This document shows positions 1-33,073 of a stretch of 33,073 nucleotides of DNA, one piece after another (within the stretch, counting starts at the first letter, position 1; each line of letters starts with the position of its first letter). The notes beneath the pieces are model-generated. The model was not told where the DNA came from. It ran no database searches and worked only from the letters and a program-made list of their open reading frames with translations. The DNA comes from Eubacteriales bacterium (GTDB lineage: Bacteria > Bacillota > Clostridia > Saccharofermentanales > UBA5734). A program made the position numbers and the translations under genes. The stretch covers positions 1-33,073 of the forward strand of contig JAQUEY010000012.1 in NCBI GenBank assembly GCA_028684955.1, written 5' to 3'.

Positions 1-55
1 GCAGCTTGCCAATGCGTCCGGCACCGAGCATGCCAATGCGAATTTTTTTGCCCAT
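1..55 (-). CDS. Gfo/Idh/MocA oxidoreductase, N-terminal fragment (cut by window edge)
   Basis: Only the first 18 codons lie in the window. They read MGKKIRIGMLGAGRIGKL, the first beta strand and glycine-rich dinucleotide loop (GxGxxG) of a Gfo/Idh/MocA-type NAD(P)-dependent sugar or inositol dehydrogenase. I chose the ATG at 55 because the GGAG at 65-68 then has 9 nt spacing; the upstream in-frame ATG at 61 would be only 3 nt from it. The gene is divergent from the 295/533 pair, so the two units share the 56-294 spacer. The substrate cannot be judged from this fragment; inositol 2-dehydrogenase is one possibility. Confidence 0.75.
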   Translation of the reverse strand, partial: MGKKIRIGMLGAGRIGKL

Positions 56-294
56 GATCATAGACTCCTTTCAGGTTTAGGTCCATGATCGCAGTTTATC
101 ACACGTGTGCGTAATTGCCTAGCAGAATATGACCTATTATTAGCATAATTTGCTGATTCAGTTTGGGGGTTGATGAGTCGTTGTTGATCGGGTTGTCGAA
201 AAAGCGATGGCGTTCCCTCTTTGCATTCGTGCTACAATGAAGGGGCAAGGATCTCAAACACCTGTTTGGCTGTTGCGCCGGAAAGGATTAAATC
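56..294. promoter_or_regulatory. Divergent intergenic region with extended -10 promoter and a 10-bp palindrome
   Basis: On the plus strand an extended -10 (TG-C-TACAAT, 230-238) without a matching -35 would give a leader of about 50 nt before the 72-aa protein. A perfect palindrome, CACACGTGTG, lies at 100-109, about 45 bp before the minus-strand oxidoreductase start. It is suitable as a repressor operator, but its regulator is unknown. A second imperfect dyad (AGCATAATTTGCT, 142-154) lies between the two units. I could not assign a convincing minus-strand promoter. Confidence 0.4.
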
Positions 295-513
295 ATGGAT
301 ATCCAGGCAAAAATCGAAGAAATCGTCGGCAAAATCAAGTCGGATCCATCGCTTGCAACCCAATTCACCCAAGAGCCTGTCAAGACTCTGGAAGGCATTC
401 TGGGCATCAACCTGCCGGATGACCAGATCAATGCTCTGGTCAGTGGCATCAAAGCCAAACTGACACTAGACCAGGCCGGTGACATGCTGGGCAATCTGAA
501 AAAACTATTCTGA
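295..513 (+). CDS. Small helical conserved hypothetical protein (72 aa)
   Basis: The start ATG follows an AGGA-type ribosome site at about 285. The product is short, charged and predominantly amphipathic-helical, without signal peptide or membrane segment. It has the pattern 'DPSLATQFTQEPVKTLEGIL...LPDDQINALVSGIKAKL' split over residues 17-55 and ends in GNLKKLF. From memory, small proteins with this DP..L..F..DPVK.LE.LLGI.LPDDQI pattern recur in Clostridia and loosely recall the helical Nif11-type leader fold, but no function is established that I know of. The gap to the next gene is 19 bp, so it is probably co-transcribed with the Gfo/Idh enzyme. Function unknown. Confidence 0.75.
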   Translation: MDIQAKIEEIVGKIKSDPSLATQFTQEPVKTLEGILGINLPDDQINALVSGIKAKLTLDQAGDMLGNLKKLF

Positions 514-532
514 ATCAGCCAGGGAGGGCCGT

Positions 533-1507
533 ATGACTTCAAAAAAAATCAACTGGGGTGTGCTTGGCTGTGCGGGCATAGCAGAAAAGCATGTCATTCC
601 CGCCTTGCTCCAGGCAGACAATGCGGTTCTTTATGGCATCGCCAGCCGGTCCGACAGTGAACGCCTCCACCAGTTCGAAGAGAAATTCCGGCCACTGCAT
701 TCATACACATCCTATGAGGCCCTGCTCTCTGACCCGTCTATTGATGCCGTCTATATTCCGTTGCCCAACAGTTTGCACGCTGAATGGGTGAAAAAAGCCG
801 CAGCGGCCAAGAAAAATGTCCTGTGCGAGAAACCGCTGGGTGTCAATGCATCTGAAGTCATCGCCATGCAGGCGGCTTGCGACGCGAATGGGGTCTTGCT
901 CATGGAGGCCTTTGCCTATCGTCACAGCCCCCTGACACGAACGATCGAGACCTTGATCCAATCCGGTCAAATCGGTGACATCCGTCTGATCGAAGCTTAT
1001 TTTTGCTACAATTTGCAAGACATGGACAATGTCCGTCTCAAATCTGACCTCAAAGGTGGCGCGACCTATGATGTCGGATGCTACAACATCGACTTGATCG
1101 CCCATCTGATGGGCCGACTTCCTGATTCGGTCCAGGCCAGCGCGTACATCGGACCCGACAGCCAGGTTGATGAAAGTTGCCTGGCGACCTTCTCCTTCCC
1201 AGGTCCGGTAGATGCCATTTCCTACTGTTCTTTCCGGACCGAGGCCCGCAATGAATGCACCATCGTTGGCAGCGAAGGCATCCTGTCTGTCAGCCCTGCT
1301 TTCAATTTCCAGGGGACCTCCAAAATCAAATTGATGACTAAGAGCCAGCCGGACACCGTTATCGTCGACTGCCCGAATAACTACACCCTTGAGATCGAGC
1401 AATTCGGCCGCTGTATCACCGATGGTGAGAAGCCCCTCGTCAGTCATGAATCCTCTCAACTCACCGCCCGGATCATGGATAAGGTCTTGGAACGAATCTA
1501 CACGTAA
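533..1507 (+). CDS. Gfo/Idh/MocA family NAD(P)-dependent oxidoreductase
   Basis: 324 aa, the usual length for the family. The N-terminal Rossmann domain starts with GVLGCAGIAEKH (residues 9-20). The EKPLG motif near residue 100 carries the conserved Lys of Gfo/Idh enzymes. The C-terminal alpha/beta domain contains GGATYDVGCYNIDLI, the usual catalytic-helix region. The closest named groups are probably D-xylose/D-glucose dehydrogenase-like or dihydrodiol dehydrogenase-like enzymes; substrate uncertain. It is soluble and cytosolic. The gene is second in a unit with the 72-aa protein and is followed by an intrinsic terminator. It lacks the AGCAA-type operator found before the uronate operons, so it is probably controlled separately. 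Confidence 0.85.
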   Translation: MTSKKINWGVLGCAGIAEKHVIPALLQADNAVLYGIASRSDSERLHQFEEKFRPLHSYTSYEALLSDPSIDAVYIPLPNSLHAEWVKKAAAAKKNVLCEKPLGVNASEVIAMQAACDANGVLLMEAFAYRHSPLTRTIETLIQSGQIGDIRLIEAYFCYNLQDMDNVRLKSDLKGGATYDVGCYNIDLIAHLMGRLPDSVQASAYIGPDSQVDESCLATFSFPGPVDAISYCSFRTEARNECTIVGSEGILSVSPAFNFQGTSKIKLMTKSQPDTVIVDCPNNYTLEIEQFGRCITDGEKPLVSHESSQLTARIMDKVLERIYT

Positions 1508-1538
1508 CCCTCCAAATAAACCCATCCTGCAAATTTCG

Positions 1539-1585
1539 AAAGACTGCCCAGTATCGCCGCAAACCGGCCCAGGGCAGTCTTTTTT
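1539..1585 (+). terminator. Rho-independent terminator
   Basis: An 11-bp perfect stem (AAAGACTGCCC at 1539-1549 with its complement at 1572-1582) is followed by a T run. The 22-nt loop contains a further small hairpin (GCCG/CGGC). It closes the transcription unit ending at 1507. Confidence 0.85.
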
Positions 1586-1664
1586 ACTTCGGCACCTCCA
1601 TAAGGCCTGCTTTAAGCCGGACACGTGCTTAGCTGGCCCTTTCGGACAGCTGTTTCAATTCATC

Positions 1665-1727
1665 AGCAATATCTGCCAGTCCGGGAGCAAGATTCACCGG
1701 GGTGGCATGTTGTTTGGATTTTATAAT
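1665..1727 (+). promoter_or_regulatory. Activator-type promoter P1: two AGCAA sites, 21 bp apart, plus -10 TATAAT
   Basis: AGCAA at 1665-1669 and again at 1686-1690 form a direct repeat with 21-bp period. The first is extended as AGCAATATCTGCCAGT and the second as AGCAAGATTCACC. A perfect TATAAT lies at 1722-1727, 36 bp after the start of the second site. The expected -35 position (about 1699-1704, GGGGTG) has no consensus, as is typical of activator-dependent promoters. The same geometry recurs before uxaC and uxuB. It reads into a GH3-like gene remnant and then the PPi-PFK operon. Confidence 0.7.
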
Positions 1728-1772
1728 CGAATCAAAGAAAAAATTTACTGGTTGCACAAAAAGGAGATTGCC

Positions 1773-1895
1773 ATGGTTGATTTGAAGACGAAACCATTTT
1801 ATTTGAATGAGGAACAGATCGCCTGGGTGGAACAGATGATTGCAGGCACGCCCAACGACCTGGTCTGGTGTGATAAGTGGGAAACCCGGAGATAA
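1773..1895 (+). pseudogene. Remnant of a glycoside hydrolase family 3-like gene (first ~27 codons)
   Basis: A strong ribosome site (AAAGGAG, 1760-1766) precedes an ATG at 1773 and a 40-codon reading frame. Residues 1-24 (MVDLKTKPFYLNEEQ, then IAWVEQMIA) resemble the N-terminus of clostridial GH3 beta-glucosidase/beta-N-acetylglucosaminidase proteins, which typically go on as '..WVE..IASMT.EEKIGQLF'. After residue about 25 the similarity ends and a stop follows at 1893. The simplest reading is an internal deletion that removed a glycosidase gene but kept its promoter and start. The alternative is a real 40-aa peptide or leader ORF. The GH3 link is from memory of family sequences and moderately sure. 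Confidence 0.45.
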
Positions 1896-1968
1896 GAAGT
1901 CTTGCCAACGAATTGAACCATCCTGGCTTTGCAACCTGCAAAATTGTAACAATCGTGAGGACGCTATC

Positions 1969-3234
1969 ATGAACAAACCCAGAAATGTCGTCATTTCCCA
2001 GTCCGGAGGACCAACCCCGGTCATCAATAATTCCTTGCGCGGCATCATCGAAACGTGTCTTAGCAATCCGGATACCTTCGGCACCGTCTATGCCGGTTAC
2101 CATGGTGTCGAAGGAATCCTGCGCGAAGAACTGCTCAATCTCAGTTCCCAGGACCGCGACGAAATTGCCCTGCTGCGGACCACCCCTTCCGCCGGAGCGA
2201 TTGGCACCTGCCGCTACAAACTCAAGTCCAACCGTCCCCAGGATTTTGACCGCGTCATCGACGTGCTCAAGGCCCACGATGTCGGCTACCTGTTCTACAT
2301 TGGTGGCAACGATTCGATGGACACCGCCCACAAGATCAGCCAACTGGCTGCTCAGAGCGGGTATGAACTGATCGCGACTGGGGTGCCCAAGACGATCGAC
2401 AATGACGTCGGGGATACTGAATTCCAGATCATCGACCACACCCCGGGATATGGCAGTGTGGCCAGATACTGGACCTCGCTGATCCAGAACGCCAACGAAG
2501 AGAATCGCGGTTCTGCGACTGTCGACCCGATCCTGGTGATGCAGGCCATGGGCCGCAAAATTGGCTATATCCCGGCTGCTGCCCGCCTGGCCGATCCAGA
2601 TCGCGAGATGCCGCTTTTGATCTACATGTCTGAAGCAGGCCTGAGTTTGCCGGAAATTGCCGACCAGGTCGATCGCCAGATCCAGAAATCAGGACGGGCC
2701 ATGGTCGTGGTCAGTGAAGGCCTCGATGTCGGTGATCTGGGTGAAAGCAAAGATTCCTTTGGCCATACGCAGTTTGGTGCCAGCCAGACAACCGTTAGCC
2801 AGACGGTCGTCAACTACCTCAATGCCCATAAGCTCAAAGCACGTGGCCAGGTGCCAGGCATAGACCAGCGGGTCCAGATCAACCTGGCTTCACCGGTTGA
2901 TCTGGATGAAGCGTATCGCCTGGGCCAGCAGGCCGTGCTGGTTGCGCTGGAGTCAGGAAATGGCTACATGTCGACCCTGACCCGTCAGCCGGGCGCTGTG
3001 TACAACGTCCAGTATGGCAAAGTTGACCTGTCCCTGGTCGCCAACTCGGAGCGCACCTTCCCGGCTAGCTGGCTTACCGCTGAACGCAACGACGTTACGG
3101 ATGAGTTCCTGGCCTACGCCCGCCCCCTGATTGGCGAAGACTTCGTGACTGTACCCATGGTCAATGGCCTGATGCGGTTTGCCCGTTTTAAACCCATCTA
3201 TGCCGAAAAGAAATTGCCACCTTATCAGTTCTAA
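1969..3234 (+). CDS. pfp: Diphosphate--fructose-6-phosphate 1-phosphotransferase (PPi-PFK)
   Basis: 421 aa. The ATG at 1969 is chosen because GTGAGGA lies just upstream and the protein then begins MNKPRNVVISQSGGPTPVIN, the family's first strand and phosphate loop. The donor-site motif is GGNDSMDTA (residues 112-120). The Asp at 115, in place of the Gly of ATP-dependent enzymes (GGDGS), together with the Lys of PKTIDND (140-146), marks a pyrophosphate user; D144 is the expected catalytic base. It reversibly phosphorylates fructose-6-phosphate with PPi, and related enzymes also use sedoheptulose-7-phosphate. First intact gene of the P1 operon (then HAD phosphatase, 6PGDH, LarA homologue). The N of GGNDS is a mild deviation from the commoner GGDDS. 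Confidence 0.9.
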   Translation: MNKPRNVVISQSGGPTPVINNSLRGIIETCLSNPDTFGTVYAGYHGVEGILREELLNLSSQDRDEIALLRTTPSAGAIGTCRYKLKSNRPQDFDRVIDVLKAHDVGYLFYIGGNDSMDTAHKISQLAAQSGYELIATGVPKTIDNDVGDTEFQIIDHTPGYGSVARYWTSLIQNANEENRGSATVDPILVMQAMGRKIGYIPAAARLADPDREMPLLIYMSEAGLSLPEIADQVDRQIQKSGRAMVVVSEGLDVGDLGESKDSFGHTQFGASQTTVSQTVVNYLNAHKLKARGQVPGIDQRVQINLASPVDLDEAYRLGQQAVLVALESGNGYMSTLTRQPGAVYNVQYGKVDLSLVANSERTFPASWLTAERNDVTDEFLAYARPLIGEDFVTVPMVNGLMRFARFKPIYAEKKLPPYQF

Positions 3235-3321
3235 GCAACTTTAAACACACTTGAGTCAATCCCGAACCGGACCTTTGAAACCACCATCTCGAAATAAGAT
3301 TGAAAACCAGGAGGACCCCCC

Positions 3322-4209
3322 ATGAGTAACCCTGCCCAAGCACTGATGGACATGGAAAAGAAACATGACTACATGATCTGCGTCGACTCCGACGGCTGTG
3401 CTTTTGACGCGATGGAGATCAAACAGAAAGAGTGTTTTGCGCCCAACTTCATCAATGCCTACGATCTCCAGCCGGTCTCCAAATTTGCCCGCGAATGTTG
3501 GGAATTTGTCAACTTATATTCCGTCGACCGCGGCTGCAACCGGTTCATCGCCATCATCAAGGCGCTGGATCTGCTGGCTAAGCGCAAGGAAGTCATTGCC
3601 CGTGGTTTCAAAGTCCCGGACACCACTGGCCTACAGGAATGGGTCAAGGTTGAAACCAAACTGGGCAACCCGGCCCTCGAGGCGGCGATTGAGAAAACCG
3701 GCGATCCATCCCTGAAGCAAGCCATGCGCTACTCCATTCCGGCCAACAAGAGCGTCGAAGAAATCGTCCATGGTGTCCCGCCGTTCCCGCTGGTCCGCGA
3801 GTCCCTGGTCAAAGGGGCAGCCCAGGCTGAAATGGTCGTCGTTTCAGCCACACCAGCCGAAGCCCTGCAGCGTGAATGGACAGAACATGGCCTGATCGAG
3901 TACATGACTGTTGTGGCCGGCCAGGAAGTCGGCACCAAGAAAGAGCAGATCCGCCTCGCTATGTCCGGTCGCTATGATCCAGAAAAAGTGATCATGGTCG
4001 GTGACGCCATGGGTGATCTCGAAGCAGCCAAAGCCAATGGGGTGTTGTTCTACCCGATCAACCCCGGTTCCGAAGATGCTTCCTGGGCCCGCTTCCATAA
4101 CGAGGCCTTTGACAAATTCATCGATGGCACCTTCGCCGGCGACTATCAGGACGCCCTGATCGCAGAATTCAAGACCTATCTGCCAGTCAATCCCCCGTGG
4201 GAGACGTGA
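3322..4209 (+). CDS. HAD superfamily hydrolase, paralogue A
   Basis: 295 aa, start at ATG 3322 after AGGAGGA. Motif I is CVDSDGCAFD (nucleophile D22, acid/base D24), motif II is the Ser of VVVSATP (about 175), motif III is a Lys near 206-207 and motif IV is VGDAMGD (D228, D232). A large helical insertion between motifs I and II (residues about 30-165, including RECWEFVNLYSVDRGCNRF) would act as the cap domain that selects the substrate. Expected activity is a cytosolic Mg2+-dependent phosphatase on a small phosphorylated metabolite, plausibly a sugar phosphate given its place between PPi-PFK and 6PGDH. A close paralogue (more than half identical by eye) lies at 17932-18822 in the glucuronide-carrier operon, so both copies fall in the same predicted regulon. 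Exact substrate unknown. Confidence 0.85.
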   Translation: MSNPAQALMDMEKKHDYMICVDSDGCAFDAMEIKQKECFAPNFINAYDLQPVSKFARECWEFVNLYSVDRGCNRFIAIIKALDLLAKRKEVIARGFKVPDTTGLQEWVKVETKLGNPALEAAIEKTGDPSLKQAMRYSIPANKSVEEIVHGVPPFPLVRESLVKGAAQAEMVVVSATPAEALQREWTEHGLIEYMTVVAGQEVGTKKEQIRLAMSGRYDPEKVIMVGDAMGDLEAAKANGVLFYPINPGSEDASWARFHNEAFDKFIDGTFAGDYQDALIAEFKTYLPVNPPWET

Positions 4210-4292
4210 GAACTGTAACAAATCGACGGTCAGAATTTGGCGGGTTTGCTAATCTTTAGACAAGCAACCACATACAAAGATTGGAGATTCCT

Positions 4293-5696
4293 ATGAGTAA
4301 GCAACATATTGGCATGATTGGCCTGGGTGTCATGGGCAAGAACCTGGCCCTCAACATCGAAAACCACGGGTTCAGCGTCTCGGTCTACGATCCCTGGACC
4401 GACCGCGTAGACGAATTCATCAACGGTCTGCAAGGTGAAAACATCATCGGAGCCAAGAGCATCGAAGAATTTGTCAGCTCTCTGGAAACCCCGCGCCGGA
4501 TCATGATGATGATCAAAGACGGCAAGCCGGTCGATGACATGATCGCCTCTCTCAAGCCGTATCTCGACAAGGGTGACATCCTGATCGAAGGTGGCAACTC
4601 CTTCTTCAAGGACACCGTCCGCCGCAACCGTGAACTCGAAGCCGAAGGTTTCCGCTACATCGGCTCCGGTGTGTCCGGTGGCGAGGAGGGCGCCCGTAAG
4701 GGTCCGGCGCTGATGCCGGGCGGCCAGCCGGATGCTTATGAGCTGATTGCTCCGATCTTCAACGCCATCGCCGCCAAGGTGGATGGCGAACCCTGCAGCA
4801 CCTACATTGGTGCTGATGGCGCTGGCCATTATGTCAAAATGGTCCACAACGGCATCGAATATGGCGACATGCAGCTGATCACGGAGGCCTATTTCCTCCT
4901 CAAGGAAATCCTAGGTCTTTCCGCCGCAGAGCTGCACGAAGTCTTTGCCGACTGGAACAAAGGCGAACTCGACAGTTACCTGATCGAAATTACCGCCGAT
5001 ATCTTCACCAAAATAGATCCGGAAACCGGCAAGCCCGTCGTCGATATCATCAAGGACGCTGCCGGTCAGAAAGGCACCGGCAAGTGGACCAGCCAAAATG
5101 CACTTGACCTCGGTGTGGCAGCTCCGACGATCGCTGAAGCTGTCTTTGCCCGCTGCATGTCAGCCCTGAAGCCGGAACGCGTTGCAGCCAGCAGCCAGAT
5201 CCAGGGCCCTGGCGTGACGTTCACTGGTGACCGCACCGCTTTCATTGAGGCCGTGCGCAAGGCCCTGTACGCCAGCAAGATCTGTTCCTATGCCCAGGGC
5301 TTCTCCCTGATGAAAACAGCTTCCGAGGAATACGGCTGGGATCTCAAGCTCGGCAACATCGCCATGATTTTCCGTGGTGGCTGCATCATCCGGGCCCAGT
5401 TCCTGCACCAGATCAAAGATGCTTTTGCGGTTGATCCGGATCTGAATAATCTGATGCTGGCACCCTATTTCAAGAACACCCTTGAACAGTACCAAGTCGC
5501 TTGGCGTGAGGTTGTCGCCACGGCAGCCATCAACGGTGTAGCTGTCCCTGCATTCTCCAGCGCCTTGTCCTACTTTGACAGCTATCGCACCGCGACCTTG
5601 CCCGCTACCCTGCTCCAGGCCCAGCGCGACTATTTCGGTGCCCATACCTACCAGCGCGTGGACAAAGAAGGCACATTCCACACCCAGTGGTTCTGA
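4293..5696 (+). CDS. gnd: 6-phosphogluconate dehydrogenase, decarboxylating
   Basis: 467 aa, a standard length. The in-frame TTG at 4281 is rejected because it lies before the GGAG at 4283-4286; the ATG at 4293 gives [20 protein letters not shown], with the NAD(P) fingerprint [26 protein letters not shown] (about 125-144) and [14 protein letters not shown] (179-192, catalytic K182, with N186 and E189) are the diagnostic substrate-binding motifs. [15 protein letters not shown] is the C-terminal all-helical domain signature. It converts 6-phosphogluconate to ribulose-5-phosphate and CO2 with NAD(P)H formation. It sits in the PPi-PFK/HAD/LarA-homologue operon, which is not usual for gnd. That suggests gluconate or pentose-phosphate flux is induced together with uronates. 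Confidence 0.96.
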
Positions 5697-5755
5697 TCCG
5701 TTCACGCAGAACTGGATCGGAAAATGATCAAAACGAACAGAGAGAGGTGACCTCC

Positions 5756-7030
5756 ATGGTCAATGTATCGATCCGCGCCACCGACAAGCGCATCTCCGAT
5801 GAACAGCTGCTGGAAGCGCTGGCCAAAGCGATCGAGGGTCAGAATTTGAAAAAAGTCCTGCTTCTGCCACCGGACATGACCCGCCTGCATTCTTATGCCG
5901 GAAAAATCACAGCGCTGTACTACGAGTTGCTCAAAGAGACCTGCCAGGTTGACATCATGCCGGCCCTCGGTACTCATGACCCAATGACCGAAGCTGAATG
6001 CCTGGAATTTTTTGGCTCGCAAGTGCCTTATTCGGCCATTATCCCGCACCGCTGGAAAGATGATGTTGTGAACATCGGCACGGTACCGGCAGATTTCGTC
6101 CGCGACGTCAGCGAAGGTCTGATCGATTTTCCGATCGATGTCGAAGTCAACAAGCTCTTGCTCGACCCCAGTTATGACCTGGTCATCTCGGTTGGCCAGG
6201 TTGTGCCGCACGAAGTCGTCGGCATGGCCAATTACAGCAAAAATGTGTTTGTTGGCTGTGGTGGCAAGACGATCATCAACCGCTCTCATTTCCTGGGAGC
6301 CGTCTATGGCATGGAACGTGTCATGGGCAAAGATTTTTCCCCAGTTCGAAAAGTGTTCGACTATGCCGAAACCCATTTCATCAAGAACATGCCCCTGATG
6401 TACATCCTGACGGTCACGACTGTCGACGCAGGCGAGGTCAACCTTGAGGGCCTGTACATCGGTCGCGAACGATTCCTGTTTGAAAACGCTCTGGAACAAA
6501 GCCAACAAAGGAATTTGATTTTTCTCGACCGTGCCCCGAAAAAAGTGGTCGTCTATCTGGATGAGCGCGAGTTCAAGAGCACGTGGCTGGGCAACAAGTC
6601 CGTCTACCGGACTCGGATGGCGATTGCCGATGACGGCGAACTGTTGATCCTGGCCCCCGGCGTGCGCAAATTCGGTGAAGATGCTGGCATTGACGTGCTG
6701 ATCCGCAAATACGGCTATGTCGGCCGGATGAAAGTCCTCGAAGCCTATAAGGAAAACGAAGACCTGCAGGAGAATTTGTCTGCAGCTGCCCATCTGATTC
6801 ATGGCTCGTCCGATGGCCGGTTCTCGATCACGTATGCGGTCGAGAACTTGACCAGGGAAGAAGTCGAAGGGGTCAATTTCAACTACATGCAGCTGTCAGA
6901 CGCTCTAGCCCGCTACAATCCAGCCGAACTCAAGGATGGCTGGAACACCTTGCCGGACGGTGAGGAGATTTTCTACATCTCCAACCCGGCGATTGGCCTC
7001 TGGGCGGATAAGAAAAAATTCAACGCCTGA
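5756..7030 (+). CDS. LarA-family nickel-pincer racemase/epimerase (DUF2088), candidate aldonate 2-epimerase
   Basis: 424 aa, starting at ATG 5756 after GAGAGGTGA. Aligning by eye to Lactobacillus lactate racemase (recalled) conserves the key residues with exact spacing. R43 lies in PPDMTRLHS and H74 in GTHDP. H152 is followed ten residues later by K162, the Lys to which the pyridinium nickel-pincer cofactor is attached. Sixteen residues after that is H178, the nickel ligand. It should therefore bind the NPN cofactor and interconvert C2 epimers of a 2-hydroxy acid by hydride transfer. In this uronate/6PGDH context an aldonate such as D-mannonate or D-gluconate is a more likely substrate than lactate; this is inference. 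LarB, LarC and LarE cofactor-synthesis genes are not in the window and must be elsewhere. See the findings for a possible C-terminal frameshift. Confidence 0.85.
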   Translation: MVNVSIRATDKRISDEQLLEALAKAIEGQNLKKVLLLPPDMTRLHSYAGKITALYYELLKETCQVDIMPALGTHDPMTEAECLEFFGSQVPYSAIIPHRWKDDVVNIGTVPADFVRDVSEGLIDFPIDVEVNKLLLDPSYDLVISVGQVVPHEVVGMANYSKNVFVGCGGKTIINRSHFLGAVYGMERVMGKDFSPVRKVFDYAETHFIKNMPLMYILTVTTVDAGEVNLEGLYIGRERFLFENALEQSQQRNLIFLDRAPKKVVVYLDEREFKSTWLGNKSVYRTRMAIADDGELLILAPGVRKFGEDAGIDVLIRKYGYVGRMKVLEAYKENEDLQENLSAAAHLIHGSSDGRFSITYAVENLTREEVEGVNFNYMQLSDALARYNPAELKDGWNTLPDGEEIFYISNPAIGLWADKKKFNA

Positions 7031-7179
7031 GGTCGATTGCTGGCCTGACCAAGCGTGGCGACGAAATCATTGCAGCAGCTGCGAAATAATTGATCCCCCA
7101 AACCATCATCAGTCGTCTGCAGCTTAGGTGAAATCCTTGGTTTGATTTATCTTCAATACAAACAGATCTACGGATCTAA

Positions 7180-7228
7180 GGGATTGCCTGGCCAGAGCCT
7201 TAGCAGAGGTTTTTGGCCAGGCAGTCCC
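7180..7228 (+). terminator. Long intercistronic hairpin without U tract (possible weak terminator)
   Basis: GGGATTGCCTGGCCA (7180-7194) pairs with TGGCCAGGCAGTCCC (7214-7228): 15 bp with one G-U pair and a 19-nt loop. No T run follows (CTTCCCAATC), so as a terminator it would be weak or Rho-assisted, or it may protect the 3' end of the upstream operon mRNA. The rest of the 7031-7338 gap holds promoter P2 and a coding-like stretch in the -1 frame of the LarA homologue. Confidence 0.5.
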
Positions 7229-7244
7229 TTCCCAATCAATTCGG

Positions 7245-7308
7245 AGCAATTATTGCCATGTTTTAGGCAACTTCAGAAAGGTCATTCCAGCATGACCAGA
7301 GTCAAAAT
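7245..7308 (+). promoter_or_regulatory. Promoter P2 (degenerate form of the AGCAA direct-repeat promoter)
   Basis: AGCAATTATTGCCATG starts at 7245. It shares the ten bases AGCAATTATT with the uxuB site. GGCAA, one mismatch from AGCAA, lies exactly 21 bp downstream at 7266. A -10-like CAAAAT is at 7303-7308, 37 bp after the second site. It would drive the isomerase/oxidoreductase pair starting at 7339. Weaker than P1, P3 and P4. Confidence 0.5.
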
Positions 7309-7338
7309 AGAAGTCATAACAGCAAACGAGGTGTAACA

Positions 7339-8220
7339 ATGTCTATCCTACTTTCTGCTTTTGCCGATGAAGCAGCCCAAGATCTCGAAGGCCAGATTGC
7401 GGCCCTCATAGCCAACCGTGTACCGGGGATTGAACTGCGCACCGTTGACTCGATCAACGTGGCGGATTTCGATTCAACCATGACCGCCCGCGTCAAGACC
7501 GCGCTCGACCAGGCGTCGCTCAAGGTCAATTGCCTGGCCACACCCTTGGGGAAAGTCCAGATTGACAGTCCCTTGGCACCAGAGTTGGAGCGCCTGAAGC
7601 GTCTGAGCCAGACAGCCCATGCTCTGGACTGCCAGCGTCTGAGGATTTTCAGTTTCTATGTTCCAGCCGGTCGTTCTGCTGAGTACCGTGATGAAGTCAT
7701 GTTGCGTCTGGAGCGTCTGATCGAAGTGGCCGATGCCGAAGGTGTCCGACTGTTCCACGAAAATGAAAAAGATATCTACGGAGATGTTCTCGAACGGTGT
7801 GTCGACATTCACCAGACATTCCAGAACAAGCTCGGGGCGATTCTTGATCCGGCCAATTATGTCCAGGTTGGCAGTGACCCCCTCCAAGCTTTCAAGGACC
7901 TGGATTCCTGGATCGAATACCTGCACATCAAGGATTGCCGCCACACCGATGGCCACATCGTTGCTGCCGGTCAGGGCGACGGCCAGATCGCCGAGATCCT
8001 GAAGCTGTTTCTTGCCAAGCCTGGCCGGCAGTCGATCGCCATCGAGCCGCATTTGTTTGAGTTTGCGAGTTTGAAAACCTTGGAAATCCACATGATGGGT
8101 GATCCGGGCAGTGGCCAGGACGTTGGTGTCGGGGGCGATTACCCAGATGCACTGACAGCTTTTGCTGCCGGAATTTCTGCTTTCCGCACCCTCGCTGCCC
8201 AGCAGAACCAGGTCCTGTGA
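7339..8220 (+). CDS. Xylose-isomerase-like TIM-barrel protein (AP endonuclease 2 family sugar isomerase/epimerase)
   Basis: 293 aa, ATG at 7339 after GAGGTG. The protein follows the AP_endonuc_2 sugar isomerase/epimerase layout. Likely divalent-metal ligands are in the HENEKDIYG segment (about 140-148), the Asp of ILDPANY (D170), the His of YLHIKDCRH (H196) and the Glu of AIEPHLFEF (E236). No signal peptide. Members isomerise or epimerise free or phosphorylated sugars, keto-inositols and 3-keto-sugars, and some act as lyases; the substrate here is unknown. It overlaps by one base with the next gene, a Gfo/Idh oxidoreductase, so the two are translationally coupled and probably act on the same substrate. 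Predicted to be under promoter P2. Confidence 0.8.
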   Translation: MSILLSAFADEAAQDLEGQIAALIANRVPGIELRTVDSINVADFDSTMTARVKTALDQASLKVNCLATPLGKVQIDSPLAPELERLKRLSQTAHALDCQRLRIFSFYVPAGRSAEYRDEVMLRLERLIEVADAEGVRLFHENEKDIYGDVLERCVDIHQTFQNKLGAILDPANYVQVGSDPLQAFKDLDSWIEYLHIKDCRHTDGHIVAAGQGDGQIAEILKLFLAKPGRQSIAIEPHLFEFASLKTLEIHMMGDPGSGQDVGVGGDYPDALTAFAAGISAFRTLAAQQNQVL

Positions 8221-9308
8221 TGAGCGGCCTGCAGAACCAGACGATCCGGGTCGCCTTTGTCGGCTGCGGGACCATCGCGCCCCTTCACCTCATCGGCCTT
8301 CTGGCCCAGTGTGAGGCCGTTCAACTGGTCGGATTGGCGGATCCGGATCTCGATGCTGCGAGGTCTCTGGCCAGGCAGGCAGCTGAATTGTCCGGCCAGG
8401 GGGAGCCCGCCGTCTTCACGACGCAAGATGAGCTGATCGCCACCATCCACCCGGATGTTGTCCACATCCTGACCCCGCACCATACCCATGTTCAGCTGGC
8501 TTGCCAGGCTTTGCAGGCAGGGTGCCATGTGTTGCTGGAAAAACCAGCTGCTACCCAAAAGGCTGACCTGGAAATTCTGGCCGAAGCTGTCCAGAAGTCT
8601 GGCCGGCAATTCGGTGTCTGCCTGCAAAACCGGTACAACTTTGCAGCCAGGCAGGCCCGCCAGCTTCTGGCAGCCAAGACGTTCGGACCGGTTCTTGCCG
8701 CCCGTGGCTTTCTCACCTGGTGGCGGGATGACCAGTATTATCTGCAAAGCCCCTGGAGGGGACGCTGGGCGACCGAAGGCGGCGGCCTGATGATCAACCA
8801 GGCCATTCACACCCTGGATTTGCTGCTCTGGTTGGTTGATGAACCGGTCACCTCGGTCAAAGGCCATCTGCACACGGACCATCTGGAACATGTGATCGAA
8901 GTCGAAGACACCGCCAGCCTGCTACTGCGCTTTGAAACAGGAGCCACCGGTGTGTTCTATGCCACCAATGCCTATCCTGCCAGTTCAGAACCCTTTCTGG
9001 AAATTGTCTGTGAGCGGGCCATCCTGCGCCTGGAAGGCTCGGATCGCCTGACTGTCCTGGACCGATCGGGCAATCTGCTCGAACCTTTTGACCAAATTGT
9101 CAAAACGGGGGAGGATGCCGTTTCTGAAGCAGTGGACCAGTTCATCCCTGCTGGCAAATCCTACTGGGGCAAAAGCCATGCCCTGCTGATCGCTGACTTT
9201 TACCAGAAAATCCTTAAGGAGCAGCCCTTTGCGATCGGCCTGGAAGAAGGACGCAGGGCTCTGGATATCCTGCTCGACTTGTATGAAGCCAAACTGAGCA
9301 GGCAGTAA
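8220..9308 (+). CDS. Gfo/Idh/MocA family oxidoreductase, coupled to the TIM-barrel isomerase
   Basis: 362 aa from the ATG at 8220, which overlaps the preceding stop as TGATG; an in-frame GTG at 8217 is a less likely start. The Rossmann fingerprint is VAFVGCGTIAPLH, the central motif is EKPAA (the family's EKP) near residue 105, and the C-terminal domain has EGGGLMINQAIHTLDLLLW with the usual histidine of the catalytic helix. It is expected to oxidise or reduce a sugar hydroxyl with NAD(P). Pairing of a Gfo/Idh enzyme with an AP2-type TIM barrel is typical of inositol and 3-keto-sugar pathways. In this cluster the pair may process a side product or an oxidised glycoside; that is inference. Confidence 0.85.
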   Translation: MSGLQNQTIRVAFVGCGTIAPLHLIGLLAQCEAVQLVGLADPDLDAARSLARQAAELSGQGEPAVFTTQDELIATIHPDVVHILTPHHTHVQLACQALQAGCHVLLEKPAATQKADLEILAEAVQKSGRQFGVCLQNRYNFAARQARQLLAAKTFGPVLAARGFLTWWRDDQYYLQSPWRGRWATEGGGLMINQAIHTLDLLLWLVDEPVTSVKGHLHTDHLEHVIEVEDTASLLLRFETGATGVFYATNAYPASSEPFLEIVCERAILRLEGSDRLTVLDRSGNLLEPFDQIVKTGEDAVSEAVDQFIPAGKSYWGKSHALLIADFYQKILKEQPFAIGLEEGRRALDILLDLYEAKLSRQ

Positions 9309-9337
9309 CCAGATTCCTTTCAGGGCCGGGTGCAACC

Positions 9338-9400
9338 AGCAAGATTTGCATGCTAACCAGCAAATTTGCATCACCAGGACCTTTACCAGCCATTGATACT
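9338..9400 (+). promoter_or_regulatory. Activator-type promoter P3 of uxaC: tandem AGCAA sites plus -10 GATACT
   Basis: Two near-identical elements in direct repeat are AACCAGCAAGATTTGCAT (9334-9351) and AACCAGCAAATTTGCAT (9355-9371). Their AGCAA cores start at 9338 and 9359, 21 bp apart. GATACT at 9395-9400 lies exactly 36 bp after the second core. No -35 consensus. The geometry is the same as P1 and P4. Confidence 0.7.
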
Positions 9401-9440
9401 AGATACATTGATCCGTTGATGATTGATCAGGAGGATTTAC

Positions 9441-10838
9441 ATGCTTTCACCAGAGATGTTGCTGACCACACCCTCAGCCCGCCGTTTGTATCACCGCTAC
9501 GCCGAACATGCCCCTGTTTTCGATTACCATTGCCACCTGTCGGCCAAAGAAATCCTGGAGGACAAGGAATTTTCCGACATCAGTGACATGTGGCTGAAAC
9601 ACGACCATTATAAATGGCGTGCCATGCGCTTTGCTGGCGTACCGGAACGTCTGGTCACGGGCGATGGCTCCCCGCTGGAGAAATTCCGCGCTTTTGCCCA
9701 TACCGTGGCCCGGCTGGTCGGAAGCCCCTTGTACCACTGGGTTTACCTCGAATTGAAGACCTATTTTGGCATCACCGACCAACTGAGCGAAGCGACTGCT
9801 GATGAGATCTATGAGACCTGTAATCGCCAGATCCGGGAGCGGCACCTGCGTCCCTCTGACTTGATCCATCAGTCCAATGTTCGCCTGATCGGTACCACTG
9901 ATGATCCGACTGACACATTGGAAAGCCATCTTGAATTGGCCCGCCGGCCTGACAGTGTCTGCACAGTTGTACCGACTTTCCGCCCGGACCGGATCTTGAA
10001 CATCCATTTGCCTGATTACCGGGACTATCTTGGGCTGCTCTCTGAACGGGCCGGATTGGCAGGTATCACCGATTACGCGACGCTGCTCGATGCCATCCGC
10101 AATCGTGTTGCATTCTTCGATGAAGCCGGTTGCCTGATGTCCGACCATTCGTTGGAAAAACTGGACCTGCCGGAATCGAGCAGAGCGGAAGCTGACGCCG
10201 TGCTCAAAGCCCGCCTGTCCGGAGCCATCCTCACACCAGCCCAGATTGCAACTTTCCGCAGCCAGACCCTGACCGAACTGGCCAAGCTCTACCACGAACA
10301 TGAATGGGTCATGCAACTGCATATCGGTGCCCTGCGCAACAACAACCCGGTGAAATTCCAGAGCCTGGGGGCAGACGCTGGATTTGACATCATGAATGAC
10401 TTCCCGGTCGCCGAGCCGCTAGCCCAGTTTCTGGGCCGCCTGGAGGTTGCCGGAGCATTGCCGGCGACGATCCTGTACTCATTGAACAGCAAGGATAACC
10501 TGGTCCTTTCCACCCTGCCACACTGCTTCGCCGATGGTATCATGCCCGGCAAGGTCCAGTTTGGTTCAGCCTGGTGGTTCAATGATTCGAAAGACGGCAT
10601 GTATGAGCATATCAAGGCGATCGCCGCCCAGAGCATGCTGCCCTGGTTTGTTGGCATGCTCACTGATTCCAGAAGCTTTTTGTCCTACACCCGGCATGAT
10701 TATTTCCGCCGTGTCCTGTGCCAGTTTGTCGGTGAACACATCGACAATGGCGAATTCACGGCAACAGAAGCCATCGAGCAGGAAATCATCGAGGGTGTCT
10801 GCTTCCGCAACATCGGCCGCTACCTGAAACTGGTCTGA
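9441..10838 (+). CDS. uxaC: Glucuronate isomerase (uronate isomerase)
   Basis: 465 aa, close to the usual 465-470. The ATG at 9441 follows AGGAGG with good spacing; the upstream ATT-type extension is not needed. VFDYHCHLSAKEI (about 26-38, metal-binding H30 and H32) is the amidohydrolase-fold HxH motif of UxaC. The protein also contains NDFPVAEPLAQFLGRLE and SAWWFNDSKDGM, both typical of the family. It isomerises D-glucuronate to D-fructuronate (or galacturonate to tagaturonate), the first intracellular step after GusA. Co-transcribed with the MFS carrier 4 bp downstream, under promoter P3. Confidence 0.97.
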   Translation: MLSPEMLLTTPSARRLYHRYAEHAPVFDYHCHLSAKEILEDKEFSDISDMWLKHDHYKWRAMRFAGVPERLVTGDGSPLEKFRAFAHTVARLVGSPLYHWVYLELKTYFGITDQLSEATADEIYETCNRQIRERHLRPSDLIHQSNVRLIGTTDDPTDTLESHLELARRPDSVCTVVPTFRPDRILNIHLPDYRDYLGLLSERAGLAGITDYATLLDAIRNRVAFFDEAGCLMSDHSLEKLDLPESSRAEADAVLKARLSGAILTPAQIATFRSQTLTELAKLYHEHEWVMQLHIGALRNNNPVKFQSLGADAGFDIMNDFPVAEPLAQFLGRLEVAGALPATILYSLNSKDNLVLSTLPHCFADGIMPGKVQFGSAWWFNDSKDGMYEHIKAIAAQSMLPWFVGMLTDSRSFLSYTRHDYFRRVLCQFVGEHIDNGEFTATEAIEQEIIEGVCFRNIGRYLKLV

Positions 10839-10842
10839 GCAC

Positions 10843-12081
10843 GTGGCTGAAATCTCGGTTTTGCAGCCAGCTGGCACACTGCGCCTCTGGACACCGGCTT
10901 TCTCGATCATCACTCTGATCAGCTTTTTAATCGGACTGGTGCAGCTGTCTTTGTCGACCAATCTGCCCCTCTATGTTGTCGGTGCCTATGACTCTACATC
11001 CAGCGCGGGTGCGATGGTGGGGGCCTTTGCCCTGGCTGCCATGCTGGGACGGCCTTTTGCCGGACAGATCATCGATCGTCTGTCCAAACCTGGACTCTAT
11101 CTGGCCGGAACAGCCTTATTCACAGCCGGAGTTGCCATGCTGCTCTATCAGGGATCGCTGGTCTGGCTGATTGCCGCGCGTATCGTCCAGGGCTTGGGCT
11201 TCAGCCTGGTCTCGACAGTCGCCGGAGCCATGATCGCTGATGTCCTTCATCCGCAGCGCCTGGGCTCTGGCATTGCCATCTACACGGTCACAGGGTCCCT
11301 GGCCAATGCCTTGGGCCCCGTTGCAGGCCTGACCATTGCCCAAAGCTTCGGCTATCCGGTCTTTTTCAAGACCATCTTGGTGACCAGCGTTTTGACGGTT
11401 GTGATCATCCCCGCTCTTTTTGGCCGCCAGACAGGGTCTCGCCACATTGCTTCAGAACACGATACAGAATCTTTGCCCATTGACCTGCACCAGGCAGACG
11501 CTTCAAAGAGCAGCCGGCAGCGCAAGATCTCTTCTCTGATTGAACCGACGGCCGTGGCACCCGCTTCTGTGATGCTTTTCCTGGCGATCACCTATGGTGC
11601 CTTGCTCGGTTTCATGCCGATTCTGGCCCAGACGAAAAACCTCGGATCTGCAGGGACCTATTTTGCCATCCAGTCTGGCGCAGTCTTAGCCGTCCGCTTA
11701 GTCATGCCAGCCCTTGTGAGCCGTCTGTCCACCCTCCGTCTGGTTCGTCTGGCGATCGGTTTGCTGATACCTGCCCTTGCTATTCTGATAGCCTCCTGCC
11801 ACCCGATCCTGTTCTACAGCTCTGCAGTCCTTTATGGTGCTGGCTTTGGCCTGGCCTTTCCCCTGATGAATACAGTGGTTTTCAAACGTTGTCCACCCCA
11901 GGCCCGTGGCCGGGCCAATGCCACGTTCTATCTGGCGCTGGACCTCGGCATTGGTGCCGGAACGATTCTGCTGGGTTACATGGCCAAGTGGCTGCAGCTG
12001 GAAGCCGTTTTTGTCACCGCCCTGGTCGTTGCCATCCTGGCTTTTCTGGTTGCACCGCGACTCCTTAAAACAGTCAGATAA
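10843..12081 (+). CDS. MFS transporter, possible hexuronate carrier
   Basis: 412 aa with about 12 hydrophobic segments and a charged central loop (about residues 190-230). The RPFAGQIIDR motif after TM2 matches the MFS loop 2-3 signature (G-x-x-x-D-R). The start is a GTG at 10843, only 4 bp after the uxaC stop and without an obvious ribosome site, so translational coupling to uxaC is likely; the exact start is uncertain. Located in the inner membrane. Its place in the uxaC operon suggests import of free hexuronate, while the GPH carrier near gusA would import glucuronides. A sugar or acid exporter of the YhhS type is an alternative. Confidence 0.8.
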   Translation: MAEISVLQPAGTLRLWTPAFSIITLISFLIGLVQLSLSTNLPLYVVGAYDSTSSAGAMVGAFALAAMLGRPFAGQIIDRLSKPGLYLAGTALFTAGVAMLLYQGSLVWLIAARIVQGLGFSLVSTVAGAMIADVLHPQRLGSGIAIYTVTGSLANALGPVAGLTIAQSFGYPVFFKTILVTSVLTVVIIPALFGRQTGSRHIASEHDTESLPIDLHQADASKSSRQRKISSLIEPTAVAPASVMLFLAITYGALLGFMPILAQTKNLGSAGTYFAIQSGAVLAVRLVMPALVSRLSTLRLVRLAIGLLIPALAILIASCHPILFYSSAVLYGAGFGLAFPLMNTVVFKRCPPQARGRANATFYLALDLGIGAGTILLGYMAKWLQLEAVFVTALVVAILAFLVAPRLLKTVR

Positions 12082-12109
12082 GAGAATTGATTAATGTCCG
12101 GTCATATCC

Positions 12110-12138
12110 TTGCAAATCTTGCTCATCTTGCTTAAAAT
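12110..12138 (+). promoter_or_regulatory. sigma70-type promoter of the AraC-family gene with overlapping operator
   Basis: TTGCAA (12110-12115), 17-bp spacer, TAAAAT (12133-12138). The minus strand of 12111-12123 reads AGCAAGATTTGCA, 13 of 13 identical to the first half-site of the uxaC promoter, and it covers the -35. A second AGCAAGATG lies 9 bp further on (12124-12132, minus). This layout fits autorepression by the regulator. Confidence 0.7.
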
Positions 12139-12207
12139 TTAATGAGTTGTTGATTGGGGCTAGCTGCTGAAAAATCCAGCAGCAGGGCAAGAGAGCAGGT
12201 TAATGGA

Positions 12208-13086
12208 ATGAAAAACGGCCGACAGCGATTCCAGACCCGACAGCACATGATGAGCAGCGATTACGAAATCTATCACTATTTTGACCGGGGCATGACCAGC
12301 ATCCATTTGCACCACCATGACTTTTTCGAGGTCTATTTCCTGATTGAGGGCCGTGTCACCTCCCAGATCGAAGGCCGCAACTACGATCTCAAACCCGGGG
12401 ACATCGTCCTGATGAATACCAGTGAATTGCACCAGACGATTATCCATGATCTCGACAAGCCCTATGAACGGATCGTCCTCTGGCTCAACCGGAATTTTCT
12501 CAAGGAGCTGTCGACAGAGCAGAGCGATCTGGCTTTGTGCTTTGAGGGCCCGCAGCACCGCAACGTCATCCGGACGGATGTCGACCAACAGCAGCACTTC
12601 CGCGGTTTGCTCAACAAGCTCCTTAACTTGAAAAGCTACACTGGGTTTGGCCAGGACCTGTATCCCAGGACTTACTTGCTCGAGATCCTGCTTTTCCTGA
12701 ATGAAGAGATCACCCTGGTCAAACAGCGGCCGAAGATCGAGGTGCGCAAAGATCGCCTGATTGACGCCGTGATTGAACATATTGGCGAGCATATTGAAGA
12801 AGAAATTAAAATCGACAACCTGACCGAGGTTTTCTTTCTCAGCAAATTCCATTTGTGCCGAGAGTTCAAGAACCAGACCGGGACGACCCTGCACCGGTAC
12901 ATCATCCAGAAAAAGTTGATCCGGGCCAAAGAGTTGATCCTGAAGAATATTCCGATCACCGAAGTCTACCAGAAAGCTGGGTTCGGCGATTACTCCAACT
13001 TTTTCCGGGCTTTCAGGAATGAGTACAACATGACACCGCGCCAGTACTACGATTATGTTGCCCATGGTGTGGTTGAGGAAGTGTGA
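12208..13086 (+). CDS. AraC/XylS-family transcriptional regulator, probable uronate regulator
   Basis: 292 aa from the ATG at 12208; an upstream TTG at 12154 is also open but lacks a ribosome site. The N-terminal cupin ligand domain (about 20-110) contains HLHHHDFFEVYFLIEGR and LKPGDIVLMNTSELHQ. The C-terminal double helix-turn-helix (about 190-285) contains LSKFHLCREFKNQTGTTLHR and ends in the family signature AGFGDYSNFFRAFRNEY, then MTPRQY. Lying between the uxaC and uxuB operons, it is the obvious candidate to bind the 21-bp-spaced AGCAA direct repeats found before six units. The repeats are tandem rather than palindromic, as expected for AraC proteins. Inducer unknown; a glucuronide, glucuronate or fructuronate is plausible. 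It is followed by a strong terminator. Confidence 0.92.
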   Translation: MKNGRQRFQTRQHMMSSDYEIYHYFDRGMTSIHLHHHDFFEVYFLIEGRVTSQIEGRNYDLKPGDIVLMNTSELHQTIIHDLDKPYERIVLWLNRNFLKELSTEQSDLALCFEGPQHRNVIRTDVDQQQHFRGLLNKLLNLKSYTGFGQDLYPRTYLLEILLFLNEEITLVKQRPKIEVRKDRLIDAVIEHIGEHIEEEIKIDNLTEVFFLSKFHLCREFKNQTGTTLHRYIIQKKLIRAKELILKNIPITEVYQKAGFGDYSNFFRAFRNEYNMTPRQYYDYVAHGVVEEV

Positions 13087-13123
13087 AACCCGATGGGTCG
13101 ATAGGACCAGGAAACTTAACCTT

Positions 13124-13159
13124 TAAACCAGTCCTTCACAAGGAGGCTGGTTTTTTTTT
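13124..13159 (+). terminator. Rho-independent terminator after the AraC-type gene
   Basis: AAACCAG (from 13126) pairs with CTGGTTT after an inner CCTT/AAGG stem, followed by nine T residues (13151-13159). Confidence 0.85.
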
Positions 13160-13180
13160 ACAATTTCGAGCCACATGAAG

Positions 13181-13243
13181 AGCAATTATTACCACCCCCT
13201 GAGCAAGAAACACACAGCTCTGGCAAGGTGTAAATCCTATAAT
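13181..13243 (+). promoter_or_regulatory. Activator-type promoter P4 of uxuB: tandem AGCAA sites plus -10 TATAAT
   Basis: AGCAATTATTACCACC starts at 13181 and AGCAAGAAACACACAG at 13202, 21 bp apart. TATAAT lies at 13238-13243, exactly 36 bp after the second core. The -35 position (about 13215-13220, CAGCTC) is not consensus, so activator dependence is expected. It drives uxuB-uxuA-eda-kdgK. Confidence 0.7.
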
Positions 13244-13318
13244 TGAGAAAAAGAGCATCTGGTCCGGAAGAGTGGAAGCGTGCCGGAACCATCATGAACC
13301 ATGAAATGAGGTAAGAGC

Positions 13319-14920
13319 ATGAAGTTGAATCTCAAGGAATTGCAAAACCAGGAACAATGGCTGGCCAAAGGGTACCAGCTGCCCCAATTCGATATCGAAG
13401 CGGTACGCGCCCGGACCGTGGCCGCACCGATGTGGCTCCACTTCGGTGCGGGCAACATCTTTCGCGCATTCCCTGCCACCGTGCACCAGAAGCTGCTGAA
13501 CCAGGGCCTGTGCGATCGCGGCATCATCGTTGGCGAGGCCTTTGATGAGGAAATCCTCGACAAAGCTTACACGCCTTTTGATAACCTGAGCGTGACCGTG
13601 TCGCTCAACTCCGACGGCTCCCTGGAAAAGGAGATCGTCGCCAGTGTCGTACACACCGTCAAACCGAGCACGGATATGGACGAAATGGTCCGGATCTTCC
13701 AGGCACCTTCGCTGCAGATGGTCAGCTTCACCATCACCGAAAAGGGTTATTCGGTCAAGGGTGCTGACGGCTCCTACCTCAAATGGATTGCAGCAGATTT
13801 CGATGCTCTGCCTGAAAAGAAAGCTTCCAGCCTGGTCAGTCTCCTGACCTATCTGATGTACCAGCGCTATCTGGCCGGTCAGCTGCCGGTCGCACTGGTC
13901 AGCATGGACAACTGCTCGCACAACGGAACCATGCTCTACGATGCTGCCATGACGTTTGTCTCCGAATGGCAGAAGCGCGGCCTGGTCGAGCTGGGCTTTG
14001 CCGGCTACCTGAACAATCCGGAGAAAGTCTCTTTCAACTGGAGCATGATCGACAAAATCACCCCCCGCCCCTCGGATGTCGTGAAAAAGACGCTCGAAGC
14101 CGATGGTTTTGAAGACACAGATCTGATCATCACCGCCAAGAACACCTTCACAGCAGCGTTTGTCAACGCAGAACCGACCCAGTACCTGGTCGTCGAAGAC
14201 TGGTTCCCCAACGGTCGTCCGGCCCTGGAAAATGGTGGCGTCCTGTTCACCGACCGTGAGACAGTCGACAAGATCGAGACGATGAAAGTCACCACCTGTC
14301 TCAATCCCCTGCATACCATCATGGCCATCTATGGCTGCCTCTTAAACCTGCCTACCATCGCCGATATTGCTGCTGATCCGCAGCTGAAAGCCTTCATCGA
14401 AAAAGTCGGTTATGACGAGAGCATGCCAGTTGTGGTCGATCCCGGCGTCATCAAGCCGATGGATTTCATCCGCACCGTCATTGAAGTCCGTTTCCCGAAC
14501 CCTTACCTGCCGGACGCTCCGCAGCGCATTGCCACCGACACCTCGCAAAAGATCCCGGTCCGTTTTGGCCAGACCCTGAAGGCTTACATCAAACGGGGCC
14601 AGGGTGAAGAGAAGAACCTCATGTACATCCCGTTGTTCTTTGCCGGCTGGCTGCGCTACCTGCTCGCAGTTGACGATCAGGGTCAGGCCATGCAACTCTC
14701 CTCCGACCCGATGCTTGAAGAACTCCAGGCCAAGTTGTCTGGTATCGAATTCGGCAGCAAAGGACCCTTCGAAGACATCCTGCTGCCGATCCTGGCCAAT
14801 GACCGCATCTTTGGTGTCGACTTGGTCGCCCAGGGAATCGCTCCGCTGGTTATCCGTTACTTCACGGAACTGGTTGCCGGTCCTGGTGCCGTCCGTGCCA
14901 CTTTGGTAAAGTATCTGTAA
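13319..14920 (+). CDS. uxuB: Fructuronate reductase / D-mannonate oxidoreductase
   Basis: 533 aa, start at ATG 13319 after GAGGTAA. It belongs to the polyol-specific long-chain dehydrogenase (mannitol dehydrogenase) family. The N-terminal Rossmann part contains MWLHFGAGNIFRAF, the family's GxGxxxR-type nucleotide loop. The mid-region has NWSMIDKITPRPSD, equivalent to the VDRITP signature. The C-terminal helical domain starts around residue 320 and carries TTCLNPLHTIMAIYGCLL. The length, slightly over 530, matches the clostridial UxuB-like group. It reduces D-fructuronate to D-mannonate with NADH in the cytosol. First gene of the operon uxuB-uxuA-eda-kdgK. Tagaturonate reductase (UxaB) is the alternative, but the neighbouring mannonate dehydratase argues for UxuB. 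Confidence 0.92.
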   Translation: MKLNLKELQNQEQWLAKGYQLPQFDIEAVRARTVAAPMWLHFGAGNIFRAFPATVHQKLLNQGLCDRGIIVGEAFDEEILDKAYTPFDNLSVTVSLNSDGSLEKEIVASVVHTVKPSTDMDEMVRIFQAPSLQMVSFTITEKGYSVKGADGSYLKWIAADFDALPEKKASSLVSLLTYLMYQRYLAGQLPVALVSMDNCSHNGTMLYDAAMTFVSEWQKRGLVELGFAGYLNNPEKVSFNWSMIDKITPRPSDVVKKTLEADGFEDTDLIITAKNTFTAAFVNAEPTQYLVVEDWFPNGRPALENGGVLFTDRETVDKIETMKVTTCLNPLHTIMAIYGCLLNLPTIADIAADPQLKAFIEKVGYDESMPVVVDPGVIKPMDFIRTVIEVRFPNPYLPDAPQRIATDTSQKIPVRFGQTLKAYIKRGQGEEKNLMYIPLFFAGWLRYLLAVDDQGQAMQLSSDPMLEELQAKLSGIEFGSKGPFEDILLPILANDRIFGVDLVAQGIAPLVIRYFTELVAGPGAVRATLVKYL

Positions 14921-14947
14921 GAATCCATCCCATAACGGGTCAGGGAT

Positions 14948-14978
14948 CGGCCTGCAAGAGACAAATCCTTGCAGGCCG
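14948..14978 (+). other. Intercistronic hairpin between uxuB and uxuA
   Basis: A perfect 11-bp stem CGGCCTGCAAG/CTTGCAGGCCG with a 9-nt loop. No U tract follows, so it is not a canonical terminator. It may set relative mRNA levels of uxuB versus the downstream genes by RNA processing or stability. Confidence 0.6.
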
Positions 14979-15023
14979 CCCATCGACACTACTAAAATCA
15001 AATAAGAAGTGAGGTATAGCCCC

Positions 15024-16064
15024 TTGAAACTGTCTTTTCGCTGGTATGGTCCGCAGGACCCGGTCTCCCTTGCCTACATCCGCCAGATTCCATCCATGCA
15101 CTCGATCGTCACTGCTGTCTACGATGTGCCTGTTGGCGAGGTCTGGAGCCATGAAAGCATCGCTGCCCTGAAGCAGGATATTGAGGCCAATGGTCTGCAT
15201 TTCGACGTAATTGAAAGTGTTCCGGTCCACGAGGACATCAAGCTGGGCCTGCCCACCCGTGACCAGTACATTGCCAATTATTGCGAAAACATCCGCCGTC
15301 TCGGCCAGGCGGGGGTCAAGGTCATCTGCTATAATTTCATGCCTGTTTTTGACTGGACCCGCACCCAGCTCGAAAAAGAGCTGCCCGATGGTTCCACCGC
15401 GCTCGTCTACTATGTCGAGGATTTAAAGAAAATGGATCCGCTCACGGGCGAACTCTCCCTGCCCGGCTGGGATAGTTCCTACGCAAAAGAAGATCTCCAG
15501 CGCCTCTTTGACCTTTACAAAGAGGTTGATGAGGAAAAGCTCTGGGAAAACCTGGCCTACTTCCTCAAGGCCATCATCCCTGTGGCCGAAGAAGCCGGTG
15601 TCAAGATGGCCATCCACCCCGATGATCCGCCATTTTCGATTTTCGGCCTGCCGCGCATCATCAATTGCGAAAAAAGCCTCGATCGTTTCCTCAAGATTGT
15701 GGACAGCCCCTACAATGGCCTGACCTTATGTACCGGCTCCCTGGGTAGCGGCAGTTTCAACGACATCCCGTATCTGGTCGACAAATATGCTGCCATGGGC
15801 CGCATCCATTTCATGCACATCCGCAACGTCAAATTACTGGACGATGGCAGTTTTGAAGAATCCGCCCATCTGTCCTCCTATGGTTCGCTCGACATGGTTG
15901 CCATTGTGAAGGCCCTTTACAAGAACGGTTTTGATGGTTACATCCGTCCGGACCATGGCCGCATGATCTGGGGCGAAACCGGCAAGCCAGGCTATGGCCT
16001 GTATGACCGTGCCCTCGGCGCATCGTACCTGACCGGCATCTGGGAAACCCTGTCCAAAGCCTGA
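15024..16064 (+). CDS. uxuA: Mannonate dehydratase
   Basis: 346 aa if it starts at the TTG at 15024. This codon is 7 nt after GTGAGGT (15010-15016) and gives (M)[20 protein letters not shown], the canonical UxuA start. The in-frame GTG at 15009 overlaps the ribosome site and is unlikely. Further signatures are [19 protein letters not shown] (about 195-213), CTGSLGSG and, near the C-terminus, [14 protein letters not shown], with the conserved catalytic/metal His and Asp. A TIM-barrel Mn2+/Fe2+ enzyme that dehydrates D-mannonate to 2-keto-3-deoxygluconate. Slightly shorter than the roughly 390-aa enterobacterial enzyme but normal for Bacillota. Confidence 0.95.
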
Positions 16065-16096
16065 TTTCATGAAAGAGATCACAAGGAGATAGAAAA

Positions 16097-16747
16097 ATGG
16101 ACCCCATTACACAAAAAGTTGCATCCATCGGCATTCTGCCCGTGATCAAGCTGGACCGTCCGGATACCGACGCAGCACCCCTGGCCCAGGCCCTGGTGGC
16201 CGGCGGAGTACCTGCTGCCGAAATCACCTTCCGGGCCGAAGGCGCTGACCGGGCCATCCGGATCATGCGCGAGCAATTCCCGGACATGCTGGTCGGAGCT
16301 GGCACCGTCCTTACGATCGAGCAAGTGGAAAAAGCCCATGCTGCCGGCGCCCAGTTCATCGTGTCGCCCGGCCTGAACCCCAAAACCGTTGCCGCCTGCC
16401 AGAAGCTGGGCCTGCCGATTTTCCCAGGCTGCATCACACCGACCGAAATCGAAGAGGCCCTCAGCCTGGGCCTTTCGACGGTCAAGTTCTTCCCAGCCGA
16501 ACAAGCCGGGGGCCTGGCCCGGATCAAGGCCATGAGCGCTCCCTTCAACATGGTCAAATTCATGCCCACCGGCGGTATCAACCTGCAAAACCTGGCCAGC
16601 TATTTAAGCCAGTCCTGCATCGTCGCCTGTGGTGGCTCGTACATGGTCACCGACGAATTGATCAACAACCAGCAATGGGACAAGATCAGCGACCTGTGCC
16701 GCCAATCTGTGGCCATCATCCAGCAGGCAAGAGGTGAAAGCAAATGA
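16097..16747 (+). CDS. eda: KDPG aldolase (2-dehydro-3-deoxy-phosphogluconate / KHG aldolase)
   Basis: 216 aa, start at ATG 16097 after AAGGAGAT. Class I aldolase TIM barrel. The general base is E42 in AAEITFR, the Schiff-base Lys is K130 in STVKFFPAE, and the phosphate site is the FMPTGGI segment near residue 155. VGAGTVL and VSPGLNP are the usual strand motifs. It cleaves KDPG into pyruvate and glyceraldehyde-3-phosphate, the last step of the uronate route. The final ATGA overlaps the start of kdgK, so the two are translationally coupled. Confidence 0.96.
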   Translation: MDPITQKVASIGILPVIKLDRPDTDAAPLAQALVAGGVPAAEITFRAEGADRAIRIMREQFPDMLVGAGTVLTIEQVEKAHAAGAQFIVSPGLNPKTVAACQKLGLPIFPGCITPTEIEEALSLGLSTVKFFPAEQAGGLARIKAMSAPFNMVKFMPTGGINLQNLASYLSQSCIVACGGSYMVTDELINNQQWDKISDLCRQSVAIIQQARGESK

Positions 16748-17769
16748 GCAAGCGTGTCGTCACTTTCGGTGAATTGATGCTCCGTCTGGCGCCCCCTGGC
16801 TACGAACGGTTTGCCCAGGCCAGCACCTTTGGTGCGACCTTTGGCGGCGGTGAAGCCAATGTCGCTGTCTCCCTGGCCAATTTTGGTCTGGAAGCGGATT
16901 TCGTCAGCAAACTGCCCAAGCATGAAATCGGCCAGGCAGCCGTCAATTCGTTGCGCCGCTATGGCGTCGGGACCCGGCACATCGTCCGCGGCGGCAACCG
17001 GGTTGGCATCTATTTCCTGGAAAAAGGAGCTTCCCAGCGTCCATCCAAAGTCATCTATGATCGCGCCCATTCTGCCATCGCTGAAGCCGAAGTGGCCGAA
17101 TTCGACTGGGATGCCATCCTGGCTGGAGCGGACTGGTTCCATTTCACCGGCATCACCCCCGCGCTGGGCGAGAAAGCAGCTGCCCTGACCCTGGCCGCCG
17201 TCCAGGCTGCCCGCCGACTCGGTGTCACGGTCTCCTGTGACCTCAACTACCGCAAGAATTTGTGGAGCAAAGAGCAGGCCCGCGAGGTCATGACGGGCCT
17301 TGCCCCTTACATCGATGTCTGCATTGCCAATGAAGAAGACTCCGCCGATGTCTTTGGCATCCGGGCTGCAGCCACCGATATCACGGGTGGACACCTCAGT
17401 CATGAGGGCTACCGCGATGTCGCCCGCCAGCTGGCTGAAACCTTTGGCTTCAAAAAGGTAGCCATTACCCTGCGTGGATCGATCTCAGCCAATGACAATA
17501 ACTGGGCAGCCCTGCTCTATGACGGCAAGGATTATTGTTTCTCCAAGAATTACCTGGTTCACATCGTCGACCGTGTCGGCGGTGGTGACAGTTTCGGTGG
17601 CGGCCTGATCTATGCGCTGCTGAACGATTACAGTTCCCAGGACAGCATTGAATATGCCGTCGCAGCGTCCTGTCTCAAACACTCCATCGAGGGAGACTTC
17701 AATCTGGTCAGCGTCGATGAAGTGACAAAACTCGCCCAGGGCGATGCTTCCGGTCGCGTCCAGCGCTGA
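16744..17769 (+). CDS. kdgK: 2-dehydro-3-deoxygluconokinase (PfkB family)
   Basis: 341 aa. The ATG at 16744 overlaps the eda stop by 4 nt, with GAGGTGA upstream. PfkB-fold sugar kinase: N-terminal GGGEANVAVSLANFG (about 34-48) for substrate binding and C-terminal DRVGGGDSFGGGL (276-288), whose D282 is the expected catalytic base in the anion-hole motif. NYRKNLW (about 168-174) is common in KDG kinases. It phosphorylates KDG to KDPG with ATP. Last gene of the uxuB operon, followed by a strong terminator. Confidence 0.94.
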   Translation: MSKRVVTFGELMLRLAPPGYERFAQASTFGATFGGGEANVAVSLANFGLEADFVSKLPKHEIGQAAVNSLRRYGVGTRHIVRGGNRVGIYFLEKGASQRPSKVIYDRAHSAIAEAEVAEFDWDAILAGADWFHFTGITPALGEKAAALTLAAVQAARRLGVTVSCDLNYRKNLWSKEQAREVMTGLAPYIDVCIANEEDSADVFGIRAAATDITGGHLSHEGYRDVARQLAETFGFKKVAITLRGSISANDNNWAALLYDGKDYCFSKNYLVHIVDRVGGGDSFGGGLIYALLNDYSSQDSIEYAVAASCLKHSIEGDFNLVSVDEVTKLAQGDASGRVQR

Positions 17770-17821
17770 TTTCCTGCAATTCCAGCCTCCATCAAAGACC
17801 ATCCTCCATACCTCCCCTTTG

Positions 17822-17853
17822 AAAAGCCCGGGTTTGCATCCCCCGGGCTTTTT
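17822..17853. terminator. Bidirectional terminator between kdgK and the convergent HAD gene
   Basis: AAAAGCCCGGG (17822-17832) pairs with CCCGGGCTTTT (17842-17852), 9-nt loop, T run on the plus side and A run on the left, so it can serve both convergent operons. Confidence 0.9.
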
Positions 17854-17931
17854 CATGGGTAGGAACATGCAAAAAAACAGGCCAGGACAGTGAGCTTCCT
17901 GACCTGTTCTTGCACTCGTTTCAGTTCACCT

Positions 17932-18822
17932 TTAATCGTGTTTCCAGGTCGGTGTAGAAGGAAGGCATTCCTTGAACGTCTCGATCAGGCTGGCTTCATA
18001 AGGGCCAGCGTAGGATCCAGCGAGGAATTTGGTAAAAGCTTCGTCATGGAACAGCTGCCAGGACTCGTCTTCTTTGCCAGGCAGGATCGGGAAGAACAGG
18101 ACGCCGTTGTCTTTGGCGGACTCCAGGTCACCCAGGGCATCCCCGATCATGAGGACTTTGTCCGTCTCATAGCGTCCTTCGATTGCCTGGCGGATCTGGG
18201 CGGTCTTGTTACCGACTTCCTGACCTGCCAGCGCACTGAGATGATCGAACAGACCGTGTTCGGTCCATTCCCGGGTGATGGTTTCCTGGGCAGCTGCCGA
18301 GATGACCACGACATCTGCCTGGGCAGCACTTTGGGCCAGGGATTCCCGGACACCGGGGAAGGGCGGGATGCCATGGACGATTTTGTCAACGGCCTCATTG
18401 ACATCGAGTGAATAAGCCAGTGCTTTTCCCAGCAAAGGATCCTGGGTTTTGCTGATCGCTTCTTTCAGGGCCGGATTGCCCAGGCGGTTTTCTGTGCTGA
18501 CCCATTGCTCAAGGCTGGCCAGGTCAGGAATGGCAAAGCCGCGCTTTTTGACTTCGGGACGCTCGGCTAACAGTGCTATGGCTTTCAAGGGGCCAATGAA
18601 ACGATTACAGCCGCGGTCAACGGAATACAGGTTGACGAAATCCCAGCACTCGCGGGCGTATTTGGCGACTGCCTGCAGGCCGAAGTTGTTGATGAAGGCA
18701 GGGCAGAAGCATTCCTTGTGCTTTATCTCCATGACATCAAAAACGGTGCCATCGCTGTCGATGCAGACGAGATGATCATGCTGCTTGTTGAGTTGACTCA
18801 GGGGTTTTCCAGAAGGGTTCAT
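17932..18822 (-). CDS. HAD superfamily hydrolase, paralogue B
   Basis: 296 aa. The ATG at 18822 follows AAGGAGAT. Same motif layout as the copy at 3322-4209: CIDSDGTVFD (D22, D24), VVVISAAAQE (motif II Ser), GNKTAQI (motif III Lys) and MIGDALGDLESAKDNGVLF (motif IV). The helical cap includes RECWDFVNLYSVDRGCNRF, nearly identical to paralogue A, so the cap-defined substrate is probably the same or close. It lies 133 bp downstream of the GPH symporter on the same strand and is probably its operon partner. Expected role: cytosolic phosphatase on a phosphorylated sugar or sugar acid. The specific substrate is not known to me. Confidence 0.85.
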   Translation of the reverse strand: MNPSGKPLSQLNKQHDHLVCIDSDGTVFDVMEIKHKECFCPAFINNFGLQAVAKYARECWDFVNLYSVDRGCNRFIGPLKAIALLAERPEVKKRGFAIPDLASLEQWVSTENRLGNPALKEAISKTQDPLLGKALAYSLDVNEAVDKIVHGIPPFPGVRESLAQSAAQADVVVISAAAQETITREWTEHGLFDHLSALAGQEVGNKTAQIRQAIEGRYETDKVLMIGDALGDLESAKDNGVLFFPILPGKEDESWQLFHDEAFTKFLAGSYAGPYEASLIETFKECLPSTPTWKHD

Positions 18823-18873
18823 AGCGGTGTATCTCCTTGAAGGCTGGATGTGTGGATCTTGCTGACAACAAAT

Positions 18874-18911
18874 GACACTGGTCTGGCTTATGGAGAAGCC
18901 AGGCCAGTGTC
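18874..18911 (-). other. 16-bp hairpin between the GPH symporter and HAD genes
   Basis: GACACTGGTCTGGCTT (18874-18889) and AAGCCAGGCCAGTGTC (18896-18911) form a 16-bp stem with one imperfect pair and a 6-nt loop. No T run follows on the minus strand, so it may be a leaky terminator or a stabilising 3' structure for the symporter part of the message. Confidence 0.6.
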
Positions 18912-18955
18912 TATCAGAGGGGCAAGTCGGAAATAGGTTGGATCATGACTTGGCT

Positions 18956-20425
18956 TCAGGCTTCAACTTTGCCAGCTTTACCGACTTTGCGCAGGTGAAT
19001 CTCATGCTGGATCTCGTGCATGCGCTCGGCCGTCAGTTCATACCATTTCATCGAGATGATGGAGGCGATGTGGCCCAAAAGCGGCAGGCCAAAGATAACG
19101 AAGAGAATGGCCATTTCGAACTTGGAGTTGGTGGCTTTGTTTGGCTCGATCTTGACGTTACCGAAACCTGCCCAGGCGATCGCGGCGCCGATGATGAAGG
19201 TCGAAGCCGAGGAGATAAGCTTGTCAACGAAGGAGAAGAGGGTGCCCATCATGCCGGGGATGAAGCGGCCGGTGCGGTAGGTTTCGTAGTCGGAGCAGTC
19301 GGCGATCATCGGGATGACGATGTTGCCAGCGATCGCGCCCATGCCCTGCTGGACGGCAAAGAGGGAGAGGAGAGCGATGACAGCACCGTTGACACCTTGG
19401 CCAATGACAGCCGGTGTGAAGATGATCAAGCCAACCAGCATGAGGGTGGAGAGCCAGGTGGTGAGGACGAAGGCTTTCTTGATACCGACTTTGCGCGACC
19501 AGGCCACACCCAGGGTGGTGATCAAGAAGCTGGGGATCATGGCATAGAGAGAGTAGGTGCCATAGACGGAAGCATCGAGGATCAGGTTGGAGAAGAAGTA
19601 GATCAGGCCGCCGCGGACAGCAACGTTGGCCAGTTTATCGGTGGAAGCAGCAACGATCAGCATCTGCAGGGGACGGTTGTTCTTGATGACTTCGAGGTAG
19701 TCGCTGAATTTGACCTTGACGGTGCTCTCACCGAGACCGAAGTACTCCGTGCGGTCTTTTTGCCAGATGCCGATGATGGCCAGGATGGTCAGGGCGAAGG
19801 AGAGGGCAGCAAAAATGTAGGAGATGTCCTTGAAGAGCTGGGGATCTATCATGTTCTGGGCATAGGTGGGAGCCATGACCTTGGTGATCAGGAAGGTTGC
19901 GCCATTGAACAGGATCAGGTTGAAGATGGCGTCAAACCAGGTGAATACCGGGCGCTGGGTGGGATCGTTGGTCAGGGCTGCCTGGGCGCCTTTGGTGCAG
20001 GCAGTCTGGAAGGTGTAGCCGATGATGTGAACGACGTAGAGGATGGTGGTGGCGATGTACTTGGTGAGGGTGGCCCATTCGCCGGGGATGTGGAAGATGG
20101 CAACCATGGTGGTGATGATGATGATGTTGCCGATGAGCATGAAGGGGCGGAACTTGCCGAAGCGGCCGTTGGTCTTGTCGAGCAGATAGCCGATGATCGG
20201 GTCGGTGATGCCGTCCCAGACGCGCATCAGGGTGGCGATCAGGCCGACAACAACAGCGGCGAGGCCGAGGACGTTCTGGGTGTAGAAAGCATAATAGCCA
20301 AGGAGCAGCATGGCTGTGTTGGTGGCAGTGTTGTTCATGACGAACAGGGCGATTTGCCAGATCTTGGCCCGGTTGTACTCAATTGCGACAGATTTGCCGG
20401 CTGTCATTGCACTGGTAGTACTCAT
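18956..20425 (-). CDS. GPH-family sugar:cation symporter, probable glucuronide carrier
   Basis: 489 aa with about 12 membrane segments. The ATG at 20425 follows AAGGAGGT. The N-terminal signature RVWDGITDPIIGYLLDKTNG (about 69-88) is the MelB-type cation/sugar site of the glycoside-pentoside-hexuronide family. GRFGKFRPFML follows it. The C-terminus is cytosolic and charged. GPH members import sugars with H+ or Na+. Divergent coupling to beta-glucuronidase points to glucuronides, as in UidB/GusB; that is context-based. Downstream on the same strand lies HAD paralogue B. A long open frame on the opposite strand here is only a shadow. Confidence 0.9.
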   Translation of the reverse strand: MSTTSAMTAGKSVAIEYNRAKIWQIALFVMNNTATNTAMLLLGYYAFYTQNVLGLAAVVVGLIATLMRVWDGITDPIIGYLLDKTNGRFGKFRPFMLIGNIIIITTMVAIFHIPGEWATLTKYIATTILYVVHIIGYTFQTACTKGAQAALTNDPTQRPVFTWFDAIFNLILFNGATFLITKVMAPTYAQNMIDPQLFKDISYIFAALSFALTILAIIGIWQKDRTEYFGLGESTVKVKFSDYLEVIKNNRPLQMLIVAASTDKLANVAVRGGLIYFFSNLILDASVYGTYSLYAMIPSFLITTLGVAWSRKVGIKKAFVLTTWLSTLMLVGLIIFTPAVIGQGVNGAVIALLSLFAVQQGMGAIAGNIVIPMIADCSDYETYRTGRFIPGMMGTLFSFVDKLISSASTFIIGAAIAWAGFGNVKIEPNKATNSKFEMAILFVIFGLPLLGHIASIISMKWYELTAERMHEIQHEIHLRKVGKAGKVEA

Positions 20426-20454
20426 TGGGGAAACCTCCTTCGTTTGTTATCACC

Positions 20455-20517
20455 ATCGTGCCACGTCTCTGCCTGCAAAAAAATGTTGAAATTGACAATG
20501 AACTTGCATAAATTGCT
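20455..20517 (-). promoter_or_regulatory. Weak AGCAA-type site pair upstream of the GPH symporter (P6)
   Basis: Minus strand: AGCAATTTATGCAAGT begins at 20517 and GTCAATTT at 20496, again 21 bp apart. At 36 bp beyond lies CACGAT (20460-20455), a poor -10. The first half-site is a good match to the other operons and the second is poor, so this is a tentative member of the regulon. Confidence 0.35.
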
Positions 20518-20552
20518 CGAAAAATCATGATCAATCAAAATAAGATGAAGCG

Positions 20553-20616
20553 CGCAATTTCTGCCAGTACAGACTCAAAATCTGCCAGTTTGGCATACGC
20601 GTCAGTTTGTTAAAAT
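20553..20616 (+). promoter_or_regulatory. Candidate gusA promoter P5 with 21-bp direct repeat
   Basis: CGCAATTTCTGCCAGT (from 20553) and CTCAAAATCTGCCAGT (from 20574) form a direct repeat with 21-bp period, sharing TCTGCCAGT. The same TCTGCCAGT follows the first AGCAA of P1. TAAAAT (20611-20616) lies 37 bp after the second repeat start and would act as -10. This is a divergent form of the same operator. Confidence 0.5.
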
Positions 20617-20684
20617 AAGAATCATAACGTTTACGATCACATGAGACATGGCCTGTTACCATGGGCATCACCAGGAGGAGATCC

Positions 20685-22493
20685 ATGCTATATCCGATTC
20701 TTACTGCTTCCCGCACCTTGATGGACTTGGGTGGTACCTGGGCCTTCAAACTCGATACGGGAGAAGGTTTCGACCAGCGATGGTATGAGCGTCCTCTCAG
20801 TGACGCGATGTCTATGCCAGTCCCTGCTTCATACAATGATATCAAGGAAGGCATTGATTTCAGGGATCATTATGGATGGGTTTTCTACCAGCGCTCCATC
20901 GCCGTTCCGGCGTTCCTGTTGAGCCAGCGCCTGGTTCTGCGTCTGGCCGCTGTCACCCACCAGGCGATCGTCTATCTGAATGGGCAGGAGATCATGCGTC
21001 ACAAAGGAGGTTTCCTGCCGTTTGAAGTCGAACTCAATGCGCACATCCAACGGGGTGACAATTTGCTGACGATAGCAGTTGATAACAAGATTGACTACTC
21101 GACCTTGCCAGTTGGCAGTGAAAGTGGCAGTGGTCTGCTGGGTATGTTCGATGCCATGATGGGTCCGTTACCGGAAGGTAAACCCCGGAACGCCCCGAAT
21201 TTCGACTTTTTCAATTACTGTGGCATCACTCGGCCTGTTAAAATCTATTCTACGCCCAAAAACCACATCTCGGACATCACTGTTGTTGCTTCCGTGGAGG
21301 GAACATACGCCAAGCTCTCGTACGTGATCGACACAGTGGGTGAAGGTGACGTTTCTGTCACCGTTCGCACCGAGGATGGATCTGAGATCGCAACCTGCGT
21401 GGGTGCCCACGGTGACCTCATCATTGACCCCGTCCGTCTGTGGGAACCTCTTGATGCCTATCTCTACCAGATTGAAGTAACCTTCGGCGCAGATGTCTAT
21501 ACCCTGCCTTATGGTGTACGCACAGTTGAAGTCAGGGGCACGCAGTTCTTGATCAACAACAAGCCATTTTATTTCAAAGGTTTTGGCAAACATGAGGACA
21601 CTTTCCCGGCCGGTCGCGGGATCAATGAACCGATGAATGCCAAGGATATCTCCCTGATGCGCTGGATTGGCGCCAATAGCTTTCGCACCAGTCACTATCC
21701 ATACAGTGAGGAAATGATGCGTCTTTGCGACCGGGAAGGCATTGTCGTCATCGATGAAGTGCCTGCAGTCGGACTGAACCTGGCTTTCGGAGGAGGGGCT
21801 AATTTCAAGGATGGCAAGCCTGTGACGACCTTTGGAACGTTGCGTACAGCCGAGCACCACCGCGAAGTGATCCGCGACATGATTGCACGGGACAAGAACC
21901 ATGCCTGTGTTGTGATGTGGAGCATAGCCAACGAACCGGATTCGTTCGGTGAAGAACCTTACGAATATTTCAAGCCACTGTTCGACCTGGCCCATGAGCT
22001 CGATCCACAAAATCGTCCTTGTACCTTGGTCAGCGTTCAAAGTGCCAAATACCAGACCGATTGCACCATCTTGCTCAGTGATGTGATCTGTCTCAACCGC
22101 TATTATGGCTGGTATGCAGCTTGCGGTCGGTTTGATGTGGCACAGCGCGCCCTGGAAAACGAAATGGCCTTCTGGGCGACTACAGGAAAACCGGTCATGT
22201 TCACAGAATATGGTGCAGATACAGTCGCCGGCTTGCACGATACAACCCCGACCGTATTCTCTGAAGAATTCCAGGTCGAGTATTACAAAGCCAACCATGC
22301 CGCCGTTGATCCACTCGAATTCTTCATTGGCGAGCAAGTCTGGAACTTCGCCGATTTTGCCACCAGCGAAAGCATCATGCGTGTCCAAGGCAACAAAAAG
22401 GGCATCTTCACCCGTGAACGCCGCCCCAAACTCGTCGCCCACTACCTGCGCAACCGCTGGCAGAACATCCCGGACTATGGCTTCAAAAGCTGA
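20685..22493 (+). CDS. uidA: Beta-glucuronidase, glycoside hydrolase family 2
   Basis: 602 aa from ATG 20685 after AGGAGGAG; the upstream in-frame ATG at 20661 lies before that ribosome site. Domain order: sugar-binding jelly roll (about 1-185), Ig-like (about 190-280) and TIM barrel (about 285-595). Acid/base E417 lies in MWSIANEPDS and nucleophile E508 in MFTEYGAD. The N570-x-K572 motif in QGNKKGIFTRERRPK contacts the glucuronate carboxylate and separates true glucuronidases from galactosidases. No signal peptide, so it acts in the cytoplasm on glucuronides brought in by the GPH carrier. A segment after AVGLNLAFGG (about 361-390) is of similar length to the E. coli Loop 1, which favours small-molecule glucuronides. 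Confidence 0.97.
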   Translation: MLYPILTASRTLMDLGGTWAFKLDTGEGFDQRWYERPLSDAMSMPVPASYNDIKEGIDFRDHYGWVFYQRSIAVPAFLLSQRLVLRLAAVTHQAIVYLNGQEIMRHKGGFLPFEVELNAHIQRGDNLLTIAVDNKIDYSTLPVGSESGSGLLGMFDAMMGPLPEGKPRNAPNFDFFNYCGITRPVKIYSTPKNHISDITVVASVEGTYAKLSYVIDTVGEGDVSVTVRTEDGSEIATCVGAHGDLIIDPVRLWEPLDAYLYQIEVTFGADVYTLPYGVRTVEVRGTQFLINNKPFYFKGFGKHEDTFPAGRGINEPMNAKDISLMRWIGANSFRTSHYPYSEEMMRLCDREGIVVIDEVPAVGLNLAFGGGANFKDGKPVTTFGTLRTAEHHREVIRDMIARDKNHACVVMWSIANEPDSFGEEPYEYFKPLFDLAHELDPQNRPCTLVSVQSAKYQTDCTILLSDVICLNRYYGWYAACGRFDVAQRALENEMAFWATTGKPVMFTEYGADTVAGLHDTTPTVFSEEFQVEYYKANHAAVDPLEFFIGEQVWNFADFATSESIMRVQGNKKGIFTRERRPKLVAHYLRNRWQNIPDYGFKS

Positions 22494-22499
22494 AGAGAA

Positions 22500-23111
22500 T
22501 TATCGGATGGCTTCGCGGATGATTTGTACGGTGTCTTCGATGCCGAATTTGGATGAAGAGATCGACAGGTCGTAGGTGGTGCATTGTCCCCAGTGCTTCT
22601 GGGCATAGTAGTTGTAATATTTGGCACGTTCACGGTCCATTTTGCGCATCCGGTCAGCAGCTTCTTTTTCTGATATATTTTCGAGGGCTGTGGTGCGCTG
22701 AACTTTGAACGCCTGGTGAGCGTGGACAAAAACGGAGACCAGATCAGGATCATCTTTGAGGATGTCGTCGGCCACACGTCCGACAATGACGCAGGAGCCT
22801 CGTTCGGCAATCTTGCGGATCGTCTGGGCCTGGATGGTGAAGACGCGGTCGTTCAGATTGTAGAACAAGGTCTCGAATTCCGTGCGATAGGGGTTGCGGA
22901 TACCATGGGGGAACCCCATGGAGGCCCAGCTGATGGGCTTCTCGTCGATGCTTTTGACCAGCTCGTTGGACAGACCCAGATCGACAGCGGTCTGTTGGAC
23001 AAGCTCCTTGTCAAAGCAAGGAATGCCCAGTGCTTCTGCCAGCTTTGCCGCTACTTCCGATCCGCCGCTGCCATACTCCCGGCTGATGCAGATGATGGCT
23101 CGCTTTTCCAT
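22500..23111 (-). CDS. Cytidylate kinase-like P-loop protein
   Basis: 203 aa from the ATG at 23111 with GGAGGT six bases upstream. The N-terminus CISREYGSGGSEVAAKLAEA carries the P-loop variant of the cytidylate-kinase-like family (GSGGSE in place of GxGKS/T). SCVIVGRVADDIL and the C-terminal YDLSISSSKFG are also typical. A lid-like basic segment (RMRKMDRERAKYYNYY, about 148-163) is present. This family is widespread in Clostridia and distinct from the essential Cmk; its substrate is not established. Its stop is 6 bp from the convergent gusA stop. Last gene of the PutP/SLC13 operon. Confidence 0.85.
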   Translation of the reverse strand: MEKRAIICISREYGSGGSEVAAKLAEALGIPCFDKELVQQTAVDLGLSNELVKSIDEKPISWASMGFPHGIRNPYRTEFETLFYNLNDRVFTIQAQTIRKIAERGSCVIVGRVADDILKDDPDLVSVFVHAHQAFKVQRTTALENISEKEAADRMRKMDRERAKYYNYYAQKHWGQCTTYDLSISSSKFGIEDTVQIIREAIR

Positions 23112-23161
23112 TGCATGACCTCCATTCCGGGCGGTACAATCGGCCGCCTCAACTTTAACAG

Positions 23162-24436
23162 TCAAACCTTGACACCCCAGATCAGCCAGAGTACAAGATA
23201 CGCTGTCGTGATGGCTGCCGCGGTATAGGGGATGCTGATGCGCATGAACTCGCTGTTCTTGACCTCGTAGCCGTTTCTGCGCAAAATTCCGATGCCCATG
23301 ATGTTGGCCGATGCCCCGATGGGCGTCAGGTTGCCACCCAGAGTAGCCCCGGACAGAAGGCCAAAATAAAGCACCGTCGGATCGACATTCATGGCCGCCG
23401 CGATACCAGTCACAACAGGGAGCATGGTGGCCACGTAAGGAATGTTGTCAATGAAAGCAGAAAGCAAGACAGAGGCCCACAGGATCAGGGAATACATGAC
23501 AAAAACGGAGTTGCCACCCATTTTGACAAAAAGATCAGCGATCGCATCGATGACACCTGCTTCCTGGATCCCGGCGATGACAACGAACAGGGAAGCCAGG
23601 AGGAGAATGGTGAAAAAGTCCATCTCCATCAGGGCGCGCTGCAGATAGGCTAGCTTCTTGTGCCGTACGACCTCATAAACCAAGCCAACCAGCAGCAGGA
23701 TCATGCAGATCAGGCCGTTGGTGATGGCCGGTTTGTCCGGGATGAAGGAAGCCAGGATCAAGAGAACGACCGTACCAAGCAGCAGAAACGTTGGAACATA
23801 ATCTTCAACCACCGTCAGTTCGCCGCTTTCGATGGTCTGGCGATACTCTCGGAAAACAACCAGCAGGGTGGCGGTCGCTGCGACCAGACCGATCTGGACG
23901 ATCCAGAACAGGCCTGGCCGGCTGTCCATCCAGAAGAAATCCAGAAAATCCATGTTGGCGTAGCCGCCTAAAAGGATCGAGGTCGTGTCACCGACCAGAG
24001 TCGCTGCACCTTCCAGATTTGAGGCGATCGCAATGGCAATGACGCTTGGAACCGGAGAGATTTTCAGCTTTTTGGCAATGGTGACGGCAACCGGGGCCAC
24101 CATCAGGACCGTCGCGACATTGTCAACAAAGGCCGAAATGACCGCTGCGAAGACCGACAGGGCAATGATCGTCCATTTGATGTTGGGCACAGCCCGGATA
24201 ATCAGGTCAGCCAGCCGCGAGGGCATGCGGGATTCGATGAAAATATTGACGATCCCCATCGTGCCAGCAATCATCATCAGGACATTCCAGTCAATCGCGG
24301 AAAATACCCGACCCAGTGGCAGGATGCCCAGTACCACGAAAACCACTGCCGCAACAAAGGCGACGTAGGCCCGGTATTTGGGCAAGGAAATCATCAGGAC
24401 ATAGGTCAGGACAAAAAGGACGAGGGCTAAAATCAT
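23162..24436 (-). CDS. SLC13/ArsB-superfamily (ion transporter) permease
   Basis: 424 aa with about 11 hydrophobic segments. The start is taken as the ATG at 24436, preceded by GGTGGT, 17 bp after the putP-like stop; a TTG at 24457 would overlap the upstream gene. Two inverted-repeat halves are visible. Each carries the motif pair SAFVDNVATVLMVAPV / SAFIDNIPYVATMLPVV and SNLEGAATLVGDTTSIL / GATLGGNLTPIGASANI, which are the helical hairpins of the ion-transporter superfamily. The substrate could be a dicarboxylate, citrate, Na+/H+ or an oxyanion; it cannot be decided from sequence. Middle gene of a three-gene minus-strand operon. Confidence 0.82.
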   Translation of the reverse strand: MILALVLFVLTYVLMISLPKYRAYVAFVAAVVFVVLGILPLGRVFSAIDWNVLMMIAGTMGIVNIFIESRMPSRLADLIIRAVPNIKWTIIALSVFAAVISAFVDNVATVLMVAPVAVTIAKKLKISPVPSVIAIAIASNLEGAATLVGDTTSILLGGYANMDFLDFFWMDSRPGLFWIVQIGLVAATATLLVVFREYRQTIESGELTVVEDYVPTFLLLGTVVLLILASFIPDKPAITNGLICMILLLVGLVYEVVRHKKLAYLQRALMEMDFFTILLLASLFVVIAGIQEAGVIDAIADLFVKMGGNSVFVMYSLILWASVLLSAFIDNIPYVATMLPVVTGIAAAMNVDPTVLYFGLLSGATLGGNLTPIGASANIMGIGILRRNGYEVKNSEFMRISIPYTAAAITTAYLVLWLIWGVKV

Positions 24437-24453
24437 GTCATTACCACCAGGGA

Positions 24454-26022
24454 TCAATCTTCGTCATGGATGCGCCGGGCGTGTTCAAACTGGTCCAGCA
24501 CAGACTGTTCCGGCCTCTTTGTCAGCAGCGAAACGATGACGATGGCCAATGTAGAGGCGACAAAGGCCGGCAGCAACTCATAGATATTGAAAGCACCGCC
24601 CAAGGGACGGACCAGCAACTTCCAGACAAAGACCATGCCACCGCCAGCCAGCATGCCGGCGATTGCACCAGCCCGGGTGGTCCGTTTCCAGAACAGGGAG
24701 AAGAGCATCAACGGTCCGAAGGTCGCACCAAATCCAGCCCAAGCGAAGGACACGACTTTGAAGATGACACTGTTTTCATCGAGGGCGATGATCATGGCGA
24801 TGATGGAAATCACAACCAAAGTCGCCCGGGTAGCCACTAGGATTGCACGATCCGAGGCTTCCTTTTTCAGGATGCCTTGGTAGATGTTCTTGGAAAAGGC
24901 TGTGGCGGAGATCAGCAGGTAGGAGTCCGAGGAGCTGATCGTGGCTGCCAGGATGCCTGCCATGACCAGGCCGGCAAAGAGCGGGATGAAATAGGTTGTC
25001 GAGGTCAGGATGAAAATATTTTCTGCTTCACCATGAGTGAGCAAGTTGGCAGGGAAGAGCACACGCCCAACCAGGCCGATCAGGAGGGCTGCGCCCATGG
25101 AGATGATGACCCAGATGGTGGCGATGCGGCGGGACAATTTCAATTCGCGCGGGTTGCGGATACCCATGAACTTCAGGAGGACTTGGGGCATGCCGAAATA
25201 GCCCAGGCCCCAGGACATGGTGGAGACAATCACCAGCCAGCCGTAGGGGGCAGATGTTCCAAAGACCGGTTTGCCGGCCTCGACCAGTTGTTTGCCGTCT
25301 GCACCGAGCGTCGGGCTGGCCATGCCAAAGAAGTCGAGGAAGCCAGGAATCTGGCGGGCGTTCGCGACGATGGCGTCGATGCCGCCGGCCTGGAAAACGC
25401 CAACACCCAGTGCCAGGGTGAGGGCGATGATCATGACGATGCCCTGCATGAAATCGGAGGCACTTTCAGCCAGATAGCCACCGATGAAGGTGTAGGCGAT
25501 GACAAACAGTGCTCCTGCGATCATCATGTATTGGTATTTGAAGCCAAACAAGGTGCTGAATAGCTTGCCGACCGTCACAAAGCAGCTGGCGGCATAGACA
25601 GTGAAAAAGATCAGGATGAACAGGGCAGCAATGGTCAGGATGACCTTTTTCTTCTCATGGAACCGGTTGGAGAGAAAGTCCGGGATGGTAATCGAGTCAC
25701 CGGCAATTTCCGAGAAATGGCGGATCCGCTTGGCGACGAAGAGCCAGTTGAGATAGGTGCCAATCAGAAGACCCAAGGCGGTCCAGAACGCATCACTCAG
25801 GCCATAGAAATAGGCCACACCGGGCAGTCCCATCAGGAGCCAGCCACTCATGTCAGACGCTTCCGCCCCCATGGCAGTGACCCAGGGACCGATCGAGCGG
25901 CCTCCGATAATGAAATTGTCCGAGCTTTCATTGGCCCGTTTGGCATAATAGATGCCGATGCCGATGACAACCGCGATGTATGCGAGCATCGCGACCAGGA
26001 TTTGCACACTTCCGCCTTCCAT
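24454..26022 (-). CDS. putP: Sodium:solute symporter, PutP-like (Na+/proline symporter family)
   Basis: 522 aa from the ATG at 26022, which has GAAGGAGC upstream; the longer open frame to 26094 lacks a ribosome site. About 13 membrane segments. ASDMSGWLLMGLPG (about 56-69) is the PutP TM2 signature for Na+ and proline, and GLGYFGMPQVLLKFMGIR and ISSSDSYLLISATAFSKNIY are further SSS family motifs. Expected to import L-proline with Na+; other amino acids or organic acids are possible. Promoter at 26118-26147. Next come an SLC13-type permease and a cytidylate-kinase-like protein at short spacing. Confidence 0.9.
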   Translation of the reverse strand: MEGGSVQILVAMLAYIAVVIGIGIYYAKRANESSDNFIIGGRSIGPWVTAMGAEASDMSGWLLMGLPGVAYFYGLSDAFWTALGLLIGTYLNWLFVAKRIRHFSEIAGDSITIPDFLSNRFHEKKKVILTIAALFILIFFTVYAASCFVTVGKLFSTLFGFKYQYMMIAGALFVIAYTFIGGYLAESASDFMQGIVMIIALTLALGVGVFQAGGIDAIVANARQIPGFLDFFGMASPTLGADGKQLVEAGKPVFGTSAPYGWLVIVSTMSWGLGYFGMPQVLLKFMGIRNPRELKLSRRIATIWVIISMGAALLIGLVGRVLFPANLLTHGEAENIFILTSTTYFIPLFAGLVMAGILAATISSSDSYLLISATAFSKNIYQGILKKEASDRAILVATRATLVVISIIAMIIALDENSVIFKVVSFAWAGFGATFGPLMLFSLFWKRTTRAGAIAGMLAGGGMVFVWKLLVRPLGGAFNIYELLPAFVASTLAIVIVSLLTKRPEQSVLDQFEHARRIHDED

Positions 26023-26085
26023 ACTAGCTCCTTCGATGATAAATTTTTCTGCGAAAAGGCCGGGTCTTGTGGGAATAAAGAAAGT

Positions 26086-26105
26086 GCTGGTCAAGATCGG
26101 CCAGC
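26086..26105 (-). other. Hairpin in the putP leader, possible attenuator
   Basis: On the minus strand GCTGGCC and GACCAGC form a 7-bp stem (one G-U) with a 6-nt loop. A pyrimidine-rich ACTTTCTTTATT follows. It lies between the promoter and the start codon. The terminator character is weak. Confidence 0.3.
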
Positions 26106-26117
26106 AGTTCTCCCATT

Positions 26118-26147
26118 TTTATACCACAGAATGGAAATAAGCGTAAA
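26118..26147 (-). promoter_or_regulatory. Promoter of the putP-like operon
   Basis: Minus strand: TTTACG (26147-26142), 18-bp spacer, TATAAA (26123-26118) with an upstream TGG giving an extended -10. Confidence 0.55.
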
Positions 26148-26171
26148 CAGCACCCCAGCCAACCCGGGTCG

Positions 26172-26207
26172 AAAAAAGACGGCCCTGCTGGTTTGCAGAG
26201 CCGCCTT
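26172..26207 (-). terminator. Rho-independent terminator after hcp
   Basis: Minus strand: AAGGCGGCTCTGC (26207-26195) pairs with GCAGGGCCGTCTT (26188-26176), 13 bp with two G-U pairs and a 6-nt loop, followed by a run of six T. Confidence 0.88.
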
Positions 26208-26239
26208 GAATGAATGGGCGGTGATTAGAATGGGCAAGA

Positions 26240-27868
26240 TCAGGCGTTCATGAAGAGCTGGATGTCGTCATCTACGGTGCCGATACCGGCGATACCGAAA
26301 TTCTCAACCAGGACCTTGGCAACATTGGGCGAGAGGAAGGCCGGAAGGGTCGGTCCGAGGTGGATTTTCTTGACGCCGAGGAAGAGCAGGGCGAGCAGGA
26401 CGATGACAGCTTTCTGTTCGTACCAGGCGATGTTGTAGGCAATCGGCAGCTCATTGACATCATCGAGGCCAAAGACTTCCTTGAGTTTCAAGGCGATGAC
26501 TGCCAGCGAATAGGAGTCGTTGCACTGGCCAGCGTCGAGGACGCGCGGGATGCCACCAATGTCGCCCAGCGGCAGCTTGTTGTAGCGGTATTTGGCACAA
26601 CCAGCAGTCAGGATGACCGTATCCTTGGGTAGGGCATTGGCAAAATCGGTGTAGTATTCACGCGATTTCATGCGGCCATCACAGCCCGCCATGACGAAGA
26701 ATTTCTTGATCGCACCTGTCTTGACCGCATCGATGACTTTGTCAGCCAAAGCCATGACTTGGGCATGTGCAAAACCACCGACGATCTTGCCGGTCTCGAT
26801 TTCAGTCGGGGCTGGCAGCTTTTTGGCCATTTCGATGATGGCGGAGAAGTCCTTTTTACCATTGGCATCAGGAACGATGTGGGTGCAGCCCGGGAAGCCA
26901 GCGGCGCCGGTGGTGAAAATGCGCTGGCGGATTTCTTCGGATTTCGGCGGCACGATGCAGTTGGTGGTGAAGAGGATCGGGCCATTGAAGGTCTTGAACT
27001 CTTCGAGCTGTTTCCACCAGGCGTTGCCATAGTTGCCGACAAAGTTTTCGTATTTCTTGAAAGCCGGATAATAGTTGGCTGGCAGCATTTCGCTGTGGGT
27101 GTAGACGTCGACGCCTGTGCCCTGGGTCTGCTCGAGCAACTGCTCCATGTCCTTGAGGTCATGGCCGGAGATCAGGATGGCGGGATTGCCTCTGACACCG
27201 ATGTTGACTTCGGTGATTTCCGGGTTGCCGTATTTGCTGGTGTTGGCTTCATCGAGCAGGGCCATGGCAGCGACGCCAAATTCACCGGTTTTCAAGGTTA
27301 GGGCGACCAGCTGGTCAGCTGTCAGGCTGTCATCCAGTGTGGACGCCAACGCCTCATAGATAAAGGCGTAAATGGCTTGGTTTTCCTTGCCCAGATTGTA
27401 AGCATGCTCGGTGTAGGCAGCCATGCCCTTGAGTCCGTAGATGACCAGCTCGCGCAGTGAACGGACATCCTCATTCTCCGTGGCCAGGACGCCGACTTTG
27501 GTAGCCTTGGCCAGCATGTCTTCTCTGGCGCCAACTTTGAAAGTGGCAGCATCGCCCCAGCTGGCAGATACTTTGGCAGCCAGCTCATCGCGCAGCCCCA
27601 AGACCTTCTTGATCTGATTTTCAATCGCAGCATCATCGAAATTGGCATTGGTGATGGTCATGAACAGGCTGTTGATCACTTCGTAATTGACAGCTGGAAT
27701 GGTTTCGGTAGCGATTTTGCCTTTGGTGACGACTTCGGCCACACCTTTGCAGGCGTAGATCAGAAGGTCTTCCAGATTGGCGACGGTCTCGTTCTTGCCA
27801 CAGACACCCATGACGGTGCATCCGGTGTTTTTGGCTGCTTCCTGACATTGGTAGCAGAACATACTCAT
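26240..27868 (-). CDS. hcp: Hybrid-cluster protein (prismane; hydroxylamine reductase), class I
   Basis: 542 aa, ATG at 27868 after AGAGAGGT. The N-terminus [17 protein letters not shown] carries C5, C8 and C17, followed by C23, spacing 2-8-5, the class I arrangement of anaerobes that binds a [4Fe-4S] proximal cluster. The C-terminal two thirds hold the hybrid 4Fe-2S-2O cluster domain, with [32 protein letters not shown] and [11 protein letters not shown] typical of the family. Cytosolic. It reduces hydroxylamine to ammonia in vitro and is thought to act in vivo on nitric oxide or in protein S-nitrosylation. It lies 62 bp downstream of the four-domain iron-sulfur fusion gene on the same strand, with one promoter in front of both, so they form an operon. 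No hcr reductase is seen here. Confidence 0.96.
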
Positions 27869-27930
27869 GGTACATACCTCTCTTTCTGATGGAACAGTTG
27901 GACGTTATGGGTTAGTCTCCTGACTGGAGA

Positions 27931-29646
27931 TTAACTGCGGAACAGATGGAGCAGGGGCTCGTCGACTTCGACCGGCAAGATCCCATGATCGTGCAGGATC
28001 GTGTAGAAATCACGCATCTTGGCAACGAGGGGTTCGCCAGACTGGTATTCAAAATGGACACGGTTGATGAATCGTTCGACAGGGTCGGGCGCTGTGCGCA
28101 TCATGTCATAGGAGAGGGCTGCTGCCTCGTGCGGATGCTCTTTGACCCAGCTGATGGCAGCCTGGAGCTCTTCGGTGAACACAGCCATGACCTCCGGATA
28201 CTTCTCATAAAGCTCCTCTTTTACAATCACCCCGGCATTCGGGAATTTGCCAAAACCGGGGTTCGCCTGGTTGAACAATCGACTGTAGCTGATTTCACTG
28301 TAAGCCATTTTGTTCTTTTCGGCAACCGCGATTGTAAAAGATGCTTCAGGTTCGCGCAGCAGGACATGCTGAGCCTGGCCTTTTAAAAACGCCAGCATGA
28401 TTTCCTTTGGCCGGCCGAAAGGTTCGCCGTAAACGAAATTGAAGTCGGCCATGTCAAGGCCTTCGGATTCAAGCAGGTAGCGGGTGATCTTGGCCGGAGG
28501 GGCATCCTCGAACAATGGCATGTGGATGGTCTGACCCTTGAGGTCCTTTAAAGAACTGGCATTCGCCTGGCGCGTCAGCAGGACAAAATTGTCCCAGACA
28601 AAGACGGCAGGCATCCGGACGCCCATGGCTTTGAATTTGGTTGCCGTGATGACCGCCGAAAAACTGATGTCAGCCCGTTTGTTGACGATCCAGCCCAGAT
28701 GCTTCTCGGTTTCGTCCCAGACTTTGAGTTCCTTGATGCGGATTTTCTCGCGCAGCCGCTTGGACTGGAGCAGCCGCATGATGATCGGATAACCGACTGG
28801 TGTGGCCGACTGGATGGTCAAGGCAGGCAGGTCGCCTTCGCTGGAAGATGCGGCATCGGCCTCGGTTTTGGTGAAGCGAATCCTGGCCTCCCCCAAGTCA
28901 TCGGACAAGACCTGGTGGGAAAATCCCATCGATGACAACATGTTGATCAGAGGTTCGGGTTTGAAGCGCTGGACAAGAATGAAACTGCCCTGGAGTGGGA
29001 CGGAGTAGGCCACTTTGATGATTTCATCGAACGGATCTGTGGTCATCTGGCGGACGTCAAGCACCTGTTCTTCGCCCTCGGCCAGTTGGCCAGACACCCT
29101 TGTTGCCGTCTCCTGGCCGTATTTCTGCAATTCTTTCTGCAAAGCAGCAGCTTCGGCAACCGTCAGCTTGTCTTCGACTGGTTCCAACTGGGCGGATGTG
29201 GATTGGACACAGTTGGGGAAAGCCTGGATCAGCGCCTGTTCGAGCCCCAGTTTTTTGTTGATGAAATGGAGGATTTCACAAATCGACACCCCGGTCATCT
29301 TGGCTGCGTGCTCAAAGGTGGCATGCCGGGCCAGGGAGTTCCAAAGCACCGGATTTTGCATGGTCTTGAATTTGCCGGACAGTTCCAGTAAATCAGTTTT
29401 CAGAAATGGGTAGCGCTCCAGAGTTGCGCGGACGTTGTCGGTTGAAAGGACGACCTGGTTGGCCGCTGCTTCAATGGCCTGGGTCGGACAGGCGGCTAGT
29501 GCTTGCTCAGCCAGGGTGTTTTCTTCGTCTGTTACAGGCTGGTGGATGACGACTGCTTTACGGTTCTTGATTTCAAATGTTGCAGGTGCCACGCGCTGGC
29601 AAGCCATGCAACCAATGCACTTTTCGTTGACAGAGAATGTTTTCAT
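27931..29646 (-). CDS. Ferredoxin-DUF1858-DUF2249-NMT1/THI5-like fusion protein
   Basis: 571 aa, ATG at 29646. Residues 1-60 are a single-cluster ferredoxin domain (C10, C13, C16, then C53 before P). Residues about 70-135 (LLELSGKFKTM ... ISTyle helix MTGVSICEILHFINKKLG) fit DUF1858, the small helical domain found at the N-terminus of ScdA/Ric-type iron-sulfur repair proteins. Residues about 193-260 (VLDVRQMTTDPFDEIIKV, then FILVQRFKPEPL) fit DUF2249. Residues about 275-560 resemble the NMT1/THI5-SsuA/TauA type periplasmic-binding fold (RADISFSAVITATKFKAMGV; LKDLKGQTIHMPLFEDAPP). No signal peptide or lipobox is present, so it is cytosolic despite a solute-binding-like domain. It is first in an operon with hcp. 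Function not established; a sensor or electron-donor role in nitrosative stress is inference. Confidence 0.8.
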   Translation of the reverse strand: MKTFSVNEKCIGCMACQRVAPATFEIKNRKAVVIHQPVTDEENTLAEQALAACPTQAIEAAANQVVLSTDNVRATLERYPFLKTDLLELSGKFKTMQNPVLWNSLARHATFEHAAKMTGVSICEILHFINKKLGLEQALIQAFPNCVQSTSAQLEPVEDKLTVAEAAALQKELQKYGQETATRVSGQLAEGEEQVLDVRQMTTDPFDEIIKVAYSVPLQGSFILVQRFKPEPLINMLSSMGFSHQVLSDDLGEARIRFTKTEADAASSSEGDLPALTIQSATPVGYPIIMRLLQSKRLREKIRIKELKVWDETEKHLGWIVNKRADISFSAVITATKFKAMGVRMPAVFVWDNFVLLTRQANASSLKDLKGQTIHMPLFEDAPPAKITRYLLESEGLDMADFNFVYGEPFGRPKEIMLAFLKGQAQHVLLREPEASFTIAVAEKNKMAYSEISYSRLFNQANPGFGKFPNAGVIVKEELYEKYPEVMAVFTEELQAAISWVKEHPHEAAALSYDMMRTAPDPVERFINRVHFEYQSGEPLVAKMRDFYTILHDHGILPVEVDEPLLHLFRS

Positions 29647-29696
29647 CAGGGAGCCTCACGGAACCTTCAAGGGCGACTGGTCGATTGAACAGTTGG

Positions 29697-29725
29697 ATTA
29701 TAGACGTATGCCGGTTATTTGTAAG
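29697..29725 (-). promoter_or_regulatory. Promoter of the fusion-hcp operon
   Basis: Minus strand: CTTACA (29725-29720), 17-bp spacer, perfect TATAAT (29702-29697), about 50 bp upstream of the start codon. I saw no clear FNR- or HcpR-like inverted repeat next to it. Confidence 0.65.
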
Positions 29726-29800
29726 TATCCATGGCTACGATATGTGATTCTGAGTGTCATTTCCCTGGTTCGTCTGGGGTACTTGAGGTCTGACAGGAAC

Positions 29801-29828
29801 AAAAAGAAAAGCCGGCAACCAGGCCGGC
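29801..29828 (-). terminator. Rho-independent terminator after the flavin reductase gene
   Basis: Minus strand: GCCGGC (29828-29823), 6-nt loop, GCCGGC (29816-29811), then TTTTCTTTTT. It separates the flavin reductase unit from the fusion-hcp operon. Confidence 0.8.
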
Positions 29829-29910
29829 CCCTCTTTTCAAAACGCTTGCTTCCGGGGGGAACAACCGGCTGCAAGAGGATTATCAGATGCTTGGATGGAG
29901 TTAGCTGCAG

Positions 29911-30402
29911 TTACAGCAAGTTGGCGGCTGCGAAATCGATGCTGCCATCTGGGGCTACGATGGATTCCTCGGCATGGACATGGAGGATCTTGCCGACAAA
30001 CATTTCGTGGGACCCCGTCCGGATGGAATCGACAATCTCACATTCGATGTTGACCGGACAGTCCGAGAGCAACGGCGCGTTGATGGTCACCGCTTCACTC
30101 AAGGCTGCCCCGATCACGGTGAGCTTATCTTCATCCCGTTTACTTGTGTGGCCCAGATAATCGAAGAGCCCGGCATTGTCTTTGCCTGGTAAATTGACAA
30201 CAAAGCTACCGGATTCTTTGATCATCTGGTAGGAATACCGGGAGGGCACGATACCCACCATAATCATCGGAGGGTCGAAGCTGCAATTGCAGCAATAAGC
30301 AACAGCCAGGGCATTGTTTTCGCCCTGGTTGTTGCGGCAGGAGACAAGGACTTTGGGAGCAGGCTGGAGGCAGGATTTGAAATTGGCCAATTTCTTACTC
30401 AT
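29911..30402 (-). CDS. Flavin reductase-like (FMN-binding split-barrel) protein
   Basis: 163 aa from the ATG at 30402 (GAGGAA six bases upstream); a four-codon longer non-ATG start is possible. It shows the split-barrel pattern of the flavin reductase/FlaRed family: ALAVAYCCNCSFDPPMIMVGIVP (spread over about 32-54), then a RYSYQMIKESGSFVVNLP segment and the C-terminal GKILHVHAEESI strand. It binds FMN and probably reduces or carries flavin in the cytosol. The double Cys in AYCCNC is notable. It lies 29 bp downstream of the DUF5320 gene in one transcription unit. Substrate unknown. Confidence 0.88.
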   Translation of the reverse strand: MSKKLANFKSCLQPAPKVLVSCRNNQGENNALAVAYCCNCSFDPPMIMVGIVPSRYSYQMIKESGSFVVNLPGKDNAGLFDYLGHTSKRDEDKLTVIGAALSEAVTINAPLLSDCPVNIECEIVDSIRTGSHEMFVGKILHVHAEESIVAPDGSIDFAAANLL

Positions 30403-30431
30403 TGTGTTCCTCAAAGCTGATTGCAGGGCAA

Positions 30432-30716
30432 TCAGGCTTGTTCCTCATACTTCTTGAGCTGGGCTTTCATGTTCTCCAGCTCTTGTTCCAACAGCTTGAC
30501 TTGATCTTGCAGCACGGTTTTCCCTGCGTTGGGATCAAAATCGGCGGGTGCATACGGATAGGGTGCTCTCATCCGGCGAAATCCACGCCCGCGACCATAG
30601 CCGCAGCCGTAGCCATATCCGTAAAATGGCTGTGTGGCAGATCCGCCACACGGGCCAAAACCACGTCCTGTCCGGGCACCCATGCCCATCGGTCCACTTC
30701 CATCTCTTGCTGGCAT
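30432..30716 (-). CDS. DUF5320 domain-containing small protein
   Basis: 94 aa, ATG at 30716 after AAAGGAG. The N-terminus MPARDGSGPMGMGARTGRGF is the DUF5320 hallmark, followed by a Gly/Tyr/Arg-rich low-complexity part with two Cys (C23, and one in GYGCGYG). The C-terminal half (about 66-94, KTVLQDQVKLLEQELENM...) is a coiled coil. From memory, DUF5320 genes are often near Mrp/NBP35 ATPases and NifB/NifX-like (dinitrogenase cofactor) proteins in anaerobes, which suggests metal-cluster handling; no function is proven. Here its partner is a flavin reductase. Confidence 0.85.
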   Translation of the reverse strand: MPARDGSGPMGMGARTGRGFGPCGGSATQPFYGYGYGCGYGRGRGFRRMRAPYPYAPADFDPNAGKTVLQDQVKLLEQELENMKAQLKKYEEQA

Positions 30717-30796
30717 TTCTAAAACTCCTTTCGGGGAAACTGACGTTCGGTCTGTGAAGTCATTCCCATGGCCATCTCGCTAGGCGGTTGGCCTTG

Positions 30797-30819
30797 CCCG
30801 GCAGGCAGTGCGAGCCGGG
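30797..30819 (-). other. GC-rich hairpin in the DUF5320 leader
   Basis: CCCGGC (30797-30802) and GCCGGG (30814-30819) form a 6-bp stem with an 11-nt loop between the promoter and the start codon. It matches no riboswitch I recognise. Confidence 0.35.
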
Positions 30820-30833
30820 TGATTTGATTTTAA

Positions 30834-30881
30834 TGAGCTAATGCCCATAATTAGTATGGAGCAGTAATGAGCAAATGTCAA
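30834..30881 (-). promoter_or_regulatory. DUF5320 promoter with two TGAGC-type imperfect palindromes
   Basis: Minus strand: consensus TTGACA (30881-30876), 17-bp spacer, CATACT (30858-30853). Two imperfect dyads lie on it: TGAGCAAATGTCA (30868-30880) overlapping the -35, and TGAGCTAATGCCCA (30834-30847) downstream of the -10. Both approximate a TGAGC...GCTCA palindrome, a layout suited to repression. Confidence 0.55.
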
Positions 30882-30898
30882 TAACTCGTGCTGGCTTT

Positions 30899-31843
30899 TC
30901 ACAGGCAGATTTCCATGCCCGCCTCGGTACTCCTGTCCGCATAGATGCGTTTGCCAGAGTGGTCAGTCAGTTCCACCAGGACCGTGGCCCGGATACTTTC
31001 AATGATCTCGCGGTGCATCGAGCCATCGACTGGAGCTCTCAGCGTTCCACCTCCCACCATCTGGGCCGAGAATTTCAGCTGGCCGGCCGGCCCTTTTAAA
31101 ATTCCGGAACAGGTTCCGCTGTCTGGATCGACCTGCCAGTCCGACAATTTCGAACAATTATACGTGGCAAAACGGGCCGTGTTTCCCTGGAAATCAGTAA
31201 AATAGGCAAAAAATCCCGGAAATTCACGCCCCAGCCAAGGTATGCGAGCCCGGGAGAAGATAAACGACGCATCACCATGACCAAAATGGCTGGCTTGCAG
31301 CCAGACATAGGACTGGGGGAAAGACCGGCCATAGTCTTTTTCCAGATAGCCGGCGCCGCCGTCAAAATCAAAGACTTCACCATTGATGTGGATCTGACCA
31401 TCGATGCGATGGGAGAGGTGGATCACCGCATGGTAGCACTCCATGCCTGGTACAAACTGGAAGGGGCCCATGATGCTCGGCGTATGCCAGCTGACTGGAA
31501 ACTCCCGGATCTGGGAAAACCGGAGTTGGCCTGTGACACTGCCCGTGGGATGATGAATGTCCAATGCCAGGCCTTCGCGCTGGAAAAGGCTGGTGTCGAC
31601 TTGGATGACCAGCTTGTCACGCGCGGCCAGAAACGACTCGAACGGATAGTCGAAGTACCAGGTCTGGCCGGATTCGGCGTTGATGACCTGGATGAAAGCG
31701 TGGCGCTGGCCATCTGGATCAATCGCCATGCCTGGAATCAAGGCTATTGCATGATGACGGTCCTGGCTGATGCACTTGAAATACCAGCCCTCGAAATAAC
31801 GCTTGGTGTGGTCCTGATACTGGAGATAAGCTGGATGACGCAT
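30899..31843 (-). CDS. Tocopherol cyclase-like / lipocalin-fold protein
   Basis: 314 aa. The ATG at 31843 is preferred (6 nt from GGAGG); the ATG at 31846 is only 3 nt from it. The N-terminus has RYFEGWYFKCISQDRHHAIA, the (Y/F)xGWYFK motif of the tocopherol cyclase-like family. The mid-region has YHAVIHLSHRIDGQIHINGE and the C-terminus is rich in beta strands. Family members in bacteria lack the plant tocopherol pathway and are of unknown role, with a lipid- or isoprenoid-binding barrel assumed. No signal peptide. Transcribed from the 31844-31986 spacer, divergent from the GGDEF gene. Confidence 0.8.
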   Translation of the reverse strand: MRHPAYLQYQDHTKRYFEGWYFKCISQDRHHAIALIPGMAIDPDGQRHAFIQVINAESGQTWYFDYPFESFLAARDKLVIQVDTSLFQREGLALDIHHPTGSVTGQLRFSQIREFPVSWHTPSIMGPFQFVPGMECYHAVIHLSHRIDGQIHINGEVFDFDGGAGYLEKDYGRSFPQSYVWLQASHFGHGDASFIFSRARIPWLGREFPGFFAYFTDFQGNTARFATYNCSKLSDWQVDPDSGTCSGILKGPAGQLKFSAQMVGGGTLRAPVDGSMHREIIESIRATVLVELTDHSGKRIYADRSTEAGMEICL

Positions 31844-31986
31844 CATTTTCCTCCAGGGTTGGCTAGGCTCAGTTTCTACATAGATATAGCCTTACAGGTT
31901 GTATTTCGCTACAATGAGAATGCTTTCTACACGTTCCAGTGTAATCGATCGTCGCATCTCATGCAGCACCGTGCGGGTAAAAAAAT

Positions 31987-33073
31987 ATGATGCATCGTGA
32001 CAGGGTCAGACAGATACGGCAACAAATCATCAACAAGCTTCCCTGGCTGCTTCAGCACAACTTCTGGACGCACGCTTTGTTCAACGAACCTTATGACAGG
32101 CAACTGTCTGCGCGGGATATTCAAGCCATTCGCGAAGAGATCCGGCTTGCGAATTACCAGAGATTCCGGTTGTTTGCCATTTTGTTTATTTTCATTGAAA
32201 TCATGTGGATAGTCATCCATGACTTGCCCAATTATTTCTCGGGACTGACGATGCCGCATGCAGTCAGCCTGGCTTACCTGAAGATGCATCTTCTGATAGC
32301 CGCTGCAGCCGTTGTCATCATCATCCTGACAACGGTCTGGCTGCGGAAGAGCAAACCCGCTACAGGATACATTCATGATTTCGTTGCATCCGGTCTGATC
32401 ATTTGCATCATGCTGATATTGAACATTTCCGATAGCATCCAGAGCTATACGTCATCAGACGTCAGTTTCTACTTCCTGAAAATGATCCTGGCCAGTGTCT
32501 TTTTCCTCTTGCGCTCACCTTTCAATTTCCTGGCATTTACAGTTCCCTATGCGGTCTACATGGCTGTTCTGTGGAACCGTCAGATCCTGACTGAAAGCTT
32601 GACTCATAACGCAGTCGAAGGAACGATCCTGTATCTGGCTGCACTTGTGATCTCACGGCAGGTGTACGAACACCAGGTCAGGTTGATTTCCCGGACTAAA
32701 CTATTAAAAGCTGCAAATGAACGTTTGTCGCATCTCTCTGCGCACGACCCGCTGACTGGTCTGGTCAACCGGTCAGAAATGACGTCCCGAATTGCCGCTT
32801 TCACCAGTGCGCAAGCTGTGACAGGCCGGCAAATTGGCCTGATCCTGATTGACCTGGACCATTTCAAGCGGATCAATGATACCTATGGCCACGCCTTTGG
32901 CGACACAGTCCTGCAGCGCGTCGGGGAGATCCTGACTTTCCACAGCCCAGGCCCAAGCCTGGCTGTCCGCTGGGGTGGCGAAGAATTCCTCCTGATCCTT
33001 GCCCACCGCCAGAGCGATGATTTGAGTGCCCTGGCCGAATCCTTGCGCCAGCATCTATCAGAACTTGAATTTT
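31987..33073 (+). CDS. Membrane diguanylate cyclase (GGDEF), truncated by the window end
   Basis: 362 codons are present and the frame runs off the end. The ATG at 31987 (followed by a second ATG) has only a weak GCGGG ribosome-like stretch. The N-terminal about 55 residues are soluble, then about six hydrophobic segments (about 60-225), then the GGDEF domain. The GGDEF part shows DPLTGLVNR, IDLDHFKRINDTYGHAFGD (Mg2+/GTP-binding) and the active-site variant RWGGEEF. The inhibitory I-site (RxxD, upstream of GGEEF) is replaced by a PGPS stretch, so product feedback is probably absent. It should make cyclic di-GMP at the membrane. A TACAAT at 31910-31915 could be its -10. Divergent from the tocopherol-cyclase-like gene. 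Confidence 0.92.
   Translation, partial: MMHRDRVRQIRQQIINKLPWLLQHNFWTHALFNEPYDRQLSARDIQAIREEIRLANYQRFRLFAILFIFIEIMWIVIHDLPNYFSGLTMPHAVSLAYLKMHLLIAAAAVVIIILTTVWLRKSKPATGYIHDFVASGLIICIMLILNISDSIQSYTSSDVSFYFLKMILASVFFLLRSPFNFLAFTVPYAVYMAVLWNRQILTESLTHNAVEGTILYLAALVISRQVYEHQVRLISRTKLLKAANERLSHLSAHDPLTGLVNRSEMTSRIAAFTSAQAVTGRQIGLILIDLDHFKRINDTYGHAFGDTVLQRVGEILTFHSPGPSLAVRWGGEEFLLILAHRQSDDLSALAESLRQHLSELEF

Follow-up and report, generated by a model that had tools for sequence, protein, structure and literature searches.

The open reading frame at positions 5756–7030 (+) of the DNA analysed here (the window, a stretch of 33,073 nucleotides from an Eubacteriales bacterium) was confirmed to be an intact gene of the LarA superfamily, belonging to LarAH group 18 (LarAH18). 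As judged from its sequence and a structural model, its product, P0001, is probably an NPN-dependent 2-epimerase interconverting D-mannonate and D-gluconate. This activity had been put forward in the original prediction, and support for it came from the family, the fold, the signature residues, the conserved neighbouring genes and a relative in which GntK is fused to LarAH18. What was observed directly is the homology, the residues, the fold, the gene company and the cofactor genes. Through this enzyme, uronic acids from plant material would probably feed into the pentose phosphate pathway. The features of the window were as follows.

1840–3234, + strand: PPi-type phosphofructokinase (PFK) paralogue, ORF start uncertain (NF010675, 387.5 bits, cut-off 273)
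3322–4209, + strand: HAD-family hydrolase (Pfam HAD_2)
4281–5696, + strand: Gnd, 6-phosphogluconate dehydrogenase (731.7 bits, cut-off 413)
5740–5749, + strand: ribosome-binding-site-like GA-rich stretch ahead of the LarAH18 ATG (reading of the sequence)
5756–7030, + strand: LarAH group 18 protein P0001, 424 aa, probable NPN-dependent D-mannonate/D-gluconate 2-epimerase (NF052594, Lar_N, residues, model)
9423–10838, + strand: UxaC, uronate isomerase (551.4 bits, cut-off 387)
10843–12081, + strand: MFS transporter (Pfam MFS_1)
12154–13086, + strand: AraC-family regulator (Pfam HTH_18, AraC_binding)
13319–14920, + strand: mannitol-dehydrogenase-family protein, called UxuB-like from its context alone (under the NCBIfam cut-offs)
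15009–16064, + strand: UxuA, mannonate dehydratase (495.4 bits, cut-off 191)
16097–16747, + strand: Eda, KDPG aldolase (257.9 bits, cut-off 241)
16744–17769, + strand: PfkB-family kinase, probable KdgK (KDG kinase; Pfam PfkB; NF041633, 596 bits, cut-off 700)
20661–22493, + strand: GusA, beta-glucuronidase (777.4 bits, cut-off 544)

The LarAH18 gene was found directly after that of 6-phosphogluconate dehydrogenase, as originally described, with the end of Gnd (5696) 59 bases upstream. Gnd was the sole PF00393 match in the organism's own genome (G000). UxaC, the UxuB-like protein, UxuA, Eda, KdgK and GusA were all encoded downstream of LarAH18 on the same strand, and the UxuA-Eda-KdgK branch was completely encoded in the window. 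The earlier placement of the gene under a uronate promoter found no backing, the promoter-like sites being at shuffle level (13 versus 10.0, sd 3.2). The statement that the window holds no gluconate kinase was true, and none was recognised in the own genome either. The PFK was one of four PFK matches in that genome. It was also observed that genes for a TIM-barrel isomerase and a Gfo/Idh/MocA dehydrogenase form a pair at 7339–9308 (+), between LarAH18 and UxaC, which also occurs in loci L050 and L052. A second HAD protein (17941–18810, –), 59% identical to that at 3322–4209, is convergent to KdgK, and a 552-aa ORF (18872–20530, +) upstream of the beta-glucuronidase gave no Pfam or NCBIfam match and had a 30% match in L145.

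The LarAH18 frame runs from the ATG at 5756 to a stop codon ending at 7030. P0001 matched NCBIfam model NF052594 over its full length with 644.6 bits (cut-off 500, E 5e-194); this model is NPN_18_hexonate, LarAH group 18, described as "nickel-dependent putative hexonate epimerase". Pfam recognised Lar_N only, and both P0001 and the NF052594 model had a single match in the own genome. Assignment as a lactate racemase was rejected (NF033504, 26.4 bits versus a cut-off of 460), as was assignment as a malate racemase of LarAH5/6 (NF052593 and NF052595, 44.1 and 32.8 bits versus cut-offs of 500 and 462). H152, K162 and H178 were found at spacings of 10 and 16, equal to those of H174, K184 and H200 in LarA (numbering after the part of PMC7583248 available). 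The equivalents of the NPN-binding residues R75, K184 and H200 of LarA were R43, K162 and H178, and those of the catalytic residues D72, H108, H174 and K298 were D40, H74, H152 and K281. The set was thus complete, bearing out the earlier view of a true nickel-pincer enzyme.

The usual GntE signature E, V, A, H (PMC11770544, in the part available), at the positions of LarA F175, F176, W358 and T359, was found in P0001 as E153, V154, A345 and H346, and the F175-F176 loop of lactate racemase was not found in P0001, which has E153 and V154 there. A345-H346 (the AAH motif) was matched to LarA W358/T359 putatively, because it was placed by sequence alignment with 4NAR and not from a cofactor-bound structure. 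A genome_contigs scan gave 577 relatives of P0001, and the gene-company counts used the best 80 of these. An alignment of 83 sequences was made from the window protein, the proteins of these 80 best loci (of 577) and two plasmid proteins, in which D40, R43, H74, H152, E153, V154, K162, H178, W277, K281 and H346 were identical in 83/83 and A345 in 82/83. One LarAH18 frame (L054 of genome G167, 8708–10042) is broken by one stop, reflecting a pseudogene or a sequencing error.

The AlphaFold model of P0001 (26 sequences in the input) had a pLDDT of 91.2 and a pTM of 0.87. In a comparison with the PDB (VIA), the LarA fold was recovered in 12 LarA-type entries at Z 21.5 to 41.0, the next row being at 6.4. 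The best of them was 4NAR (Z 41.0, 394 residues, 2.5 Å), and the remaining LarA-type entries were at Z 29.8 or less; Foldseek likewise gave a TM score of 0.81 to 4NAR and of 0.71 or less to the others. The available part of PMC7583248 identifies 4NAR as GntE2 of Thermotoga maritima, a D-mannonate/D-gluconate 2-epimerase.

A genome lacking larB, larC and larE would have refuted the original prediction. It was found that LarE, LarB and LarC, each over its NCBIfam cut-off, are encoded head to tail as an operon in the own genome (contig C265; L049: 3308–4165, 4162–4878 and 4875–6182). For the wider pattern, 35 of 188 genomes of the order were followed up, namely 25 with LarAH18 (23 over the cut-off and two partial) and 10 hand-picked ones without it; a 57-residue LarAH18 fragment in G177 was left out of this set. 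LarC was found in 13/25 of the LarAH18-positive genomes and LarE over the cut-off in 15/25, and each of them in 1/10 of the negative ones. Both were below the cut-off or absent in 10/25 of the LarAH18-positive genomes searched (G169, G170, G172, G175, G178, G186, G187, G003, G022 and G045); not all of these genomes are complete, though completeness reaches 96–97% in G170 and G187. That the protein is a relic without cofactor might be read from these ten relatives and from the internal stop in the G167 copy. It is nevertheless extremely improbable, given larEBC in the own genome and catalytic residues that were all invariant (83/83, with the best 80 of 577 loci).

The gene company of LarAH18 in relatives was dominated by Gnd, which was found in 64 of the 80 best loci (of 577) and at ≤1.5 kb from LarAH18 in 55 of them. 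A PfkB-type kinase of ~358 aa, distinct from KdgK, was present in 44/80, and the commonest core orders were kinase-Gnd-LarAH18 (28/80) and LarAH18-Gnd-kinase (14/80). One such PfkB-type kinase is encoded at 10261–11337 of L065, and carriers of the cassette include the cultivable relatives Sporobacter termitidis (L108) and Peloplasma aerotolerans (L104). Enzymes of the uronate branch were rarer in the same best 80 of 577 loci, with UxaC in 14/80, UxuB-like proteins in 6/80 and UxuA in 4/80. When all neighbours up to 6 kb away were clustered without bias, an SDR cluster appeared in 26 of these 80 loci and UxaE in 12; the representative of the SDR cluster was a D-mannonate oxidoreductase, with 446 bits against a cut-off of 281. 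In 43 control loci from the order searches, which had genes other than LarAH18 as anchors and flanks of ~1.5 kb, neither Gnd nor the PfkB-type kinase was found. No Gnd was seen in 16 of the 80 best loci (of 577), of which 11 had less than 5 kb on one side and five had flanks of 5 kb or more in each direction. L069 and L116 appear to be identical to records of G183 and G186 contigs, so the 80 loci and the genomes of the order are not fully independent. In G169 and G170, the PfkB-type kinase and Gnd stand together on one contig (L204, L205), and LarAH18 is on a separate contig, where it diverges from zwf and has a gene for a 3H-domain regulator as its neighbour.

Three unrelated types of kinase were found to adjoin LarAH18: the PfkB type, the FGGY gluconokinase type and GntK. 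The FGGY kinase stands beside LarAH18 in genus g8 (L058–L060) and scored 456 bits, below the cut-off of 648.55. In Saccharobesus litoralis, one 589-aa ORF comprised both GntK (184.8 bits, cut-off 113.75) and LarAH18 (618.9 bits, cut-off 500), followed downstream by LarE, LarB, a UxaE-like protein and gnd. Catenovulum adriaticum has the run uxaC-TRAP-GntK-LarAH18-larC-larE-larB, in which GntK and LarAH18 are two neighbouring genes and not one fused frame, LarAH18 starting at the very base where GntK ends. GntK next to or fused with LarAH18 is the strongest single hint for gluconate as the product side. In a literature search, no description of a PfkB or ribokinase-family gluconate kinase or of a lactate racemase-gluconokinase fusion was found, and mannonate kinase was treated only in PMC6978723 among the texts found for mannonate kinase and 6-phosphomannonate; the available part of the plasmid-host paper PMC7953866 mentions neither gluconokinase nor racemase. 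The PfkB-family kinase is a candidate for a new gluconate or mannonate kinase.

In the own genome, no PfkB-type partner kinase, GntK or other gluconate kinase was recognised. Eight of its ten FGGY matches were read as proteins, the other two being a fragment at the C222 contig end and a match ranked below the rows listed; the best model was XylB for seven (one over the cut-off) and GlpK for one (over the cut-off), and from these scores they look like xylulokinases or glycerol kinases. KdgK was considered as the PfkB-type partner and rejected for the relatives, since single loci contain the two together (L063, L105, L127 and L143) and the partner is 24–33% identical to the window's KdgK. The PPi-type PFK as a replacement kinase was not supported, as its relatives (51–56% identity) were also found in genomes with the PfkB-type kinase; against the PFK and the HAD protein alike stands the congener G182, which lacks the divergent PFK class and has no HAD protein beside Gnd.

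At the genome level, Gnd was found in 25/25 LarAH18-positive versus 2/10 LarAH18-negative genomes, never in more than one copy, and the PfkB-type kinase (>200 bits) in 15/25 versus 0/10, with an intermediate match (192.8 bits) in G173, which is without LarAH18. UxuA (at least 150 bits) was found in 9/25 of the positive genomes. In seven of these 25 (genera g1 and g5, the own genome included), no PfkB-type kinase, linked FGGY gluconokinase or GntK over the cut-off was detected. Matches to the HAD protein at 3322–4209 with at least 57% identity were confined to g1 and g5 among the 35 genomes searched and occurred in 7/7 of these seven; in G182 the only copy is beside KdgK. In the congener G185, where Gnd and LarAH18 are retained, there was no UxuA match and PfkB matches were only weak, which argues that there at least the route must lead to 6-phosphogluconate. 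A match to zwf was absent from the own genome and present in all four congeners, although Gnd is there in single copy; the missing zwf may be an assembly gap or a real loss.

By homology, K162, H178 and R43 would bind the nickel-pincer cofactor, with H74 and H152 serving as acid/base on C2. D-mannonate and D-gluconate would probably be interconverted by proton-coupled hydride transfer. In the family at large, UxaC and a UxuB-type reductase would supply mannonate, which LarAH18, a sugar-acid kinase and Gnd would process in turn, the uronate carbon thereby reaching ribulose 5-phosphate. The same reaction is presumed for the own organism, where, with no partner kinase recognised, flux may also run from gluconate via mannonate and UxuA to KDG and on to pyruvate and glyceraldehyde 3-phosphate. 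Substrate, direction and kinase are what we infer. The path to Gnd may here be completed by a kinase that escaped recognition; otherwise the epimerase would supply UxuA-Eda-KdgK from gluconate. That the latter is its main task, with Gnd a neighbour without pathway link, is possible though clearly the less favoured option: all branch enzymes are in the window and the gluconate kinase was not recognised, but Gnd was kept in 64/80 loci versus 4/80 for UxuA (best 80 of 577), and G185 does without UxuA. It would be the same reaction reversed, so that it rivals the proposed function in direction only.

The order of the two steps might also be the opposite one. A mannonate kinase, in relatives the PfkB-type protein, would then supply 6-phosphomannonate, and LarAH18, as a 6-phospho-D-mannonate 2-epimerase, would yield 6-phosphogluconate for Gnd. 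Both activities were measured in Lactobacillus suebicus extracts according to the available text of PMC6978723, whose kinase-first chemistry means that 6-phosphomannonate could be the substrate of LarAH18, and the same gene cassette fits equally. Known GntEs have a high KM for unphosphorylated D-mannonate (9.4 to 120 mM in the accessible parts of PMC11770544 and PMC7583248), so the native substrate of P0001 may differ; R285, R287 and H349 were invariant (83/83, with the best 80 of 577 loci) and, speculatively, could hold a phosphate. On the other hand, GntE1, GntE2 and LarAH15 are reported to turn over free D-mannonate, the partners in some relatives are of gluconokinase types (GntK over the cut-off, FGGY at 456 bits below 648.55), and Escherichia coli GntK cannot use mannonate, as cited in the available part of PMC6978723. 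Phosphorylation before epimerization is hence considered rather unlikely. With the same low likelihood, group 18 would represent the missing 6-phospho-D-mannonate 2-epimerases and the PfkB-type partner (~358 aa, 44/80 of the best 80 of 577 loci) the missing mannonate kinase; this would constitute a widespread, redox-neutral route from uronate to ribulose 5-phosphate in anaerobic Firmicutes, in which a nickel-pincer enzyme acts on the phosphate of a sugar acid. Quite unlikely is another sugar acid, a hexarate or another hexonate epimer, as native substrate. Glucarate/mannarate was suggested for group 19 because of a KM of 120 mM (PMC7583248, part available), but gnd, the gluconokinase fusion and mannonate oxidoreductase as company point to mannonate and gluconate. 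The interconversion of free D-mannonate and D-gluconate is preferred, and the order of epimerization and phosphorylation can now be put to a direct test on two purified proteins.

The group as such had been described before, its function being no more than a guess. In the available part of the 2020 survey PMC7583248, groups 18, 19 and 20 are united by loop and helix signatures, conversion of D-mannonate to D-gluconate is demonstrated for members of groups 19 and 20, and group 18, not among the 13 proteins assayed there, is hypothesised to catalyse "epimerization of a hexonate". The present analysis narrows the group 18 substrate to mannonate/gluconate or the corresponding 6-phosphates, and through the fusion, the kinase-Gnd-epimerase cassette and the GntE2-like fold the hypothesis of 2020 becomes a concrete, testable assignment. 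A nickel-pincer enzyme would then belong to a main uronate route of anaerobes from rumen, gut and digesters. New here are the evidence for group 18 in a mannonate/gluconate role, its fusion to a gluconokinase and, as a candidate partner, the kinase of PfkB type.

Compared with known systems, P0001 matched LarAH group 18 (NF052594) full length with no difference found. Lactiplantibacillus plantarum LarA has the same fold (5huq, Z 28.6) and shares D72, R75, H108, H174, K184, H200 and K298, but its F175-F176 is replaced by E153-V154 and the identity in the structural alignment is 14%. The L. suebicus route resembles the proposed one in starting from mannonate and ending with 6-phosphogluconate and Gnd; it differs in that the kinase acts first and that it is known from extracts without genes assigned (PMC6978723, as far as available). 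Nickel and racemase are nowhere mentioned in the accessible text of that paper, which credits the idea of a path from mannonate via gluconate to the pentose phosphates to Rodionova 2012. The closest solved structure is GntE2/LarAH20 of T. maritima (4NAR, Z 41.0), which is 26% identical to P0001, belongs to a different LarAH group and has S156 in the substrate loop where P0001 has V154. In T. maritima, gnd, uxaE, gntE and gntK are already known from one regulated locus (PMC3750489, part available).

Follow-up and report, generated by a model that had tools for sequence, protein, structure and literature searches.

A gene on the minus strand at positions 27931..29646 of the window, by which we mean the whole 33,073-nucleotide stretch of DNA that was analysed, encodes a 571-aa protein that, judged from its sequence, is a fusion of a [4Fe-4S] ferredoxin, a DrpB-like DUF1858-DUF2249 core and a cytosolic solute-binding-protein (SBP) domain, and its best-supported assignment is to the nitrosative-stress proteins of the HcpR regulon. 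By its domains, this unusual cytoplasmic protein unites an electron carrier with a segment of a known control protein of nitrate respiration and a domain that binds small molecules. An earlier note on this DNA had known of no description of such a system; this stands for the complete ferredoxin-DrpB-SBP fusion, which was not found in the literature searched, and falls for its parts, as frdX-hcp operons (PMC1274295, PMC12915319) and the DrpB core (PMC6282519) are known.

Domain architecture of the fusion protein

The ORF of 571 codons was compared with its ortholog from a second species (G001; 89% identical). The dN/dS ratio was 0.067 (dN 0.064, dS 0.95) and, of the 292 differences, 212 lay at third positions vs 53 and 27 at the other two, thus indicating that the gene is real and under selection. 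The DUF1858 and SBP domains displayed the lowest dN within the fusion, and the GC content and GC3 of the gene were similar to those of its neighbors. All four domains were detected by Pfam in the window protein and, together with the fold returned by Foldseek, these matches bear out the order ferredoxin-DUF1858-DUF2249-NMT1-like that the earlier note had proposed. The ferredoxin domain (Fer4_13, residues 6-59, positions 29470..29631, minus strand; Pfam E 3e-16) gave PDB profile matches to mono-cluster ferredoxins and was found to have its four cluster ligands (C10, C13, C16, and C53). No export signal was found in the protein and, since the ferredoxin stands at the very N terminus, the fusion is considered cytosolic and devoid of a signal peptide, as the note had also held.

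The central part of the protein consists of a DUF1858 domain of the FKxxxNP type without CxxC (residues 71-125, positions 29272..29436, minus strand; Pfam E 4e-10) and a DUF2249 domain (residues 195-260, positions 28867..29064, minus strand; Pfam E 4.5e-6), the latter scoring slightly below the Pfam cut-off in the window protein (26.8 vs 29.5 bits) and above it in several homologs, so that the domain search suggested in the note came out in its favor. A first DUF2249 copy, which is degenerate in homologs, was mostly lost from the window protein according to the family alignment; homolog P0006 has two DUF2249 domains, and reading of the same alignment revealed a degenerate first copy in P0004, P0005, P0011, P0012, and P0013. 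The core was homologous to Thermus thermophilus DrpB (P0006, E 4e-20; window protein, E 2e-9), which by Pfam consists of DUF1858 and DUF2249 repeats and whose gene lies beside nar genes (T. thermophilus JL-18 plasmid copy, L158). DrpB is the described example of a DUF1858-DUF2249-DUF2249 core; it is a Thermus nitrate-respiration protein regarded as a regulator and not as a redox protein, with its mechanism only proposed, and nitrate respiration is deregulated in DrpA/DrpB mutants (PMC6282519). DUF2249 proteins are likewise induced in haloarchaea during denitrification (PMC11218638). The fusion and DrpB share the order of DUF1858 before DUF2249, a cytosolic location, core homology, a tie to anaerobic nitrogen-oxide metabolism, and a DUF1858 domain lacking CxxC, the latter motif being missing from all family members in the alignment. 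In contrast, DrpB is a 273-aa protein with neither ferredoxin nor SBP, it has DUF2249 repeats where the window protein has essentially one DUF2249, and its gene overlaps drpA beside nar genes, whereas no nar genes or drpA were found beside the fusion.

The C-terminal part (about residues 273-560, positions 27967..28830, minus strand) was confirmed to be of the type-2 periplasmic-binding-protein (NMT1/SsuA-like) fold, with an NMT1 match above the Pfam cut-off at residues 356-508 (E 8.8e-6) and best Foldseek matches to SsuA, a thiamin SBP, PqqT, and the cytosolic enzyme Thi5. The mean pLDDT of the AlphaFold model was 76, with the SBP part fair to good and the signature loop at residues 311-327 below 50; hence, no pocket geometry is claimed. 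The signature, K-[VI]-W-[DE]-E-T-E-K-H (residues 308-316, positions 28699..28725, minus strand), was near-invariant in 10 homologs. In the alignment of ten sequences more than 60 columns were invariant, mostly in the SBP part, including K308, W310, E312-H316, A325-S330, W351-F354, G411-P413, L430-A435, and P469-G472. The nearest relatives of the fusion SBP outside the family were ABC-transporter lipoproteins, from which the fusion SBPs were split with full support in the tree. SsuA/NMT1-type lipoproteins (L102-L110, L121) share with the fusion the SBP fold, a related W-[DN] loop, and the APP and PNAG motifs; however, they are exported and encoded with permease and ATPase genes, while the fusion is cytosolic and had no such transporter genes adjacent to it. 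An exported SBP was rejected, as the fusion has no signal. The plasmid matches to the full-length protein proved to be ordinary ABC SBPs, and the sole viral-contig match (L022) was a phage tape-measure-like ORF, the string KVWDETEK being common by chance. Among the transporter SBPs, the nearest relative of the fusion SBP domain belongs to an ABC-transporter cluster conserved in Clostridia (L115-L121), which includes a BadF/BcrA-DUF2229-HGD-D activase (1293 aa in L115), two small cupins, the SBP, a permease, an ATPase, and a Crp/Fnr regulator.

Operon structure and predicted HcpR2-type control

The gene for hybrid-cluster protein, hcp (positions 26240..27868, minus strand; NF003658 842.7 bits, cut-off 367), lies 62 bp downstream of the fusion, and no terminator was found in this gap, which upholds the operon put forward earlier. 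The operon is preceded by a predicted promoter, CTTACA-17-TATAAT (positions 29697..29725, minus strand), that is kept in G001. This site had been called a clear promoter; it is present, but promoter-like sites in the window were no commoner than chance (2 found vs 2.2 expected), and what went unnoticed was an HcpR2-type box at 29738-29725, whose company adds weight to the promoter. The box, a predicted operator of sequence GTAGCCATGGATAC (positions 29725..29738, minus strand), agrees at 8/10 positions with the HcpR2 site GTAACnnnnGTTAC of Rodionov et al. (PMC1274295) and was also kept upstream of the fusion in G001. It lies 22 bp before the TATAAT (29702-29697) and is centered at -41.5 of the predicted start, assuming a transcript start 7 bp past the -10 element. 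Position -41.5 is that of class II activators at Crp/Fnr promoters. No FNR, delta-proteobacterial HcpR, or CRP box of at least 8/10 was found upstream of the window fusion.

The composite of box, 22-bp spacer, and TATAAT occurred once in the 33-kb window, at the fusion, and in 0 of 20 Markov controls. In three other genomes the fusion was located away from hcp, yet an HcpR2-type composite was found 5′ of it: (i) in G684, with a 9/10 box and a spacer of 21; (ii) in G751, with a 10/10 box, a spacer of 22, and GATAAT; and (iii) in G920, with a 10/10 box followed after 23 bp by TAAAAT, as read from the sequence. The separate hcp genes of these genomes had 10/10 boxes and a divergent Crp/Fnr gene. 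When 350-bp stretches were simulated, a composite at the observed score arose in 1/4000 for the window and in 0/4000 for each of G684, G751, and G920. Across 104 ORF upstream regions of these loci, composites of at least 8/10 were detected in seven (the fusions of G000, G001, and G684, three hcp genes, and one gene in L087), a count that does not include the G751 and G920 fusions, probably due to ORF starts called upstream of their boxes, which were listed directly. A 10/10 HcpR2-type box was also kept at the fusion remnant of G719. Overall, these sequence comparisons argue strongly for co-regulation of the fusion and hcp. Next to the window box no HcpR2 gene could be recognized, the regulator candidates in the window genome being at 29-34% identity; use of the box by HcpR2, and its action as an activator, would be consistent with the sequence and position of the box.

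Upstream of the promoter, a GC-rich hairpin followed by TTTTCTTTTT (positions 29811..29829, minus strand; the same hairpin is listed on the other strand) is the likely terminator of a flavin reductase-like gene (positions 29911..30402, minus strand; PF01613 E 1.7e-32), a neighbor whose position is conserved in the genus. Since the hairpin and its T-run end this upstream gene, the fusion and hcp are suggested to form an operon of their own. A DUF5320 gene with a MPARDGSGPMGMGARTGRG start (30432-30716, minus strand) adjoins the flavin reductase gene and is apparently frameshifted in G002.

Distribution and genomic context of the family

Single-protein searches detected no comparable protein in 399 genomes of the phylum, while 280 of these have hcp. 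A scan of 84,980 species genomes yielded homologs in a Clostridia MAG (the G001 copy), Candidatus Sabulitectum, a Peptostreptococcaceae MAG, Neomarinimicrobiota, an unplaced bacterium, and BMS3Abin04, and profile searches added G684, G751, G809, and G920. The family thus has 11 members including the window protein (one partial) across several phyla, eight with the ferredoxin domain and three without. The ferredoxin-bearing members formed one clade (support 97/99) with the ferredoxin-less ones outside, which fits a single gain of the domain as judged from the tree. An hcp gene was present in 7 of 8 genomes with a ferredoxin-bearing fusion vs 0 of 3 with a ferredoxin-less one (Fisher 0.024, ignoring relatedness), presence and absence counts of hcp and fusion being affected by MAG incompleteness. 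The window fusion grouped with those of G920 and G751, of another group, and this placement, together with the patchy presence of the gene, suggests that it has spread horizontally. It has also been lost: the fusion is a pseudogene in G003 (L005) and absent in G002 (L127), with the orthologous hcp kept in both, and in G719 (L137) an internal deletion has left about the last 80 codons in a gene neighborhood like that of G751. By sequence, the decay or loss in G003, G002, and G719 is independent. The persistence of hcp in G002 and G003 indicates that Hcp does not need the fusion. Furthermore, the conservation of the remaining parts in the ferredoxin-less homologs argues that the basic function of the family is not electron transfer.

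The fusion adjoined hcp only in the genus of the window (G000 and G001, 2 of 11 members) and stood alone in G684, G751, and G920. The earlier note had named a fusion occurring mostly away from hcp as grounds for giving up its proposal, and such was the outcome of the neighborhood survey; nonetheless, the functional link to hcp is retained despite rare adjacency, since the HcpR2-type box apparently co-regulates both genes. A connection to NO metabolism, also proposed there, likewise drew its support from this box and from an NO reductase cluster rather than from adjacency to hcp. The cluster is found in G809, of another phylum (L114:412-5172), where genes for an Rrf2 regulator, a NorB with an N-terminal cytochrome-c-like domain, and the fusion follow one another in one direction; the single-chain architecture of this NorB points to a quinol-type NO reductase. 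The palindrome AAATACTAC-N6-GTAGTATTT precedes norB in G809 and a related one precedes rrf2, so that TACTAC-N6-GTAG before both genes is a candidate NO-responsive Rrf2 operator. An Rrf2 site common to the Sabulitectum fusion and its Rrf2-hcp operon was not obvious by eye. No hcp was found in G809, although its fusion bears the ferredoxin. In the Peptostreptococcaceae MAG a hemerythrin-PAS gene lies 12 bp upstream of the fusion. A second hcp of the window's genus stands beside a divergent Crp/Fnr gene in G004 (L130:1492-3968) and G002 (L132), and in G004 it is preceded by a gene for a 252-aa two-cluster ferredoxin, in a classical-looking frdX-hcp unit.

Proposed role and alternatives

The account that we favor, held with somewhat less than even confidence, is that the fusion belongs to the HcpR regulon and acts in nitrosative stress, its ferredoxin reducing an Hcp-type partner in a transfer gated by a ligand of the SBP domain; as such, it would probably be a ligand-gated redox partner. 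This account builds on the architecture, the family, selection, the fold class, the common box and its position, and the genomic links to hcp and NO reductase; beyond these, we infer the use of the box by HcpR2 and its activator role, the electron transfer to Hcp, its gating by a ligand, and what kind of ligand this would be. An HcpR2-class Crp/Fnr regulator bound at the -41.5 box would activate the fusion-hcp operon under NO-type stress, the ferredoxin domain would carry one [4Fe-4S] cluster in the cytoplasm, and its electrons would pass to an NO-detoxifying partner, in most genomes Hcp. Docking and transmission may be the task of the DrpB-like DUF1858-DUF2249 core, and the transfer may be gated according to whether the SBP-like domain has bound its ligand, a specific, small and charged molecule of the cytosol. 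Standing against this account are the genomes with hcp and no fusion, the G809 fusion for which no hcp was found, the ferredoxin-less homologs, the description of DrpB as a regulator, and the 8/10 score of the window box. Since hcp outlasts loss of the fusion, and the G809 fusion was found without hcp, any partnership of the fusion with Hcp would be facultative.

Almost as likely in our analysis as ligand-gated electron transfer, and a real though lesser possibility, is a sensor or regulator of the NO or nitrate response, in which the DrpB-like core would, as proposed for Thermus DrpB, relay a signal through protein contact to a transcription regulator. In such a sensor the SBP domain would detect a metabolic ligand or one related to nitrogen oxides, and NO or redox state would be sensed by the [4Fe-4S] cluster. 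The homology to DrpB in both P0006 and the window protein, the deregulated nitrate respiration of DrpA/DrpB mutants (PMC6282519), the retention of the DrpB-like and SBP parts in ferredoxin-less members, and the low dN of DUF1858 and SBP between the two species all speak for such a sensor; however, the fusion has no DNA-binding or output domain, the mechanism of DrpB is itself a proposal, and control by stress regulators in operons with effector enzymes (hcp, norB) suits an effector at least equally. The match to Thi5 beside transport SBPs in Foldseek, and a signature that is unusually charged and invariant (KVW[DE]ETEKH, R412, R431, E432, and E434), might instead indicate an NO-stress-induced cytosolic enzyme of periplasmic-binding-protein fold, comparable to Thi5 or MqnA, that would draw on its built-in ferredoxin for electrons when acting on a small substrate. 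We consider this unlikely: by Pfam and NCBIfam the domain is nearest to SsuA/NMT1 proteins, ABC-transporter lipoproteins are its closest kin beyond the family, and neither a bound cofactor nor a pattern of catalytic residues was recognized. That the fusion is an accessory ligand-binding protein with no NO role, transcribed with hcp by accident, would agree with its patchy distribution, its repeated loss (G002, G003, and G719), and an hcp adjacency limited to one genus, but appears very improbable given that the HcpR2-type composite recurs in four lineages, that a fifth retains a perfect box at its gene remnant, that the fusion is clustered with an NO reductase gene in another phylum, and that purifying selection is strong.

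The redox reading was also compared with the known partners of Hcp. Hcr, the NADH oxidoreductase of Hcp, has FAD and a [2Fe-2S] cluster. The fusion may resemble it in a possible role of reducing Hcp, but Pfam and NCBIfam scans detected neither an FAD nor a [2Fe-2S] domain of Hcr type, and with no flavin domain the fusion was rejected as an Hcr analogue by domain. The suggestion that it stands in for a missing Hcr is weak, since hcp is kept in G002 and G003 and the two-cluster ferredoxin gene adjoining the second hcp of relatives means that alternative candidate donors are available in the genus. The fusion also resembles FrdX, an iron-sulfur protein whose gene shares an operon with hcp, controlled from a Crp/Fnr-type site; frdX-hcp operons of HcpR regulons have been described (PMC545781, PMC1274295). 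As a precedent for the favored role, HcpR targets frdX-hcp and cells become NO-sensitive when frdX is knocked down, with the role of FrdX still called unclear in a 2026 C. difficile paper (PMC12915319). Like FrdX, the fusion has a ferredoxin-type iron-sulfur domain (Fer4_13 with four ligand cysteines), and in the window it has both the hcp operon and the predicted HcpR site, the other lineages having the site and not the operon. The genus encodes an FrdX-like protein next to its second hcp, but this is a two-cluster ferredoxin of 252 aa that has no DUF1858, DUF2249, or SBP; the named FrdX of Desulfovibrio and Clostridioides was compared by description. We file the fusion as one that would act like an Hcp partner of the FrdX kind on a DrpB-like core, claiming membership in neither family.

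Rather doubtful, in our estimate, is the furthest-reaching interpretation, that the fusion represents a novel class of soluble redox proteins under ligand control, in which a cytoplasmic binding-protein domain controls, via the DrpB-like core, the flow of ferredoxin electrons to Hcp or NorB. If this is true, the fusion would be a component of HcpR regulons over several phyla and would provide a molecular role for DUF1858 and DUF2249. These two domains keep reappearing in NO and nitrate biology with no mechanism assigned to them, and they are joined here under an apparent hcp control site. The fusion would be a new, testable part of NO survival in anaerobes, with bearing on the electron supply of Hcp in those without Hcr, and as a single purifiable soluble protein it lends itself to direct tests of electron transfer, ligand binding, and NO sensing.

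DUF1858 was also observed on Hcp proteins themselves. Hcp proteins with a C-terminal CxxC-type DUF1858 were found in G374 (L159:637-2469), G661 (L160), and G478 (L163), with a TIGR03980 score of 83 bits in G374. TIGR03980, the Hcp-associated redox disulfide domain, corresponds to the same Pfam domain, DUF1858, as that of the fusion, but the Hcp-fused domains have GMHCLGCP (CxxC), whereas the window DUF1858 has no cysteine at that place and gave no TIGR03980 match in the NCBIfam scan; its membership in TIGR03980 was therefore rejected. By their sequences, the Hcp-DUF1858 fusions of G374, G661, and G478 are an independent link between DUF1858 and Hcp.
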